Positions 1 to 64,000 of a stretch of DNA of 64,000 bases are shown here, piece by piece (position 1 is the stretch's first letter; each line of letters begins with the position of its first letter). A program made the position numbers and the translations under genes. The notes beneath the pieces are model-generated. The model worked only from the letters and a program-made list of their open reading frames with translations, ran no database searches and was not told the origin of the DNA. Origin of the DNA: a candidate division KSB1 bacterium (GTDB taxonomy: Bacteria > Zhuqueibacterota > Zhuqueibacteria > JANLFK01 > Oleimicrobiaceae); the NCBI GenBank assembly GCA_024655945.1, contig JANLFK010000002.1, positions 368,610 through 432,609 on the forward strand, in the 5' to 3' direction.

Positions 1-605
1 TCCAAAAGCAACTTGATCTCCGGGCAGGTGTAATAGCGGTTTGAACAGGCGAGGCTGAACTCTCTGCCCTGCTCGTCAACGCCCCGCTCAGTCCAGTAGC
101 CGACGCATCTCTCCACGTCCAGGTGCTCGTCACCTTCGGGACGCCGGAAAGCGAAGGCCGCATGCAGCGCGTTGAGGAGGAACCTGCCGCCCGGGCGCAA
201 AGCGCGATGGACTTCGGAGAGCACCCGGCGGTTGTCCGCATCGCTTTCCAAGATGCCGAATGCCCCTTCGCACAGGGAAAAGGCCACGTCGAAGTTTCCG
301 GCGAAAGGCAACGCCCGGGCGTCGGCACGGACCAGGTGCACCTTGGCATCGTGTTGGCGGGCGCAGGCTCGCGCCACCTGCAGCATGCGCGCCGACAGAT
401 CTACCCCCACCGGCCGGAAGCCACGTCGCGCCAACTCTATCGAGTGCCGGCCCGCCCCGCAGGCAAGGTCCAGGATGCGCTCATCCGGGTGCAGGCGCAG
501 CTGTTCGGTGAGAAAAGTGACCTCTTGCTCGGTTCCTTGCGTGAACCGATAGTCCAGGTAACGAACTCCGAGCCGCTCGAACAGCTCGCGATACCAGCTC
601 GTCAT
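1..605 (-). CDS. Class I SAM-dependent methyltransferase (C-terminus cut by window edge)
   Basis: The reverse strand from ATG at 605 is open to base 1 (about 201 codons, 3' end missing). A glycine-rich SAM-binding motif I (DLACGAGRHS) lies near residues 45-54, followed by an acidic strand end (PVGVDLS) and a post-motif segment (FDVAFSLCEGAFG), the order of a Rossmann-fold class I methyltransferase. The substrate cannot be read from the sequence. Its ATG overlaps the TGA of the upstream DUF429 gene (ATGA), so the two are probably translationally coupled. Confidence 0.85.
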   Translation of the reverse strand, partial: MTSWYRELFERLGVRYLDYRFTQGTEQEVTFLTEQLRLHPDERILDLACGAGRHSIELARRGFRPVGVDLSARMLQVARACARQHDAKVHLVRADARALPFAGNFDVAFSLCEGAFGILESDADNRRVLSEVHRALRPGGRFLLNALHAAFAFRRPEGDEHLDVERCVGYWTERGVDEQGREFSLACSNRYYTCPEIKLLL

Positions 606-1291
606 GGTTTCGCCACTCCCCCTGGAATCACGATGTAGCCCTCCTGGGCATCGCCCACCAGCTCCGCACGTCCATGGGCAAGGAGATAGACCGTGTGGGC
701 GGCCACGATCGCGTCCAGCTCGTGATGGCTGAGCTGCTGTCGGGGGAGCACAATCCCCAACTGGGTGAGCGCGGACGCGAGTAGTACGCGGCCGGCACTG
801 GTTTGCTTGGCCGCCATTTGCGGACCGAAGAGCAGGCGCTTGCTGGCGTACGGGTAGACCTCGTGCACCACGAAACCTGCCCCGCGCAGCTGGCGATACA
901 GCCCAATGCTGCGCAGCACCCAACTCTTGGCAAAGCTCCTTTTCACCGTGAAGAAGCAGCCGATCCCCCGTCGGGCGAGCTCCCTTTCGCAGAGGCGGCC
1001 CCTTCGCCCCTCGGGCTGCTCGTGGCTGCAGGTCGGCTCCCCGCTTTGGAAACAGCATTCTTGCAGCCCGACCGGCAAAGCGCACGGGCCATCAAGACCA
1101 ACGGCAAACAGGCCGTAGCGATGTCTCGCGAAGAAGGCGATGAGCTCGGCGTCGTCGAAGCGAGTCTCCGCGGCTATCACGCCAAGCCGGTCATCGAGGA
1201 TTGCCACCCCGCTTGGTCGCAGCGGACTGCCGCTGGGGTCAACACCGCCGTAGAGCAGGGCACGCCGGCTATTTGGGGGCTCTTTCTGCAC
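602..1291 (-). CDS. DUF429 family protein (predicted RNase H-fold nuclease)
   Basis: A 229-residue protein with the DUF429 pattern: an N-terminal GVDPSG segment, a DGPCALP segment in the first third and a VYPYASKR motif past the middle. The family is predicted from its fold to be a nuclease, but no reaction is established. The likely start is GTG at 1291; no in-frame ATG precedes the conserved N-terminus. The stop overlaps the start of the methyltransferase by 4 bases. It is divergent from the sugar-salvage operon at 1538. Confidence 0.75.
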   Translation of the reverse strand: MQKEPPNSRRALLYGGVDPSGSPLRPSGVAILDDRLGVIAAETRFDDAELIAFFARHRYGLFAVGLDGPCALPVGLQECCFQSGEPTCSHEQPEGRRGRLCERELARRGIGCFFTVKRSFAKSWVLRSIGLYRQLRGAGFVVHEVYPYASKRLLFGPQMAAKQTSAGRVLLASALTQLGIVLPRQQLSHHELDAIVAAHTVYLLAHGRAELVGDAQEGYIVIPGGVAKP

Positions 1292-1468
1292 ACCCTAAAG
1301 GTAGCATTCCCCAGGGAAAAATCAACGGATTTCTGCAATGGTGATGGGGGAAGATACCTGACGTCTCCAAACATCCTGAGTTTGCAGCGCGCCGAACAGA
1401 TTTGGCTCTCTTTCACCAGGCACGGCCCTAGCCCGGGCACCGACCAGTGGCCGCTCCGAAAAAGGTCT

Positions 1469-1496
1469 TTGATTCTTGACGAGAAATGCGTAGATT
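1469..1496 (+). promoter_or_regulatory. Candidate sigma70-type promoter of the amgK-like operon
   Basis: TTGATT (1469-1474), 16 bp spacer, TAGATT (1491-1496), about 40 bases before the start codon at 1538. It resembles other promoters in this window (TTGATT or TTGACT with TAnnTT). Assigned by eye only. Confidence 0.4.
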
Positions 1497-1537
1497 TGCC
1501 GGCGTCAATTCTCAGACAGGAATCAGACCCAACGAGC

Positions 1538-2554
1538 ATGGAACAGCTTGCCCGACTATATGAGAGAACCTACGGCCGGCAGCCGCTGACGATCGTGCAA
1601 CTCAAGGGCGACGGCTCAGACCGCCACATCTTCCGCCTGGCCGACGACAGGCAGTCGGTGATTGGCATCTGGAGCGAAGACCACGCCCTCAACGAGTCCT
1701 TCTTGGAATTCAGCCGCCACTTTGCCGACCATGGCCTCCGCGTTCCTGCCATCTACGCAGAGGACCTCTCCCAGGGAGTCTACTTGGAGCAGGACCTGGG
1801 GGATTGGACGCTCTTCGACTGGATGGTCGGCATTCGGGAGAAGGAAGGCTTCTCTCCGCGCATTGTGGCGATGTACCGCAAAGTGCTGGAGGACCTCCCG
1901 CTATTTCAGATCGTGGCAGGCAAGAGCATTGACTACAACCTCTGCCATCAACATCGGGAGTTCGGCGAAGACTCCATGGCGTGGGACCTGCACTATTTCC
2001 GACATCGCTTCTTGGAGGTCTTTTACAAGGGCAACCTCAACTGGTCGGCCCTGGAGCGCGACTTTCGCCAGCTGCGCGCTTTCCTCTTGGAGGAACCGCG
2101 CGACTACTTCATGTACCGCGACTTGCAATCGCGCAACGTGATGATCGTCGACGGCTTGCCCTATTACATCGATTACCAGTCGGGAAGACGCGGCGCACTG
2201 CAGTACGATGTCGCCTCGTTACTCTACGATGCCAAGGCCGACATCCCCGAGCCGGTCCGCCAGGAGCTGCTGGCCCACTATCTTGACTGGGTGCAGCAGT
2301 TCGCGCCGATCGACCGGCAACGCTTCCTGCACTACTTTTGCGGCTTTGTCCTGATTAGGATGATGCAGGCCTTTGGCGCCTACGGCTATCTCAGCGTCGT
2401 CAAGGGCAAGAAGCACTTTTTCCGCAGCGTGCCGTATGCGATCCGCAATCTCGAGTTGATGCTGGAAATGGACTTTCCCCTCCTGCGCCAGCTACCGACC
2501 TTGCGCGGGGTGTACGAGGAGTTGGTCAAAGATGTCGAGCTGCGAGGGACGTAA
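1538..2554 (+). CDS. amgK: AmgK-like amino-sugar kinase (APH-fold phosphotransferase)
   Basis: A 338-residue aminoglycoside-phosphotransferase-fold kinase. The catalytic loop is YRDLQSRNVM near residues 192-201, where the usual His of HxDxxxxN is Tyr but Asp and Asn are kept, and the metal-binding segment is IDYQSG near 210. AmgK phosphorylates the anomeric position of N-acetylmuramate or N-acetylglucosamine in cell-wall recycling. That role is inferred from the family and from the MurU-like gene two genes downstream. The open frame extends far upstream, but similarity starts at the ATG at 1538, so this start was chosen. The stop abuts the next ATG (TAAATG). Confidence 0.75.
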   Translation: MEQLARLYERTYGRQPLTIVQLKGDGSDRHIFRLADDRQSVIGIWSEDHALNESFLEFSRHFADHGLRVPAIYAEDLSQGVYLEQDLGDWTLFDWMVGIREKEGFSPRIVAMYRKVLEDLPLFQIVAGKSIDYNLCHQHREFGEDSMAWDLHYFRHRFLEVFYKGNLNWSALERDFRQLRAFLLEEPRDYFMYRDLQSRNVMIVDGLPYYIDYQSGRRGALQYDVASLLYDAKADIPEPVRQELLAHYLDWVQQFAPIDRQRFLHYFCGFVLIRMMQAFGAYGYLSVVKGKKHFFRSVPYAIRNLELMLEMDFPLLRQLPTLRGVYEELVKDVELRGT

Positions 2555-2962
2555 ATGGCCGGTGGCTTGACGGTGTACCTCGCGAGCTTTAGCTACGTGC
2601 GCGACGACATACCCACAGACCCCTACGGGCACGGCGGCGGGTTTGTGTTCGACTGTCGCCTGCTGCCCAATCCTGGTCGTGACCCGGCGTTTGCCGCGGT
2701 GAACGGCCTGAGCACGGAGGTGAGGTCATACTTAGAAGAACGCCCCGAGGTACAGGAATTTCTCCGCCACGTCTTTGCCCTGGTGGACATGGCAGTAGCC
2801 AACTACACAGCGCGCGGGTTTGAGCACTTGATGGTGGCGTTCGGCTGCACAGGGGGACAGCATCGCTCGGTCTTTTGTGCCGAGTCGCTGGCCGCGCATC
2901 TCCGGCAGGCAGGCGTGAGCGTCGAAATACGCCACCTGACTCTGGGAAAGGGCCAGGGATGA
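2555..2962 (+). CDS. Stand-alone RapZ C-terminal-domain-like protein
   Basis: A 135-residue protein carrying the hallmark GCTGGQHRSV motif near residues 95-105 and the downstream VEIRHLTLGK end that define the C-terminal domain of RapZ (YvcJ family). The N-terminal P-loop kinase half of RapZ is absent. In E. coli this domain senses glucosamine-6-phosphate. Here it sits between a sugar kinase and a nucleotidyltransferase, with a TAAATG junction before it and an ATGA overlap after it, so a role in amino-sugar salvage or its control is likely. In Bacteroidetes, as I recall, the kinase and this domain can be fused in one protein. Confidence 0.8.
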   Translation: MAGGLTVYLASFSYVRDDIPTDPYGHGGGFVFDCRLLPNPGRDPAFAAVNGLSTEVRSYLEERPEVQEFLRHVFALVDMAVANYTARGFEHLMVAFGCTGGQHRSVFCAESLAAHLRQAGVSVEIRHLTLGKGQG

Positions 2963-3687
2963 AAGCGATGATTCTGGCGGCCGGTCTGGGCACACGCCTG
3001 CGGCCCCTCACTGAGCATCGTCCGAAGGCCTTAGTGGAACTCTGCGGTACCCCGCTGCTGGAAATCGTTATCAGACGTCTCATCCAGGCGGGCGTAGACC
3101 AGGTGATCATCAATGTGCACCACCTGGCAGACATGATTGTGGACTACGTGCGAACACACCGCGGTTTCGGCATTCGCATCGAGTTCTCCTATGAGCCAGT
3201 CATCCTCGGCACGGGCGGCGGCTTGCAGAAGGCAGCGTGGTTTCTCGCGGGCGAGGAACCCTTCTTTCTGCACAACGTCGATATACTTTTCGAGATGGAC
3301 CTGTCTGATCTCCTGGCCTTCCATCGCAGCCACGGTGCTGTGGCGTCGCTGGCCGTGCAGGACCGTCCCACTTCACGAGCCTTGGTCGTCGACTCCTCTG
3401 GGAGGCTATGCGGCAGAAAGGGCTACCCCCTGGCGAGAGAACCGGAAGGCCCGGTGAGATGGGTCGGCTATAACGGTGTTCAGGTGATATCCCCGGCCCT
3501 GCTCTGCCTCCTTTCCGAGAGACCCCCGTTCTCCATCATCGACGCGGAAGTGCGCCTTTGCCCCGAGCATCCGATTCTGGCCTACGATCTTGGCAGCACG
3601 CCATGGTGGGACCTCGGCACGAAACAGGCTCTGCTAGCAGCTGAACAGGCCGTTCTGGAAGGGAAACTGTGCCGATGGTGGTCTTAG
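2959..3687 (+). CDS. murU: MurU-like sugar-1-phosphate nucleotidyltransferase
   Basis: A 242-residue NTP transferase of the RmlA/MurU type. The signature GLGTRLRPLT with the following PKAL is near residues 9-25, and a metal-ligand aspartate lies in HNVDILF near residue 107. MurU converts sugar-1-phosphate plus UTP to a UDP-sugar. The AmgK-like kinase two genes upstream would supply the sugar-1-phosphate. The ATG overlaps the stop of the RapZ-like gene. Other sugars cannot be excluded, since mannose-1-phosphate guanylyltransferases look similar. Confidence 0.75.
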   Translation: MKAMILAAGLGTRLRPLTEHRPKALVELCGTPLLEIVIRRLIQAGVDQVIINVHHLADMIVDYVRTHRGFGIRIEFSYEPVILGTGGGLQKAAWFLAGEEPFFLHNVDILFEMDLSDLLAFHRSHGAVASLAVQDRPTSRALVVDSSGRLCGRKGYPLAREPEGPVRWVGYNGVQVISPALLCLLSERPPFSIIDAEVRLCPEHPILAYDLGSTPWWDLGTKQALLAAEQAVLEGKLCRWWS

Positions 3688-3737
3688 CGGGCACTTCGGG
3701 CTTGAAGCGGTGCTCTTCCGAGGCCTGGAACGAAAAA

Positions 3738-3760
3738 CGGCCTCGGCAATGCCGAGGCCG
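3738..3760 (-). terminator. Intrinsic terminator after the cold-shock gene
   Basis: A perfect 10-bp stem (CGGCCTCGGC, loop AAT, GCCGAGGCCG) followed on the minus strand by TTTTT. It lies 20 bases past the csp stop, and its hairpin could also halt plus-strand transcription from the murU-like gene. Confidence 0.85.
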
Positions 3761-3780
3761 CGACCGGCGTTGAAGACAAC

Positions 3781-3981
3781 TCACGCGACTCGCACGTTGG
3801 CGGCTTGTGGTCCCTTCGGTCCCTCCTCGATCTCGAAAGTAACCTCCTGGTCTTTCTCCAGGGCCCTGAACCCTTCGCCCACGATGGCCTTGTAGTGCAC
3901 GAAGACGTCTCCACCCCCTTCGCGGGTGATAAAGCCGTAGCCCTTGGTCTTGCTAAACCACTTCACTTTGCCCTTTTCCAT
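3781..3981 (-). CDS. Cold-shock protein (CspA family)
   Basis: A 66-residue single cold-shock domain, the normal family size. It begins KGKVKWF and carries the RNP1-like KGYGFI and RNP2-like VFVHY nucleic-acid-binding motifs. It binds single-stranded RNA/DNA and melts RNA structure. The start is the ATG at 3981, preceded by AGGAG; the frame continues upstream, but that extension lacks family similarity. The gene ends at a strong intrinsic terminator. Confidence 0.95.
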
Positions 3982-4112
3982 ACGGTGCTCACTCCTGTGA
4001 AATGTCCGCTTCAGCAAGTTCTTGAACAGCAAGAGCGTCTTCTCCTCTTCAGGCTATGTAAGTGAGCGCGTCCTTACCGTGACTACCCCAGTTCGCGCAT
4101 GCACGGGGTCAG

Positions 4113-4706
4113 TCAGTTCTTGCTCAAGACCCAATCGACGAGTCGTTCAAAACCTTGCACCGCCTTCCCCAGCCACTCAGACTGCTTGGGCGTGGCTTCC
4201 ACCAGGCGCTCATCCACCGTGACGTTTGGGTCGCGAATGTCGCCGATGACCTCTACCGTCACCGGCACAACCCCCTGGGTGACCATGCCAAGCCGATGTG
4301 CTGCGCCGTAGGAGACGTCGATGAGGCGGCCGTTAACCCATGGGCCACGATCCTTGATGACCACCCGCACGCTTCGGCCGTTGTTCAAGTTGGTCACCCG
4401 CACGACGGTGCCCATGCGAAGATGGCGATGCGCCGCCGTCATCTCCAGCGGCTCGTAGGGCTCGCCGTTACTCATTCGCTTGCCCTCGAATTCCTTCCCC
4501 ACCCATGAACAGAGTCCCTCCTGAACCCTACTTCTGCTCGGACTGGGGCCAAAAAGGCTCCCGCGGTACGGTCGCTCGCCGCTGTTGGCTTGGGGCCAAT
4601 ATGTTCTCGGGGCCGGTGTGCATGACCAGATGAGCACCGCCAGCACTACACCTGCCCCCACGACGAGGTCACGTGTGGCTCTCTGCACCCTCTCTTGCGC
4701 TCTCAT
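4113..4706 (-). CDS. RlpA-like septal-ring lipoprotein (double-psi beta-barrel)
   Basis: A 197-residue protein. The N-terminal hydrophobic segment ends in a lipobox-like LIWSC, suggesting a lipoprotein. The middle carries the RlpA/DPBB pattern: an equivalent of the ASWYG-F-G-TANGE motif (CSWVGKEFEGKRMSNGE), then RVTNLNNGRSV and IKDRGPW, the last holding the catalytic-type Asp. RlpA proteins cleave denuded peptidoglycan or bind septal rings. The SPOR domain of proteobacterial RlpA is missing. ATG 4706 was chosen because a GGGAGGGG Shine-Dalgarno precedes it; an in-frame ATG at 4727 is also possible. A strong promoter lies 220 bases upstream. Confidence 0.8.
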   Translation of the reverse strand: MRAQERVQRATRDLVVGAGVVLAVLIWSCTPAPRTYWPQANSGERPYRGSLFGPSPSRSRVQEGLCSWVGKEFEGKRMSNGEPYEPLEMTAAHRHLRMGTVVRVTNLNNGRSVRVVIKDRGPWVNGRLIDVSYGAAHRLGMVTQGVVPVTVEVIGDIRDPNVTVDERLVEATPKQSEWLGKAVQGFERLVDWVLSKN

Positions 4707-4927
4707 GACGGGATCTACCCCTCCCATTTCCCAGCGAGGACTGACGTCCTCTCCACCACCAGCCGATCCCCGTTCGCCTCACCTCTCCAGTGCAACGCCA
4801 AGTGCGCACCAAATGGCGTGCTTTGACCCGGACCTCAGCTCTCTATCCAGGCTCGCAGCACCATCCACCTCGTCCCTGTCCAGCTGCCCTTCGTGGGCCC
4901 CACTGGTCTTCCCCGCCGTTTGCGCGA

Positions 4928-4956
4928 AATATAACGAATTCCAGGCAAAATGTCAA
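4928..4956 (-). promoter_or_regulatory. Sigma70-type promoter of the RlpA-like gene
   Basis: On the minus strand TTGACA (4956-4951), 17 bp spacer, TATATT (4933-4928). This is the strongest match in an AT-rich island between two minus-strand genes, and the predicted start of transcription is near 4920. Confidence 0.75.
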
Positions 4957-5017
4957 GCAAAATATCAACATATTGCGAAGTTCATGGCGATGGGCACGAC
5001 ATGTTGAAGGGCAGGAG

Positions 5018-5051
5018 CCTCCTCGCGGTTGGGAAAGCCGTCGCGAGGAGG
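5018..5051 (-). terminator. Hairpin after the PAP2 gene, possible terminator
   Basis: CCTCCTCGCG and CGCGAGGAGG form a perfect 10-bp stem with a 14-base loop, 53 bases past the PAP2 stop. No T-run follows on the minus strand, so termination is not certain. Confidence 0.4.
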
Positions 5052-5103
5052 GCGAGTTCCTTCCTGTGGGACTGGATTGTCAGGCAAGGAGAGGGGAAAG
5101 CGG

Positions 5104-5658
5104 CTATCCCTGTCGCAGGATGCGGGAGACCAAAGGACGCGTCGAGGCAGTGACCAGCCAGGCGCAGAGCACACCAAGGAGGGCACCGCCGAGCACATCC
5201 GACGGATAGTGGACGCCCGCGTAAGTGCGCGAATACGCGACCATGGTGGCTATCGTGAAGAAGATGGGCCAGAGCGCAGGATAGAAGCGCGAGAGGAGTG
5301 AGGCTGCACCAAAAAGGTTGGTGGCGTGTGAGGAAGGGAAAGAAAAGGCGCCAGAGCAACCAACCAGGAGCCGTACCCCCGGAAGCGCGCTGCACGGCCG
5401 CGCTCGCTCAACAAGCGGTTTGATTAGACTGCTACTCGTCTGGTCAGTGAGGGTGATCGTGACGATGAGCAAGAGGGCGCAAATTCTGCCCTTCTTGCCG
5501 CCAAGAATGAGGAGTGCAAGCAACCCCAGGGCAATGACCAGTCGCCAGTTGTCGATGTCAGTGAGGAAGGGCATGATGACATCGAACTGGGGACTTGCGA
5601 GTCGCACGTTGACCAGGTAAAAGATGGCGACGTCGAGCCGCAGGGCCCAGTGGGGCAT
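5104..5658 (-). CDS. PAP2-superfamily membrane phosphatase
   Basis: A 184-residue membrane protein with the three phosphatase motifs: KPLVERARP, PSSHATN and SRTYAGVHYPSD (catalytic His residues in the second and third). The family includes undecaprenyl-pyrophosphate and phosphatidate phosphatases, acting on lipid phosphates at the outer face of the membrane. About five hydrophobic helices are visible. It starts 6 bases after the thiC stop, so it is the last gene of that operon. The substrate is not resolved. Confidence 0.88.
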   Translation of the reverse strand: MPHWALRLDVAIFYLVNVRLASPQFDVIMPFLTDIDNWRLVIALGLLALLILGGKKGRICALLLIVTITLTDQTSSSLIKPLVERARPCSALPGVRLLVGCSGAFSFPSSHATNLFGAASLLSRFYPALWPIFFTIATMVAYSRTYAGVHYPSDVLGGALLGVLCAWLVTASTRPLVSRILRQG

Positions 5659-5664
5659 AGCCGG

Positions 5665-6954
5665 TCAGTCCTTCTGGCCGAGGGTCTCGGTGACGAGTTT
5701 CAGCGCGCAGTACTCGCCACACATCGTGCAGACGTCATTCTGCTCAGGTGGGCATTCTTCGCGTGCACGCCGTGCGGTCTCAGGGTCAATGGCGAGTGCG
5801 ATTTGCCGCTCCCAGTCTAAAGCCTTGCGCGCCCGCGCCATTGCCTTATCCCACTCGGCGGCACCGGGAATCCCTTTGGCAATGTCCGCCACATGGGCGG
5901 CGATGCGCGTCACGATGACCCCCTCCCGCACGTCCTGTACAGTGGGCAAGCGCAAGTGTTCGCCCGCGGTCACATAGCAGAGAAAGTCGGCTCCTGCCGC
6001 ACCGGCAATGGCACCGCCCATCGCCGAGACGATGTGGTCATAGCCTGGGGCGATATCGGTCACCAGAGGCCCAAGCACGTAGAACGGTGCTCCATGGCAG
6101 AGCTTCTTCTCCAAGAGGACGTTGGCCTCCACCTCTGCCAACGGCAAGTGACCCGGGCCTTCGATCATCACCTGCACCCCTTCATCCCAGGCGACCTTGG
6201 CCAGCTCACCCAGCGTGACAAGCTCCTGCACCTGGGCGCGGTCTGTCGCATCCGCCAGAGACCCCGGCCTAAAGCCGTCACCCAGGCTGAGCGTGATGTC
6301 ATAGCGTTTGACCAGGGCAAGCAGCCGGTCGAAATGCTCGTACAGCGGATTCTCGCGGCCGTTGGCCACCATCCAGGTGACATGAAAACTCCCGCCGCGA
6401 CTGACGATGTCCGTCACCCTTCCCTCCTTGCGCAGTCGCTCCAAGGCGCTCAGGGTCACCCCGCAATGGACGGTGAAAAAGTCAACTCCTTGCTCTGCCT
6501 GCCGTTCCAACACAGCAAACAGGTCGTCCACCGTCATGTGGACGATGCCCCCCTTGCGGGCCGCACTCTCGATGGCCGCCTGGTAGATGGGCACCGTGCC
6601 GATGGGCACAGGAGCTGCCGCCATGACAGCGGAACGGATGCGGTCGAGGTCGCCAGCGCTGCTGAGGTCCATGATGGTATCGGCACCCGCCGCGAGGGCC
6701 ACTCTCGCCTTCTCCACCTCCAGCTCCACATCAGCCACGTCAGAGGAGGTGCCGATGTTTGCATTTGCCTTGGTACGCAGCCCCTTGCCAACCCCGCAGA
6801 GCTTGTCGATCGCGTGCTTCTTGTTCTTGAGAAGTACGACTTCCCCTGCGGCGATGCGGGTGGCCAAGAGCTCGGGGTCAATCTCTTCCTGTGCAGCCAC
6901 GGCGCGCATCTCTGGGGTAATGTTCCCCTTGCGCGCCTCAAGGATTTGGGTCAT
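5665..6954 (-). CDS. thiC: Phosphomethylpyrimidine synthase ThiC (radical SAM)
   Basis: A 429-residue protein that converts aminoimidazole ribotide to HMP phosphate in thiamine synthesis. The C-terminal CxxCxxxC (C409, C412, C416) is the atypical radical-SAM iron-sulfur motif of ThiC. NANIGTS, FTVHCG, EGPGH and LGPLVTDIAPGYDH are conserved family segments. It is the short form lacking the N-terminal extension of E. coli ThiC. Only 42 bases separate it from the upstream gene, so there is no room for a TPP riboswitch of its own. No other thiamine gene is in the window. Confidence 0.97.
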   Translation of the reverse strand: MTQILEARKGNITPEMRAVAAQEEIDPELLATRIAAGEVVLLKNKKHAIDKLCGVGKGLRTKANANIGTSSDVADVELEVEKARVALAAGADTIMDLSSAGDLDRIRSAVMAAAPVPIGTVPIYQAAIESAARKGGIVHMTVDDLFAVLERQAEQGVDFFTVHCGVTLSALERLRKEGRVTDIVSRGGSFHVTWMVANGRENPLYEHFDRLLALVKRYDITLSLGDGFRPGSLADATDRAQVQELVTLGELAKVAWDEGVQVMIEGPGHLPLAEVEANVLLEKKLCHGAPFYVLGPLVTDIAPGYDHIVSAMGGAIAGAAGADFLCYVTAGEHLRLPTVQDVREGVIVTRIAAHVADIAKGIPGAAEWDKAMARARKALDWERQIALAIDPETARRAREECPPEQNDVCTMCGEYCALKLVTETLGQKD

Positions 6955-6996
6955 CTACTCCACACCTCACGGCACAATGCGCACTCCCCTTTGCCG

Positions 6997-8589
6997 TCAA
7001 CGAATTGGGTTCCAGTCGGCAAAGTTTTCGACCACCACCTTACACTTTGCTTCCGCTGTCCAAGTTTCTGCGGAATTGTACGTCCACCCCAAATACTCCG
7101 AATCGCCGCCACCCTCGGTGGTGATGAGAAACCTGTTCGCCAGATGGCCAAAGTACAGGGCCTGCGCGCGTGGCGATTCCTGGTCGCCGCCGCTCGGGTC
7201 GACCGGTATCCACCCATAGCCAGGCAAATACACTTCGACCCACCGGTGGAAGACGTCATCCATGCTGGCGTCGTCGCCTCGCACCACCACCGAACCCACA
7301 TAGCGCGCCGGCAGGCCGGAAGCCCGGCACAGGGCAATGTACACGAAACTGTACTCCGAGCAGGAGCCGTTGCCGCGGCGCAATACCTCGGGGGCAACGT
7401 TCCAGCCTCCGGCAAGTTCGTAGTACATTTTCCCCATCAGCCAATGGTAGATCTTGCGCGCAATCCAGTAGGGATTCTGCTCATCGCCAACTGCCTCGCG
7501 CGCCGATTGCTGAATGAGTGGGTCGGTGAGGCAGTACTTTGTCCCATCAACCAAGTAGCGCTCTTTGATATCGGCAGGAATCTCTTCCAACGAGCCCACC
7601 CGCTCGGGTCGCACATAGTAGAAGACCTCCCAGATGCGGGCTTTCACCTTCATGGTGACGGTCTCGGTGCGCGCCGGCGGCAGATTCTCGTTACGGAAAT
7701 GGGCAAAGACCTGCCCCCAGCGGTCGCTGACGGTGCCCAACGGCTTCGGGAGAAATTCCGGCTGGCCTTCGAGCTGCTGGGAGTCGCGGCTGCGCGGCAA
7801 AGCGATGTAGACATCCGCGCTCTTGATCCTGCCTGGTCCGTAGTTGCGCAGCTGGTGGGTGTACTCGACGATGGCATGCCGTTCGTTCGTTCGCAGCAGA
7901 GGCTCTTTACCTTCGACATCAATGCGGAAAACCTTGTCCGACTCAAAGTCGGCGCACCACAGGTGGGTGCCGTCCCATGCGAGGCCAGTGGGGAAGTGGC
8001 CAGGCGATTTCACCACCCACAGCACGTAACCCTGTTCGGGAGTCATCATGTACAGCTCGTCGACGCTGCGGTCTGCCAGCCATAGGTACCTGCCATCGAA
8101 GGCAAGGCCCTGCGCTTCACCGCCAGGAGCCGGAAAGGAAACGATCGCCGTGCCGTCTTCGGTGCTGATGCGACTCACCTTGTCGTCCTTGTTATCGGAA
8201 AGCCAGAGCGAAGTCCCATCCCAGACAAGGCCGCTGGGGGATGGCCCAGGTGCGTCGAGCGCCGCCAGGATGGTGCCGTCGGTGGGGTCGATCTTGTAAA
8301 GCTTCTTTTCGCCGAGGTCAACGTTCCAAAGGTGGGTGCCGTCAAAGGCCAAGCCCATGGGCCAGTAACCCGGCGAGGGGATGGTCCCGACCACCTTGCC
8401 CTCTGCCGTCATCTTGTAGATGGTGTCCGTCTTGCGATCGGCTAACCACAGGTATTTGCCGTCCCACACAAGCCCAGTGGGGCACGGACCGGGCGTAGGG
8501 AAAGAAGCGACCACATCGCCCACCTGGGAGGCATGGAGGCGGCCCAAAAGGGCAACCAAGAGGGCCAAGGCGATTGACAACCTTCTCAT
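6997..8589 (-). CDS. Secreted beta-propeller repeat plus transglutaminase-like protein
   Basis: A 530-residue protein. A signal peptide spans residues 1-20. Five repeats of about 42 residues follow (roughly 28-230), each with a GLxWDGxxLWxxD core, like SMP-30/NHL-type propeller blades. A linker leads to a transglutaminase-like cysteine-protease-fold domain with the triad C410 (GNGSCSEYS), H448 (FHRW) and D464 (PVDPSGGD). It is presumably exported; the function may be peptide cleavage or cross-linking, with the substrate unknown. ATG 8589 overlaps the HAD stop (ATGA). A longer upstream frame exists but has no signal peptide. Confidence 0.85.
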   Translation of the reverse strand: MRRLSIALALLVALLGRLHASQVGDVVASFPTPGPCPTGLVWDGKYLWLADRKTDTIYKMTAEGKVVGTIPSPGYWPMGLAFDGTHLWNVDLGEKKLYKIDPTDGTILAALDAPGPSPSGLVWDGTSLWLSDNKDDKVSRISTEDGTAIVSFPAPGGEAQGLAFDGRYLWLADRSVDELYMMTPEQGYVLWVVKSPGHFPTGLAWDGTHLWCADFESDKVFRIDVEGKEPLLRTNERHAIVEYTHQLRNYGPGRIKSADVYIALPRSRDSQQLEGQPEFLPKPLGTVSDRWGQVFAHFRNENLPPARTETVTMKVKARIWEVFYYVRPERVGSLEEIPADIKERYLVDGTKYCLTDPLIQQSAREAVGDEQNPYWIARKIYHWLMGKMYYELAGGWNVAPEVLRRGNGSCSEYSFVYIALCRASGLPARYVGSVVVRGDDASMDDVFHRWVEVYLPGYGWIPVDPSGGDQESPRAQALYFGHLANRFLITTEGGGDSEYLGWTYNSAETWTAEAKCKVVVENFADWNPIR

Positions 8590-9341
8590 CGAGCGCGTTC
8601 TCCCTGTTTCTCCTGCGTCCTGGTCAAAATGTCCACCACTTCGGGAAAGGTGGTGGCAACCCAGGTTGCATGAGTAGTATCCAATGCGGGGCCTTCCTGC
8701 CTTACGGCCTTGAGCATTATGGTCCGCAGTCCCGCACTGTGCGCACCTTGGATGTCGATATCTGGTCGGTCGCCCACAAACACGGCATTGCGCGCCGCAG
8801 AGCCCACGGCGTTCAAGGCAAGTTCGAAGATCTCCCGGCGCGGCTTGCGGTAGCCCACCTCTGCGGAGACGATGCACGCCCTGAACCAGTGCAGAATGCC
8901 GTGCATCTCGAGAATCCTTCGCACCACCAACGCCGAGGTGGCATTGGAGACCACTGCCAGCTGAAAACCGCGGTGGAACAGGGCGCGCAGTCCTTCTTCA
9001 ACACCCGGGAGGAGCCGACTGCGCTCCTCCTCTGGATGAAAATGGGCCTCCACGCAGAGGCTCACCAGGTCCTTGGAGATCTCCTTTACCCCGACCTCCT
9101 GGAGTGCGGCACTGATGCTTTCGGCAGCGGTGATCTCCTTGCCCTTCTCCCGTGCCCGGACAAAGTTCTCCTCGCGGATGCGCAGCAAGACGTCCGGCAG
9201 GCGCGCCTCGTCCACAGTCATGCCGTGGCCACGGAGGGTCAACATGAGCCTTTCGACCCCCTCGCGCTCCAGCGTGCGCCAGTCTTCGTGCTCGTACACC
9301 AGAGTGTTCCCCACGTCGAAAAGGACGGCGTTGATAGGCAT
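8586..9341 (-). CDS. HAD-superfamily hydrolase (HAD-IA type)
   Basis: A 251-residue HAD phosphatase-like protein. Motif I is FDVGNT with nucleophile D9, but the usual second aspartate (general acid, position 11) is glycine. Motif II is VVSNAT, motif III the lysine of RKPRREIF and motif IV GDRPDIDI. The helical cap lies between motifs I and II. ATG 9341 follows GGGGAGGGACC. It is the first gene of the HAD - transglutaminase - thiC - PAP2 operon. A missing acid/base residue is known in some HAD subgroups, so activity on phosphate esters is uncertain. Confidence 0.85.
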   Translation of the reverse strand: MPINAVLFDVGNTLVYEHEDWRTLEREGVERLMLTLRGHGMTVDEARLPDVLLRIREENFVRAREKGKEITAAESISAALQEVGVKEISKDLVSLCVEAHFHPEEERSRLLPGVEEGLRALFHRGFQLAVVSNATSALVVRRILEMHGILHWFRACIVSAEVGYRKPRREIFELALNAVGSAARNAVFVGDRPDIDIQGAHSAGLRTIMLKAVRQEGPALDTTHATWVATTFPEVVDILTRTQEKQGERAR

Positions 9342-9699
9342 AGGTCCCTCCCCGGATTGGGCCTACCCGGCGCTACCGCGGGCAGACGGAGTCCGTTGCC
9401 ACCAGCAACTCCCTTGCACCACCAACACGTTCGTCGCTGCAAACCCTCCTTCCTGGAGACGGGAGCTTTTGCCAGCACCAAAGTAAACAACTTGGGTGTA
9501 AAAATCAAGCCTTTTCCTGCTCAAAGGGTGAGACATGCGAAGTGAAGGAGACGTGGCCTGCGCCTTGGGCGACCTCTGGGAGATTCACTCGGCTTCTGGA
9601 AAGAAGGTAATCGGCGCACACCTGTTGCGTGCACGCACCCAGACTTGGGGAAGGATGGCTACCATTTGCCTGGTGGCACACGGCCACCCACTACCCGCC
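9342..9699. other. Intergenic region with HAD operon leader
   Basis: No gene seen. It contains the promoter at 9480-9508 and a leader of about 130 bases to the HAD start. The leader folds locally by eye (GGAGT/ACTCC and CCGGG/CCCGG-type pairings) but lacks the CUGAGA and ACCUGAUC motifs of a TPP riboswitch. Confidence 0.5.
9480..9508 (-). promoter_or_regulatory. Promoter of the HAD-transglutaminase-thiC-PAP2 operon
   Basis: Minus strand TTGATT (9508-9503), 17 bp spacer, TACTTT (9485-9480), in an AT-rich patch upstream of the HAD gene. Confidence 0.6.
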
Positions 9700-9900
9700 T
9701 CAGGAAAATCCGCCCCGAGGAGCACAGCTGCCTGCGCTGCTTACCGATTCCTTGCCGCTCTGGGCAAATGGGGAAAAGATGCGCGTCGCTTTGTCCGCAC
9801 CACAGCGTGGACAGCGCAGATGTTCGCCACTCTCGCCTACTCTCTGAAGCACGTCAAACACATGACCACAGAGTCGACATTGGTATTCGTAGATGGGCAC
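9700..9900 (-). CDS. FmdB-family zinc-ribbon protein
   Basis: A 66-residue protein beginning PIYEYQC with paired CxxC knuckles (CRLCG near residue 8 and CPRCG near 30) and a serine/glycine-rich tail, the usual FmdB small regulatory zinc-ribbon layout. The role is presumed regulatory or nucleic-acid binding and is not established. The start is GTG at 9900, preceded by AGAGGAAG. Two mini-ORFs lie immediately upstream in the same direction. Confidence 0.9.
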   Translation of the reverse strand: MPIYEYQCRLCGHVFDVLQRVGESGEHLRCPRCGADKATRIFSPFAQSGKESVSSAGSCAPRGGFS

Positions 9901-9902
9901 AC

Positions 9903-10019
9903 CTACTTCCTCTTCTCACCAACTCGAGCCTGCTCGGCTTCTCCCTTTCCTGCCGCGTCTTCCTTTTCGCCCTTGTCTTGCACCACGCGTTCCGCCGGAA
10001 CACCGCATGCCTTGGACAT
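9903..10019 (-). CDS. Mini-ORF: 38-residue charged peptide upstream of fmdB-like gene
   Basis: ATG 10019 follows directly on the TGA of the previous mini-ORF (TGAATG) and ends in TAG two bases before the FmdB GTG. The peptide is Lys/Glu rich (DKGEKEDAAGKGEAE) with one Cys near the N-terminus. It may be a separate gene or the cytoplasmic half of one small membrane protein interrupted by a stop. The family is not recognised. Confidence 0.4.
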   Translation of the reverse strand: MSKACGVPAERVVQDKGEKEDAAGKGEAEQARVGEKRK

Positions 10020-10106
10020 TCACGTGGGCACTCCAAAGCGAGGGAGCACAAACCTCATCAGCACTAGGTAGCCTGCCGCGATCAGTACTAACCAGAGAAG
10101 ATCCAT
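10020..10106 (-). CDS. Mini-ORF: 28-residue single-span membrane peptide
   Basis: ATG 10106 with AGGAG 11 bases upstream encodes a short peptide that is almost entirely one hydrophobic helix (LLWLVLIAAGYLVLM) with a basic end (RFVLPRFG). It ends TGA, immediately followed by the ATG of the next mini-ORF. Position and coupling suggest a real small gene at the head of the fmdB-like unit; no family is recognised. Confidence 0.45.
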   Translation of the reverse strand: MDLLWLVLIAAGYLVLMRFVLPRFGVPT

Positions 10107-10271
10107 TTTTCGTCGCACTCCTGTGCCCTGCCATTCTGGAGACGCATTCCATCGTTCACACCCCTATGGCCCCGTAGACCAATTTCAGACGCCGAGCATT
10201 AGATGCGCCGCAACAAGAAATGATTCATCAACCTTTGCACGCTCCCCGTTACAATGAAGGCGCAAGCGCAG

Positions 10272-10904
10272 TCAGGATCGGGAACTGCGCGGCGCGAGTA
10301 TCTCGCGCAAAGCCGGCATGGCAATACGTGACCAGGTCTCAACGTCGCATTCCGGGGCCTCCAAAATCTCCTCCACCCGCGCCAGGTCCACGAACCCTCC
10401 CCAAGCCATCTCGGCACCTTTTGGCGACACACGGCTCGCGCGCGTAGCAATTTTGTATAAGATGCCAAAGTGCACCTGTCCAACAGGATTGCTGTCGTCG
10501 TTGATGTAGCCAACCACGCTCACCTCCACCTCGCCTGGGATGTCCACCTCCTCGCTCAATTCACGCAACATGCTCGCCCGCACCGGATGCGCGGCCAGGT
10601 CATATCGCTCCATGTGGCCGCCTACGCCCCACGACCACTTCCCCTGCAATCTGGTTTCCTGATAGTCCTCGCTCCTGGTCGCCCGACGGTAGGCAAAGAC
10701 CAGTCTTTTGGCCGGATTGACGATAAGGCAGTAGGCAATGGGCTGCTTCAGCGAAGGATCAGTTTCTGCCACCGAGCGAATGGCGTAGCCAAGATAGCGG
10801 CGCACCCTCGCCTCGAAGTCGTACCTGTGCGCAGGCAAAAACCCTTGAAAGCAGAACTCGCGAAACAACTCTTCGCGCGGCACCACGACAATCTGCTTAT
10901 CCAT
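10272..10904 (-). CDS. Nudix hydrolase family protein
   Basis: A 210-residue protein with a Nudix box in the middle: a GGHMER start, then a conserved helix ending RELSEEVDI, matching REUxEEUxU. An N-terminal segment of about 70 residues precedes the Nudix fold. Nudix enzymes hydrolyse nucleoside diphosphates linked to another moiety, and the substrate is not predictable here. It sits 36 bases downstream of the guanylate-kinase-like gene. Confidence 0.85.
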   Translation of the reverse strand: MDKQIVVVPREELFREFCFQGFLPAHRYDFEARVRRYLGYAIRSVAETDPSLKQPIAYCLIVNPAKRLVFAYRRATRSEDYQETRLQGKWSWGVGGHMERYDLAAHPVRASMLRELSEEVDIPGEVEVSVVGYINDDSNPVGQVHFGILYKIATRASRVSPKGAEMAWGGFVDLARVEEILEAPECDVETWSRIAMPALREILAPRSSRS

Positions 10905-10940
10905 GCTCCTCCAATCCGCAAGTGGCCGTCGAGGCCCTTT

Positions 10941-11648
10941 TCACTCCACGATGGTCTCTACAAATTTCCGGAGGGTGCGACCCGCATCGCCAATGGGTGG
11001 TGTAAAGCGCCAGTTGACCGAATCCTCGCCGTCGTGATTGACAATGACGTCGGTGTAGTCGCGCCCCATCTCCACTTCCTCTAACGCCTTGAGCGCCCTG
11101 GCGCGCAGGTCATCCAGCTCCGCGAGGGTGAGGAGCTTGCCTTGCTGCAAGGAGCGCTGCACTAATTTCGGCAGCATGACCGCCGCTAAAGCCTCCCGGT
11201 GACTCGGGAACCCGGCAGCCAGCGCATCGAGCTCATCCTGGTGCAAAGGCGAAAGGAAGACGGTTCTGACTTCGAATTCCCCGAGGAGTCCTTGTACTGC
11301 GGGGTGGGACATGAGCTTCCGACCCAGAGTCGGATAGATTTCGACGACAACCAGCGGCTTGGCTCGCAGGACCTGCTGGACCTCGAACAGATCAAAGGCC
11401 TGCCAGACTACTCGCCCTTTGCCCACAAGGAAGCGTCCTGCGGGCAGGGAGCGAATCTCCTCCTCCGTGCGAAAATAAGAGTCCACGCCGTCCTTCTCAC
11501 CTTGTCTAGGCTGCCGGCTAATGTAGAGAATGAGCGTGCCAAATGCCACCTCTGGGTGCATGCGGCGCAGGGCCTTGAGGAGCGGCGTCTTGCCCACACC
11601 AGATGGCCCCGACAAGACGATGAACTTCCTCTTCACCTTTGTCTCCAA
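10941..11648 (-). CDS. Divergent guanylate-kinase-like P-loop protein
   Basis: A 235-residue protein with P-loop GPSGVGKT near residues 14-21 and the guanylate-kinase segment SRQPRQGEKDGVDSYF, the counterpart of the GMP-binding TRPPRxGExDGxDY region. The core Gmk aligns over the first half; the C-terminal part is longer and divergent (about 235 against 190-210 residues). It may be a paralogue acting on another nucleotide or a regulatory domain. It starts 7 bases after the MATE stop. Confidence 0.7.
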   Translation of the reverse strand: METKVKRKFIVLSGPSGVGKTPLLKALRRMHPEVAFGTLILYISRQPRQGEKDGVDSYFRTEEEIRSLPAGRFLVGKGRVVWQAFDLFEVQQVLRAKPLVVVEIYPTLGRKLMSHPAVQGLLGEFEVRTVFLSPLHQDELDALAAGFPSHREALAAVMLPKLVQRSLQQGKLLTLAELDDLRARALKALEEVEMGRDYTDVIVNHDGEDSVNWRFTPPIGDAGRTLRKFVETIVE

Positions 11649-11655
11649 GCTTTTT

Positions 11656-13218
11656 TCAGTTCCCTGACCCGTTCGAGCCCGCTACCCGGGGCAATCCCTC
11701 CCTTCCTTCCTCGGTGGTCCCTGCGGGCAAAGCCCCCAGTAGACCTTCTGGGGCGTGGCAACCTTCCGGCACGCGCAACACCCCTGTTCTCGGCACCTCT
11801 ATTACCCGCATCGACTTCCACTTGCCGCGCAAGAAGCGGAGGAGGAATGTGAGGCCAACCAGCATGATGTAGAGAGTTGCCGCACCCCACATGGTCAACA
11901 GACCTTTGCCGAACACGGATACCGCCACATAGCTGGGAATGACCATCACTGCCCACGACAGGGCCACATTGACCAGTGCCACAAAGCGCGTGTCTCCCGC
12001 CCCTTTGATCGCCGAGCCGAAGATGACGTTCATGGCGTCAAAAAGGGAGTAAGCAGCCACAAAGCGCAGGAGGACCACGGCGGTGGCAAACACCCGTGCC
12101 ATCTGCGCAGCATCGGCCTGGGCGGCGAACGGCCTCAGAAATACCCGCGGGAATACCAGGTACCCGAAGGCAAACAGCGTCATGTAGGCAGCACTTAGGT
12201 GGAATCCAGACCAAGTGCTCTTTTCGGCAAGGTCTGGCCTGTCAGCTCCGATCCACTGTCCGACCAGGATGGACACGGCAATGCCGATGCCATAGAGCGG
12301 CATAAAGGCCAGCGAGTTGATATTGAAGGCGATGTTGGTGGCAGCCAGTTCCGCAGTACCCAGCCGGCCGGCAATGATGACAAAAGCGGTGAAGCCAAGG
12401 ATATCCAAGAAGAAGTGCATGCCACTGGGCAGGCCAAAGCGCAACAGCCTCTTGAACAACTCTCCCTCCGGGCGCCACCCTCTCCTGGTACGGAACTCCC
12501 CGTCGTGCTGCTGGCCAAGGAAAAGCACGGCGTAGACTGCCACCGCCACCAATCCTGAGGCGACCGTGGCCAGAGCCGCGCCGGTGATCCCCAACTCGGG
12601 CATGCCCCATTTGCCAAAGATCAACGCATAGTCCAGCACGACGTTGGTGAGAGTAGCGATGGCGCTCGCCCACATGACGACCCAGGTGTCGCCCCTGCCG
12701 CTGAAGAAGCTTGACAGAGCAGAGCCCAGTACCGGAGCGAACATGCCCAGCGACAACACTCGATAGTAGCGCACTTCCAGAGCAAGCACGCCAGGCGGGT
12801 GTCCGGTCAAGGCAAAAAGTGGCTCTGCGACGAGGAAAGCGCCTACCCCTGCCACCGCAGCTATCCCCGTCAGGTACACCCCTTGCCATACCGCTGGGCC
12901 GATACGACCATATTGGCGGGCGCCGTAGTACTGGGCCACGAAAGTGTCCACGTAGGCGGCAGTGCCCACAAAGACACTGGCAATGGTCCAAGCGACAAGG
13001 CCAGCGGGCGAGGCGGCAGCAACTGCCTCCGGCGAGTACCAGGAGAGAAACATGCGGTCAACAAACTGCTGAATGCTCCAGAAACCCGTGCTGAGGATGA
13101 GCGGCACCCCCACGCGCACGAGCTCCGCGTAGCCGCCCGGAGCGCTCCAGCGGCGCCACAGAACCGGATTGGCGGTATGCAAGGGCGCGCCGTCACCGTT
13201 GCGCAACTGCCGCCCCAC
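11656..13218 (-). CDS. MATE-family multidrug/toxin efflux transporter
   Basis: A 520-residue protein with about 12 hydrophobic helices and MATE features: an N-terminal GVPLILSTGFWSIQQFVDRMFLSW helix region (quoted in part), an early QYYGARQYGR loop and the repeat in the second half with VGQWIGADRPD. Such transporters export cationic drugs using Na+ or H+. The start is GTG 13218, directly after the TGA of the aminotransferase gene (TGAGTG), implying coupling. A hydrophilic tail of about 50 residues follows the last helix. Confidence 0.88.
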   Translation of the reverse strand: MGRQLRNGDGAPLHTANPVLWRRWSAPGGYAELVRVGVPLILSTGFWSIQQFVDRMFLSWYSPEAVAAASPAGLVAWTIASVFVGTAAYVDTFVAQYYGARQYGRIGPAVWQGVYLTGIAAVAGVGAFLVAEPLFALTGHPPGVLALEVRYYRVLSLGMFAPVLGSALSSFFSGRGDTWVVMWASAIATLTNVVLDYALIFGKWGMPELGITGAALATVASGLVAVAVYAVLFLGQQHDGEFRTRRGWRPEGELFKRLLRFGLPSGMHFFLDILGFTAFVIIAGRLGTAELAATNIAFNINSLAFMPLYGIGIAVSILVGQWIGADRPDLAEKSTWSGFHLSAAYMTLFAFGYLVFPRVFLRPFAAQADAAQMARVFATAVVLLRFVAAYSLFDAMNVIFGSAIKGAGDTRFVALVNVALSWAVMVIPSYVAVSVFGKGLLTMWGAATLYIMLVGLTFLLRFLRGKWKSMRVIEVPRTGVLRVPEGCHAPEGLLGALPAGTTEEGREGLPRVAGSNGSGN

Positions 13219-14529
13219 TCAAGCACCTGAGGTAATGCGGCGCACGGTGTGGCAGAAGTGCTCTACCTCCGCGACACTGGTGTAGACGTGCACCGAGACC
13301 CGGACGGCGTCCAAACGGTGCTCGCCCACCGAGCGAACCCTGAACCCCTCTCTGTTGAGGGCATCGAGGAGGGCGCTGGTCTTCATCTCCGTCGGACGAA
13401 AGGTGACGATGGAGGCCGCCGAATCTTGTTCCATCGGCGTGAGGATCTCCACAGTCGGCGTGGCCGCTAACTCTTTCTTCAGAAGCTCCGCCAAAAAGCG
13501 CCCGCGCGCTGCCACGCGAGGCATGCCTATGGCGCCGAGGAAATCGAAGGCTGCGCCAAGCGCCAGGATGAGCGGCGTGTTGCGCGTGCCGTATTCGGTC
13601 ACCTCGGCTTCGCGCCGGTATTCGAGGGTGAGGGTGTCCAAATCGTACTTGGCGTCGGAATAGGCACCCACGTAGGTGGGCCGCCACACGTCAGACATCT
13701 CTTTGCGGATGTACAGCAGACCTGTCCCTTTGGGGCCCAGGAGCCATTTGTGCCCAGACGTTGCGTAAAAGTCGCAGCCGCAGCCGTGCAGGTCCACCGG
13801 AATCATGCCCGGCGGATGAGCTCCGTCCAATACCAGCCATATGCCGCGTTGGCGACACAGTGCTGAGACTTCCTTCACCGGGAAGAGGAGCCCAGTCGTG
13901 CAGGTGATGTGGCTCAGGGACAGCACCCTGGTCTTGCGCGTCACACTCCGCTCGATGATGCGGAGGTTCTCGTCCTTGGTCTTCGCAGGCTCGAAGAGCC
14001 GCACGACTACGCCCTTCTCCTTGGCCACTGCCAGCCAGGGGATGGCGCCACCCGGGTGCTCGTGGGTGCTGGTTACCACCTCGTCCCCTTTGCGCAGGGG
14101 AAGCCCCCAGGCGATGATGTTCATCCCCTCGGTGGTATTTCGCGTAAAGGCGATCTCGGTGGGTTCGCACCCTAAGAAGGAAGCGGCTTTGGCCCGCACC
14201 GCACCGACCTCTTCGTGGCCGGTCTCACAAATCTTCTCAAGACGCAAACAAGCTTCCCGGTAGGTCTCAAGGACTATGCGGGGTGAAGGACCAAGCCCGC
14301 CGTTGTTGAAATAGGTGCGCTCAGTGGTCAAGGGAAAGTGCTCCCGCACCAGTCGCCAGTAATCCTCGTCCTCAGGGGAGCCGCCATCGGGACGGCTCAA
14401 GGCACTGGCATCCAGGCTCCACGAGGAGAGAGCCTTGCGCAGTGGGAAGGCCAGGGACGCTGCCAAGCCGCCAGCTGCCAGCTTGCGCAGGAAAGAGCGC
14501 CGCGTATCCATGTCCGTCAGCACAATCAT
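13219..14529 (-). CDS. Tat-exported class V aminotransferase (PLP; epimerase/desulfurase-like)
   Basis: A 436-residue fold-type I PLP enzyme. TSGHKWLLGPKG holds the Schiff-base Lys, and HEHPGG and LDGAHPPG are cofactor-site segments. The group includes isopenicillin-N epimerase-like and cysteine-desulfurase-like enzymes; the reaction is not certain. The N-terminus has a twin-arginine signal (RRSFLRKLAAGG), so folded export is expected, which is unusual for a PLP enzyme but known in this family. ATG 14529 was chosen for the AGGAGG seven bases upstream; ATG 14511 would start just before the twin arginines. Confidence 0.85.
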   Translation of the reverse strand: MIVLTDMDTRRSFLRKLAAGGLAASLAFPLRKALSSWSLDASALSRPDGGSPEDEDYWRLVREHFPLTTERTYFNNGGLGPSPRIVLETYREACLRLEKICETGHEEVGAVRAKAASFLGCEPTEIAFTRNTTEGMNIIAWGLPLRKGDEVVTSTHEHPGGAIPWLAVAKEKGVVVRLFEPAKTKDENLRIIERSVTRKTRVLSLSHITCTTGLLFPVKEVSALCRQRGIWLVLDGAHPPGMIPVDLHGCGCDFYATSGHKWLLGPKGTGLLYIRKEMSDVWRPTYVGAYSDAKYDLDTLTLEYRREAEVTEYGTRNTPLILALGAAFDFLGAIGMPRVAARGRFLAELLKKELAATPTVEILTPMEQDSAASIVTFRPTEMKTSALLDALNREGFRVRSVGEHRLDAVRVSVHVYTSVAEVEHFCHTVRRITSGA

Positions 14530-14571
14530 CAAGCCACCTCCTCTTCATCTTCCAGGCAAATGAAAAGTGCA

Positions 14572-15243
14572 TCACAACCAGCGGAAGCTCTCCACAATCT
14601 TCTCGAAATCGGCCCGCACCTCCGGGTAGCGCGCCTCGGTAGTCTGCGCCAGAAAGATGATGCTCAAGCCCTCACGCACTGTGACGCTGCAGACCCACAC
14701 CGGTAGGGGCTCCTGTGCCTCCGGCGGCAAAACGACCATGAAGTAGGCCGCCGCGTGAACGCCCGTGCCAGCGGTGGTCACCTCCTTGAGCAAGCGCAGG
14801 CGCGCAGGCCCCCGCTCGCATTGACTTATGAGCTCCCCCAACATCTGGGTTGCGCTGTCCTCGGCGTTGCGCATCACGGTCTGCCTCATGACCCCGACAG
14901 TCGCCTTGGCCATCGTATCCGATCCAGCAACGCGATCGAGCACTGCAAGAGGCACCATGTTCTTGAGCATTGCGCGCGTCGGTATCTCCGGAGGGAGAGT
15001 ATCGGGCCGCACGAGCACGTGCACCTGCCACCCATCGCCCGGCATTTTGAAGCTAAATCTGTCGATGGTATCAAAAAAGTACTGTCCCGCCACCGTGACC
15101 ACCGGCTCATCCGGAACCGGCGGTATCTGTTCGCGGATCAATTTAGCCTGCTTCTCGAACGTGCGGAGGTAGAAACTCAATGCCACCACCACGGCAAGCC
15201 CGACGAGAAGCAGCCCCACGGGTACAAGCATCGTCCGCTTCAT
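14572..15243 (-). CDS. Membrane-anchored protein of unknown function
   Basis: A 223-residue protein. One N-terminal helix (residues about 5-27) anchors it, and the rest looks periplasmic with alternating strands (FSFKMPGDGWQVHVLV, KIVESFRWL). No catalytic motif or family is recognised. The start is taken at ATG 15243 (MKRTMLV), which places the basic end before the helix; the upstream extension is low complexity. It lies between a PfkB kinase and the aminotransferase. Confidence 0.65.
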   Translation of the reverse strand: MKRTMLVPVGLLLVGLAVVVALSFYLRTFEKQAKLIREQIPPVPDEPVVTVAGQYFFDTIDRFSFKMPGDGWQVHVLVRPDTLPPEIPTRAMLKNMVPLAVLDRVAGSDTMAKATVGVMRQTVMRNAEDSATQMLGELISQCERGPARLRLLKEVTTAGTGVHAAAYFMVVLPPEAQEPLPVWVCSVTVREGLSIIFLAQTTEARYPEVRADFEKIVESFRWL

Positions 15244-15299
15244 GACTTTCCCAATCTTTCGTCCATTCCCCGTCGGCGGAGGGGCACCAAGCGGTTTCC

Positions 15300-16283
15300 C
15301 TACCCGAACTGCTGATACGTCTCCGACCACACTCTTGTGCTGGTGGAGCTGATCAGGCGACGCAACTCCGTGAGGTTCCACCCTGGCGTTGCCCCCTTGC
15401 GCGAAGCCACAAGCGCCCCCAGGGCGTTGGCGAACCGTGCCACTTCGCGAAGCGGCATGCCTTCCAGAAACATGACCACGAGTGCGGCGGCAAAAGCATC
15501 GCCTGCGCCGGTGGTGTCGACCACTTCCACGCGGAAGCCAGGCTCGTAGACGACCTCCGCTTGGTCGATAAGCACGCAGCCCTCGCTGCCCAAGGTGAGG
15601 GCCACGAGGCGCAGGTCGAACTCCTTCACCAGAAACCGCAGAAACGCGGCGGGTTGGTCTTCCTGGAAGTGGAAGACATCCCGGAGCAAGTCGTGCTCCT
15701 CCTGGTTGAGCTTGAGGGCATTTGCCAGTCGCAACGAGTCCACGACTAACTGGCGGGTGATGTCGTTCCAGCCGCGGATATTCACATCGTAGATGCGCAG
15801 GGCAGAAGGCACCTGAGCAAGAAACTCTCTGATTGCATTTCTACTGCCTTCTCGGCGCTGCGCCAAGGTGCCGAACAGCACCGCGTCGACCTTTGCGTAC
15901 AAGGACTGCCATAGCGGGGCGGGCTCCAGGTAATCGAAGGCCACGTCCTCGGTGCACTGGAACTTGGGCATTCCCTGGCGGTCAAGGCTTATCTTGACAG
16001 TCCCGGTGGGCCGTGCTGCGTCGCGTTGGAGATACCCGGCATCCAGCCCCGCCATGCTCAAGCGCTCGGCGAGCTCGTCGCCCAGCTCATCGCGCCCCAC
16101 GCGACTGACGATGCACGCCTCTTGTCCGAGGTGGTGCACATGGTAGGCAAAGTTGGCGGGGGCTCCCCCTGGGAATTTCCCGTCTGGATAGAGATCCCAT
16201 AGCACTTCGCCGATGCCTACGATGAACTTCTTTTTGGCTGCTGTACGGTGTGGCCTGCGCCTCCTACCCCCTGACAAATCCAT
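15300..16283 (-). CDS. PfkB-family carbohydrate kinase (fructokinase-like)
   Basis: A 327-residue ribokinase-fold enzyme. GEVLWDLYPDG at the N-terminus, the GGAPANFAYH sugar-binding segment and the C-terminal signature DTTGAGDAFAAAL with catalytic Asp are all present. The GEVLWD and GGAPANFA pattern is typical of bacterial fructokinases. Start ATG 16283 is preceded by GGGACGGAG. A weak promoter candidate lies 75-100 bases upstream. It is first in the run towards 13219. Confidence 0.9.
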   Translation of the reverse strand: MDLSGGRRRRPHRTAAKKKFIVGIGEVLWDLYPDGKFPGGAPANFAYHVHHLGQEACIVSRVGRDELGDELAERLSMAGLDAGYLQRDAARPTGTVKISLDRQGMPKFQCTEDVAFDYLEPAPLWQSLYAKVDAVLFGTLAQRREGSRNAIREFLAQVPSALRIYDVNIRGWNDITRQLVVDSLRLANALKLNQEEHDLLRDVFHFQEDQPAAFLRFLVKEFDLRLVALTLGSEGCVLIDQAEVVYEPGFRVEVVDTTGAGDAFAAALVVMFLEGMPLREVARFANALGALVASRKGATPGWNLTELRRLISSTSTRVWSETYQQFG

Positions 16284-16686
16284 CTCCGTCCCTTTCCTTT
16301 GGTCCGCGCTCCTCCTTGCCCCACCTCGTCCCGGATGTTCCCCCAGCCGCGAGCGAAAAGTAATAAATTCGCCGGCAATATGCAAGGAGTTTGCCGAAGG
16401 GGTGGAAGCTCAGGCGACGCCTCTCTGGGACGGCCGGCGGCGCCTCTACACTCCCCCCCGACACTTCTAATCCTCCCCGCGGTAGGTGACGGGAGGGGGC
16501 ACCGTCGGCGCCATGTCTTCCACCCGTGAGCAGACCCGTGGCCGACGGTCCGGGTAGCCACCTGAGAGGTGGTGGCCCGGAAGGATGAGCGCGTGTCGCC
16601 CTGCCTCCCCTGCAATGATGTGGGGCACTTGTGTCTGCTGCGATTAGCTGGTGGGGCAACGCCAGATGGCGGCGAAAAGAAACTAC
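16284..16686. other. Intergenic region with strong predicted hairpins (unassigned structured element)
   Basis: No coding signal. 16501-16549 can fold into a 9-bp stem (ACCGTCGGC with GCCGACGGT) enclosing a loop. 16550-16580 folds into nested stems (CCGGG/CCCGG around CCACCT-GAG-AGGTGG). It does not match cobalamin, TPP, SAM, SRP or RNase P signatures by eye. Upstream of pfkB on one strand and of csoR on the other, it may be a leader or a small RNA. Confidence 0.4.
16357..16385 (-). promoter_or_regulatory. Weak promoter candidate for the pfkB-like gene
   Basis: Minus strand TTGCAT (16385-16380), 17 bp, TACTTT (16362-16357) in an AT-rich patch 75 bases before the start codon. Confidence 0.35.
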
Positions 16687-16715
16687 TTGACAACTGGGGA
16701 GGGAGTTGCTATTTT
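16687..16715 (+). promoter_or_regulatory. Promoter of the csoR-copper efflux operon
   Basis: TTGACA (16687-16692), 17 bp, TATTTT (16710-16715). The CsoR operator palindrome begins at the last base of the -10 element and covers the transcription start, as expected for repression by steric block. Confidence 0.8.
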
Positions 16716-16735
16716 ACCCCTACCCGGTAGGGGTA
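16715..16735 (+). promoter_or_regulatory. CsoR operator, perfect palindrome
   Basis: Arms TACCCCTACC (16715-16724) and GGTAGGGGTA (16726-16735) are exact inverted repeats around one central C. The TACCC...GGGTA ends and G-tract arms match known CsoR operators. Copper binding to CsoR would release this site. Confidence 0.85.
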
Positions 16736-16784
16736 GGTTGTCGGTCCCCGGCCGGACAGGTTGTTTCCCTTCTCGAGGAGGCTT

Positions 16785-17066
16785 ATGCAGGAGCACAAGA
16801 CCACTCACCTGGAGGAGCTAGGGCGGCTGCGCAAGATTCAAGGGCAGATCCGCGGCGTGATCAAGATGATCGAAGATCGGCGCTACTGCATCGACATCCT
16901 CACCCAGATTGCCGCGGTGCAAGGGGCGCTGCAACGCGTCCAGGAGAGCATCTTGGAGCGACACCTGCGCAGTTGCGTTTCCGAAACCGTCGCGGCGGGT
17001 AGCGATGCAGAGCGAGCGACGAAGGTCAATGAGATCATCGAGTTGCTGCGCAAGACTCGGCGCTGA
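16785..17066 (+). CDS. csoR: CsoR-type copper-sensing repressor
   Basis: A 93-residue all-helical DUF156 protein. C35, H60 and C64 reproduce the Cys-His-Cys Cu(I) site of M. tuberculosis CsoR (spacings 25 and 4), with Tyr34 beside the first Cys. RcnR-type sensors would need an extra N-terminal His pattern, and H4/H8 are present but the C-H-C set is decisive for the CsoR type. The start is ATG 16785 with GAGGAGG upstream. It is first gene of the operon with tolC-like, cusB-like and cusA genes; a dedicated operator lies in its promoter. Confidence 0.9.
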   Translation: MQEHKTTHLEELGRLRKIQGQIRGVIKMIEDRRYCIDILTQIAAVQGALQRVQESILERHLRSCVSETVAAGSDAERATKVNEIIELLRKTRR

Positions 17067-17077
17067 GGAGGCCAACA

Positions 17078-18337
17078 ATGACAGTATCGTCTGTAGTCCT
17101 CGTCCTGTTCAGTTTGGTGGCCGCCCTGCCCGTCAAGGCACAGCACAGAGTGACCGGATTGGACGAATTAGTGGCTCTTGTCCTACAACGCAACCCAAGG
17201 CTGCAGGCGGAGCAGTTGGAAGCCGAAGCCTTGAGTAGACGCGCCGCAGCCGCCGGCGTGCTCCCGAATCCGACCCTCGGCTTTGAGCTCAAGAACGTGG
17301 GGTGGGGCCGCCTCACCGTGGGCGAGGAGATGATGAGCGGTTTCGGCGTCTCGGTTAACCAGGGGATCCCCTTTCCCGGGGAGCTCAAGCTTCATCGGGT
17401 CGCGGCTCGGATCGAAGCAGACCAACAAGCGCTCCTGCAGGAGGAGACAAGGTTAGCTCTCGTGCGTCAAGCCAAAGAGCTATACTCCAGACTCTTCTAC
17501 TACCAGCGTTCCCGCCAATTACTCGAGAAGAGGAAATCCCTGCTGGAGGAGGGAGCGCGGCTTGCCGAGGCCCGTTACGCTGTGGGCCAGGCGATTCAGT
17601 CGGACCTCTTCAAGGCCCAGGTGGAGATCTCCCAAACCGCAGAGATGATCCTCGAGACCGAGGCGATCCTGGAAGGATTGCGGGGGCGCGTGGCATCCCT
17701 CTTTTCCGTGCCAGTGGATTCGCTAGAAGTCATAGCTGGCGAGTTGCCGGTATCCTCGCTGCCCCTCGACGCTCCGGAGCTTCTGGCCAGGGCGCAGGAG
17801 AAGAATCCGCGCCTGAGGCGGACGGAACTGCAGGCGGAAAAGGCGGCTGTGGAGGAGAACCTCGCACGCATTAACTTTCTTCCCGACTTCATGATACGCG
17901 CTGGCAGAATGTTTCGTGGCCGGTTCGGGGATGTGTACGAGGCAATGGTCGGAGTCGAGATCCCCTTGTACTTTTGGAAGCGAGAGAAGAATCTCCTGGC
18001 TGAGGCCAAGCTGCGTCAGCAGGGTGCAACGCTCCAGACGCTGGACCTGCGGAATGAAATAGCCGCGGCGCTGCACGAAAGTTGGGTGGCTGGGAAGAGT
18101 GCCGAGGCACGCATCGCTCTGTATCGACAGCGGACCATCCCTCAGGCGGAGAGCTCTCTCCAGGCAACCCTTTCCAGTTACATGGTGGGGAGAGCGGATT
18201 TCCTCAGCCTCCTATCAGATATCGATGCCCTGATCACCTACCAGATGGAGTATGCCAAGAGCTTGGCGGACCTTTGGATCGCCGCCGCGCAAGTAGAGGA
18301 GCTGACCGGGGCGGAAATCCTGACAGCAAAGAAATAA
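17078..18337 (+). CDS. TolC/CusC-family outer-membrane efflux protein
   Basis: A 419-residue protein with an N-terminal signal peptide (to about residue 21) and the duplicated outer-membrane-factor architecture: long coiled-coil helical stretches (for example around residues 110-160 and 240-270) and a NPRL-type repeat start twice (NPRLQAEQL and NPRLRRTEL). It would form the trimeric exit duct for the CusBA-type pump. It starts 11 bases after csoR with GAGGAGG as ribosome site. Confidence 0.9.
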   Translation: MTVSSVVLVLFSLVAALPVKAQHRVTGLDELVALVLQRNPRLQAEQLEAEALSRRAAAAGVLPNPTLGFELKNVGWGRLTVGEEMMSGFGVSVNQGIPFPGELKLHRVAARIEADQQALLQEETRLALVRQAKELYSRLFYYQRSRQLLEKRKSLLEEGARLAEARYAVGQAIQSDLFKAQVEISQTAEMILETEAILEGLRGRVASLFSVPVDSLEVIAGELPVSSLPLDAPELLARAQEKNPRLRRTELQAEKAAVEENLARINFLPDFMIRAGRMFRGRFGDVYEAMVGVEIPLYFWKREKNLLAEAKLRQQGATLQTLDLRNEIAAALHESWVAGKSAEARIALYRQRTIPQAESSLQATLSSYMVGRADFLSLLSDIDALITYQMEYAKSLADLWIAAAQVEELTGAEILTAKK

Positions 18338-18379
18338 GATCCCAGTAGCTCCGGATACACAACCAGAGGAGGTGCCGTG

Positions 18380-19680
18380 ATGAAAAGAGGACTTGCTAGG
18401 GATCGCCTTCGCGACCCTGTGCCTTGCGCTGTTTTGGATCTCCTGCGGGAGTAAGGAGCAAGGCGCGCAAAAGGCGGCGGAGGAGGGACATGCCGGTCAT
18501 GAGATGCCTGGCGAGCAGGTCCCGCAAAGGCAGCATGAGCAAAAGGCGCCCGCCCAAACGCCCACGGCCCCGAAGGAACAGAAGACGACTTACCACTGCC
18601 CAATGCATCCGGAATACACCTCCGATAAGCCGGGCAACAGTCCGATCTGCGGCATGAACTTGGTCCCGGTGAAGACCGAGGAGCCGAAAGCGACGCCGCA
18701 CTCGGTGGGAACCCTGCACATCCCTGAGGAAACGCTCCGAGCAGTGGGTGTGACCTTCGGCGTAGCAGAACGACGGAGGCTGCACAAACAGATCCGCGCG
18801 GTGGCTCGCATCACCTACGATGAAACGCGGCTGAAAGAGATCAGCACCAAGTTCTCCGGGTGGGTGGAGTCGCTGTACGCGGACTTCACCGGGAAGGTGG
18901 TCCGCGCAGGAGAGCCGCTTTTTTTCCATCTATAGCCCCGAGCTTGTAGCCGCACAAGAGGAGTATCTGTTGGCCTTGGGCGCCAGCGGATCGGTACCTG
19001 CTGTTCGGGAGGCGGCTCGCCGCAAGCTGCTCCTTTGGGACCTCTCCGAAGCACAGATCCTCGAGCTGGAAAGGAGTGGAAAGCCCTCGCGCGTGGTGAC
19101 GCTGCATTCCCCGGTGACAGGCTTCGTGGTGGAGAAGAGCGTGTTCCAGGGAAAGCACATTGAGGCGGGTGAAACCCTCTACCGGCTCGCGGAGATCTCG
19201 AAGGTCTGGCTCAAGGCAGCGGTCTATGAGGAGGATCTGCGACTTCTGCGGACGGGGCAGCCCGTCACCGCTGAGCTCGTGGGGGAATCGGGGAGCAAGT
19301 TGCAAGGCACCATCGACTACATCGATCCTTACCTGGACGGAGCAACCCGAACGGCGGAGGTAAGGGTGAGGCTGTCGAATGCGGAGGGGCGGCTTGTGCC
19401 CGGCATGTTCGCCACGGTGGAGATCGCGACGGATCTCGGCGAACGTCTGGTGGTGCCGGAGCAGGCGGTGATGTTTTCGGGAGTACGCTATTTGGTCTTT
19501 GTCCATCGGGGGAATGGAATGCTGGAGCCCCGGGAGGTTCGCCCCGGTGTGAGAGCGGACGATTTCGTCGAGGTTACGGGGGACATCGCCCCCGGCGATC
19601 AGGTAGTGACCTCGGCGAATTTCCTCCTCGACTCCGAGAGCAAGCTCAGGCTGGCCCTCAGCCGAACCCATTCTCATTGA
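18380..19680 (+). pseudogene. cusB: CusB-like RND periplasmic adaptor, disrupted by two +1 frameshifts
   Basis: Frame analysis gives one adaptor of about 432 residues if two single inserted bases are removed. ATG 18380 (AGGAGG upstream) reads four codons, then the lipoprotein-like signal (LLGIAFATL...SC) continues in another frame from about 18393. A second shift falls in a run of seven T at 18919-18925, after which SIYSPELVAAQEEYL continues in the third frame to 19680. Between the shifts is a heavy-metal-binding domain (CPMHP...GNSPICGMNLVP). Membrane-fusion features (HSPVTGFVVEK, VPEQAV) fill the rest. Either sequencing error, real decay or slippage; all neighbours are intact, so error or slippage is quite possible. 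Confidence 0.8.
18919..18925 (+). other. T7 homopolymer at the cusB frameshift
   Basis: Seven consecutive T between GEPL and SIYSPEL codons. Six T would restore the conserved reading GEPLFSIYSPEL. Such runs are prone to transcriptional slippage and to sequencing error. Confidence 0.8.
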
Positions 19681-19692
19681 AGGAGTCCCCCC

Positions 19693-22600
19693 GTGATTGA
19701 GAAGATCATCGATTGGTCGGCGAGGAACCGCTGGTTGGTCTTCCTGGGCGCGACCTTCGCGGTGCTCTACTCGATATGGTGTATTCGCCGGGTTCCGCTG
19801 GATGCCATCCCAGACCTGTCCGACACCCAGGTGATCATTTTCTGCCGCTGGGATCGTCCCCCAGACATCATCGAGGATCAGGTGACTTACCCCATCGTGA
19901 GTGCGTTGTTGGGAGCCCCCAAGGTGAAGGACATCCGGGCCTTTTCGGACTACGGCTTTTCCTACATATACGTCCTGTTTTCGGACGGCACCGATGTCTA
20001 CTGGGCTCGCTCGCGCGTACTGGAATACCTCAGCAAGGTGACGCCCACCCTGCCGCAAGGCGTGAAAGTGGCGCTGGGCCCGGACGCCACCGGAGTGGGG
20101 TGGGTGTTTCAGTACGCTCTGGTGGACCGTAGCGGCAAGCATTCCCTGCAGGAGCTGCGGGGTTTTCAGGATTGGCATCTGAGGTACGCTTTGCAATCGG
20201 TGGAGGGGGTCGCCGAGGTGGCGAGCGTGGGCGGGTTCGAGAAGCAATATCAGGTGATCGTCCGTCCCGAAGCGCTGCTCGCCTACGGGCTTTCGTTGGG
20301 GGAGGTCGTAACGGCCGTGCGCAAGGCGAACGCGGAGGTGGGCGCCCGTCTGCTGGAGATCGCGGGAACAGAGTTCATGGTCACGGGTCGCGGGTACCTG
20401 CGCTCGGTGGAGGATCTCAAACGGGCGGTGATCAAGGTCGACCCGCGCGGGGTTCCCATTACGATCGGGAACGTGGCGGAGGTAGCCATTGGGCCAGACA
20501 TTCGCAGAGGCGTTGGGGAGCTCGATGGCTTGGGGGAAGTGGTAGGCGGCATTGTGGTCATGCGCTACGGGGAGAACGCCCTACGGGTGATCGAACGGGT
20601 GAAGCAAAGGCTGAGAGAAGTGGAGCTCCCCCAAGGCGTGGAGGTGGTGATCACCTACGACCGCTCCGATCTGATCCAACGCGCCATCAACACTCTCCGG
20701 AGCAAGCTGTTGGAAGAGATGGTGGCTGTTTCGGCAGTCGTCATCCTGTTTCTGTGGCACCTTCGCTCCGCTGCCATCCCCATCGTGACGTTGCCTCTGG
20801 CGGTCTTTCTGGCCTTCATCAGGATGTACTACATGAGGCTAACTTCCAATATCATGTCTCTGGGCGGAATCGCCATTGCCATTGGTGCCATGGTGGATGC
20901 CTCCATCGTGCTTGTGGAGAACGCGCACAAGAGATTGGAAGCACACAATCCCCGTGAGGCCCCTCCGTTCGAGGTACTGGTTTCGGCCGCCAAGGAGGTG
21001 GGCAGGCCTATCTTCTTTAGCTTACTGGTGATTGCCATTGCCTTCACGCCCATCTTCACCCTGGAGGCATGTGAAGGGAGGCTCTTCAAGCCGCTGGCCT
21101 TCACCAAGAACTTTTCCATGGCCTTCGCCGCCCTTATGGCCATCACCGTCGCTCCCGCATTGATGGGTCTTTTCATCCGGGGCAGGATTCGCCCGGAGGA
21201 GGAGCATCCGGTGAGCCGCTTCCTATTTCGCATCTACGAGCCTGTGCTCGTCCGCATCCTCCGGAGGCCCTGGTTTGCGGTCCTGGTGGCAGCAGGTATT
21301 GTCCTTTCGACCGTGCCTGTGTACCTACGGCTGGGCTCAGAGTTCATGCCGCCTCTGAACAAAGGGTCGATCCTCTACATGCCGACCACCTTGCCCGGGA
21401 TCTCGGTCACCGAAGCTGCGCATCTGCTTCAAGTCCAGGATCGGATTCTGAAGAACTTCCCGGAGGTGGAGCGCGTCTTCGGAAAGGCAGGAAAAGCTGT
21501 CACCTCTACGGATCCGGCTCCTTTCTCCATGATGGAGACCACGGTCCTCCTGAAGCCGCAGAGCCAGTGGCGCAGGAAACCGCGCTGGTATTCCGGCTGG
21601 GTTCCGAGGTTCCTCCAGGGGCCGCTGCGGATCCTTTGGCCGGATCGGATTTCCTGGCAGGAACTGATCTACGGCGAGGGCGGTCTCGAGCAGGCTCTGC
21701 GCCTCCCGGGGGTGGTCAACAGCTGGACGATGCCCATCAAAGGCCGCATTGACATGCTCACCACCGGAGTGCGCACACCCCTTGGGATCAAGATCTACGG
21801 CGATGACCTCCGCGAAATCGAGCGAATTGGGACGCAGATCGAGCGCATAGTTTCCGCCGTGCCGGGGACGAGGAGCGTCATTGCCGAGCGTGCAGGGGGA
21901 GGCTATTTCGTGGACATCGAGCTGAACCGCGAGCAGCTGGCTCGCTTTGGCCTGTCGGTGGAAGATGTGCAAATGACGATCATGGCGGCCCTCGGAGGGG
22001 AGGTGGTGACCCAGACCGTCGAAGGCAGGGAACGCTACACGGTGAACGTTCGCTATCCCAGGGAGCTGCGCGACGATGTGGACGAGCTCGGCCGGGTCTA
22101 CGTCGCCACTGCCAATGGCGCTCAGATTCCGCTCTCCCAGGTGGCCGAGGTGAAGCTGCGCCTGGGTCCTTCCATGATCCGCGACGAGAACGGGCGTCTA
22201 GCCGGCTACGTGTACGTGGATATGGCGGGCCGCGATATCGGTCGCTATGTGCGCGACGTGAAACGGGCCCTCGAGCAGGAACTCCGGCCTCCTCCAGGCT
22301 ATTCGCTGGCGTTTTCCGGCCAGTACGAGTACATGGCGCGAGTGAAGCGGAAGATGATGTTGGTCGTGCCGCTAACGCTATTCCTCATCGTCTTGCTCCT
22401 CTACACGAACACGCACTCCGTCACCAAGACTTTCATCGTGCTCCTGGCGGTGCCCTTCTCCCTGGTGGGAGCGGTCTGGCTTCTCTACCTGCTGGGCTAC
22501 AATCTGAGTCTCGGGGTTTGGGCGGGCATCATCGCCCTCCTTGGGGTGGATGCCGAGACAGGCGTGATCATGCTCCTCTATCTCGACCTCGCCTATGAGG

Positions 22601-22881
22601 AGCGGCGAAGAAAAGGCCTCATGCGCTCATTGGGTGACCTCAAGGAGGCCATCATCCACGGAGCGGTCCGGCGCGTCCGCCCGAAGATGATGACGGTTAC
22701 CACCACCTTTATCGGCCTTTTGCCCATCATGTGTGCACAAAGCCACGAGACCGGCGCTGACGTGATGAAACGGATCGCCGCGCCCATGGTCGGGGGGATC
22801 TTCACAAGCTTCGCGATGGAGCTCCTGGTGTATCCGGCCGTGTACCTCATTTGGAAACGCATGACGGAGCTGAGGAAATAG
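19693..22881 (+). CDS. cusA: CusA-type copper/silver RND efflux pump
   Basis: A 1062-residue heavy-metal efflux RND transporter. It has the twelve-helix, two-large-loop layout and CusA-specific segments: LDAIPDLSDTQVI near the N-terminus, GKAGKAVTSTDPAPFSMMET, a methionine-rich RIDMLTTGVRTPLGIK in the periplasmic cleft, and GVDAETGVIMLLYLD in the second half. The substrate is inferred to be Cu(I)/Ag(I) rather than Zn/Co from these segments and from the CsoR regulator. GTG 19693 follows AAGGAG, 12 bases after the adaptor stop. Confidence 0.93.
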   Translation: MIEKIIDWSARNRWLVFLGATFAVLYSIWCIRRVPLDAIPDLSDTQVIIFCRWDRPPDIIEDQVTYPIVSALLGAPKVKDIRAFSDYGFSYIYVLFSDGTDVYWARSRVLEYLSKVTPTLPQGVKVALGPDATGVGWVFQYALVDRSGKHSLQELRGFQDWHLRYALQSVEGVAEVASVGGFEKQYQVIVRPEALLAYGLSLGEVVTAVRKANAEVGARLLEIAGTEFMVTGRGYLRSVEDLKRAVIKVDPRGVPITIGNVAEVAIGPDIRRGVGELDGLGEVVGGIVVMRYGENALRVIERVKQRLREVELPQGVEVVITYDRSDLIQRAINTLRSKLLEEMVAVSAVVILFLWHLRSAAIPIVTLPLAVFLAFIRMYYMRLTSNIMSLGGIAIAIGAMVDASIVLVENAHKRLEAHNPREAPPFEVLVSAAKEVGRPIFFSLLVIAIAFTPIFTLEACEGRLFKPLAFTKNFSMAFAALMAITVAPALMGLFIRGRIRPEEEHPVSRFLFRIYEPVLVRILRRPWFAVLVAAGIVLSTVPVYLRLGSEFMPPLNKGSILYMPTTLPGISVTEAAHLLQVQDRILKNFPEVERVFGKAGKAVTSTDPAPFSMMETTVLLKPQSQWRRKPRWYSGWVPRFLQGPLRILWPDRISWQELIYGEGGLEQALRLPGVVNSWTMPIKGRIDMLTTGVRTPLGIKIYGDDLREIERIGTQIERIVSAVPGTRSVIAERAGGGYFVDIELNREQLARFGLSVEDVQMTIMAALGGEVVTQTVEGRERYTVNVRYPRELRDDVDELGRVYVATANGAQIPLSQVAEVKLRLGPSMIRDENGRLAGYVYVDMAGRDIGRYVRDVKRALEQELRPPPGYSLAFSGQYEYMARVKRKMMLVVPLTLFLIVLLLYTNTHSVTKTFIVLLAVPFSLVGAVWLLYLLGYNLSLGVWAGIIALLGVDAETGVIMLLYLDLAYEERRRKGLMRSLGDLKEAIIHGAVRRVRPKMMTVTTTFIGLLPIMCAQSHETGADVMKRIAAPMVGGIFTSFAMELLVYPAVYLIWKRMTELRK

Positions 22882-24000
22882 CATGAGGCCAGGGAAGGTC
22901 GGCATCTCCTGAAACGGCCTCGTCACCTGTGGCTTTCCAACGAGCAGAGGGAGGGGTCCGGCCTTGTTCAAGCAACAAAGGGATACGAGAGGATAGAGCT
23001 GGCGGCTTCTCCGCGAGCGCAGGGGAACTGCTTGGAGGGACGGCACCAGGCCGGCAATGTCCCCAGCAGGTCATGGCCATGCGGGTAGCTGGGGCGTGCT
23101 CTCGTGAGAAAGGCTAAGCGGCTCCCTTGCTGCTGAAGCGTGTGAGGAGTGGCGGAGATCAATGCCGATCCCGCGGCTGACCGGTACGAAGTGGCAAGCC
23201 TACTGACGGAGTTCCCGCGTAGGCCAGGTAGGTCAGCTACCTAAGGCATGAGCAAAGGGGAAGCGGCTTTGGTCGCCGGGGCAGTGCTTTCCGTGCAAAG
23301 AGCGCTGGCCGCGCGGTGCCTCAATGCGATTTGTGCCGCAGCAAATGGATAGCTCGGTGCGGCCGAATGCGGGTGAGTACCACGGAGCAATCTGCCCGTC
23401 CCGCGTGTCCGAGGCGCGCGAGGATTGTTACCCTGGCACCAGCGGTATTCTCCCGACGGTCAGGGAACTACCCGTGCGCGCGGACCTACTCGGAACGTCG
23501 TTCTCTCGCGGGAGAGGCGATCCATGGGCACGCGAACGATCTCCAAGCTGCAGCCGAGCGGGAAGAGCGAAGCTTAGACAGAGGCCACGGGATGCCCGAG
23601 TTTGCCACAGAGGAAGCCGATGGGAGTGGGGTTGCGCTGCCACGCGCTGAGGAGTAGCTGAGCACAGGCCGGCCGCACTGTGGAACAAAAGTGGACAACC
23701 CCCAGTTGTTACGGCCGTAGCTGCCGCCGACCGGGCACGGGGATCAAGATGTGGTCGGCGAGGTCGCTGGCGATATGGCCCGTGAGCCATTTTCCACGGA
23801 TCGGCTCCGTTGCCGAGGTGAAAGTCGTTGCACCCAGAGGGCCTTTGTTGCACACCCTGTTGCAGCGGTGCGGTCTCAACTGCCGGGCAACTTCCCAAAG
23901 ATCAAGCCCGTTGAGGATTCCTCGCCGGCTGGGGCCCTGAGGAACATGAGCCATCGGCCGGGGGGCAAACGTGCACATCGTAGCCAAGGAGAATCCACTG
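22882..24000. other. 1.1 kb region without genes; possible decayed RNA element
   Basis: All open frames here are short and none shows family similarity. The text is purine-rich, with G/A-rich stretches and many local inverted repeats (for example GGTAGGTCAGCTACC near 23225-23239). In style it resembles a structured RNA such as a group II intron without its reverse transcriptase, but no domain V could be identified. It contains no tRNA. Confidence 0.35.
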
Positions 24001-25701
24001 ATGCACGGACACATCGGCGGCGTGTCTTACACGTCGTGCCTAAGACTTGGAATCGCCATGATCTGCCTTGCCCTTCTGACATTCACTTGTCGGCAAGACT
24101 CAGAAGACAAGGTCCGCCCCACCTTGATCGTCACCAATGCGCGCATCTGGACAGGCTGCGAGACTCAACCCTGGGCAGAGGCCATTGCTGTAGCCAACGA
24201 GCGCATCGTCTCAGTGGGCTCATCCGAAGAAGTCGGCCGCTTGGCAGGAGCCACCACGCGGGTAATCGACGCGCAAGGGAAGATGGTGGTCCCAGGCTTC
24301 ATCGACTGCCATGTGCACTTTCTCGAAGGGGGCTTTCGCCTCTCTTCGGTACAGCTGCGGGATGCTTCCACACCCGCTGAGTTCATCAAACGCATCAAGG
24401 CATATGCTGAGCAGGTAGGGCCCGGCGTCTGGATCACCGGCGGTGACTGGGACCACGCCCTATGGGGAGGCGAGCTGCCCACGCACCAGTGGATCGACTC
24501 CGTCTCCACGCGCAACCCAGTGTGGGTGCGCCGCCTCGACGGGCACATGGCCCTGGCCAACTCCTTAGCCATGCAGGCAGCTGGCGTCTCGGCAAAGACC
24601 CCCGACGTGGCAGGCGGCACGATCGTTCGTGACGCGCAAGGCAATCCCACCGGCATCTTCAAGGACAATGCCATGGTGCTCATCGACCGGGTGGTTCCAG
24701 AGCCGGATCAAACCCAGAGGGAGCGGGCCTTGCAGGCAGCAATGAGCTACGTCGCCAGCCAGGGCGTGACCAGCGTGCACCACATGGGTACCTGGGACGA
24801 CCTGGCCCTGTTTAGGCGCGTTCACGACGCTGGCAAGCTCATCACGCGCATCTACGCGGCAGTGCCGCTTACCACTGCGCAACTTCTCGCCAAGGAGGTG
24901 CGTGCCCACGGACGCGGTGATGAGTGGCTGCGCATCGGCATGCTGAAGTGCTTTGTGGATGGCTCGCTTGGCTCCCACACGGCCGCCTTCTTCGAGCCTT
25001 TCACCGACACTCCGGGGGACTCTGGTCTGCTGGTAAACGCGCCGGAGGACCTTCTTCGCTGGGTCAGCCAGGCGGACTCGGCCGGCCTGCAGGTGGCGGT
25101 ACACGCCATCGGCGACCGCGCCAATGCTCTGCTGCTGGACATCCATGCTCAGGTAGCAGCCCGGAACGGCCCGCGCGATCGGCGATTTCGGATTGAGCAT
25201 GCCCAACACCTGCGCCCTGCCGATATCCCGCGCTTTGCCCAGTTGGAAGTCATCGCCAGCATGCAACCGTACCACGCCATCGACGACGGGCGGTGGGCAG
25301 AAAAGGTCATCGGTCCGGAGCGCATCAAGACCACCTACGCCTTCCGCTCGCTGATAGACAGCGGGGCTCACCTAGTCTTTGGCAGCGACTGGTACGTGGC
25401 GCCGCCCTCCCCCCTGTTGGGCATCCACGCCGCGGTGACCAGGCGAACCATCGATGGCAGGAATCCGGACGGTTGGGTGCCAGAGCAGAAGATCACGGTA
25501 GAAGAGGCCTTGCGCGCCTACACGGCAAGCGCCGCCTACGCCTCCTTCGAAGAGGCAGAAAAGGGCACGCTGGAACCTGGCAAATTAGCTGACTTTGCCG
25601 TCTTAGATCGCGACATCATGCGCATCCCGCCTGAGGAAATTGCCGAGGCAAAGGTGGTGATGACGGTGGTCGGCGGGAAGACTGTCTTTGAAGGCCGCTG
25701 A
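24001..25701 (+). CDS. YtcJ-like amidohydrolase, lipoprotein
   Basis: A 566-residue metal-dependent amidohydrolase of the YtcJ/TIM-barrel type. The metal-binding HVH follows VVPGFIDC, later ligands lie in VAVHAIGDRA and RIEHAQHL, and the terminal metal Asp is in FGSDWYV. The C-terminal GTLEPGKLADF closes the composite beta domain. The N-terminus (LALLTFTC) looks like a lipobox, so it is probably anchored in the periplasm. ATG 24001 was chosen for AAGGAG nine bases before it. The family contains exoenzymes acting on cyclic amides; the substrate is unknown. It appears monocistronic. Confidence 0.9.
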   Translation: MHGHIGGVSYTSCLRLGIAMICLALLTFTCRQDSEDKVRPTLIVTNARIWTGCETQPWAEAIAVANERIVSVGSSEEVGRLAGATTRVIDAQGKMVVPGFIDCHVHFLEGGFRLSSVQLRDASTPAEFIKRIKAYAEQVGPGVWITGGDWDHALWGGELPTHQWIDSVSTRNPVWVRRLDGHMALANSLAMQAAGVSAKTPDVAGGTIVRDAQGNPTGIFKDNAMVLIDRVVPEPDQTQRERALQAAMSYVASQGVTSVHHMGTWDDLALFRRVHDAGKLITRIYAAVPLTTAQLLAKEVRAHGRGDEWLRIGMLKCFVDGSLGSHTAAFFEPFTDTPGDSGLLVNAPEDLLRWVSQADSAGLQVAVHAIGDRANALLLDIHAQVAARNGPRDRRFRIEHAQHLRPADIPRFAQLEVIASMQPYHAIDDGRWAEKVIGPERIKTTYAFRSLIDSGAHLVFGSDWYVAPPSPLLGIHAAVTRRTIDGRNPDGWVPEQKITVEEALRAYTASAAYASFEEAEKGTLEPGKLADFAVLDRDIMRIPPEEIAEAKVVMTVVGGKTVFEGR

Positions 25702-25854
25702 CTCTTACATGGGCAGATGGCGCTGAGGTACAAGCATCCCGTGGACACCGGGCAAGCGCAGACTCAGTGCCTACCCCTCTGCTCCTCCAATGCACCGCTT
25801 GGCAAACGGCCTGTACCCATGGCGGGTACATAGCGCGGGCTGCAAGCGGCAGGA

Positions 25855-26279
25855 CTACAGCTTCCCTTGGTTGGCTAACCCGATGAACGCCTCCAGCGTC
25901 ACGACAGCGACGGAATCCCCCAGTCGGAGAAGCTCTTTCAGCTGTCTCCCCACGAAGAAGTCGCGAAGCCTCCAGCCGTCTCCGCCCAGCACCAGGTAAG
26001 CCTTGTGGAACTTTCCATGGGATGAGGTCACAGCCTCCGCCAAGCACATTGCCTCAAATGGTACCTCCTGCTCGGCGCTACCCGCAACTTGTTGCCACTT
26101 AAGCGAAATCAGGAACCGCCTCCCCTTGGCATCCTCTGCAAGTGCATCAATGACATGCCTTCCTCCCCCAGCCGTTGCCCCACGTTTACATGCATCGTGC
26201 ACCGGTATCCGCCGTGGGCAAGGGCAGGCAGAATCATCTGTTCGAGAACTAGCCCCGTGGTGGTTTTCCTCGGATTCAT
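25855..26279 (-). pseudogene. Restriction-endonuclease-like PD-(D/E)XK protein, frameshifted
   Basis: ATG 26279 begins 12 bases after the methyltransferase stop and reads MNPRKTTTGLVLEQMILPAL in one frame to about 26170. The conserved GGGRHVIDALAED...RFLISLKWQ block then continues in another frame to 25855. The two join if one G is added to the G5 run (plus-strand C run 26165-26169), giving about 141 residues. The D-x(n)-ISLKW pattern fits the acidic and Lys residues of a PD-(D/E)XK nuclease core. Placed directly behind a DNA methyltransferase, it is probably the cognate nuclease, inactive as read. Without the fix, GTG 26202 would give 115 residues. Confidence 0.65.
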
Positions 26280-26291
26280 GTGGTTTGGTCC

Positions 26292-27902
26292 CTATTCGGT
26301 ATCCGTCTTCTCGTACACGAGGAGGTAGCTGTGGACTATGCTAAGTTGCTCTCCTCCCTCTGCTCTTTCGGCTTGCTCGGGCGCCACAATTATGATCTCC
26401 CTCAACCTGAAGTCCTGTCGCTGGTCCATGTCCTTCCACACTAAGAACCCAGCCGGGACCAAGCGGTTGGCGGCACGGAAATCCCTCGCGCGTATGACTA
26501 GACAGCTGCCCGGGGCAAGGGCCTGCCTCGATTGCGTGACGATGTTCCGCAGCGCTGCGCGGTAGCGACCAAACGCGCTCAGGTCTTGTTGCGAGGCATG
26601 GTCAACGTACAAGACACCTATGCGTTCGTGCGACTCCGGAAGGCCAGCATCACGCCCGCCGTCGCACACCACTTCCGAGAATGCACCGCCTGCCATTCCA
26701 AATCTTCTGAGTAGGTTGCGCCTTGTTTCTGACTCGATGCGCTCCTCGGGGAATATCCAGACTGTTGTCGTCTCGAGGTTTTCGTCCCCGATCTTGGGCA
26801 CCTCCGTTACGTCGGCACGCCAGCGAGCAGGAATATCGGCCCACAGGCTGCCTTGTTCCGCCACCCGCTTGGCGGGTGGCTTTTCGAAGATGGGGAGGTA
26901 TTCGTGCGCCAAAAGCAAGAAATTGTGCTGAATGCTCCTGGTGTACCAAAAGCCTGTGGTCTTGCAGTTATGCTGCCGTTTTATCACCAACTCGCGTAAC
27001 CCGAACCCGGCTTCCAGGAACACCCCGATGGTACTGAAGCCGATCGGTACCACACGCCTGTCTTTCCTCGCGTCGCCGATAAGAATGGCACACTTTCCCC
27101 CTGGCTTAAGAACACGCATGCTCTCCATGGCGACCTTGCGCATTTCGGTCAAGAACTCACCAATGGACAACATGGAAAGGTCGCCTGGGATCCGGGTGCT
27201 GTATTGGATAATGCCCGCATAAGGAGGGTGAGCACAAACGAGGTCAATCGTTGCGTCGCGAATGTCCGACAGCGCCCTCGCATCTCCGACACTCACTTGG
27301 GGTTCGAACATGTGAGGCAAGGCTTCCCCAAAGAACGAGGGGGGCACGGAGAAATTCAAGTTCTCGATCGTCATGGAGATAGCGGACGGGTTAATGTCCC
27401 TCGCCACGCATCTCCGCCCCAAAAGTTTGGCCTCCACAGCCGTAGTTCCACCGTCAACGAAGTAATCCAGCACTACCTCCCCCGGCTTCGAGTACTTCAG
27501 GATTACATTCCGCGGGATATACGGAGACCAGTTACCCCGATACCTGCCGTCGTGCGTGGCCCAGTCGCCCCGCTGCCTGAAACTCCAAACTGTTGTCGTT
27601 TCTTCCCGGAAATGCGCTGGTTGCCAGCGCTTGATACGCTTGCGTGCTCTCAAGCTGCTTACGTTAGCACCATACGTTTCGGTCACCAGCTGCTGAATTG
27701 TCCCGAAAGACACTCCGTAGCGTTGGCCGATCTCTTCGTCAGGCGTGCCACGTCTCTCTTCCGCCAGTATGACCTTGCGGAATTCCTCTTCGCCATGGGC
27801 GCGGACGATGTGCAGGCGCAAGCTCCTGCGCACACATGTGCCGCACAGAGGGCACTCGATTGCCCCGCTCGTGCGTTCCTTCAACAGTGGTCTCCGGTTC
27901 AT
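26292..27902 (-). CDS. DNA methyltransferase with N-terminal C2H2 finger and duplicated catalytic region
   Basis: A 536-residue protein. A C2H2 zinc finger is formed by C17, C20, H31 and H36, followed by a helix-turn-helix-like stretch (about 52-76: TPDEEIGQRYGVSFGTIQQLV). The methyltransferase core has motif I VVLDYFVDGGTT (about 142-154) and catalytic motif IV HPPY (225-228) as in N6-A/N4-C enzymes, with motif I before IV. The C-terminal half (about 380-536) looks like a second, degenerate copy: it repeats ETTTVW and the ALAPG...VPAGF...LLVYEK order but has VDHA instead of HPPY. The gene is followed by a nuclease-like frame, so it is a restriction-modification or related defence locus. Confidence 0.82.
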   Translation of the reverse strand: MNRRPLLKERTSGAIECPLCGTCVRRSLRLHIVRAHGEEEFRKVILAEERRGTPDEEIGQRYGVSFGTIQQLVTETYGANVSSLRARKRIKRWQPAHFREETTTVWSFRQRGDWATHDGRYRGNWSPYIPRNVILKYSKPGEVVLDYFVDGGTTAVEAKLLGRRCVARDINPSAISMTIENLNFSVPPSFFGEALPHMFEPQVSVGDARALSDIRDATIDLVCAHPPYAGIIQYSTRIPGDLSMLSIGEFLTEMRKVAMESMRVLKPGGKCAILIGDARKDRRVVPIGFSTIGVFLEAGFGLRELVIKRQHNCKTTGFWYTRSIQHNFLLLAHEYLPIFEKPPAKRVAEQGSLWADIPARWRADVTEVPKIGDENLETTTVWIFPEERIESETRRNLLRRFGMAGGAFSEVVCDGGRDAGLPESHERIGVLYVDHASQQDLSAFGRYRAALRNIVTQSRQALAPGSCLVIRARDFRAANRLVPAGFLVWKDMDQRQDFRLREIIIVAPEQAERAEGGEQLSIVHSYLLVYEKTDTE

Positions 27903-27983
27903 GAATCTCTCTCTTCCTCGAAATCACACCCCTTGACGAACCCAGGTGTCGACCGAGTGTGGCCGAACACCTGAGAGCCTTTC

Positions 27984-28877
27984 TCAGATCTTAAACGGCA
28001 CGGGCGTGAAGGAAATCGCGAAAATCACCAGCATGGCATAACCCAATGCCTTGCGCTTGCTGTCCAGGGGAAGCCAGGGGTCAAGTGGCACAGGGTGGCG
28101 AAAGCCAAAGACAACCAGCAACACGATGAGCAACGCCCAGCCAGGGTAGAAGACCAGGGTCACAACGCCAAAGACGATGAGAATGAAGAGGTAGGCTCGC
28201 TGCGCCTTCTGCCCGAACAGAGCGTACAGCACATGGCCGCCATCGAGCTGGCCAATGGGCAAGAGATTGAGGGAGGTGACAAACAGCCCGGCCCACCCTG
28301 CGAACGCCATGGGCCCGAGCATGATGTCCACGTCCGGCGTGAGCCCCGGCACAGCGAGCTTGGCAATCAGCTTGAAGAGGAGCGACTCCCCCAGGTAGAG
28401 AACTGTCGGTCCCGCCGCCGCCTTTGCCACGATCTGCGAACTCTGCAGGCCAAAAAAGATAACCGGCACGGCAACGCACAGTCCAGCTAAGGGTCCGGCC
28501 ACTGCCACGTCGAAGAGGGCGCGCCGGTCGGGCATGCGCGCATCCATGCGAATCACCGCTCCTAAGGTGCCAAAGGGATTGAGCATCGGGAATGGAAACG
28601 GGATAAAATATGGCAGCGTTGCCCCAACGCCATGCCGCCGGCACATCAGATAGTGCCCCATCTCGTGCGCCAGCAAGATGCTCATAATCGACAGGCAATA
28701 CACCGCTCCACCCACAAAGAAGGTGGATGCAACCGTAGCCACAAAGAGCAGCAGGTTGCTCACCGGCCGGTGTGGAGTCAGCCGATAGAAGAGACGCGCG
28801 CGCCTGCTCGGGCGGAAGGCTGGAGAAGCAGGCGGGTAGTACTCGGGCAAGCCGTCTGGAAGTTCAGGAAACCTCAT
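27984..28877 (-). CDS. Site-2 protease family intramembrane metalloprotease
   Basis: A 297-residue polytopic membrane protein. HEMGH at about 71-75 supplies the two zinc His and the Glu of an HExxH, and NLLPIGQLDGGH in the C-terminal half gives the third ligand region (NxxP...LDGGH). This is the M50/PF02163 site-2 protease class, which cleaves membrane-spanning substrates. ATG 28877 was chosen because GAGGAG lies 6 bases upstream; ATG 28892 would overlap the preceding gene by 7 bases. It is last in the dNK-MBL-SAM hydrolase operon. Confidence 0.88.
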   Translation of the reverse strand: MRFPELPDGLPEYYPPASPAFRPSRRARLFYRLTPHRPVSNLLLFVATVASTFFVGGAVYCLSIMSILLAHEMGHYLMCRRHGVGATLPYFIPFPFPMLNPFGTLGAVIRMDARMPDRRALFDVAVAGPLAGLCVAVPVIFFGLQSSQIVAKAAAGPTVLYLGESLLFKLIAKLAVPGLTPDVDIMLGPMAFAGWAGLFVTSLNLLPIGQLDGGHVLYALFGQKAQRAYLFILIVFGVVTLVFYPGWALLIVLLVVFGFRHPVPLDPWLPLDSKRKALGYAMLVIFAISFTPVPFKI

Positions 28878-28885
28878 CACTCTCC

Positions 28886-29695
28886 TCACCATTCAATGAC
28901 CACTTCATGACCTCTGGTCAGACCCAATAGGTCGCGTGCGCTGGCCTTTCGCACCGCAATCTCCAAGTACCCGCTGCTTCCCCACAAGGCGATGGGGCTC
29001 TTTTCTCCTCCCTCCTCGTAGCACTGGGCCAGGCCATGGATCGTGTGCCCCCCGACCACAACCTTCACCCCGCCCTGAGCGTCGTCCGCCACCAGCCCGC
29101 GTGGCAGATTGGTGATGGCGTTGCCAAAGCGGTCGAAGTAGACGACGTCGCCTCGTACTCTGCGGCCCTCCACCACAGGCTCCGCTATGGCTGTCTGCAC
29201 CGGCGACTCGACACGCGGCCCCAGTTCCTCCAAGGCCAAACCCAAGGAGAGGTGCGCCGCGATAGGGGCAAAGACATCCCGCCCGTGGAAGGTGGCGCTC
29301 ACCTCCGCAAGGCACAAGTCCCGGCGCTCGATGGCCACCACTTCGTAGGCCGGCTCACGGGCGAAGACGTAGCTCAGCACGCCATTGTCCGGCGCCACGA
29401 AGAGTTGTCCGCCCGCCGCGACGGCGATGGCACGTCGGGCACTGCCCACCCCTGGGTCCACCACCACCACATGCACCGTGCCGGCCGGAAAGAAGCGATA
29501 GGCGGTGTGCAACACAAAGGCTGCGGCCTGCACGTCGTGGGCCGGGATTTCATGCGTAAGGTCCACCAGGCGCGCCGCCGGGTTGATGCCGAGAATCACC
29601 CCCTTCATGACCCCCACGAAGGCGTCTGCCGTGCCAAAGTCGGTCAGCAGCGTCACGATGCCGCTGCGCCCCTTCGCGGCAGCAAGCGAAGGCAT
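28886..29695 (-). CDS. DUF62 SAM hydroxide adenosyltransferase (SAM hydrolase)
   Basis: A 269-residue protein of the S-adenosylmethionine hydrolase / halogenase-fold family. Signature segments include LLTDFG with the early Asp, VVDPGVGS and FHGRDVFAP. These carry the D-R-H type water-activating residues of the hydroxide adenosyltransferases that cleave SAM to adenosine and methionine. It starts just after the UPF0173-like gene (5 base gap) and its stop overlaps or abuts the site-2 protease start region. Confidence 0.9.
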   Translation of the reverse strand: MPSLAAAKGRSGIVTLLTDFGTADAFVGVMKGVILGINPAARLVDLTHEIPAHDVQAAAFVLHTAYRFFPAGTVHVVVVDPGVGSARRAIAVAAGGQLFVAPDNGVLSYVFAREPAYEVVAIERRDLCLAEVSATFHGRDVFAPIAAHLSLGLALEELGPRVESPVQTAIAEPVVEGRRVRGDVVYFDRFGNAITNLPRGLVADDAQGGVKVVVGGHTIHGLAQCYEEGGEKSPIALWGSSGYLEIAVRKASARDLLGLTRGHEVVIEW

Positions 29696-29700
29696 CCCGC

Positions 29701-30435
29701 CTACTTCTCCCTGCTGAGCACCAGCACACTCTTGCCGAGGAGCTCGCGCAGCCGATCGGCGTCCTTGGCGCTGCCGACGATCTCGCCGTAGTGCATCGGC
29801 ACCACCACGCGCGCACCCATTGCCTGCGCCGCCTTGGCCGCCTCCTCCGGCCCCATGGTGTAGGTGCCGCCTATGGGCAAGAGCGCCACGTCCGGCCGAA
29901 GCCGTGCCATCTCAGGCACAAAATCCGTGTCGCCGGCGTGGTAAACCACCAGCCCGCTGCTCATCCTGACGAGGTATCCTACCCACCGGTTCGCCTTGGG
30001 GTGGAACTCTTTGCCCATGTTGTAGGCCGGCACCGCGACAATCTCCACCCCATTCACCTGCACGGTGTCCCCTGGGGCAACCGCGATGAGGTTCCCAGGC
30101 TTGGCGTGCAGTCCGGCCAGTTCCTTGGACTTTTCCGCCTGCGCGGTGACGTCGCGCGGCGCTACCAGTCGCGTGTTCCCCTTTGCCAACTGTGCGATAG
30201 TGCTCGGGGCAAAGTGGTCGAAGTGGCTGTGGGTCACCAGCACAATGTCGGCCAGCGGCGCTGTGCCAGGTACCTTCCAGGGGTCGATGTAAATCTGCCG
30301 CTCCCCGTCCTGGAGGCGGAACGAGGCGTGCCCGTACCAATGCAGGAAAGAGGCCACGTCCGAGGCGCGCTCCTGTGCTCGCACCTGCAGGAACAGGCAG
30401 AGGCCGACAATCGCAACTGCTGCTCTCCACATCAT
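29701..30435 (-). CDS. UPF0173 metallo-beta-lactamase-fold hydrolase, exported
   Basis: A 244-residue protein with the MBL motif HSHFDH near residue 69 and further ligands in GDTDF and PMHYGE. It matches the UPF0173 metal-dependent hydrolase group (WYGHASF start). An extra N-terminal hydrophobic segment of about 20 residues ending in QVRA-Q reads as a signal peptide, placing this copy in the periplasm, whereas family members are usually cytoplasmic. The substrate is unknown. Confidence 0.88.
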   Translation of the reverse strand: MMWRAAVAIVGLCLFLQVRAQERASDVASFLHWYGHASFRLQDGERQIYIDPWKVPGTAPLADIVLVTHSHFDHFAPSTIAQLAKGNTRLVAPRDVTAQAEKSKELAGLHAKPGNLIAVAPGDTVQVNGVEIVAVPAYNMGKEFHPKANRWVGYLVRMSSGLVVYHAGDTDFVPEMARLRPDVALLPIGGTYTMGPEEAAKAAQAMGARVVVPMHYGEIVGSAKDADRLRELLGKSVLVLSREK

Positions 30436-30454
30436 GGCTCAATCTCCTCCCTCG

Positions 30455-31081
30455 CTACTCTTCTGGGCAGAAGGCCCTGATCTGCGTAAAGAGCTGCTCC
30501 CTGCGAGCTACGTCGTGCTCGAATTCGAACTGGTCGGCTTCCACCGTCAGCACATTCATCTCCTTGCTAGCGTTCTTGATCCACCGCTCGTAAGCGAGGT
30601 TAAGCTCATGCAAATACTCGGGGGTGATCCCTTTTTCGAAATCCCGGCCCCTTCGCCGGATGCGCGTGATGAGCGTCCACGTCGATGCGCGCAGATAGAC
30701 AATCAAGTCCGGTTTGCGCAGGTAGCTGGTCATACAGTAGAACAGCTCGCGATAGTTGTCATAGTCGCGCTGCTCCATGTGTCCCTGCTTGTAGAGAATG
30801 TAGGCAAAGATCTCCGCGTCCTCATAGATCGAGCGATCCTGCACGCACGACACAGGGCTCTCGCTGATCAGCTTCTGGTCCATGAAGCGCTTGGAGAGGA
30901 AGTAGACCTGCAGGTTGAAGCTCCATCTGCTCATGTCCCGGTAGAAATCGCTGAGATACGGGTTGTCGATCACCCGCTCGTAGAAGGGCTGCCAGCCAAA
31001 GTGCTCGGCAATCAACCTGGCGAGCGTGGTCTTGCCAACGCCGATATTGCCTGCCACTGCTACAAAGTGCTTTCGCGCCAT
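30455..31081 (-). CDS. Deoxynucleoside kinase (dNK family)
   Basis: A 208-residue nucleoside kinase. P-loop GNIGVGKT at 11-18, the DRS segment (VQDRSIYED) for phosphate binding and a lid-like RIRRRGRDFE are visible, typical of the dGK/dAK/dCK family that salvages deoxynucleosides. Start ATG 31081 with a promoter at 31127-31155. First gene of a four-gene operon reading to 27984. Confidence 0.92.
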   Translation of the reverse strand: MARKHFVAVAGNIGVGKTTLARLIAEHFGWQPFYERVIDNPYLSDFYRDMSRWSFNLQVYFLSKRFMDQKLISESPVSCVQDRSIYEDAEIFAYILYKQGHMEQRDYDNYRELFYCMTSYLRKPDLIVYLRASTWTLITRIRRRGRDFEKGITPEYLHELNLAYERWIKNASKEMNVLTVEADQFEFEHDVARREQLFTQIRAFCPEE

Positions 31082-31126
31082 GCGACCGCCTCAATGTCCA
31101 CGTGGTCTCGCCCGTTTCCTGGGACA

Positions 31127-31155
31127 AAGATAACCCAATTGCTGCTAAAAGTCAA
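31127..31155 (-). promoter_or_regulatory. Promoter of the deoxynucleoside kinase operon
   Basis: Minus strand TTGACT (31155-31150), 17 bp, TATCTT (31132-31127), 46 bases before the kinase ATG and just past the end of the polysaccharide locus. Confidence 0.7.
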
Positions 31156-31203
31156 GCGGTTAAAGTCTGATGAAGTCTTTTGGGCAGGGGCGCCGGCAGT
31201 CAG

Positions 31204-32640
31204 TCAGTGGCGCCTGGTCCAGAGGTAGACCGCAAGATGCTCGTTGGCGAGGATAGACTCCAGATGGCCATCGGCGCTGGCGACTTTGGGCACATAGCCT
31301 TCGACCGCAAACCCTGGCAGGGGGAGTCTTGCCGCCTGGCGACGGAGCGAGCCTTTTCTCCCCACGGCGATGAGCAACGAATCCTCGCCGCTCGCCTCAA
31401 AGTCTGCCTGTGACGGGAACGAAACATCGAAATAGTGCGAGGCCACCCGCTCATAGTCCCATCCCACCATGCTCACGGTTACCGGAAGAGCCGTTCCCCA
31501 GTCCCCCATCACCTTTATCCCATCGCCGAAGCGCGCGCGCAAGGTCACGCCGACTTCTGCTCGGCGTGAGGCCAAATGCTGACTGGGCAAAGTCCACACG
31601 GCCATTGTCACCACAGTCACGGCCACCAGGGAGAGGAGGACGCCGGTGCGCAAGAATCGTCCCCGCACAATGGCGACCCCAATGGGCATGGCCAGCGCCC
31701 AAAAGAGTGGCAGCAGGAAGCAGCCCTTGTCCACGAGAAAGTCGGCACTGACCAGAGGGAGACAAAGGTATGGGGCCGTCGCCAAGGCCAGAGTGAGGAG
31801 CAACTCCCTTCTCTCCCGCAGGCACACCAGCAATCCCTTGAGCAGCAGAAAGAGCAGAACGTTCAGGTTCAGCATCAGAATGCCAACGAGACAAAGGAGC
31901 TTGTAAGGTAACGGCCTCGCCACTGCCTCATGCCCGATTCCCCTGATGAAGGCAAGGGGGGAAGATCCTAGGGCCATGTGCACCGCCAAGTAACCGAGCA
32001 CTGCCAACCCGCCGACCATCGCTGCAAACTTGATGGCCCTCTTGTTCCACCCTCCTAAGAACGCTAGCGGAAATAACAGAGCCGACAGCGGGGAGACAAG
32101 CAGGGCAAGCAACAAGGCCAGCGCAGCCAGGAAGTAGCGCGAGTACAAAAAGAGCAGGGCAAAAAGGAGCACGGCCGCAAGCTGGGGCACATAGACTTCG
32201 CCGATCAAGCTATGGTACCAGATGCTGGGAACAATCCCCGCGACGCAAGCGACGGCCATCGCCTCTCGCTTGCGCAGTCCCAATCGCGTCCACAGCAGGA
32301 AAGTCAAACCCACGATCAGCCCGCCGCATAAGGCGGAAAAGAGCCCGGCAGGCACGATGCTCTCTCTGAGCCAGCCAGGGACGAACTTGTACGCGAGCCA
32401 GAGCAGGACAGTGTGCGCGAGGTGGTAATTTGGCAATGGTGCCCCATGGAGCAAACTCCGGTCGTCAAGGTAAGCATGGTGGACGAGGGGCCGCGGGGCA
32501 ATTGACCTGAGCGCGAAGACAATGACGTCCGAACTGACCGTGCAACTGGGCACCTGCACCGCGTAGAAGATGGCAAAGCCGAGCACGAGGAGAACGAAGA
32601 CTCGCTTGTTGCTCTGCTCGCGCTGGCAAGGCGTGCTCAT
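31204..32640 (-). CDS. Multi-spanning membrane protein, GT-C-like
   Basis: A 478-residue protein with roughly ten hydrophobic helices, a short cytoplasmic start and a soluble C-terminal region of about 100 residues. The general plan (first outside loop after helix 1 with acidic residue, many helices, soluble tail) suits GT-C membrane glycosyltransferases or DUF2723-like proteins, but no diagnostic motif is seen. Start ATG 32640 overlaps the stop of the GH38-like gene (ATGA). It is the last gene of the 26.5 kb polysaccharide block. Confidence 0.6.
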   Translation of the reverse strand: MSTPCQREQSNKRVFVLLVLGFAIFYAVQVPSCTVSSDVIVFALRSIAPRPLVHHAYLDDRSLLHGAPLPNYHLAHTVLLWLAYKFVPGWLRESIVPAGLFSALCGGLIVGLTFLLWTRLGLRKREAMAVACVAGIVPSIWYHSLIGEVYVPQLAAVLLFALLFLYSRYFLAALALLLALLVSPLSALLFPLAFLGGWNKRAIKFAAMVGGLAVLGYLAVHMALGSSPLAFIRGIGHEAVARPLPYKLLCLVGILMLNLNVLLFLLLKGLLVCLRERRELLLTLALATAPYLCLPLVSADFLVDKGCFLLPLFWALAMPIGVAIVRGRFLRTGVLLSLVAVTVVTMAVWTLPSQHLASRRAEVGVTLRARFGDGIKVMGDWGTALPVTVSMVGWDYERVASHYFDVSFPSQADFEASGEDSLLIAVGRKGSLRRQAARLPLPGFAVEGYVPKVASADGHLESILANEHLAVYLWTRRH

Positions 32641-35600
32641 CGCAGAATCACCATTCGCCGGGAATCGGTCCTGTCGCCGTGTTGCAACACACAGAGGTAG
32701 ATGCCGCTGCTCACTGGCTGGCCATGCTCGTCGCGGGCATCCCAGGCAGTGGTGTAGAAACCGGGGGGCAATGGTTTGTCCACCAGCTTTCGCACCATCT
32801 GCCCTTGCAGATTGTATACGGCAAGAAGTGTCGCCTGCAGGTGCAAGGAATCGGTAGGCTCCTCTGGGATCACAAAGAGCGTTTGCAACTGCCCTGCGGC
32901 GGGATTGGGAAAGCACCCACGAATTCCGAAGGTATCTGGAACCGAGGCTTCCACTCTAACCGGAGCGCAGTACCAGGCGCTTCCGTCGCTGCCGAGAGTT
33001 GCGATGCGATAGATTAGCAGCCCCTTGGGCACTGCAAAGTCCCGCCAGGTGTACTCGAGCATGTCGCCCAAGCCCCCTTCTTGCGGTTCGACAAAGGCCA
33101 CATCCTCGTAGCTGCCCCCGCCGATGCTTTTTTCGACTCGAAAGCCTCTGACTTTCGGATCATAGGGCGAGCGCCAGCGCAAGAGGATAGCGTGGCCCTC
33201 CAAGACGGCCTCCAGCCCTTGGGCCGGCAGTAATCCGGAGGGGCTCTCTATGGCGAGACCCAAGGTGAGCAACTGCTGCTGATTGATGGGGCTCACCACT
33301 GAATTGCCGTCGCAGGTGGCTTCGCCGAGCGGTGTCTCTATGTGGCTGAGCCGCAGGGCACGGTTGATGGAGACCCCGCCTAAGGAGAGGCGAAAATCGC
33401 TCGCACGCGCGCCAAGATTCCACACCCGCACCACCAGCTCACCGGCAGGGTTCTCCTCTGCCGGCTTAATGGCCCAGAGGAGGACCTCCGGATTGTCGAT
33501 CTGCACCAGGGAAAAAGTGTCTGCCGGCAAGGCGGAGCCCCCTCCCACTTTTCCTGCCACCAGTGGATTCTGGTGCTCCAAGGCGAAGCGCATGGCCTGC
33601 ACAGGAGAGAAGCCGAAGCGGCCCCGCAAAGCAAACCGCTGCAGAAAGTAGCGGTCGCCTCCTTGGTTAGGGATGCCAATGTCCGGGCCATCCACCTGAC
33701 CGCCGGCCAGCACCGAGATGCGCGGTGTCGCTACGTCCAACCAGTTAGGCCTGCTGTTGCCAAGGCGCATGAAGTAGCAGTCGGCGTTGGAGAACACAAA
33801 GCCGGGTCCGTTGCCCCCCACGTCCGCAAAGTGATTGAGAGTCAACCAGTCGTAGCGGGCCGTGTGCGGCGAGTAATGGCCGCCCTCGGAGGTGAGACGC
33901 GCCAGGATGACCGCACCCACCTCTTCATGCCACACCTCCGCTCCAGGAGGTGTGTAGTCAAAGTCCCAGGTGTAGAGCTCAGAGAAGTTACTGGTAATGG
34001 TGTTTTCGATCTCGATGCGATCGACGTCGCGCGCCAGGGTGACGCGCGTCACATGGGGCAACGGCGTGCCGCAGGTGGCTTTCAGCGTCAGCGAAACCGG
34101 GCCAGCCTCTTCGAGCTCCACGGTACCCGCACCCGGCCCCAAGTTGTTCAGTCCGCCCGCCTGCCCGGCCAGCTCCGGGTTGCCCTGCCGCTTGTCTACC
34201 AGACTGGTAATCGCTCCATTTCCCGCAAGGACCAGGCGATAGGAGTCTGTCTGGGCAGTCCCTCCTTCCACCTGACTCCAGTCAGGGAATTGTCGGCCTT
34301 GGCCAGGACGGACCTCGAGGACGCGGTAGCCAACAGGCGGAACTCCTGAGGCAAGCACGCGCAATGTGGGCTTGCCGGCCATTGTGCTGCGTTGCGCCGG
34401 CAGCTCCTCTCCAGTTGCCACGTCCACGACGACGCAGGGGAAGGGGCCTTCGTAGGGAAGGTCCACGTAATCGGTGCGCAGCCAGCTGAGGGAGTTGAAG
34501 ACGTAGAAGCGCGGGAAAGGCCCTGCGGGAATCATCTCCGCTAAGCGAGTCTTCGCGTCCCGGAAGAGGGACTCGACGTAGGCCTCGATGGCCTGGGCAG
34601 TGCGCCGCTGCCATGCTGCCCGCGCCTCTTTGCTGATGTGCCCGTCGGCGGTCCAGGCATGCTCGAAGTAAAGCCCCATGTTCATCCACGCCAGGTCGCG
34701 CGCCTGCTCCCTGCCGGCCATGAAGGTGGCGTCCCTGGTGACGACCAGGGCGGCCATCGCTTCGGCGGTGCGCAGCTTTTCCACACTGCGCTTCACCCGG
34801 GCCGACACTTCGGCCATGGAGGCGCAATAGAGGTCCCACTCATTGCCGAAGGAGCACGACAGTTGCGGGAGCTGGTCGCCGTAGGTCGCCTCGAAATCTT
34901 CGAAAAAGTCCTGTTCATTGGAGACGATCACCCGCCGATCCGGCCTCGATTTCTCCTTGGCCGCACGCACGAACTCGTCGGTCAGCACCTGGAGCTCGTC
35001 CCAGCCCTTGCCAAACACCCCGATGATGCGGTAAGGGTAGATGCTCTGGAAGTATGGGTCCGCATCGACAAAGTCGATTACGCCGAAGGTGTCGTAGGCC
35101 TCCGCGTAGCCGCCGATACCCTGATTGCCGTGGTAGACCATGGAGTTCCACTTCATGAGGATCTTGCTGCCGTCCTGGCCCACCCACCAGTAGGCTTCGT
35201 GTTCTCTGCCGTAGACGTAGTCGATCTGCGTGAGGCAGGCGCAGACGCCCTTCCACGAGTACTTGGCACCTGCTCCTGCCCACAGGGCACCAAGCCCATA
35301 GGGCAGGGTCTGATTCTCCATGGAGATGGCAATGGGAAAGCGCAGCCGATAGCGTCGCTCCAGAGAGCCGGCGTAGTACATGCTGCGCAGCACCGCCTCG
35401 GCCGGCACACCACCGTAGCAGATGACCAAAGGGTTCAGGGGCACGCCGATATGCCCGCTTCTGATCCGCTGGATCAGCTTGGCGAACTCTGCGGCAGATT
35501 TGTATTTCTCGTAGGTCCACACCCAAAAATTGCCATCGCAATTGAAGCGGCTTTGAAAGTCGCATGGCTCGTTCTCGGTGGCGTCGGCGAGGTCAAGATA

Positions 35601-35756
35601 GTAGTCGAGCATGTCCAAGAAAGCCTGCCGGTAGGTCTCCTCGTCCGCCCGCCACATGTAGTCGGTGTGGTCGTCATTTGCAATGTAGATTCGCTTTTCG
35701 CCCTGTGCAAATCCCAGGGCGGTGAGGCTGAAGAGCACCGTGAAGATGATTCGCAT
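32637..35756 (-). CDS. Secreted GH38-like glycoside hydrolase with type IX sorting domain
   Basis: A 1039-residue protein. A signal peptide (1-18) is followed by a barrel with YIANDDHTDYMWRADEE, resembling the aspartate motif of GH38 alpha-mannosidase-like enzymes, then beta-sandwich domains. A fibronectin-like region precedes the last 80 residues, where FPNPAAGQ, VYNLQGQMVRKL and WDARDEHGQPVSSGIY form a Por-secretion/FlgD-like sorting domain. It is therefore likely exported by a type IX system and could trim the polysaccharide made by this locus, though that is inference. ATG 35756 was chosen for the signal peptide; the upstream extension lacks one. Confidence 0.78.
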   Translation of the reverse strand: MRIIFTVLFSLTALGFAQGEKRIYIANDDHTDYMWRADEETYRQAFLDMLDYYLDLADATENEPCDFQSRFNCDGNFWVWTYEKYKSAAEFAKLIQRIRSGHIGVPLNPLVICYGGVPAEAVLRSMYYAGSLERRYRLRFPIAISMENQTLPYGLGALWAGAGAKYSWKGVCACLTQIDYVYGREHEAYWWVGQDGSKILMKWNSMVYHGNQGIGGYAEAYDTFGVIDFVDADPYFQSIYPYRIIGVFGKGWDELQVLTDEFVRAAKEKSRPDRRVIVSNEQDFFEDFEATYGDQLPQLSCSFGNEWDLYCASMAEVSARVKRSVEKLRTAEAMAALVVTRDATFMAGREQARDLAWMNMGLYFEHAWTADGHISKEARAAWQRRTAQAIEAYVESLFRDAKTRLAEMIPAGPFPRFYVFNSLSWLRTDYVDLPYEGPFPCVVVDVATGEELPAQRSTMAGKPTLRVLASGVPPVGYRVLEVRPGQGRQFPDWSQVEGGTAQTDSYRLVLAGNGAITSLVDKRQGNPELAGQAGGLNNLGPGAGTVELEEAGPVSLTLKATCGTPLPHVTRVTLARDVDRIEIENTITSNFSELYTWDFDYTPPGAEVWHEEVGAVILARLTSEGGHYSPHTARYDWLTLNHFADVGGNGPGFVFSNADCYFMRLGNSRPNWLDVATPRISVLAGGQVDGPDIGIPNQGGDRYFLQRFALRGRFGFSPVQAMRFALEHQNPLVAGKVGGGSALPADTFSLVQIDNPEVLLWAIKPAEENPAGELVVRVWNLGARASDFRLSLGGVSINRALRLSHIETPLGEATCDGNSVVSPINQQQLLTLGLAIESPSGLLPAQGLEAVLEGHAILLRWRSPYDPKVRGFRVEKSIGGGSYEDVAFVEPQEGGLGDMLEYTWRDFAVPKGLLIYRIATLGSDGSAWYCAPVRVEASVPDTFGIRGCFPNPAAGQLQTLFVIPEEPTDSLHLQATLLAVYNLQGQMVRKLVDKPLPPGFYTTAWDARDEHGQPVSSGIYLCVLQHGDRTDSRRMVILR

Positions 35757-35787
35757 GCGCACAATATGACTCCGTGGGTTACATAGC

Positions 35788-36540
35788 TCAAGGCAACGAA
35801 TCGTTGTCAGGGTCGGCCGAAGAACAGGCGAGCACAGGAGGCGCCGCCTTTGCCGCCGGGTCGCTCTGCCCCGCGGTACAAGAGGTAACCACGGGGCGCA
35901 GGCGAAGGGCGCGGTACAGGCATAGGCAGCGGCCAACCAGTGGTGGGAAGCGCAGTTCCTTGTCAATCGCGAAGTACCTCAGCAGGGTCTGGCGCACGCG
36001 CTGCCGGGCATCGCCGAAATCTGCCTCCGGATCCTCGCCGGTGAGGAGCTTGAAGCCAAAGTCGATGGCCGGCGAAGCACCGGGGGTCACCACCACCAGT
36101 GCGCCAGAAGGCTTCAGAACTCTGCGCAACTCCTGGCAAGCACCGACCAGGTCGGGCACGAACTCCAAGGCACTTATGGTCACCAGCAGGTCAAAGGAGG
36201 CATCCCTGAACGGCAGCCTCTCCGCGCTGGCCTGCGCCAGATGCGCTTCCACCTCGTGCTCCCGCAACACGGCCGCGACGGCGCTGGCAAACGGGTGCAC
36301 GTCTGCCCCAAACAGCGAAGTGCTGTGGGAATGCAATTCGGGCATGAACGCGCCACTGCCGTAGCCGATTTCCAGCACGCGGCCGGAGGGCAACGGAGCC
36401 ATCAGGCGACGGCACAGCTTGAACCTCTGCCGCTGCACAAAGCCGAGCAGAGGACGGTAGTTCCAATCTGCATGGTCCACTCTCCCGGTCTTTACCAGTG
36501 AACCGACCGGGAGAAGCTGGAGCCTCCTCATAAGCCTCAT
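35788..36540 (-). CDS. SAM-dependent methyltransferase of the polysaccharide locus
   Basis: A 250-residue class I methyltransferase (Methyltransf_11 style). Motif I is VLEIGYGSGAF, the acidic loop is GADVHPFA, and post-motifs are FDLLVTISALEFV and LKPSGALVVV. ATG 36540 overlaps the GT39-like stop (ATGA), chosen over an in-frame ATG at 36588. A sugar or lipid carrier methylation is plausible from the context. Confidence 0.85.
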   Translation of the reverse strand: MRLMRRLQLLPVGSLVKTGRVDHADWNYRPLLGFVQRQRFKLCRRLMAPLPSGRVLEIGYGSGAFMPELHSHSTSLFGADVHPFASAVAAVLREHEVEAHLAQASAERLPFRDASFDLLVTISALEFVPDLVGACQELRRVLKPSGALVVVTPGASPAIDFGFKLLTGEDPEADFGDARQRVRQTLLRYFAIDKELRFPPLVGRCLCLYRALRLRPVVTSCTAGQSDPAAKAAPPVLACSSADPDNDSLP

Positions 36541-38282
36541 CGCGGGGCCTCCTCCACTGGGGGCGAGGAACTTGCCGAAGAAAGCCACCTGTAGATCTGG
36601 CTGCTGTCACCTGCAAGGGCAAACACCTCCAAGGCACGGTTCTCCGCTACAAGGGGGAAATGCGCTCGCATTTCTGCTTCGAACCCGGCCTTCTCCGCAA
36701 GGGCGTCCCGCTCCGCAACAAAAAAGCGCGCTCCTCGGGATGCGAGGCTTTCCAAGGCAGCAACCGACTGCTCTTCGATAGCGATATTGAATCCTTTGTG
36801 GCCAAGCCAGTAGAAAAGGTACGGGGCATTGATCGCCAAAGGTAGACCGTCTTCGTCGGCGTTGTGGCCACCAGAGGCCACAATCAGATCGCCAGGAGGG
36901 ATAGACGGCTCAACCTCCCGGGCGCACTCGTAGACGGTCCGCATGTGCGAAGGATGGATGTCCTTGGCAATACGGAACCCAGAAAATAGGAAAGACGAGG
37001 CTACAGAAAACACAACCGCCAGTTGGCCCAGGCGGCGCGCCCGCATTCGACCTTCCGCCGTACCCCTGCCTGTGCTGGCAGCGAGTGCGGTAGCTGCTAC
37101 GCCGCCAATCGTGGCGGTGGCGATGGCAGTGGGAATCGTCGGAGGAGAGCCAAGAGCCAGCCGCGCCATCACGACCATCAGAGCCGTGGCGCCAGCCAGA
37201 ACGAGCCCTGCCACTCCTCTGGCCCCGGCCTTGCCGATGGCCATGTCGGCGCCGAGCCCAAAGAGCAGGGCCGCGGGCGGCACGCTGGCGACATGGTAGT
37301 AGATGGCCCACTCCTCGCTGGTCGTCCTACAAGTGGCCACGTAGTACGCCAGGACGGAAAGCATCCACAAAACGGCGACACTCGTGCCTTGCCGGCGTCC
37401 GCGCAGGATGGCATAGGCCCAGGCCAGCCAGCCGAGAGGCATCCAGACGAACAGCAGTTCGATTTTGACAATGCCCACCACGAACCGCGGGTTGGTGAAA
37501 AAGTCCCAGCCAATCCAATGGTACTCGTTGGAAAGCCCCAAGGAGTTGTGGTACGTGAGCCACAAATGGTGCGCATGCAGGTACCAGAGGGCTGCAGGAA
37601 GTACCGCAAGCAAGGCCAACACCCAAACTCGCCAGTTGCGGAGACTGCCGAGCCCCTGGCGCATGAGCAGAAGCGCCGCAAACAGCAGCCCGATGTGCGC
37701 GCTATTGACCTTGGCCAAAAGTGCGCACGCAGTGGTACCTGCGGCAAGCCAGTACCACTGCCAACTCCCCTCCTCCAGCCAACGGATGAACGCGTACACC
37801 GCAGCGATGAGGAAGAAAAGCATCATGGACTCCGGCTGCAGGGAATTGGACACGCGGATAGCCAGAGGACTCAACACGAAAAACGCCAGAGCCAACAGGG
37901 AGGCACGTCCTGCAAGGAGTCTCTTCGCAAGGAGGAAGAAAATCCACAGCGTCCCGATGGAAAACAAGAAAGGAATGATTCTCCCGAGCTGCTCGTGCAA
38001 CCCGAAAGTCTTGTAAAGCAGAGCTATGGCCCAGGAGAGCGCGGGGAATTCCATCTCTGCAAAGCCCGGCCCGTCGCCGCGCCAGTCAATGCGCGGGTAG
38101 AAGATGTTCATCCCCTCCGCATAAAAGTTACGCGCTACCGCGGCGATATCACATTCCCGCCAGGGCTCGCGCACTGTTCCGTCCATCGGGCGCCAAAGGT
38201 CAATGCTCCTCAGCCAGATGGCCACCCCAAAGAGGAGCACGCAGACCCATCCTGCCGAAGTGGTAGGCCGTGGTCTGTTCAT
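36537..38282 (-). CDS. GT39-like membrane glycosyltransferase (ArnT/PMT type)
   Basis: A 581-residue polytopic protein. WRECDIAAVARNFY carries the N-terminal acidic motif of GT39 enzymes (the DxD/E-type residues facing the periplasm), and eleven or so helices follow with a soluble C-terminal part of about 120 residues. These enzymes transfer sugars from polyprenyl-phosphate donors at the periplasmic face. It is coupled by ATGA overlaps to the deacetylase-GT2 fusion upstream and the methyltransferase downstream. Confidence 0.8.
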   Translation of the reverse strand: MNRPRPTTSAGWVCVLLFGVAIWLRSIDLWRPMDGTVREPWRECDIAAVARNFYAEGMNIFYPRIDWRGDGPGFAEMEFPALSWAIALLYKTFGLHEQLGRIIPFLFSIGTLWIFFLLAKRLLAGRASLLALAFFVLSPLAIRVSNSLQPESMMLFFLIAAVYAFIRWLEEGSWQWYWLAAGTTACALLAKVNSAHIGLLFAALLLMRQGLGSLRNWRVWVLALLAVLPAALWYLHAHHLWLTYHNSLGLSNEYHWIGWDFFTNPRFVVGIVKIELLFVWMPLGWLAWAYAILRGRRQGTSVAVLWMLSVLAYYVATCRTTSEEWAIYYHVASVPPAALLFGLGADMAIGKAGARGVAGLVLAGATALMVVMARLALGSPPTIPTAIATATIGGVAATALAASTGRGTAEGRMRARRLGQLAVVFSVASSFLFSGFRIAKDIHPSHMRTVYECAREVEPSIPPGDLIVASGGHNADEDGLPLAINAPYLFYWLGHKGFNIAIEEQSVAALESLASRGARFFVAERDALAEKAGFEAEMRAHFPLVAENRALEVFALAGDSSQIYRWLSSASSSPPVEEAPR

Positions 38283-40033
38283 CCCGGCAGCACCGTTCCG
38301 ACTATGCGAGGTCGCACCCGTGCCTGGAGCGCCGCATCACTCCCCGGGGCAGACCCTGCCACTGCTTTCGATGCCCTTCTTCCCGGGAAGCGAAGCGGCA
38401 GTCTCTGGAGAGCCAAAGCCGTGAGGAGGCCCAGATGTCCGCAGATGGTGCGCAGCACCTTCATCTTCGAGTGGCCAAGCAAACGGCTGTGCAACACGGT
38501 CGGGAACTCCACGATCTTTCCCCCGGCGCGGTCCACTCTCGCCAACAACTCGACAATGCCGATGAAGTTGCCGTGGCCGAGCTGGAGTTGCTCCACGGCC
38601 TTGCGGCGGTAGACGCGACAGCAACTCGAGTAAGTGGCCAACTTGTTGTGGAAGACCAGATGGTAGCCTTTGGACAGATGCTTGGACAGCAAGAGCCTCC
38701 AGCGTGGCACATTGAACACCGCCCCTTGGCGATGGTAGGGTGAGGCGACCACTACATCGACCCCGTCCGTCAGCAGAGGAATCATATGCAGAAGGTCCAG
38801 CGGGTCATAGGTGCAGTCGGCGTCGATGGAACAGACCACATCGGTGGAGGCCGCCTGCACGCCCGTCTGAATGGCTGCTGCCACCCCCTGGTTGCGCTGG
38901 TGACGCAGGATGCGGCAATGCTGGCGATCGCCGAACATCCGGGCAAGCTCGTCGGCAGTTCCGTCGCCACTGGCGTCATCCACAAAGACATATCGGAACC
39001 GATACTTTCCCTGGGCCGCGCGTTCCAGATCGGAAAGCGCATGAGCTAAGTACGAAAGGGAGCTCTTCTCGTTGTAGCACGGAACAATGAGTGTGATCTC
39101 CTCGCCTTTCGGCCGAGCTATAGTCACGGGGAAAGCCTGCTGAACTGGCTCTGCACGGGCAGGAGCCTCCTTCTCCGCGGATGACGCCGGCTCCAGCCTT
39201 AAATACTGACTCACGCTCATAAATTGAGCATTGCGCAGCAGCATCTGCACCTGCTCGGCCATCCGGTCCAGGTTTCGGTACTGCCTGAGATGGGCAAGAA
39301 ATCCGATGTTGTTGATGCGGGGAAGGTCTTCGTCCAGCTCCCACGGGTGGAAGTAGAGCACAAAGGGGTCATCGCTCTCGAACGTCCATTGCTGGAAACC
39401 CCGCAGGGTGAACCAACGTGGCAACTGGCGGAGGTAGTTCCCTCCGGCAATGGGAATGTTGAAGCCCAGCACCCTCGCGGTGGGGGGCGGCAGCTCCCAG
39501 AGCCGCCCCTGGGCGTTCTCGTACAGGTGCAGGCGGCGGAGACTCCTCGCCTCTTGAAGTGTCCACAGGCTGGGACGCATGCTCGCGTCGTAACGGCATC
39601 CTTCTTCGATGAGCACGTCCAGCACCCACCGGTCTGTGGGAGAGAGCCAGCCCAAAGGACAGCGATACCCTAAGACCGGCCCCGCACCGGCAGCCTGCAA
39701 TGCCTGCCGGGCTCGCATGAGATCCTCGCGAAAAGCTTCCGGTGTGAGGCGCCGCACATCCTGTGGCAGGAAACCAGCGCTGGCGATTTCGTGCCCATCC
39801 TCCACCAGGCGGGCAATCAACTCTGGCCTCTGCTGGGCGACCCATCCCAAGGTGAAGAAAGTGGCCTTCACATCGTACTCGGAAAACAACTTCCGCACCT
39901 TCTCCACATTCTGCTCCAGACGCGAAGCGAGGCGGTGCCACTGTCGGCTGCCTATCACGTTGCTGAACACACAGCGATGATAGTAGTCGTGGAGCAGTAC
40001 GGTGACGATGTGGCGACGGTTTCCTATGGTCAT
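38279..40033 (-). CDS. Polysaccharide deacetylase / GT2 glycosyltransferase fusion
   Basis: A 584-residue two-domain protein. Residues about 10-280 form a polysaccharide-deacetylase-like (NodB, DUF3473-type) domain: LLHDYYH, KATFFTLGW, GHEIASAGF, YRCPLGWLSP and FYHPWE-like FHPWELD. Residues 312-540 are a GT-A family 2 transferase with LIVPCYNEK, VDDASGDGT and the DAD metal motif near 404, resembling polyprenyl-phosphate sugar synthases. No GtrA-like membrane helices follow. The fusion puts donor synthesis and deacylation in one chain. ATGA overlaps occur on both sides. Confidence 0.85.
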   Translation of the reverse strand: MTIGNRRHIVTVLLHDYYHRCVFSNVIGSRQWHRLASRLEQNVEKVRKLFSEYDVKATFFTLGWVAQQRPELIARLVEDGHEIASAGFLPQDVRRLTPEAFREDLMRARQALQAAGAGPVLGYRCPLGWLSPTDRWVLDVLIEEGCRYDASMRPSLWTLQEARSLRRLHLYENAQGRLWELPPPTARVLGFNIPIAGGNYLRQLPRWFTLRGFQQWTFESDDPFVLYFHPWELDEDLPRINNIGFLAHLRQYRNLDRMAEQVQMLLRNAQFMSVSQYLRLEPASSAEKEAPARAEPVQQAFPVTIARPKGEEITLIVPCYNEKSSLSYLAHALSDLERAAQGKYRFRYVFVDDASGDGTADELARMFGDRQHCRILRHQRNQGVAAAIQTGVQAASTDVVCSIDADCTYDPLDLLHMIPLLTDGVDVVVASPYHRQGAVFNVPRWRLLLSKHLSKGYHLVFHNKLATYSSCCRVYRRKAVEQLQLGHGNFIGIVELLARVDRAGGKIVEFPTVLHSRLLGHSKMKVLRTICGHLGLLTALALQRLPLRFPGRRASKAVAGSAPGSDAALQARVRPRIVGTVLPG

Positions 40034-41028
40034 TGCGCGTGACCTCCGTTTGCCATCCGCACTACGGGCAACGTCCCACTCCTGGCGATGGAACGGGCAA
40101 ACGTGCCCATGGGGAGCAGCTCAAAACGAGCCGCCAGACGGTCAAGTGCCTCCCCTGCGACCTCAATCTTGTCCTGCCACGGCATCTCCATGGCCGGAAA
40201 GAATGCCAACTCTGGGGCGTCGCCCTTGTCGAGAAAGTCGAGCGGGTGCAGGAGAAAGCTCGGCCGCGTGGCGGTGGTGCGGCACAGGCTCAGCGCAAGT
40301 TCTAGGTAGGTGCGCATGAGCGGCCGGGACCTTCGAGCCAAGTACATGAGATAGCTAAGATGAAACGGAATCCTCAACCCCGGTATCGTCGTCACGGGGA
40401 TCTCCATCAGCCGGTGCCCATTTAGGCCAAGGTAGTGCGCCTCGACGGGCCGCAGACCGTCCCGAAAGGAGCCGAAAAGACCGTCTCGGAGTTGGCGTTC
40501 CTCCTTCTGCAAGGTGCTCTTGCTCAAGAAATAGAGCCGCGCCAGGGGTGCCAGCACCGTGGGCAGAGAGGAGGCATCGTAGAGGTAGCCTGCCTTTGCC
40601 AAGACCTCGATGAGCGCAGCACTCCAGCTGAAACCCGGGCCCCGGAAGCCCTCCGGCGCCGCACCAGTGACCCGGAGCAGTTCCTCGTGGGCCCTCAGCA
40701 CCTCCTGCGTGATTGCCTCGCGCGGATAGCGCTGCAACCACGGCTCGTGGTGGTAGGAGTGATTGCCGAGCTCGTGTCCCTCCTGGACAATCCCCCTGAG
40801 CAGGTCGCCATTTTGGGCCCGCGCCGCATCGACGCCCACAATGAAGAAGGTGATGGGCAGGCCTTTGGCCCGCAAGAAATCGAGGATGCGCGGCACGGCC
40901 ACGTCCAAATAGGAGGGCAACTCCTTCCACCGCGCGTCGCCGCGGGTGCGCATGTAGGACCACTTGTCGTCGAGGTCTAAGGATATGGCCGCAAGCGGCC
41001 TCTGCCCACTGTTGTCGACAGCTGTCAT
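40030..41028 (-). CDS. Polysaccharide deacetylase (NodB-fold)
   Basis: A 332-residue deacetylase. SLDLDDKWS holds the first Asp residues, GNHSYHHEP the His-x3-His zinc site, and GFRGPGFSW the substrate-binding Arg-Pro segment. LLHPLDFL gives the C-terminal His. A long insertion separates it from plain chitin deacetylases and suits ArnD-like lipid-linked sugar deformylases. The stop overlaps the fusion protein start by 4 bases. Confidence 0.85.
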   Translation of the reverse strand: MTAVDNSGQRPLAAISLDLDDKWSYMRTRGDARWKELPSYLDVAVPRILDFLRAKGLPITFFIVGVDAARAQNGDLLRGIVQEGHELGNHSYHHEPWLQRYPREAITQEVLRAHEELLRVTGAAPEGFRGPGFSWSAALIEVLAKAGYLYDASSLPTVLAPLARLYFLSKSTLQKEERQLRDGLFGSFRDGLRPVEAHYLGLNGHRLMEIPVTTIPGLRIPFHLSYLMYLARRSRPLMRTYLELALSLCRTTATRPSFLLHPLDFLDKGDAPELAFFPAMEMPWQDKIEVAGEALDRLAARFELLPMGTFARSIARSGTLPVVRMANGGHAQ

Positions 41029-41040
41029 GGCTATTCCCGA

Positions 41041-42351
41041 CTAAGCCTCGTCCATTAGAAGTTGCGCGGCCTCTTCAGCTTGGCGCACCGCTTCGTTCAC
41101 GTTTAGGGTAGTGTTGACAATCTGCGCGGAATTCACTATGAACACACCAGGCGCCACGGTACACATCGGAGGCGCACTCTCCGAGTAGCGGAGCGTGGGA
41201 AGAGCAAACACGTGCTGCTCCCTGTTCACGCTCCAGCCGACCACGTCTTCCAGGCTCAGCGCCGGATAGACGCGGCAAAGCGCCTCCACGAAGGAGTGCA
41301 GAATCTCTTCCGCAGGCGCCAAGAGCAGGGGGTCATCTGCGCGCACGTACTTGGGCAAATACACCAGAGAGTGGCCGCCAAAAGTGCGCGGATCAACCAG
41401 TGACGACATTTCGATGATCCCGGTGAAGGGGAACCCGCCGTCGGCGATGTTCGTGACGTAGAAACCCGCCAGGGGTTTGCGCAACAGCAAGGCCAAGCAT
41501 ACGATTCCCATGTAAGTGGCTCCGCCCAGTCGTTTAGCCTCCGGGGCAGGGAGCCAGCGACAGGTTTGGACAATAGCTGGATTCGGACTGGTCAGCACTA
41601 CCTTCGCGGTGCGGTGTGTTGCCCCGTTGTCGAACCTGAGGAGGCAATCGCCTGCCGCTTCGAGCTCGACGCGATGCAGACGATGGCCATATTTCACTTT
41701 CACGCCGCGTTCATGCAAGGCACGCACCATGGCCTCTACCACGGTCGCGTACCCCCCGTGCACGTAGCCGAGCTCTTCCCTTTTGGCCCCGGTGCGCCGC
41801 GCGCTGTACAGCCTTGCCATGGTCGCCCAGATGAACGCGGCCGAAGCCGCCCGATATTCCTCACCCAGTTTCGCGCGCAAGAGTGGCACCCAGAAGTGTG
41901 CGCAGGTCCGTTCGCCGCACCAGGTGCGCAGCCACTCGACCGCAGGCAGTCGCTCCAAGCGCTGCCAGTTGCGCGTCCTCGAAGCGTAGAGAATGTTGGC
42001 ACCCAAGCGCAGCTTGTCCAGGAGCGACAAAACCGGCAGCGAGACGAACTCCCGCACGTTGGAGACCGAATACAGCTTCCCGTCAATGAGCAGGCCAGTG
42101 CGGGTCTGCTTCCACACGAGCTGGCCGGACAGCCCCAACTCGCCGAGGAGGGCCTGCAAGCGGCTGTCAGAGGGCAGAACCACGTGGTAGTAGCGGTCCC
42201 ACGACACATGGCCAATGCGGCAGCTCCCCACCAAACCGCCCAGCTCGTTGGCCGCCTCAAACAGGGTGACCTCCGCCCCTGCCCCGGCCAGACGATAGGC
42301 CAAGGTCATACCGAGCATCCCACCGCCGACAATGGCAACCTGCTGTCGCAT
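41041..42351 (-). CDS. FAD-dependent amine-oxidase-like oxidoreductase
   Basis: A 436-residue flavoprotein. The N-terminal dinucleotide motif is VAIVGGGMLGMTLAYRL with the FEAANELGG continuation typical of protoporphyrinogen oxidase / amine oxidase / desaturase-like enzymes. The C-terminal FAD-binding end (VAPGVFIVNSAQI) is present. Members in polysaccharide loci are thought to oxidise or isomerise sugar or polyprenyl groups; the reaction here is unknown. ATG 42351 was chosen; ATG 42369 would overlap the epimerase by 8 bases. Confidence 0.8.
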   Translation of the reverse strand: MRQQVAIVGGGMLGMTLAYRLAGAGAEVTLFEAANELGGLVGSCRIGHVSWDRYYHVVLPSDSRLQALLGELGLSGQLVWKQTRTGLLIDGKLYSVSNVREFVSLPVLSLLDKLRLGANILYASRTRNWQRLERLPAVEWLRTWCGERTCAHFWVPLLRAKLGEEYRAASAAFIWATMARLYSARRTGAKREELGYVHGGYATVVEAMVRALHERGVKVKYGHRLHRVELEAAGDCLLRFDNGATHRTAKVVLTSPNPAIVQTCRWLPAPEAKRLGGATYMGIVCLALLLRKPLAGFYVTNIADGGFPFTGIIEMSSLVDPRTFGGHSLVYLPKYVRADDPLLLAPAEEILHSFVEALCRVYPALSLEDVVGWSVNREQHVFALPTLRYSESAPPMCTVAPGVFIVNSAQIVNTTLNVNEAVRQAEEAAQLLMDEA

Positions 42352-42361
42352 GTGGCTCTCG

Positions 42362-43393
42362 CTACGCAATGGCGTTCAGGCCGCGCATGAGGCGCGCCGG
42401 TACGGAAAGACTTGCCGCAGGCAGATGCAGGACTTCCCGCTGCCAGGCAATTGTGCGGCGCAGGCCTTCTTCCAAAGCAACCTTGGGTCTGTAGCCGAGC
42501 ATCTTTTCCGCCCTACTGACGTCGGGCACGCGCCGCATGACATCTTCGTAAGGCCTGCCGTTGAAGGACGAATAGGGAACGAAGTTGACCGCCAAGGACC
42601 TGCCCACGCCGCAGAGGCGGTGAATCAGGCGTGCCAGCTCGATGATGGCGATTTCCTCCTGCCCGCCAAGGTTGAAGATTTCGCCGTTTGCCTGGTCACG
42701 AAGAATCGCCTGGAGCATGCCATCGACTATGTCGGAAACGTAGGCAAAGGTTCGCGTCTGCATACCGTCGCCATGGATGGTCACCGGCTCCCCCTTCAGA
42801 ATCTGGCTGATGAAAACCGCCTGCGGACCGCCCCACCACGACAAATGATGCCGGGGACCATAAGAGCCAAAGATGCGCAGAACCACCACGGGAATGCCGT
42901 ATTCCTCCTGATAGGCAAAGGCGAGATGTTCGTCAAAGAGCTTGGATACGGCATAGCCCCACCTGGCCACCTTGCTGCTGCCGAACACGCTATCGCTCTC
43001 TTCGTGAAAAGGAAGAGCGGCGTTCTTGCCGTACACGTCTGAGGTAGAGGCGAGGATTACCTTAGCGCCGATCTCGCGTGCCACCTCCAGCACGGAATGC
43101 GTACCCTGGCTGTTGATGAGCAGGGTGTCGATGCTCTTGCCATAGCGCGGGATCTTGAAGGCAGCCAGATGGACAATGACCTCTGCCCCCTTGCAGTAGC
43201 CGCGCAGCGCCATACGGCGGCGCACATCCTCGGGGTAGAAGGCAAAGCGTGGATTGCCGAGCTGGTGCTCGATGTTCTCCATGCGGCCCATGGACAGATT
43301 GTCGATGCCCACCACGCGATGTTGCCCCTCCAACAGAGCGTCGACGAGGTGGGAGCCTAAGAACCCGGCGCATCCGGTCACTGCGATCTTCAT
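42362..43393 (-). CDS. NAD-dependent nucleotide-sugar epimerase/dehydratase (extended SDR)
   Basis: A 343-residue extended short-chain dehydrogenase. TGCAGFLGSHL is the NAD-binding motif, DNLSMGRMEN follows the second strand, and the catalytic YxxxK is in WGYAVSKLFDE with Ser/Thr from LASTSDVYG. It belongs to the UDP-glucose 4-epimerase / dTDP-glucose dehydratase-like group. Exact substrate not readable. It supplies a sugar donor to this locus. Confidence 0.88.
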   Translation of the reverse strand: MKIAVTGCAGFLGSHLVDALLEGQHRVVGIDNLSMGRMENIEHQLGNPRFAFYPEDVRRRMALRGYCKGAEVIVHLAAFKIPRYGKSIDTLLINSQGTHSVLEVAREIGAKVILASTSDVYGKNAALPFHEESDSVFGSSKVARWGYAVSKLFDEHLAFAYQEEYGIPVVVLRIFGSYGPRHHLSWWGGPQAVFISQILKGEPVTIHGDGMQTRTFAYVSDIVDGMLQAILRDQANGEIFNLGGQEEIAIIELARLIHRLCGVGRSLAVNFVPYSSFNGRPYEDVMRRVPDVSRAEKMLGYRPKVALEEGLRRTIAWQREVLHLPAASLSVPARLMRGLNAIA

Positions 43394-43438
43394 GACTGTA
43401 CTCCGCTACGTTGAGGGCCAAAAGGCACAGACGCTTCC

Positions 43439-44644
43439 CTACGCCTTTGCTTCAACTTCCGACATCCCCTTGTTCTGAGCAGATTGGGCGAGGCATTCGT
43501 CTGCAGCGCGCGTTTCGCGGGAAAGGGCGCGCCGGGAACGAACGCCGCTCAGCATCAGTTGCATACGACGGTAGCCGCTGACCAGGGCCTGGACTGAACC
43601 CACGGCCACAGCGCGCACCACGTCTGGACTGCATTCGTACTGGCCCACATAAGTTGCATCCACGCCGCGTTTGCCAGCCAAGCCGAGCTTGAAATGGTAT
43701 CCACCAGGATTTGTCACCGGATCTATGCCGCCAAGGTCGTACCAGCGGCACCCCCGCTCTTTCAGCAGCGCGAGCGCATGCCATTGGACGGCATAGGCGG
43801 CCCGCACTGCCCTGCCCTGTTGGTTGCTGGCGGCAAGGAGCATGATTGCCTTGTCCCCGGTTACCGAAAGTACGGTGCCGGCCACCGTTTGCCCTCCCAC
43901 GCGGCCCAGAACGACGAGCTGCTTCTGCGCGGGTGGTAACGCCTGCTGCATGGCAGCAAACTCGTCGACATCGGTGAAGACCGCGAATTCCTTGCTCCCA
44001 AGCATCTCGCGATACACTTTCGTGAACTCCTCAAAGAGCTCCGAGCCGGTGCCGCTGCTCACCTCCACCGCAAAGCGTCTCTCAGATTGATTGAGTTGAT
44101 TGCGCCATCGCTGCAGCAGGTTGCTCCGCAGTTCTTCAAGAGGCGGCGAAAGATCAAGGAACAGCGTGCGCAGAGGCGGCACCAGGCGAGCCCGATGATA
44201 ACCTTCTTCTTCTAAGACAGCCAGGTAGTGATCCGGCTCGTCGACCGCAGCAAGATTCAGGTTCAGGCGCAGGGTCAGCCCGCGCTCGCACACGAACTCG
44301 TTGCGCAGCCCGCGCACTGCCTGACGAAACGCGTCGAGGCGTTCATCGACTCCGTTGCGCCGAAACAGGGGGCCATAGCGCACATACGCCACGCCCAACC
44401 CAAGGAGTGGTACGCTGAGTAGGCGCGCCTGTGCAGCAGAAACGATTTGGCCGGACCGGTGGAGGAGAAAGTGGGCCAGGTTCTTTTCTCCCCAACGCAC
44501 CGCGCCATAGGCCCATGTCTGATAGACGGTGAGGTCGGCAAGGCCTCCCGCCAACGTGTCCCATTCCCGCTGCGAGAGCCTGGTCACAGCTGAAGAGAAT
44601 CCCCCCTCCAGTTTTCGCTGGTTTGTCATTGTCATAGTCCTCAT
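43439..44644 (-). CDS. FemAB/GNAT-like aminoacyl- or acyltransferase
   Basis: A 401-residue protein of the FemAB type, with two GNAT-like domains: the first with VYQTWAYGAV and LGVAYVRYGPLF, the second with VYREMLGSKEF and WYDLGGIDP. FemX-like enzymes attach amino acids to lipid II, while relatives in exopolysaccharide loci are predicted to acylate sugars (the exosortase-associated FemAB-like proteins). ATG 44644 overlaps the deacetylase stop (ATGA); the long upstream frame is not similar. Confidence 0.82.
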   Translation of the reverse strand: MRTMTMTNQRKLEGGFSSAVTRLSQREWDTLAGGLADLTVYQTWAYGAVRWGEKNLAHFLLHRSGQIVSAAQARLLSVPLLGLGVAYVRYGPLFRRNGVDERLDAFRQAVRGLRNEFVCERGLTLRLNLNLAAVDEPDHYLAVLEEEGYHRARLVPPLRTLFLDLSPPLEELRSNLLQRWRNQLNQSERRFAVEVSSGTGSELFEEFTKVYREMLGSKEFAVFTDVDEFAAMQQALPPAQKQLVVLGRVGGQTVAGTVLSVTGDKAIMLLAASNQQGRAVRAAYAVQWHALALLKERGCRWYDLGGIDPVTNPGGYHFKLGLAGKRGVDATYVGQYECSPDVVRAVAVGSVQALVSGYRRMQLMLSGVRSRRALSRETRAADECLAQSAQNKGMSEVEAKA

Positions 44645-45552
44645 TCGACGGCAGCAGCACAGCGAGAGAGGCGGCGGCGAGGCGACCCTCTCTTCGCCGC
44701 AGCAGCTACGCTCTTGCGTGGCGCCACCACCTTGCCGTTCACCTTCTTGGCGCAGACATATGCCTTGGCGCGCGAGGCTGCCCCCAGCCAGCGGTAACAT
44801 CCCCGCACCTTGAGGAAGAACTCTATCGGCCAATCGCGGGGGTCTGCCTTGACCCTGCCGACGACGAAGCTGCTTTCATCTTGCGGCCGACAGTCCGGGG
44901 AGATGGAGAAACAGCGCGTGTAGCCAGCCTCTTTGGCGGCGGCAAGCACACGTGCGTCATAGTCACCATGGGGGAAGCTCAGCAGGGTCACCGGCCGACC
45001 TGTCTGTTCCTCGAGCACCCGCCGCGACTCCCTCAGCTCTCTCTCCAGTTCCTCCTGCGGCAAAGTGGACAAACAGGGATGGCGCAAGGTGTGGGAGCCC
45101 AGGAGCACCAACTCCTCGTCCAGAGCCCGCAGCTCGGCAAAGCTCATCACCCGCTGACCCTGTTCACCGCAACCCTTGACCATGTCCCAGCCGGCAACAC
45201 GCCCGACAAACGAGGTGGGCACAAACACCGCCGTTGGAATGCCCCGCGCCCGCAGCACAGGCAAGGCCGTGTGCTGGATTTCGGCCAAGGCGTCGTCAAA
45301 GGTGACCGCAAAGCAGCGCCGGCCATGAGGGAGCTTTGTTGTCGCCGCCGGCGGCACCGGCTCGGCCCAGCGCAGAGCCATGTCCATCTGCCGGGCAAAG
45401 GCCGCGGCCCGTGTCTCCGGCACGTCGTGGTAGTACAGCACCACACAGCCCGCCTGCCGAGTTACGCCAACGAGCCTCCCGGCAGCATCGCGCAGCAAGT
45501 CGACAGCCAACACGGCACTGCTGACCAACACCCGGAACAATCGCTTAAGCAT
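44641..45552 (-). CDS. Polysaccharide deacetylase, membrane-anchored
   Basis: A 303-residue NodB-fold deacetylase. A hydrophobic N-terminus anchors it. The catalytic Asp pair is in TFDDALAE, the zinc site in GSHTLRHP and the C-terminal SFPHGDYD gives the usual PxG-like loop. It removes acetyl groups from polymer or lipid-linked sugar. The basic tail (PRKSVAAAAKRGSPRRR) is low complexity. ATG 45552 overlaps the upstream GT2 stop by 8 bases and has GAAAGG upstream. Confidence 0.85.
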   Translation of the reverse strand: MLKRLFRVLVSSAVLAVDLLRDAAGRLVGVTRQAGCVVLYYHDVPETRAAAFARQMDMALRWAEPVPPAATTKLPHGRRCFAVTFDDALAEIQHTALPVLRARGIPTAVFVPTSFVGRVAGWDMVKGCGEQGQRVMSFAELRALDEELVLLGSHTLRHPCLSTLPQEELERELRESRRVLEEQTGRPVTLLSFPHGDYDARVLAAAKEAGYTRCFSISPDCRPQDESSFVVGRVKADPRDWPIEFFLKVRGCYRWLGAASRAKAYVCAKKVNGKVVAPRKSVAAAAKRGSPRRRLSRCAAAVE

Positions 45553-46447
45553 ACTGTGCCTTTCTTCGCAAGAAAGCATAGAGCCGCGCCATCTGCCGGT
45601 TGCGGAGGTGGCTCACAAAGCGCCCATCGACCGGGCGGCGTCTGTGGCGAGCTGCTGCCCAGAGATAGCCACTCAGGCGTACGGTGCTCCCTGCCAACAG
45701 CGGGGACTCGCCAAGGCGGCGCACGAATTTCACCAGCTCGAACAACGGGTGGTACCCCACGGCATAGTCGGCTTCACCTTGATGGAAGCGCGCCGCAAGC
45801 AGTCGGCCCTGTCCCGTGCTGGAGCGCCGGTGGTGCCAGGCCTGCAGTTCTGGAAACGACCTGACCTCCCACCCATGCATCCGAGCCATCTCGCTGGCAA
45901 CGGTGTCCTCATGTGCGTGCGGCAGTGGCAGGTAGCCGCCGATGGCCTCGTAGCATGCACGGCGAAACATCTGGATGGCCCCCGCCACGTAATCGGGACT
46001 GTTGCCGTAGCGAGGCCGAAACACTCCTTTGTCCGCTTCCAAGATAACGCCCCCGGCAATGCCCAATCGCGGCTCACTTCGGAAGAACGCCAAAAGGCGT
46101 TCGTAATAGGTTGGCTCCAGCGTGATGTCCGCGTCGAGTACGCCGACAAAGTCGAACGGCAGCGCCCGCAGCTCCTCGTAGCCTGCTTCGATGGCGCAAA
46201 CCTTCTGCGCGAACCCGCTTCCTGAGGGCGCGAGGCTGATCAGGCGGAGGAACGAATACCGCCGCGCATTTCTCGCCACCACCTCTCGCGTGCGGTCTGT
46301 GGAGCCGTTGTCCACAATCACCCAGCGCGCCGGAAGAAGGCTCTGCCGGGCGACACTGACGATGGCGCGCTCGATGAAATGCTCTTCGTTGCGCGCCGCG
46401 GTGATCAGCACATACATGCGGTTTCTGTCTCCCAAGGACCTGCCCAT
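45545..46447 (-). CDS. Glycosyltransferase family 2
   Basis: A 300-residue GT-A transferase. ITAARNEEHFI starts the nucleotide-binding domain, VDNGSTDRT follows the third strand, and GVLDADITLEPTYY carries the DxD metal motif; the later HEDTVASEMARMHGW contains an ED acceptor-loop type motif. No membrane helices, so cytoplasmic assembly of the repeat unit is likely. Confidence 0.9.
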   Translation of the reverse strand: MGRSLGDRNRMYVLITAARNEEHFIERAIVSVARQSLLPARWVIVDNGSTDRTREVVARNARRYSFLRLISLAPSGSGFAQKVCAIEAGYEELRALPFDFVGVLDADITLEPTYYERLLAFFRSEPRLGIAGGVILEADKGVFRPRYGNSPDYVAGAIQMFRRACYEAIGGYLPLPHAHEDTVASEMARMHGWEVRSFPELQAWHHRRSSTGQGRLLAARFHQGEADYAVGYHPLFELVKFVRRLGESPLLAGSTVRLSGYLWAAARHRRRPVDGRFVSHLRNRQMARLYAFLRRKAQYA

Positions 46448-46448
46448 G

Positions 46449-47747
46449 TCACCCTCGCGCGGGAACGTATTCGTGCCGCAGGCGGTCGGCCACCGCCAAG
46501 TAAAAGACCCAAAGCAGAGTCACCGGACCCAAGCGGGTTCCCATTATCGATTCGGTCACCGAGTGAACCATGATTATCGTGAAGACCACGGCCGCACGCA
46601 ACGCCATGCCTTGGGGCGCCCACCGCTCCAGCGGGCGATAGCGGACCAGCCAGCGCGCAAAGAGCACCACCATGGTGACAAAAGCCAACAGTCCGACTAT
46701 GCCGGTGGTGAGGGCCACCTCCAACACGGTGTTGTGGGCGTTGGCCGCGTAGAACCCAAGAACGTCTCTGCCGTCGTTCAGCACCATACGGCTTGCGCCA
46801 AAACCATGGCCGAACACCGTCGTCAATGGGTCGGCCAGAATCTTTTGCACCGCCAAGGGCCAGATCTCCGCTCTGCCAGTCAGACGGGTTACCGTTGCGA
46901 GAGAAGTGGTGCGGTTGAAAGCCAGAGCCGCATCCACCACGCCCTTCACGTTGAGCGAAAGGAGCAGGGCCACCAGCACCACCACCGCACCAGCGCCTGC
47001 CAGGAGCGCCCAGCGCACGTGGTAACCCTCCAGTGGGCGCCCGCTCTGCACTAACCAGGCGCGTACCAGCCCGCCCATCGCCAGGCTCACCATCGCATTG
47101 CGCGACCAGGACAGCGCCACGATTGCCACCAACAACAGCCGCAGCAGCCAGAGGAGGGCTCGTTTGCCCCCGCTTGCCGGGACCAAAGAAAGCCAAAAGG
47201 CCAAGGAAGCCCCAAAGCCGAGGGCATTGGCATGGGTCACACCCATGCCCAGACGCGTCGGTCCCTCTGCGCCATAGGCCTCCTGCAGCTGAGGGGCAAG
47301 CACTCCGATCAGGGCGTCCTTGATGAGCAATAGGACCATCACCACCAGCCAGGTCCGTTCCAGGCGGAGCAGGCGGCGCTCGTCGGCACCGGCCACCAGT
47401 CCCAGCGTCAGCGGCACCCCGCCAGCCAGGAGCACCCAATACCCGAGCACCAACGTCCTGTGCGGCGTGAAAAGCGCCGACAAGGCAGCCGCCACCACAT
47501 AGGCCGCCACGGCGACTGTCGCCGGCCCGCCACGCTCACCTCGCGCCAGGAGCAACACGCCGACGGCCCCGCCGAGCACACAGGCGGCAAGGCGTGCTGC
47601 GACAAGCCAGTCCATCTGGGTGGCCTGCTCGATCTCCCGCACGCGCAGGTAGGTGCCCGTCAGCACCATGATCGCCACCCAGAGCACCAGGCCCACGGCG
47701 AAAAGTGATGGGCTCGATATTGTCTGGCCCGCGCTCCTATGCTGCAT
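46449..47747 (-). CDS. O-antigen ligase / Wzy-type polymerase
   Basis: A 432-residue membrane protein with about eleven helices and a large loop before the last helices containing HGFGASRMVLNDGRD and ANAHNTVLEVAL. The GHGFG...HNTxLE pattern is typical of the Wzy_C / WaaL O-antigen ligase superfamily. It would polymerise flipped repeat units at the periplasmic face. ATG 47747 lies inside the end of the flippase gene (11 base overlap). Confidence 0.85.
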   Translation of the reverse strand: MQHRSAGQTISSPSLFAVGLVLWVAIMVLTGTYLRVREIEQATQMDWLVAARLAACVLGGAVGVLLLARGERGGPATVAVAAYVVAAALSALFTPHRTLVLGYWVLLAGGVPLTLGLVAGADERRLLRLERTWLVVMVLLLIKDALIGVLAPQLQEAYGAEGPTRLGMGVTHANALGFGASLAFWLSLVPASGGKRALLWLLRLLLVAIVALSWSRNAMVSLAMGGLVRAWLVQSGRPLEGYHVRWALLAGAGAVVVLVALLLSLNVKGVVDAALAFNRTTSLATVTRLTGRAEIWPLAVQKILADPLTTVFGHGFGASRMVLNDGRDVLGFYAANAHNTVLEVALTTGIVGLLAFVTMVVLFARWLVRYRPLERWAPQGMALRAAVVFTIIMVHSVTESIMGTRLGPVTLLWVFYLAVADRLRHEYVPARG

Positions 47748-49179
47748 GTTCGGCCAACTCCTTTTTCTGCCAGAGGCGCAGGTCAACTATGCCTAACTCC
47801 CTGGCACAATAGAGCGCCGCAAGAATCGCCAGCGCCGCAAGCGGGTAGAAGAGGCCCCCGGGCAGGCGACTGGCCGCCCAGACAAGTGTCGTCCCGCCCA
47901 GGAAAAGAGCCACGGTCCCGGCGAGGCGCCGCCCGTGCAGCTGAATAGGCACATACCTCATCCCCACGACGACCAGCAGCAGACCGATGGCAATGTGGGC
48001 CACGTTGTAAACCAGCACTGCCGCGTGCATACCCCACAGCCGGATGAGCCACACATTCAAGCCAATGCTCACCAGGGAGACGCCGCTCACGACTGCTGCC
48101 GATACTCGGGTCTTGCCCCGCAAAAGCAGCAACGACTCGCCAACATACTGCGCGCCGATGCAGGCCACCCCTGGGAGAAGGGCAAACGCCACGCCGAAGG
48201 CTGCACCGTACTCCGCAGGAGCAACTGCGTGGATCAAGTCCCTGAACACAAAAACGATCCCCATGGCAACAAAGCCAAATGCCAAGAACAAGTGAATGAG
48301 CGCCTCGCCGATGAACCACCGCAGTGCCGGCGAATCCAGGACGCCGTACACTGCAGGCTCATAGGCGAGCTGAAACGGCAGAATGAGCGTGATCACGGCA
48401 ATCTGCGCAATCTTGAAGCCAAGCGAGTACACTGCCACTTCCTCCAGGCCAGAAAAGACGCTCATGGCATAGAGGGCGGAACTATCCAGCGCCAGATCTC
48501 CTGACATGGCAAAGATGAGTGGAAATCCGAAGCGCACTAGGCGCCGCATAGTGGCCCGATCCGTTGTCAAGCCTGTGACCCTCGCAATGGCCATGCTCAC
48601 CATAACCCACATGAGGCCGTAGCTCACCACGTAGGCCCACAACACCCCTTTGAGCCCCACATGCAGTTGCAGAAGGAAGAGCACGGTGCTCGACGCAAGC
48701 AGCAGGAAGACAACACCGTTCAAGGCCACGAAGGCACCGCCCATGTTTCTCGCGCGAAAATAGGAAACCGTGAGCATCCACAGTGTCTGGGCCAGAGCCG
48801 CCATGCACACGAGCAGGACGAAGGGGCCTGGCTGGACCGTGTGCAGTACGGCGGCGAACAGCGGCTTGAGCAGAGTCATGGCCACTGCGGTGACGGCAAT
48901 CCCACCGGCCGCCACGAGCGCATAGGCACTGCCGAGCAATCGGCCCAGCTGCCCCTTCTCGGCAAATTCGGCGCAAAAGCGCATGAAGGCAGTACGCACG
49001 CCCAGCCCCATGACGATGCCCAACACCTGCATCGTCAGCAAAAGGGTGGCCAACAGGCCGTACTCCTGCATCGGCAACGTGTGCGTGTAAAGCGGGATGA
49101 GCAAAAAGGCCCCTGCTCGCAGCCCGGCGTTGCCAATGGCGTAGATGACAGTCTCTCTTGCTAAGCCGCGCAGTCTCAT
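47737..49179 (-). CDS. Oligosaccharide flippase (Wzx-like, MATE/MVF fold)
   Basis: A 480-residue polytopic protein with about 14 helices and the PST-family start (AIGNAGLRAGAFLLIPLYTH), followed by the QEYGLLATLL segment characteristic of Wzx flippases. It would flip undecaprenyl-linked units across the inner membrane. ATG 49179 overlaps the DUF354 stop by 4 bases. Confidence 0.9.
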   Translation of the reverse strand: MRLRGLARETVIYAIGNAGLRAGAFLLIPLYTHTLPMQEYGLLATLLLTMQVLGIVMGLGVRTAFMRFCAEFAEKGQLGRLLGSAYALVAAGGIAVTAVAMTLLKPLFAAVLHTVQPGPFVLLVCMAALAQTLWMLTVSYFRARNMGGAFVALNGVVFLLLASSTVLFLLQLHVGLKGVLWAYVVSYGLMWVMVSMAIARVTGLTTDRATMRRLVRFGFPLIFAMSGDLALDSSALYAMSVFSGLEEVAVYSLGFKIAQIAVITLILPFQLAYEPAVYGVLDSPALRWFIGEALIHLFLAFGFVAMGIVFVFRDLIHAVAPAEYGAAFGVAFALLPGVACIGAQYVGESLLLLRGKTRVSAAVVSGVSLVSIGLNVWLIRLWGMHAAVLVYNVAHIAIGLLLVVVGMRYVPIQLHGRRLAGTVALFLGGTTLVWAASRLPGGLFYPLAALAILAALYCARELGIVDLRLWQKKELAEHAA

Positions 49180-50321
49180 GCTGCTCTCTCCACACCGGCT
49201 GGTGATTGCTCTTGGGGCTGCGCCGCCGAGGGGGCGCTCCTCGCTGGCGCGGCGTTGTGCCCCTCCGCAAGGACGGACAGCACCTCTTCAACCACCAGTT
49301 CCAGCACTGGACTTCGCGCCGTTGGCGCCAAGGGTTTGATTTCCCGCCGCGCGATCCGGATTTTCGATCTGACCTCATCCTCACTGGCAAGGAGCACCAG
49401 TCGTCCTTGTTCGGCTAAGGAGCGGTCCACCGCACCGATCCGGCCACGGAAAATGCTGTAGACCGGCACGCCCAGCGCAGCGGCCTCGCGGTTCATCGTG
49501 CCGCCCCCGCTCACGACCAGGTCTGCGTTCCAAATCAGGTTGAGCCCGTCCAGCACCTTGGCCGGCAGGATGATGCGCCCTGCGGCAATAAGATGCGGCC
49601 ATTCTCGCCTCAGCTCCTCCTCCTGATGGAGGCTGCGCACCAACACCACCATCTTCACCTGTGGCTGTGCGCCGAGGCAGTCGATGACGGCGTCAAAGAG
49701 CTCCTCGGCTGCAGCGTTGTGATAGTGGGCCTCTGTGGCAGGTGGTCTTATGGCCGCGAGCACCTCATCGTCGCCCACGCCCAGTTGCGCGCGCAGGCGG
49801 GGGTCTGGCCGGAAAAACGGCACATAGATGTCCTCCTTGATGCCGGGATAGGTGCTCACCGCTCGCGCATACTTCCTGAGCGGCGCAAGGGGCACCACTT
49901 CTGGCACGATGATCTTCGTCGCCCGCAGCCACGGCAACAACTGCACGTGCTCATAGTCCACCATTACGACCCAGGGCATGCGCAAGGCTGCGGCCAGAAG
50001 CATCTGTGAGCGCGAACCGTGCGACAGGGCCAGAACAGGCCTTTCGCGGAGCACGACCGGGGCCAGCTGCAGCGCCCGCACCACCAGGCCAACAACCTTC
50101 AGGCTCTTGTGGCGACCGTAGTGCCGCCCCAAGCGTCGGTAGGCCAGACCTGCTCGCTCGGCAAGGCCGCATACTTGAAAACAGTCCCTGGCCGTGATCA
50201 GCACCCGGCATCCCCTTTTCTCCAACTGGTGAGTGACCGGCGTGAAAAGCACCACGTGCGGCGAATTGTCCAAGTCGATCCAGATCAGCGGCCCCAACCG
50301 TCCATCCTCTCCCGTAGGCAC
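49176..50321 (-). CDS. DUF354 protein, GT-B-like
   Basis: A 381-residue protein with the family start IWIDLDNSPHVVLFTP and a C-terminal SGGGTMNREAAALGVPVYSIF, which resembles the nucleotide-sugar-binding half of GT-B transferases and UDP-GlcNAc 2-epimerases. Function is not established. Between the Wzx flippase and the WbpBDE trio it may be a glycosyltransferase or the missing epimerase of that pathway. Confidence 0.8.
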   Translation of the reverse strand: MPTGEDGRLGPLIWIDLDNSPHVVLFTPVTHQLEKRGCRVLITARDCFQVCGLAERAGLAYRRLGRHYGRHKSLKVVGLVVRALQLAPVVLRERPVLALSHGSRSQMLLAAALRMPWVVMVDYEHVQLLPWLRATKIIVPEVVPLAPLRKYARAVSTYPGIKEDIYVPFFRPDPRLRAQLGVGDDEVLAAIRPPATEAHYHNAAAEELFDAVIDCLGAQPQVKMVVLVRSLHQEEELRREWPHLIAAGRIILPAKVLDGLNLIWNADLVVSGGGTMNREAAALGVPVYSIFRGRIGAVDRSLAEQGRLVLLASEDEVRSKIRIARREIKPLAPTARSPVLELVVEEVLSVLAEGHNAAPARSAPSAAQPQEQSPAGVERAA

Positions 50322-50402
50322 TGCTCCGCCCTCGTCAGCTTCTTCGTACCAACACTGCTTTGCGGCCTCCTCCCGACTTCGCCAGAAGACAAGGCCACAC
50401 CT

Positions 50403-51536
50403 TCACACGGTGACAGCGTACTTCAAGGCTTCTTTCATGACAAAAAGCTCGATCGCCCGTGCCACGTACTCGATCTGCTGCTGCGTGAGCTCCGGGTACA
50501 TGGGCAATGACAGAAATTGCCGGGCGCAGCGCTCCGCCACCGGGTAGCTCCCCTCGCCGAGGCCGAGGAAGCGGTAAGCCTCCTGGAGGTGGATCGGCAC
50601 CGGATAGTGGATGCCGCAAGAGATGTCGCGCATGGCAAGATGCTCCAGCAGGGCATCGCGCTGCTCCGTCAGGATGGCGTAGACGTGGTAGACGTGCTGC
50701 CCATGAGGTGCCTCGTAAGGGGTGACAACCGCGGTGTTGCCGGAGAGAAGGCGCTGATATGCCGCCGCATGCGCGCGACGGGCCTTGGTCCACTCCGGCA
50801 GGTAGCGCAACTTCACGCTCAGCACCGCCGCCTGGATGCCATCCATCCGGTCGTTCCAGCCGAGCATGCGGTGATAGTACTTCTTCGCCTGGCCGTGGTC
50901 ACGAAGCATGCGGATGCGCTCGGCCAGACCTCGATCGTTGGTGGCCACCGCGCCGGCCTCTCCGTAGGCACCCAAGTTCTTTCCCGGGTAAAAACTGAAG
51001 CATCCTGCATCGCCTATTGACCCGGCCATGCGCCCCTTGTACTCGGCGCCGTGAGCCTGGCAGGCATCTTCCACCACGTATAGGCCGTGTGCACGGGCGA
51101 CCTCCATGATCGGGTCCATGTCGGCCATCTGGCCAAACAGGTGCACCGGGATGATCGCCTTGGTCTTCTCGGTGATGGCCTGCTCTATGAGCGCCGGGTC
51201 CATGGTGTAGGTGCGCTCGTCAACGTCGACAAACACGGGGGTTGCGCCGCAAAAGGAAATGGCCTCTGCGGTGGCGATGAAGCTATTGGGCACGGTGATA
51301 ACCTCGTCGCCAGGTCCCACGTTCAAAGCCTTCAGCGCCAACCAGAGCGCGGAGGTGCCGCTGCTCACGCCCAAGGCGCACTCGCACCCACAGAATGCGG
51401 CAAACTCTCTTTCGAACTGCTCCACAAACGGACCGCCCGCAAAGGCAGTCTGCTCCAGCACCCGCTGCACCGCCTCCCTGACCTCCTCACCGATGGATTG
51501 ATACTGAGCCTTCAGGTCAAGAAAGGGTACCTTCAT
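50403..51536 (-). CDS. wbpE: DegT/DnrJ-family sugar aminotransferase (WbpE-like)
   Basis: A 377-residue PLP sugar aminotransferase. The Schiff-base Lys is K186 in FSFYPGKNLGA, with SSGTSAL near 58-64 and VEDACQAHGA as cofactor contacts. WbpE/WlbC converts the UDP-2-acetamido-3-keto-glucuronate to the 3-amino sugar using glutamate. The assignment to this step depends on the adjacent oxidoreductase and acetyltransferase. ATG 51536 has GGAGAGGAG upstream and lies within the acetyltransferase end (20-base overlap). Confidence 0.85.
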   Translation of the reverse strand: MKVPFLDLKAQYQSIGEEVREAVQRVLEQTAFAGGPFVEQFEREFAAFCGCECALGVSSGTSALWLALKALNVGPGDEVITVPNSFIATAEAISFCGATPVFVDVDERTYTMDPALIEQAITEKTKAIIPVHLFGQMADMDPIMEVARAHGLYVVEDACQAHGAEYKGRMAGSIGDAGCFSFYPGKNLGAYGEAGAVATNDRGLAERIRMLRDHGQAKKYYHRMLGWNDRMDGIQAAVLSVKLRYLPEWTKARRAHAAAYQRLLSGNTAVVTPYEAPHGQHVYHVYAILTEQRDALLEHLAMRDISCGIHYPVPIHLQEAYRFLGLGEGSYPVAERCARQFLSLPMYPELTQQQIEYVARAIELFVMKEALKYAVTV

Positions 51537-52023
51537 TGTGTTGCTCCTCTCCGTTAATGCGACGCAGTACTCGCGCCGGATGTCCGGCAACGATAGTATT
51601 GGCTGGGACGTTGCGCGTTACCACGCTCCCTGCCCCAACAATGGCATTCTCCCCGATGGTCACGCCACACAGAATGGTGGCATTAGAGCCGATGGAGGCG
51701 CCCCGTTTCACGAGGGTCGCCACCACCACCCAGTCCTGCTCTGTCTGCATCTGGCCGTCAGCGGTGGTGGCTCGCGGATAGCGGTCGTTGATGAACACCA
51801 CGCCATGGCCGATGAAGCAGTTGTCCTCGATGGTCACCCCCTCGCAGATGAAGGTGTGACTGGAAATCTTGCAGTTCTTGCCCACCTTGGCCCCTTTTTG
51901 GATTTCCACAAAGGTGCCAATCTTGGTGCCATCGCCAATCTCACAGCCATAGAGGTTGACAAAGTCGTAGATCTTGACGTCCTTCCCCAGCTTGACACTT
52001 TCCGCAATCAGGCTGCGCTTCAT
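51517..52023 (-). CDS. wbpD: Hexapeptide-repeat N-acetyltransferase (WbpD/WlbB-like)
   Basis: A 168-residue left-handed beta-helix protein with many hexapeptide repeats (IGDGTKIGTFV, IGENAIVGAGSVV) and the typical GHGVVFINDRYPRA loop of WlbB. WbpD/WlbB acetylates the 3-amino group to give UDP-2,3-diacetamido-glucuronic acid. ATG 52023 overlaps the oxidoreductase stop by 4 bases. Confidence 0.85.
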   Translation of the reverse strand: MKRSLIAESVKLGKDVKIYDFVNLYGCEIGDGTKIGTFVEIQKGAKVGKNCKISSHTFICEGVTIEDNCFIGHGVVFINDRYPRATTADGQMQTEQDWVVVATLVKRGASIGSNATILCGVTIGENAIVGAGSVVTRNVPANTIVAGHPARVLRRINGEEQHNEGTLS

Positions 52024-53027
52024 ATTCTCACTTCCCTTCCTCTGGCTTTGACCGATGTCTGGGCAGCCTCCAGGATGCGCACGACCATGAGCCCGTCATG
52101 GCCGTCGGCCACGCCATCGCTGCCCTTCTCTAGGCAGTCGATGATGCGCTCCACCTCGACGGCAAGCGCCTCTCGGCTGTCGATCTTCGGGCAGTACATG
52201 TCCCCGGTCCGGTATTGGACCAGCATGTGGTAGACATCATCCACGCTCTCAATCACATCGACACCTTTGTCATAGATGCGCACCTTTTCGCTCGGCTGAT
52301 TGTCGTCCCACACAACCATCTTCTTGCTCCCCGCCAGGAGCGTCTGCCGGATCTTCACCGGGGAGAGCCAGTTGGTGTGCACATGGGCAATGAGGTGGTC
52401 CGGATAATAGACGGTCAGATAGGCAACGTTCTCCAAGCCGTTGCCAAAGTTGTCGATGCCAGTAGCTACCACGCTCTCAGGTTTGCTGGGGAGCAAGTGG
52501 TGCATGATTGACACGTCGTGCGGGGCAAGGTCCCAGAGCACGTTGACATCGTGCTGGAAGAGGCCGAGGTTGATGCGCACCGAGTCAAAGTAGTAGACCT
52601 TGCCGAGTTCACCGCTGTCGATGAGCTCTTTAATTCTGCGCACCGCGCCCGTGTAGATGAACGTGTGGTCGACGAACACTTTCAGGCCCCTGCGCTCGGC
52701 CAGTTCCACGAGCTCCTCGGCCTGGGCACTGGTGGCGGTCATCGGCTTCTCGATGAGCACATGCCTGCCGGCCAGGAGCGCCTCGCGAGCGATGGCAAAG
52801 TGCGTGGACACCGGCGTGCACACCACGACCAAGTCCGTGGTGGGATCCTTGATGATGCGCCGATAGTCGGTGGTGGTCTCCACGGCGGGGTAGGAGCGCT
52901 TAATGAAGTCCAGCCTGTTCTGCGCCAGGTCACAGCAGGAGACCACCTTGGCCCTTGGGTTGGCCGCAAAGTTGCGCACGAGATTCGGCCCCCAATAGCC
53001 GACGCCAATCACACTCACATTCAGCAT
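52020..53027 (-). CDS. wbpB: Gfo/Idh/MocA oxidoreductase (WbpB/WlbA-like)
   Basis: A 335-residue two-domain NAD oxidoreductase: GVGYWGPNLVRNF nucleotide-binding start, the EKP motif in LIEKPM near residue 97 and a C-terminal HDVSIMHH substrate segment. WbpB/WlbA oxidises the C3 hydroxyl of UDP-N-acetylglucosaminuronate. Specificity is inferred from the adjoining wbpD- and wbpE-like genes. Confidence 0.85.
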   Translation of the reverse strand: MLNVSVIGVGYWGPNLVRNFAANPRAKVVSCCDLAQNRLDFIKRSYPAVETTTDYRRIIKDPTTDLVVVCTPVSTHFAIAREALLAGRHVLIEKPMTATSAQAEELVELAERRGLKVFVDHTFIYTGAVRRIKELIDSGELGKVYYFDSVRINLGLFQHDVNVLWDLAPHDVSIMHHLLPSKPESVVATGIDNFGNGLENVAYLTVYYPDHLIAHVHTNWLSPVKIRQTLLAGSKKMVVWDDNQPSEKVRIYDKGVDVIESVDDVYHMLVQYRTGDMYCPKIDSREALAVEVERIIDCLEKGSDGVADGHDGLMVVRILEAAQTSVKARGREVRI

Positions 53028-53043
53028 CGCAGTCCTCCTTTTT

Positions 53044-54441
53044 TCACAAAGCGCCCTTCCCGGCGAACACGGCCGTGAAGGTCTTGAATATGAGTTTCAG
53101 GTGCAACAGCAACGAGCGCTGGGCTGCATAGCGCAAGTCCAACCTCACCATTTCGTCAAAGGTCGTGGAGCTCCGGCCATACACCTGCCAGAGTCCGGTG
53201 ATCCCTGGCTTCACCTCCATGAAGCGGCGCATGTGCCAGCTCTTGTAAGATTCCACCTCGAAGGGCAGAGGCGGCCGCGGCCCCACCAGGCTCATCTGTC
53301 CCAACAGGACGTTGACAAGCTGCGGAAGCTCGTCCAGACTCGTCTTTCGTAGAAAGCGACCCACCCGAGTGATTCTTGGGTCATTCACCAGCTTGTAGAG
53401 GGGCTGCTCCTCGGTGCCAAAGTTGATCTCCTCGTTCCGGCCTTCGATCAGCTTCTTGACATAGTCGCGGTGCACGGCATCGTCGCAGCCGACGCGCATG
53501 GTCCGGAACTTGTACATGGTGAACGGCCTCCCTCGGTAGCCGACCCGCTGCTGCTTGAAAAGCACCGGGCCTTTGGAGGTGAGCTTTATGGCCCCGGCGA
53601 CCACCGCCATCACAGGGGCAAGGAGTACAATTCCCACAGCGGCGCCCACAATGTCCATCGCCCGCTTGGCGATCTGGTACACCCGCTCCGTCTCGAGATG
53701 GACGTCCAAGAAGAGTGGGGTGCTCATGGCCACGGCACCTGCGCCGCCGTGGGACACCTCCCAAACCAGGGGAAGCGACTCTCGCGCCGCACGGCTCCGC
53801 CCCTTGCCCGCGGAGAGCTTCATCGCGGCCTCACGGGCTGCCGCATCTGGCGGGAGGAGTCTGGTCTTGGCATGCGCGTACCCGCGGCGTGGCGAGCCAG
53901 GATAGGCCACAACATGCACGGCTCGCAGGCACGAAGCCCACTGAACATCACGCCCGTCAGCCCGCAGACGGGCAAGCATCTTGTCCACGACCAGACGTCC
54001 ATGGGAAAAGGGTGTGTCGGGCAGCAGAACCCCGAGGCGCTTGGCATCCAAGAGCACGCGCACATCATAGTCCCTGGTGGAGGAGCTGATGATGTGCTTC
54101 AAATTCTCCACCGCCGCTCTGGATTCGCCTGCGCGACTTTCTTCCAGTTCAAAGACCACCAAGGAAAACGGGGAACCAGTGCGGTCGCTGCGGTGCCGCT
54201 CCTTGCGAAGAACCTGGGCAAAGGCGGCCCGTGCGAGCCAGCCGTTACCCTCCACTGCCGAGGAAGGGTTGTCCCCACGCTCCCGATGCCGTTGGCCAGC
54301 GCTTCCCTTGCGAGGTTCGAGTGGCCCAAAGGGCGGAGGAAATCCGGCGGCCTGGGTGCCGGCCTTCGCACGCCTCATCCAGCCAAGAGCGAAGTGGTAG
54401 CTGTTTCGTGACACCTCTCCTCCACGGAATTCGCCAAACAT
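53044..54441 (-). CDS. GGDEF-like domain fused to polyprenyl-phosphate sugar transferase
   Basis: A 465-residue protein. An N-terminal part (about 65-190) resembles a GGDEF-type fold: [10 protein letters not shown], then [19 protein letters not shown], where the GGDEF signature itself is not kept. The C-terminal 200 residues are a bacterial sugar transferase of the WbaP/WcaJ/EpsE class ([10 protein letters not shown] helix, then [30 protein letters not shown] and PGITGLWQV). It would add the first sugar phosphate to undecaprenyl phosphate. ATG 54441 overlaps the ATPase stop (TGATG). Confidence 0.85.
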
Positions 54442-55259
54442 CACAACCTTTCGTAGAGCCAGCTGGGCAGGTCGAAGCGCCTTCTGTTCAGGATCGCGCC
54501 CAAGATGGGCACGCCTGCCCGTTCCAACATCCGCTGTGCCTGCACTACGGCCTCCCACCTGGTGTGGTTGGCGCGCACCACCAAGATGACGGCGTCGCAC
54601 AGCATGGCATAGCTCACCCCTTCTGCTGCGCCGAGCACGGCGGGAAGATCGACGACCACCAGTCGCACCCTTTCTGCCACTTGCCGCAACGCTCTGCCGA
54701 GCTGCTGCAGATCTGCCCTTCCCCGTCCAGAGCCGGCAGGGATCACCAGCAGGCGCGAACTCTCCACCCTGTGCGCCAACTCAGCAAGCGATCGAACCTG
54801 CCGCAGCCCGTCGGAAAGGCCCGGGCTCAGAGGGAGGGCAAATGCGCGGTGGATGAAGGGGGCGCCCACGTTTGCATCCACCAGGATGACCGCGTCCGCT
54901 GCTTCTGCCGAGCTGGTGACAAGGGATCCGGTCCGTCCCCTGCTCGCGCCCGCTTCGCCGTCCGCGGCCAACAGGAAGGAAATTGCCGCAGCACACGTGG
55001 ACACCCCTTCTCCCGGCAGAGCGCTGGTCAGACCAACAATGCGTGCACCGGTACGTGCGGCAACCGACTCCACCACATGGGCAACCGCCTTGAGGTCGTT
55101 GAGCACGCCTGTAGTTTTCTGGCGCGTACTGACGGCGCGCTGCGACGCAACACGCGTCAGCTGGCTGCTCCCCCCCACGGCATCGGCTCGCGCTCCGCTC
55201 CCCATGCGCTGCGCCGATTGCCTGCTGGTTGCCTCTGCCGGACTGACAAGGCCTACCAT
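54441..55259 (-). CDS. BY-kinase/CpsD-like ATPase with Walker A lysine missing
   Basis: A 272-residue ParA/MinD-fold protein in the position of a tyrosine autokinase partner. The P-loop region reads SALPGEGVSTCAA where GEGKST is expected, so the catalytic Lys is Val. The second motif VILVDANVGAP (Walker A') and a later VVVDLPAVLG are kept. No tyrosine-rich C-terminal cluster is seen. It may be a non-kinase regulator of the Wzz-like protein upstream. ATG 55259 chosen as similarity begins there. Confidence 0.75.
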   Translation of the reverse strand: MVGLVSPAEATSRQSAQRMGSGARADAVGGSSQLTRVASQRAVSTRQKTTGVLNDLKAVAHVVESVAARTGARIVGLTSALPGEGVSTCAAAISFLLAADGEAGASRGRTGSLVTSSAEAADAVILVDANVGAPFIHRAFALPLSPGLSDGLRQVRSLAELAHRVESSRLLVIPAGSGRGRADLQQLGRALRQVAERVRLVVVDLPAVLGAAEGVSYAMLCDAVILVVRANHTRWEAVVQAQRMLERAGVPILGAILNRRRFDLPSWLYERL

Positions 55260-55278
55260 TCTCGTTTCTCCAAAAGGG

Positions 55279-56748
55279 TCAGTGCCCCCGCCGCGCACCC
55301 GCTACCTCGCGCACGCTGCCCAACACAGGGATGCCCGTTCGCCACTCCAACTCCGCTGGCTCATGCACCGTGTGATCCAAATATTCCGCAACGAAGGCCA
55401 GCGTCAGCGAGCCAAAAAGCGCCAGGAGCAGACCCAAGGCCATGTTCAGCCGCTTGTGGGGTCGCACCGGGCGCAAGGGCGGTTCCGCCGAACTGATCAC
55501 CCGCGCGCTCACCCCCCGCTGCATCCTTGCCAGCGAAATGCGCGCCTGCTCGCGCTGGCGGAGAAGCAGAGAGTAAATCTGCTGATTGTCGTCAATGCCG
55601 CGGCTCAGTTGCGAAAACTCGTACTCCTGCTTAGCAAGATTCTGGATGTCCCGCTTGATGCTCGCAATCGATTCCTGCAGAGCCTCCTCCTCAGAACGGA
55701 GCGCGGCGATGGCGACTGTCTCCATCTGGATGATCTGCTCAACCTCTTCAGCGATTTGACGCTGCGTGGCAGCTATCTGCTTGTCGAGATTTCTCACCCC
55801 CTCGTATTGAGGCGTAAACCGGGTGAGAAGCTGTTCTCGGCGCATCTGCAAGTCCAAGAGTTCGCCGCGCAGCTTGGCAATGTGCTTTTCTCTGCTTGGG
55901 CTGTCACTCGACTCGATAGACGGGATGCCTACCCTCCCTTGCGCCAGCTCCTGCTTGAGCACCTGCAGGCGTGCCTCTTTGCCAATGCGCGTGGTGCGCA
56001 CCTCGGTGAGTCTGGACTCATAGTCAGACAGGCGGTTTAGGAGAATGGTGCGCTGCGCCTCGGGCGAGATCATCGCAGCCGATTGCTTGTAGTTGGCCTG
56101 CTTCTCCTGTAGCTCGCGCAGCCGGCTGTCGGCCAAGCGGAGTTGCTCCTGGAAGAACTTATAGGCGGCTGATTGGTCGTAGAGCTGTGCGCGATAGGTG
56201 GCGTACGCCTCCACCACCGCATTGGCCGCCGCGGCAGCATAGGCAGGGTCATTGGCCTCAAAGCTTACCAGGATGACATTGGTCTTGGGGACGTTCTCTA
56301 CGCGCAACCTCTGCTGGAAGTCGATGAGGCTGCTCTCTAGCTTGCGCTGCTCGCCAACCTCTCGCGAGGGAAAAGCTGCCCTGACTGGCACCGGCCCCAC
56401 CTTCTCCATGGCCCGCGCCGCCACCGGGAGGCTTCGAATGATCTCCGTCTCCGCGTTCACCCAGTCGTAGCGGTCATAGTCCGGCTGCACGCTCACTCCC
56501 AACAGGACGGACTTTTCCGAGTCGATCTCCCGCTCTACCAGGAGCTTTGCCGTCGCGCGAAACACCGGGGCTGCCAAGAAGGTGACAGCCGCCACGCCGC
56601 CGATGACCGGCGCAGCGAAACCCAGGACGAGCCACTTCCGCCTGAACAGCACCCGCAAGAAACGGAGCAGGGGACTGCTGCCGATGGCCGGTGCAACGAA
56701 CTCTTGCGTCGCGGTGAATGTGCTCCCTGTCACTGGACTCATTTCCAT
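55279..56748 (-). CDS. Chain-length determinant / polysaccharide co-polymerase (Wzz, GumC-like)
   Basis: A 489-residue protein. A transmembrane helix near residues 38-60 precedes the Wzz domain, with a long coiled coil (about 200-400), and a second helix near residue 450 (LNMALGLLLALFGSLTLAF) before a short cytoplasmic tail. PEPPLRPVRPHKRLN-like PP region precedes this helix. It would control polymer length together with the downstream ATPase. ATG 56748 with GGAG upstream. Confidence 0.88.
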   Translation of the reverse strand: MEMSPVTGSTFTATQEFVAPAIGSSPLLRFLRVLFRRKWLVLGFAAPVIGGVAAVTFLAAPVFRATAKLLVEREIDSEKSVLLGVSVQPDYDRYDWVNAETEIIRSLPVAARAMEKVGPVPVRAAFPSREVGEQRKLESSLIDFQQRLRVENVPKTNVILVSFEANDPAYAAAAANAVVEAYATYRAQLYDQSAAYKFFQEQLRLADSRLRELQEKQANYKQSAAMISPEAQRTILLNRLSDYESRLTEVRTTRIGKEARLQVLKQELAQGRVGIPSIESSDSPSREKHIAKLRGELLDLQMRREQLLTRFTPQYEGVRNLDKQIAATQRQIAEEVEQIIQMETVAIAALRSEEEALQESIASIKRDIQNLAKQEYEFSQLSRGIDDNQQIYSLLLRQREQARISLARMQRGVSARVISSAEPPLRPVRPHKRLNMALGLLLALFGSLTLAFVAEYLDHTVHEPAELEWRTGIPVLGSVREVAGARRGH

Positions 56749-56833
56749 GAATGGCTCCAAATGATTGGCTAGGGAACCTATGCGCTCCACCCGACACAAA
56801 CCGCCCGTCCGCCATAAGTCCTTCTGCACTCCG

Positions 56834-57706
56834 TTAGTTGGTTGTGGTAACCTCTGGTCGCATGGGGCGTGTCTTGCCCCGTCCCATTGAAGCGGCCAAC
56901 AAACCTTCAACGATGAGCTCGAACTGGTCAGCATCCCGATTGTTGTAGCGCCACTCGAGCTCTTTTATGACAATGAATATGTTGCCTCGATTGATTGCAC
57001 GATTCCCCAGGAGGTACCCCTTGGCATACTGCCAAAACCCCTGGAGGTAGTCCACATAGACTGCGTCGGCCCACTTCGCCCTCCTCTGCCGACGTCTTCC
57101 CCGGTCAACAAAGGCCACGACTGTATCGTACTCTTGCCACGGTTCGGTGTAGAGGATCTTGCCTTTCCGAACGCGCGCCAGGTCCGACTTGAGGACTGCT
57201 TCCCCTTGGGCTGCATCTAAGAGCCTGGCTTCTCCATACTCCACCTTGTCGAGCACGCCAATGGCCGGATAGTCCTTAGCCTGCACATCGTCCGCCGTTC
57301 CGTGCAGTTGCGGCCCAAGAACCGCATGCCTGATCAGCGTGTAGGCCCTGAGCCCCGTCTTGTAGTTGAGGTTGCATCGCGCTGCCGCCTGTCGCGCTGG
57401 CACTTCTGCCACCCAATAGTTCACGATGGACAGCCAGGTCGACAACGGCACATTGAGAACCGAAAACGCCGTGGCCACCAGGGGGCGGAACTCCCAACGG
57501 CAACGACGACACTTCAAGCGAGATCTGCTCAGGACATAGAAGCTGTCAAAGTCGCATTTTCCGCACCTCAACATCCCCATTTTCTGCAGGCGCTGCAGCA
57601 AGTAGGCATACGCCGCCTCCTCGTCGGTCAGTATGCCGCTCAGTTCCAGCAGTCTACGGCGGAATGTGTCCATTAGCTCAGTCCCATACTCGGCGTACCG
57701 ATCCAC
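56834..57706 (-). CDS. IS1595-type transposase-like protein at head of polysaccharide locus
   Basis: A 290-residue protein. A four-Cys zinc ribbon (CGKCDF ... CRRCRWEF, about 48-70) is followed by helices similar to ISXO2/IS1595 transposases, and the end has the FW...LLGN...ELEWRYNNRDADQF pattern of the IS1595 C-terminus. The usual acidic triad is hard to place: VLDKVEYGE stands where VDE-Y-GG would be, and LYTEPWQEY where TDExxAY would be. No terminal inverted repeats were seen. GTG 57706 is the probable start. It could be a domesticated regulator. Confidence 0.6.
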   Translation of the reverse strand: MDRYAEYGTELMDTFRRRLLELSGILTDEEAAYAYLLQRLQKMGMLRCGKCDFDSFYVLSRSRLKCRRCRWEFRPLVATAFSVLNVPLSTWLSIVNYWVAEVPARQAAARCNLNYKTGLRAYTLIRHAVLGPQLHGTADDVQAKDYPAIGVLDKVEYGEARLLDAAQGEAVLKSDLARVRKGKILYTEPWQEYDTVVAFVDRGRRRQRRAKWADAVYVDYLQGFWQYAKGYLLGNRAINRGNIFIVIKELEWRYNNRDADQFELIVEGLLAASMGRGKTRPMRPEVTTTN

Positions 57707-58618
57707 TCCTGACTCGTTTGATGGTCACTTGAGGTGCTGGACACCGCCCTCCGTGCCGGCGCAGCGCCAGAACCTGAGAACCCCCGCCAACCAAGGAAAT
57801 TGCGCGTTGTACCTCTTACACCTGAACTCCCGCCAGGGCGTACTAAGCCTACCCGCAGTGCAAGAGGCACAATGCTCCCCTTGTCCTCAGAACGTCAATG
57901 TCGGAGGGTAGGCAAGCCCGCGCACGACAGCAAATAGCACCGGCGTGGGCTCGCCCTCAGTCGCCTTGATTCAGCGCAACAAGCCCCATGTCATGCAAAG
58001 CGAAGCGATTGTGAGTGAGTCGGAAGACTCAAAAGGAAGGAGATGTTAGTGGCCGTTGCTGAAAAACAACCCAAGACCCAGAGACTACTATCCACCCTAC
58101 CCAGCTGTGGCTAACAGTCCCTTTCCTTTTCCGAAATTCTTCCCCATTGAACTGCTAACCAACATCCATGTCGGCGGGCAACTGACCCTAAAACAGGTCT
58201 CGCAGGTAAGGGCTCAATCCTCCCTGTTCGGACGGTGCAAATGTACAAATATTGCACAAGAAAATCAAGCGAAATTTTCAATCATTACCGTTTTTTGCCA
58301 CCGTCTTCTCGGCAACGTCATGTCCGGCCTTACTGCCATTGCCTGCACGTGCTCCGCTACGGCGCTTTCCATTCTCTCCGCGGCCAAAGGAGACCAACGC
58401 GCGGCCTACCGGCTATGCGATTCAGTATCTTGCAAAAATCGTATTCGAGCTACCGCACCAAAAGACCCGACGAGATCCCAAGCGTTCTTCCCTTTCGACA
58501 AATGGCGGTCCCTTTCTGGCCAAGCCGTGCCCAGGCAACCTTTCCATATATTGCCACCAGGCACGAGCCCGGCATACCTGACGCCTTCAAACCTCGCGCG
58601 GTGGAGGAGGGATTCTCC
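57707..58618. other. 0.9 kb intergenic region, divergent control of two loci
   Basis: No convincing protein gene. It contains the minus-strand promoter at 58240-58268, about 530 bases of untranslated leader for the polysaccharide block, a small hairpin (GAGTC/GACTC near 58017-58030), and a plus-strand mini-ORF 58049-58114 (GTG start, 21 residues) behind AAGGAAGG that may be fortuitous. Confidence 0.5.
58240..58268 (-). promoter_or_regulatory. Promoter candidate for the polysaccharide locus
   Basis: Minus strand TTGATT (58268-58263), 17 bp, TACATT (58245-58240) followed by TG; TACATTTG also fits the Bacteroidetes TAnnTTTG -7 element. Sited in the most AT-rich part of the intergenic region. 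Confidence 0.5.
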
Positions 58619-58646
58619 TTGACTTTCACGGAAAACGGGCTATCTT
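58619..58646 (+). promoter_or_regulatory. Promoter of the secreted glycosidase
   Basis: TTGACT (58619-58624), 16 bp, TATCTT (58641-58646), about 27 bases before the start codon at 58673, allowing a short leader with the GGGAGG ribosome site. Confidence 0.55.
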
Positions 58647-58672
58647 TAGTTCACAGTCGGGAGGAAACCGCT

Positions 58673-61270
58673 ATGCTTGGACAAATGCGCTACTGCCGTT
58701 TGGCAGTTCTGCTTGCCCTTGCCCATTTGGGACTCGGATATGGCCCGTCGGACACTCGCATGGAGTCCCAGCTAACCGTGCACACCGACATCCCTCACGC
58801 GCAGGTTGAGGTCGGCGGCCCCTACGCAGGGATCGAAGCTCACCACAGCTCGCCCCTTCTCACCAGGATCAGCTTCTTCTACCCTGTGGCGAACAGTCTG
58901 GACAACAGTGAAGACTATTGGACGCGTGATACATCGCGGGTATTCCTCATTGCGCTGAAGGAAGGCGACAACAAACCGCAACTTCTGGAAACCGGCCAGC
59001 GTCTCATCTCCCTGACGCCCTACTCGGTGAGTTACCGCCACGAAGCCACATCATGGGAGGCAGAAGTTTCCTACGAGTTCTGCTTGGGAGAACCGGCGTT
59101 GCTGGCGACGATTACCCTGAAGAACAAGTCAGCTCGAACCGAACAGTTCGACCTCCGCACGCACCTTGACGCGGCTCTGCGTACCAGCCACACATACGAG
59201 CGCAAAGAGAAAGCCTGGACGGAACTCGACGCAAGGGAACGCGCGCTGCTTGTCCACCACTTGGACCCGGAGACAGGACCGGCCGAGCTAATTGTGGTCA
59301 ACGTGGGCGCCGAACCCCATTCTTTCGCCACGGACGGGCGCGACATAGCGACAACACTTGCCCCGCCTCCCTCCCGCTGGCTCACTGAGATAGACAGTCT
59401 CCCCTGCACACTGCTTCCGGAGGCCAACCCTGGTCCGCCCGTGGTGGCCTTCATTTACCGCGCACAGCTGCGCCCTGAGGAGGCGATCACCGTCAAACAG
59501 CTAGTCGGCATATGTGCCGCAGGAGAAGGACGCGCACTCGCACAGCACCTCCGTCGCACCTATGAGCGAGAGGTGGCCGCCTACCGCGCGCATGTGCTCC
59601 AGGAATCGTTCCGCGGCACGGCGCTCCGGATCCAGGAACCGGGCGCTTTGCACACTGCACGCTGGGCAAGGGGGGTTCTGGCCGCCAACGCCCACTACCT
59701 TGCGGGACACATTCTCCCAATGCCGTGCCCGGCAGAGTACAACTTTTTCTTCACGCACGATGCCTTACTCACGGACGTAGCCGCCTGTCGCTTTAACCCC
59801 GCCCGCGTGCGCCGTGACCTCCTCTATCTTGCCAGCCTGAAGGATTCGCTCAACACTCTCCCGCACGCCTACTACTGGAAGGACCACCGTTACGTCACCG
59901 AACTCGCCGGGCCAGACAATTGGAACCACCTTTGGTTCATCATCGTGGCGGGGCGCTATTTCAAGCACTCTGCAGATCGCAGGACCATGGCTGAGCTCTT
60001 GCCGCTCCTCACCAGAAGCCTGCATCTTGTGCTCACCAATTGTGGCGAAGACGACCTCGTCTGGGCATACCGCCCAGACTGGTGGGACATCGGCAGCAAC
60101 TATGGCCCCCGCGCCTACATGACCATTCTCACCGTGGCCGCCATGCGGGAGTTCATCCACCTATCATGGGGGCTGGGCCAGAAGGATTCCCTGATGCGCT
60201 ATGAGCAGCTATCGACACGCATGGAGAGGGCCCTGAAGGAACGCCTCTGGGACGACGAGCGCGGCTACCTGATGGACTATCTGCAAGATGGAAAACCTGA
60301 TCCCCACCTCTATACCGGCCCCTTGCTCGCCGTCCCTTTCGGCCTGCTCGACGGTGCAAAGGCAGAAAGACTTGTGGCCACAGCCCGGCGGGTGCTGGTT
60401 GACCAGAACATTGGGGTGCTCAATGCCTATCCTCCGGATTTTGACCAACTGGTCGAGGAATTCCGTTTTCACGGCAACGAGGCCGGGACGCCTTACCACT
60501 ACCTAAATGGAGGTGTGTGGCCCCACGGCAATGCCTGGTATGCGTTGGCTCTCAATGCCGTCGGTGCCAAGCAGGAAGCGTACGACTTTTTGGCCAAGAC
60601 CATGAGCTTGCACGGGGTGATGACCAGCCCCAATGGGCAGCCGGCCATGTACGAATACCGCTGTGGCGACCCCAGCGACTCTTTGCGGTACGGGCAGGTG
60701 GACAAGCCCCAGTTCCTTTGGGCCGCCGCTTGGTATCTGGAGGCGCTGCTTTCGGTCTATGGCCTGACCGGAAACGCATGGAACCTGAGCATCGATCCTT
60801 TCTTGCCCCTGGGGCAAAGCGAGTTTGCCAGCGACTGGTTCGTCGCCGGGAACAAAGTTCTCGTCTCGATCCGAGGACAAGGTCCCGTCATTAGGCGCCT
60901 CCGCTTCGATGGGCACGACTACCCTTCTGCAGTGATTCCCCACAAGAGCGCGCCCCGGCGGCGGGTGAACGTGGAGCTCGGCCGTCCACAGCATCCCTAT
61001 CTCGCCGCGGCCAATTCCGCACTGGTCTCGGCCCGATGGGAAGAACGTGGTGGCCGCCTGGAGCTGCTATTGGCCGCCTTTCCCAGGCATCGCAGTGCGG
61101 TGGTGGTGATTTCCCCGTGGCCGCTCGTCAAGGCGTCGCTTGCAAGCGGCGGCTGGCTGCACTGGGACTGCGAGCCTGTTGCCGGTGCTCACCGGGTGAC
61201 GGTGGTGTTCGCCCACCAGGAAGAGGAAGAGCAGCTTGTGCTCTCCTTCGGCCGCAACTGTTCAGAATGA
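58673..61270 (+). CDS. Secreted (alpha/alpha)6-barrel glycoside hydrolase
   Basis: An 865-residue protein with a signal peptide (about 1-22), an N-terminal beta-sandwich and a C-terminal helical barrel whose segments (HDALLTDVAAC, GPDNWNHLW, DWWDIGSNYGPRAYM, NGGVWPHGNAWYALAL) resemble glycogen-debranching / GH63/GH94-like amylo-1,6-glucosidase-type enzymes. The precise bond cleaved is not certain. ATG 58673 was chosen: GGGAGG precedes it and the signal peptide begins there, while the 146 residues of open frame upstream lie over the promoter. The neighbouring LacI regulator suggests sugar control. Confidence 0.75.
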   Translation: MLGQMRYCRLAVLLALAHLGLGYGPSDTRMESQLTVHTDIPHAQVEVGGPYAGIEAHHSSPLLTRISFFYPVANSLDNSEDYWTRDTSRVFLIALKEGDNKPQLLETGQRLISLTPYSVSYRHEATSWEAEVSYEFCLGEPALLATITLKNKSARTEQFDLRTHLDAALRTSHTYERKEKAWTELDARERALLVHHLDPETGPAELIVVNVGAEPHSFATDGRDIATTLAPPPSRWLTEIDSLPCTLLPEANPGPPVVAFIYRAQLRPEEAITVKQLVGICAAGEGRALAQHLRRTYEREVAAYRAHVLQESFRGTALRIQEPGALHTARWARGVLAANAHYLAGHILPMPCPAEYNFFFTHDALLTDVAACRFNPARVRRDLLYLASLKDSLNTLPHAYYWKDHRYVTELAGPDNWNHLWFIIVAGRYFKHSADRRTMAELLPLLTRSLHLVLTNCGEDDLVWAYRPDWWDIGSNYGPRAYMTILTVAAMREFIHLSWGLGQKDSLMRYEQLSTRMERALKERLWDDERGYLMDYLQDGKPDPHLYTGPLLAVPFGLLDGAKAERLVATARRVLVDQNIGVLNAYPPDFDQLVEEFRFHGNEAGTPYHYLNGGVWPHGNAWYALALNAVGAKQEAYDFLAKTMSLHGVMTSPNGQPAMYEYRCGDPSDSLRYGQVDKPQFLWAAAWYLEALLSVYGLTGNAWNLSIDPFLPLGQSEFASDWFVAGNKVLVSIRGQGPVIRRLRFDGHDYPSAVIPHKSAPRRRVNVELGRPQHPYLAAANSALVSARWEERGGRLELLLAAFPRHRSAVVVISPWPLVKASLASGGWLHWDCEPVAGAHRVTVVFAHQEEEEQLVLSFGRNCSE

Positions 61271-61348
61271 ACAGGCCTCGGCGAGAAAATACCTGGGGAC
61301 CGCATAGGCTACGCACAGTCGATTTTGCGCCTTCACGCAAAAAAGTAC

Positions 61349-61377
61349 TTGACAAATTGCCGCGTGCGCGTTATATT
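61349..61377 (+). promoter_or_regulatory. Promoter of the lacI-type regulator gene
   Basis: TTGACA (61349-61354), 17 bp, TATATT (61372-61377). Near-consensus, with the operator palindrome starting five bases after the -10 element. Confidence 0.85.
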
Positions 61378-61381
61378 AAAT

Positions 61382-61393
61382 CGAAACGTTTCG
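61382..61393 (+). promoter_or_regulatory. LacI-family operator palindrome
   Basis: CGAAACGTTTCG is a perfect 12-bp palindrome with the central CG of LacI/GalR-type operators (cre-like). It covers the predicted transcription start, so autorepression is likely. Confidence 0.75.
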
Positions 61394-61461
61394 CCCGTCA
61401 TGCGCCTTCGACTGGGCTTGCAGCAGGGCGTAGTTGAACAGTAGAGGGCAGCTGGAATAGA

Positions 61462-61472
61462 ATCGTTTCGAT
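61462..61472 (+). promoter_or_regulatory. Second, weaker operator-like palindrome at the lacI start codon
   Basis: ATCGTTTCGAT is palindromic about its central T and shares CGTTTCG with the first operator. It lies across the start codon, 80 bases from operator 1, a spacing that allows looping. Confidence 0.4.
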
Positions 61473-62475
61473 GAGCCCGACCATCAAGGACGTTGCCCGG
61501 CGTGCAGGAGTGGCTGTGTCCACCGTGTCGCTCGTGGTCAACCGCAAAGGGAAAGTAAGCGCAGAGACACGTGAACGCGTGTTGCGCGCCGTGGCTGAGC
61601 TCAACTATCACCCCCACCGTTCCGCGCGTGGGCTTGTCACCCAGCGCAGTGGCAACCTCGGATTCATCCTCACCGACGACCACTTCTCCCGAGCTGAACC
61701 TTTCTACACGAAAGTCTTTTTGGGTACCGAATTCGAAGCCCGCGGTCACGACTACTACATCCTGTTGACCACCGTCGAACAGCGCTTCCGTCGCGAAGGG
61801 GTTCCGCGCTTCTTGCTGGAGCGCGATGTGGACGGTGTCATTTTCGCTGGCAAGGTGCCCTCCCGGCTGGTCGAGTACGTCAAGCAACAGGGCCTCCCTA
61901 TCGTCTTAGTCGACTACTACCCACCGCGTGGCGATTACTCCTGTGTGCTCATCGACAATGTGGGCGGCGCGCAGCTCGCGGTAAGCCATCTCGTCCACAA
62001 GGGGCACCGGCGCATCGCTTTTGTCGGCGGCGACTTGGAACACCCAAGCATTCATGAGCGCTTTCTTGGATATCGGGAAGCCCTGACACAGGCAGGCATC
62101 GAGGTGCTCGATGCACTGGTGGTCACCGACCAACCGTACACCGGGACCACTGATGGCTACGAAGCTGCCAAGGAGCTGCTCGACCGAGGACAGCCATTCA
62201 CGGCACTCTTTGCGGCAAACGACGCGATGGCCGTGGGCGCGCTGCGACTGATGCAGGAAGGCGGAATCAAGGTCCCAAACGACGTAGCCATTGTGGGTTT
62301 TGACGATGTGGAGGCGGCGATTACTACCCAGCCGACTTTGACCACCGTGCGGGTCCCCAAGGAAGAGCTCGGCGCCATTGCCGTGCGGCGCCTGGTTGAA
62401 CAGATCAACCACAACGACCGGGCCATTAGCCGAACGATTGTGCCAACCACCTTAGTGCTGAGAGAATCCGCGTAA
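61471..62475 (+). CDS. LacI/GalR-family transcriptional regulator
   Basis: A 334-residue regulator. HTH at 4-23 (TIKDVARRAGVAVSTVSLV), the hinge helix segment VSAETRERV...RSARGL, and a periplasmic-binding-protein-like effector domain (VVGFDDVEAAI near 270). It is expected to bind the palindromes at its promoter and sense a sugar. No strong ribosome site precedes ATG 61471, which overlaps the second operator. It probably controls the glycosidase and the secreted protein around it. Confidence 0.9.
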   Translation: MSPTIKDVARRAGVAVSTVSLVVNRKGKVSAETRERVLRAVAELNYHPHRSARGLVTQRSGNLGFILTDDHFSRAEPFYTKVFLGTEFEARGHDYYILLTTVEQRFRREGVPRFLLERDVDGVIFAGKVPSRLVEYVKQQGLPIVLVDYYPPRGDYSCVLIDNVGGAQLAVSHLVHKGHRRIAFVGGDLEHPSIHERFLGYREALTQAGIEVLDALVVTDQPYTGTTDGYEAAKELLDRGQPFTALFAANDAMAVGALRLMQEGGIKVPNDVAIVGFDDVEAAITTQPTLTTVRVPKEELGAIAVRRLVEQINHNDRAISRTIVPTTLVLRESA

Positions 62476-62503
62476 CTGGCAGGCAATATCCCGAAAGGAG
62501 GTG

Positions 62504-62533
62504 ATGTGCGCAGCAACGACTGGTTCGCACTGA
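62504..62533 (+). CDS. Micro-ORF of 9 residues with perfect Shine-Dalgarno
   Basis: ATG at 62504 preceded by AAAGGAGGTG, a near-perfect complement of the 16S 3' end; ends TGA at 62531. The peptide is MCAATTGSH. Its ribosome site shares GGAGGTGATG with the next micro-ORF, so it may be a leader peptide or a duplicated start region. Confidence 0.35.
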   Translation: MCAATTGSH

Positions 62534-62549
62534 CCACCGAGAGGAGGTG

Positions 62550-62633
62550 ATGGCCTTCCAAAGACAAACAGCGTGCTTCATGTCGCAAGGGATGACGCGG
62601 AGAGATCTCACGCTCCGCAGCTGCTGCACCTAA
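62550..62633 (+). CDS. Micro-ORF of 27 residues with strong Shine-Dalgarno
   Basis: ATG 62550 preceded by GAGGAGGTG; ends TAA at 62631, 15 bases before the next ATG at 62649. The peptide has Arg-rich and Cys-rich stretches (TRRDLTLRSCCT). No family is recognised. It could be a small protein or a leader whose translation couples the downstream gene. Confidence 0.45.
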   Translation: MAFQRQTACFMSQGMTRRDLTLRSCCT

Positions 62634-62648
62634 CCAGGAGGAAGCACC

Positions 62649-64000
62649 ATGACTGCGAGACTGCGCACCATTGCTTTGTTCTCCTGCCTATTCCTGGCCC
62701 TGCCACTACTCGCCCAGACCAATTTGTTGCCGAATGGGGACATGGAGGAGTTGCGGCCGAATTTCTGGGCTCCCTTTGGCGACAATCAGGCGGGGGTGCA
62801 GTGTGAGTGGGCCTGGGAGGGCTATGACAGCCAGCACTCCTTCAAGGTGAGCAAGACGGCCACCACGGCGCAGCCGGCTGGGTGGGTCAGCGAGAACAAC
62901 GCCAAGTTGTACTGGAACAACGCCAAGGCCGACCGGCTGTACAGCCTCAGCTTCTGGGCGAAGACCGTAGGGGTCAACACCAATCCGGCCACTGATGATG
63001 GCAAGATTGGCGTGTTGTTCTCCTTCTACGCCGGCGGTACCTTGTTGGGCGAGCAGTTTGTCACCGTCGATCAGAGTGTGGCCAACAAGGAGTGGACCGA
63101 GTACACCGACGGGCTGCTGATTCCTGCGGGCACCGATCCGGACGAGATGTACATGAAGCTGGTGATGGGCAAGGATGCCACGGGCACGGTGTACTTTGAC
63201 AACATCGGCTGTGGTTCCGACCCCTGGTCGATGTGGCCGTTCAACGGCGATGCGGAAACCCCCGAGGGGTGGATGGAGTGGCATGCGGGCACTGAGGGCT
63301 TTGCCAACCTGGACAACACCGAGAAGCACAGTGGCACCTGGTCGGCCCTGTTGCGCGAAACCGACGACAATGGCGACGAGATGGTCTTCTACTCGGAGCC
63401 GATCCCGGTGGAGCCCAACACCTGGTACAAGATCAGCGTGTGGGTCAAGCGCGACCAGGGGCTGACCAACCCCGAGTGGTTGCCCTCCAACGTGACCGGC
63501 TATCGCCACGACAGCCGCATGAATGTCTGCTTCTTCTACCATCGCGACCCCATCTACACGGATTGGAACCTCACCGGTGGCGATCAGTTCTTCTACTTTG
63601 ACGAGCGCGACTCCTCCTCGGACTGGACCTACTACACCATCATCTCCAAGTCCCAGCCCGATGCCGCCGGCCTCTCCGTCCGCGCCCGCTTCAACCCCTT
63701 CACCAAAGGCTTCTGCTGGTACGATGACTTTACCGTGCAGAAGGTGACTTTGCTGCCCACGGCGGTGGAGCAGTTCCAACCGCTGGCCGGACACCAACTG
63801 CCCAAGCAGCACGAGCTGCTGCAGAACTACCCCAACCCCTTCAACCCATCCACGACCATCGAGTACACGGTGCCAAGGGATGGGCAGGTGACGTTGGAGG
63901 TCTATAACGTCCTGGGCCAGAAGGTCGCAACTTTGGTGGATGGGTTCCGCTTGGCCGGCCGCTACACGGTCGTGTGGGATGGGACCGACACCTTCGGTAA
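62649..64000 (+). CDS. Secreted CBM-like protein with type IX sorting domain (3' end outside window)
   Basis: Open from ATG 62649 to the end of the window (at least 450 residues, no stop). Signal peptide (FSCLFLALPLLAQ) is followed by two beta-sandwich carbohydrate-binding-like domains, each opening NGD and using YSLSFWAK or YKISVWVK strands and D/W-rich motifs, then a Por-secretion/FlgD-type segment: NYPNPFNP, VYNVLGQKVATLVDG and VVWDGTD. A type IX secretion substrate that binds sugar is the best guess. The ribosome site is AGGAGGA, and two micro-ORFs lie upstream. Confidence 0.8.
   Translation, partial: MTARLRTIALFSCLFLALPLLAQTNLLPNGDMEELRPNFWAPFGDNQAGVQCEWAWEGYDSQHSFKVSKTATTAQPAGWVSENNAKLYWNNAKADRLYSLSFWAKTVGVNTNPATDDGKIGVLFSFYAGGTLLGEQFVTVDQSVANKEWTEYTDGLLIPAGTDPDEMYMKLVMGKDATGTVYFDNIGCGSDPWSMWPFNGDAETPEGWMEWHAGTEGFANLDNTEKHSGTWSALLRETDDNGDEMVFYSEPIPVEPNTWYKISVWVKRDQGLTNPEWLPSNVTGYRHDSRMNVCFFYHRDPIYTDWNLTGGDQFFYFDERDSSSDWTYYTIISKSQPDAAGLSVRARFNPFTKGFCWYDDFTVQKVTLLPTAVEQFQPLAGHQLPKQHELLQNYPNPFNPSTTIEYTVPRDGQVTLEVYNVLGQKVATLVDGFRLAGRYTVVWDGTDTFG

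Follow-up and report, generated by a model that had tools for sequence, protein, structure and literature searches.

A predicted polyprenyl-phosphate sugar synthase fused to a probably inactive deacetylase fold in a candidate lipid-linked amino-sugar gene module

What might a protein do that joins a deacetylase-like domain to a GT2 glycosyltransferase, and does it act with the products of its neighboring genes? We examined this for a locus in a 64,000-nucleotide stretch of DNA from a candidate division KSB1 bacterium (hereafter the window, whose coordinates are used throughout). Three minus-strand ORFs, 40030-41028 (332 aa), 38279-40033 (584 aa) and 36537-38282 (581 aa), share a 4-base ATGA overlap at both junctions (40030/38279 and 38279/36537); the ORF coordinates and the Pfam matches agree with the initial annotation on this arrangement. 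In a sister species (G002), the overlap between the deacetylase gene DAC1 and the fusion is kept and a short gap lies between the fusion and the GT39 gene. Pfam detected Polysacc_deac_1 in the product of 40030, and Polysacc_deac_1, DUF3473 and Glycos_transf_2 in that of 38279, all in a single uninterrupted frame. The features of the locus are as follows.

35788-36588, minus strand: class I SAM methyltransferase, after the GT39 gene; also retained in the sister genome
36537-38282, minus strand: GT39-like GT-C membrane glycosyltransferase (PMT_2), from a Pfam PMT_2 match of 56 bits, about 10 transmembrane (TM) helices and its homologues
38279-40033, minus strand: fusion protein; residues ~1-280 degenerate CE4/DUF3473, ~310-545 DPMS/ArnC-like GT2
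38390-39110, minus strand: GT2 half of the fusion; motifs SIDADCTYDP and RLLGHSKMK
39198-40033, minus strand: TIGR03006-like half of the fusion, a putative pseudo-deacetylase; the catalytic Asp is replaced by L13 and the metal ligands by H15, A86 and P90
40030-41028, minus strand: DAC1, CE4 deacetylase; motifs SLDLDDKW and HSYHH intact, no predicted TM segment
41041-42369, minus strand: FAD enzyme, PRK07233/Amino_oxidase, with a PPOX- and phytoene-desaturase-like fold
42362-43393, minus strand: NAD-dependent sugar epimerase/dehydratase (SDR)
43439-44833, minus strand: FemAB/GNAT-type N-acyltransferase; weak match to XrtA FemAB
44641-45579, minus strand: third CE4 protein of the cluster
50403-51590, minus strand: DegT/DnrJ/EryC1 aminotransferase, WbpE/QdtB-like
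51517-52023, minus strand: LbH N-acetyltransferase, WbpD/WlbB-like
52020-53027, minus strand: GFO/IDH dehydrogenase, UDP-GlcNAc 3-dehydrogenase/WbpB-like (NF040723, 156 bits; cut-off 450)

The N-terminal half of the fusion is by sequence an XrtA-type CE4 domain (DUF3473), with a score of 230.1 bits against the XrtA deacetylase model TIGR03006, under the curated cut-off of 276.2. None of the 49 aligned fused rows, which represent 47 distinct genes, has the catalytic Asp or the first of the metal-binding His residues, while all 18 unfused DUF3473 proteins compared retain both. The fused rows form a single clade in the tree. The initial annotation had taken this domain for a deacetylase; the fold assignment holds, but the expected activity does not follow, as these residues are absent from every homologue examined. 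The fused half is probably without deacetylase activity, and annotating the gene as a "deacetylase-glycosyltransferase fusion" would mislead, since this domain looks like a pseudoenzyme. The "second deacetylase" at 40030 is indeed present but, of this pair, it alone is canonical. The catalytic Asp and metal ligands are in place in DAC1 (SLDLDD, HSYHH), its orthologues keep DxD and HxxxH, and DAC1 is the plausible deacetylase of the module.

The affinities of the GT2 half were examined by profile and fold comparison. Its profile matched DPMS (2e-32) and ArnC (1e-22) in the PDB, each across the whole domain, followed by GtrB (7e-20); most other PDB matches cover just part of the profile. Fold comparison returned the identical ranking, and the DAD and RxxGxSK motifs are invariant. 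This full-length similarity, together with DxD and RxxGxSK, places the GT2 half in the DPMS/ArnC/GtrB group of polyprenyl-phosphate sugar synthases rather than with non-polyprenyl transferases, the grouping that the initial annotation had named as contrary to its proposal. In one locus (L035), GT2 is fused to WecB rather than to CE4.

The fusion occurs as one frame in many genomes and is therefore not an assembly artefact. A restriction to its own genome had been considered at the outset; instead, the fusion is also present in Gemmatimonadota, Acidobacteriota and Myxococcota, and spans at least four phylum-level groups. It mostly adjoins a PPOX-like flavoenzyme and an active deacetylase: in a survey out to 10 kb from 48 loci with the fusion, many of them shortened by contig ends, the flavoenzyme was found at 38, DAC1 at 31 and WecB at 25. 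In the same set of partly shortened loci, a GT39 homologue was found at 5/48 and another GT-C protein at 7/48. GT39 as the most constant partner was thus ruled out, the flavoenzyme and DAC1 being more constant. The window has no WecB, and three are encoded elsewhere in the same genome. In Acidobacteriota, one operon (L110) reads WecB-FUS-DegT-GFO-LbH-FAD-DAC1-UbiA-MT-GT39, with a methyltransferase preceding GT39, and L111-L112 are close variants. Homologues of the window GT39 protein were found at 65% in the sister genome and at 39-42% identity in the Acidobacteriota operons carrying the fusion. The flavoenzyme gene, which lies directly upstream of DAC1 in the window, is the most frequent partner of the fusion across genomes and is tied to it more tightly than GT39. 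Its NCBIfam family name is still hypothetical and our literature search for PRK07233 found no publication; the present associations suggest that this family takes part in lipid-linked amino-sugar synthesis.

We propose that 36537-42369 encodes the late steps of a pathway to an N-deacetylated amino or diamino sugar on a lipid carrier, which serves as a donor; the GT2 that makes it would carry a non-catalytic deacetylase-fold module within its own chain, and a GT-C transferase would then use it. We assign this reading a probability of about 0.55. In the account that follows, the identity of the substrate and of the acceptor and the part played by the flavoenzyme are inferred. The GT2 would transfer a 2-acetamido- or 2,3-diacetamido-(uronic) sugar from UDP to polyprenyl phosphate at the cytoplasmic face. 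The catalytically dead CE4 half may bind the N-acetylated sugar-lipid, or DAC1, and position the sugar-lipid. DAC1 would then take off an N-acetyl group, a deprotection step like those of ArnD and NaxD on their own lipid-linked substrates, and the flavoenzyme may alter the sugar or the lipid. Once the product is flipped, GT39, the presumed user of the lipid-linked sugar, would transfer the sugar to a surface glycan or other acceptor. The FemAB-type enzyme of the window could re-acylate the freed amine, a role comparable to that proposed for VimA. Tentatively, and with the odds against it, a CE4 fold stripped of catalysis might have been permanently incorporated into a polyprenyl-phosphate sugar synthase, where it recognizes the N-acetylated sugar-lipid and passes it to the separate active deacetylase and the PPOX-like flavoenzyme. 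The outcome, in several phyla, would be a diamino sugar on a lipid carrier, not described before, by which surface polymers or sorted proteins are anchored. The widespread fusion is now tied to a definite gene module, with concrete substrates to test.

We also considered the possibility that the locus serves ordinary repeat-unit assembly. Here the GT2 would add a sugar to the undecaprenyl-diphosphate oligosaccharide of a Wzx/Wzy exopolysaccharide, with the dead CE4 domain as a glycan-binding module, DAC1 trimming the repeat unit and GT39 acting in another step. The window cluster does encode a polyprenyl glycosylphosphotransferase, Wzz, a BY-kinase-like protein, a flippase and a Wzy-like protein, and GT39 does not constantly adjoin the fusion. 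No C-terminal TM helices were predicted for the GT2 half, in contrast to ArnC and GtrB, and the soluble relatives of this fold, GpgS and MpgS, act on non-lipid acceptors, which counts against the donor pathway proposed above. On the other hand, the closest relatives of the GT2 half are polyprenyl-monophosphate sugar synthases, GT39 enzymes use polyprenyl-monophosphate sugars as donors, and GT39 shares an operon with the fusion in two phyla. We regard repeat-unit assembly as possible but somewhat doubtful.

The proposed donor pathway leads to the question of which sugar is made. Many fusion operons are linked to Wbp-type enzymes, either WecB/WbpI, GFO/WbpB, DegT/WbpE and LbH/WbpD, or an NDP-sugar dehydrogenase with AsnB/WbpS. 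WbpB, WbpE and WbpD homologues are linked at 50403-53027 and in L110-L112, as family-level matches that do not define specificity. These neighbors point to a Wbp/Vim-type 2,3-diamino sugar rather than Ara4N. The Wbp/Vim pathway of Porphyromonas and Tannerella comprises Wbp-like enzymes, a CE4 deacetylase (VimE) and a FemAB-like acyltransferase (VimA), whose matching family is XrtA FemAB (PMC7468200). As one cluster of the window likewise holds Wbp-like enzymes, CE4 and FemAB, the product could be a linking sugar that ties sorted surface proteins to a surface glycolipid, by way of the type IX secretion system (T9SS) or, in other hosts, of exosortase. This would be an end use of the proposed pathway rather than its opposite. 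The T9SS translocon protein SprA is present in the window's own genome and a gene near the module bears a T9SS sorting tail, yet SprA is absent from the Acidobacteriota and Myxococcota carriers, which rules out T9SS as a general partner of the fusion. Strong exosortase matches were found in 19/47 genomes carrying the fusion versus 1/33 with the unfused form, although the comparison genomes were not phylogenetically matched, and 28/47 carriers gave no strong match. The window's own genome has no exosortase, which rules out an XrtA system in this organism. Since the FemAB match is also weak, we consider the linking-sugar role unlikely.

Could the fused CE4 domain instead be an active enzyme with altered chemistry, either metal-independent or catalyzing a different hydrolysis? 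Most fused proteins retain His2, the motif-3 Arg and the motif-5 His, and the first His is replaced mostly by Lys or Arg, not randomly. The dN/dS values are 0.07-0.09 for the CE4 half and 0.11 for the GT2 half, so the degenerate domain is still under purifying selection. Some CE4-fold proteins function with altered active sites, and a complete loss of activity is therefore not proven. However, the catalytic Asp is missing in all fused proteins, the window's genus has that position and all three metal-ligand positions altered, and an intact CE4 is encoded by the adjoining gene. An altered activity is, in our judgement, improbable.

A true Arn pathway, placing aminoarabinose on lipid A, shares the three fold classes but is very improbable, as the fusion scored 62 bits against the ArnC model PRK10714 (cut-off 529) and DAC1 16.6 bits against the ArnD model PRK15394 (cut-off 382), no ArnT match appeared in the family-model search of the window genes, and the neighbors fit diamino sugars. 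The Ara4N precursor enzymes were likewise not recovered, with the aminotransferase at 239 bits against the ArnB model (cut-off 631) and the SDR at 104 bits against that of ArnA (cut-off 777). "Arn-like" in the initial annotation is thus apt for the logic of GT2 synthase, deacetylase and GT39 transferase and not for family membership. Its "new system" is better described as a further form of the GT2/deacetylase/GT-C combination already known, with a fusion that is itself recurrent. Our literature search found no publication combining DUF3473 with deacetylase and glycosyltransferase; as far as could be found, the fusion, though widespread, is apparently undescribed.

Compared with known systems, the module resembles ArnC-ArnD-ArnT in having a GT2 polyprenyl-phosphate sugar synthase, cytoplasmic CE4-type deprotection and a GT-C transferase. 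Arn has no fusion, whereas the window module adds a flavoenzyme and a dead CE4 half and has sugar genes of Wbp rather than Ara4N type. The NaxD route of Francisella and Acinetobacter converts undecaprenyl-P-GalNAc to undecaprenyl-P-GalN (PMC11279074), and likewise deacetylates an N-acetylhexosamine on undecaprenyl phosphate prior to transfer; NaxD, however, is YdjC-family and unfused, and the route as described has neither a flavoenzyme nor Wbp genes (PMC11279074). With Wbp/Vim, the likeness extends to WbpB/E/D-like enzymes, an optional WbpI epimerase and WbpS/AsnB amidotransferase and, tentatively, to CE4 (VimE) and FemAB-like (VimA) proteins, but the pseudo-CE4-GT2 fusion and the PPOX-like flavoenzyme were not found in its published description (PMC7468200). 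The candidate VimE and VimA counterparts in the window, from a comparison at the family level, are an intact CE4 and the weakly matching FemAB protein. The XrtA/PEP-CTERM EPS deacetylase (TIGR03006/DUF3473) is related in sequence to the N-terminal half, at 230 bits; here that half is below the 276-bit cut-off, has lost its catalytic residues and is fused to GT2, in a genome without exosortase. The Streptomyces MatB-type fusion (PMC4391728) also places an N-terminal NodB-like CE4 and a C-terminal GT2 in one chain, but its GT2 is PgaC-like, a polymer synthase, while the fusion described here combines a DPMS-like GT2 with a degenerate CE4.

The initial annotation read three genes of the window as an Arn-like module for transfer of a lipid-linked amino sugar. 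All three, with ORFs at 40030, 38279 and 36537, were found on the minus strand and joined by ATGA overlaps, and they lie beside a flavoenzyme gene:

36537-38282, minus strand: GT39, a GT-C transferase (Pfam PMT_2)
38279-40033, minus strand: FUS, the fusion protein (Pfam Polysacc_deac_1, DUF3473 and Glycos_transf_2)
40030-41028, minus strand: DAC1, a separate CE4 deacetylase (Pfam Polysacc_deac_1)
41041-42369, minus strand: PRK07233-type flavoenzyme, the next gene upstream of DAC1 (418 bits against a 252-bit cut-off)

Further upstream in the same direction are genes for an SDR, a FemAB-like protein, another CE4 protein, a GT2 and a Wzy-like protein, followed by a flippase-like protein, a DUF354 protein, a DegT aminotransferase, an LbH acetyltransferase and a GFO/IDH dehydrogenase, and beyond these by a polyprenyl glycosylphosphotransferase, a BY-kinase-like protein and a Wzz-like protein. 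The cluster is of the exopolysaccharide type, and between about 54 and 33 kb a sister species has the genes in the same order. The third CE4 gene (44641-45579) overlaps the FemAB-like gene, and the motifs of its product seem intact by eye. The DUF354 protein (49176-50321) has weak similarity to UDP-GlcNAc 2-epimerase and could stand in for WecB, which is absent from the window cluster.

The N-terminal half of FUS matched best the XrtA-type deacetylase family TIGR03006 (230 bits; cut-off 276), and in an AlphaFold2 model of FUS (mean pLDDT 75, seven sequences) it matched a polysaccharide deacetylase. Where unfused relatives have T-V-D-V-E-D in motif 1 and H-G-Y-x-H in motif 2, FUS has T-V-L-L-H-D and A-G-F-L-P. 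We aligned 49 fused rows, representing 47 distinct genes, with 18 unfused DUF3473 proteins. The first Asp of motif 1 (replaced by A, L, V, S, G, T or Q) and the first His of motif 2 (mostly replaced by K or R) were lost in 49/49 fused rows and both present in 18/18 unfused proteins; since the fused rows form one clade (support 0.92), they probably share a single ancestral loss and should not be counted as independent events. Members of the window's genus additionally have H instead of E at the remaining metal position of motif 1 and P instead of the second His of motif 2. According to a review of the CE4 fold, these motifs serve catalysis and metal binding, and a protein that has neither histidine, no catalytic Asp and no motif-3 Arg is probably inactive (PMC10967932); FUS differs from that description in retaining the motif-3 Arg. 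The loss of the catalytic Asp and first His from every fused row speaks against taking this half as a deacetylase, as had been done initially. The domain nevertheless persists with a dN/dS of 0.07-0.09, as low as that of the GT2 half (0.11), which argues for a function. One Acidobacteriota genome has extra DUF3473-type domains adjoining the fused gene (L097:531-1322 and 4456-4635).

Searching the PDB with the GT2 half, both as a single sequence and as a profile, ranked DPMS first (2e-32), then ArnC (1e-22) and GtrB (7e-20), rather than non-polyprenyl transferases, and the fold ranking of the AlphaFold2 model agreed. The DPMS and ArnC alignments span the full domain, whereas most weaker matches cover only part of the profile. 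The motifs DADCTYDP and RxxGxSK are invariant. The acceptor is thus likely polyprenyl phosphate. Two points argue against simple equivalence to ArnC: none of the fused proteins has a predicted pair of C-terminal TM helices, and phosphoglycerate is the acceptor for soluble relatives with this fold.

The fusion is not limited to its own genome and recurs in other phyla. The window's genus has it in 3/3 genomes, in one of them divided between two contigs, and a scan of 82 genomes of the phylum added no further carrier. It was found in 22/346 genomes in the phylum of a Gemmatimonadota carrier, in about 17/297 in the phylum of a Terriglobia record, and in 2/195 and 7/188 in two groups entered via records named Myxococcota or Deltaproteobacteria.

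Within 10 kb of 48 fused loci, many of which end early at contig ends, we found the flavoenzyme at 38, DAC1 at 31, WecB at 25, AsnB and an NDP-sugar dehydrogenase at 13 each, DegT at 11, and GT39 or another GT-C at up to 12. The flavoenzyme, still named hypothetical, is the commonest partner across phyla; its structural model is similar to those of protoporphyrinogen oxidase and phytoene desaturase. Three Acidobacteriota loci (L110-L112) carry a single run of WecB, FUS, DegT, GFO, LbH, flavoenzyme, DAC1, a UbiA-type protein and a GT39 with 39-42% identity to that of the window; in L110 a methyltransferase separates the last two. The UbiA-type protein is of the decaprenyl-phosphate phosphoribosyltransferase type (L110:15121-16059); it accompanies the fusion in operons from Acidobacteriota and from some Gemmatimonadota, which suggests a second lipid-linked sugar. 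In Gemmatimonadota, AsnB and a UDP-ManNAc-dehydrogenase-like protein often come next after FUS, flavoenzyme and DAC1. In a Terriglobia record (L035:6846-8822), WecB (UDP-GlcNAc 2-epimerase, 372 bits) is fused to a FUS-type DPMS-like GT2 without the CE4 half, and in Planctomycetota the GT2 is unfused and precedes DegT-GFO-LbH, with DAC1 present in one case. Such alternative GT2 fusions suggest that these sugar-nucleotide enzymes make the substrate of the GT2.

A connection to protein sorting was also considered. The own genome encodes the T9SS translocon protein SprA, and a large protein of the window (32637-35966) has a C-terminal T9SS type A sorting domain, so that a Vim-like linking sugar is possible in this organism. 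SprA had no match in the Acidobacteriota and Myxococcota carriers, and the T9SS link does not generalise. Strong exosortase matches occurred in 19/47 carriers and 1/33 comparison genomes (Fisher p = 1e-4, with a comparison set not matched for ancestry); most carriers have none.

The sequences show the family assignments, the linkage of the genes, the loss of motifs and the selection, whereas the substrates and the order of steps in the following proposal are inferred. A UDP-sugar would be synthesized and then transferred by FUS to polyprenyl phosphate, during which the dead CE4 half would hold the N-acetylated sugar or dock DAC1. DAC1, which like its orthologues retains DxD and HxxxH, would deacetylate the product, the flavoenzyme would perform a flavin step, and GT39 would use the result. 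No TM segments were predicted in DAC1 and at most one weak internal stretch in FUS, consistent with a reaction at the cytoplasmic face, by analogy with ArnD.

The Wbp pathway to UDP-2,3-diacetamido-2,3-dideoxy-uronic sugars employs the same enzyme classes as a row of GFO, DegT and LbH accompanied by a WecB-type 2-epimerase (PMC10622841). In Porphyromonas and Tannerella, its later parts include the putative CE4 deacetylase VimE, the FemAB-like acyltransferase VimA and, optionally, the AsnB-type amidotransferase WbpS (PMC7468200). Every enzyme class of this Wbp/Vim system has a counterpart here at the family level. CE4-GT2 fusions with a GT2 domain of the PgaC type are on record (PMC4391728), and in a search of open-access papers we found no description of a FUS-type fusion. 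A polyprenyl-linked amino sugar that is made, deprotected and transferred is a theme already known from Arn and NaxD; what a specialist would not expect is the conserved pseudo-deacetylase and its frequent flavoenzyme partner.
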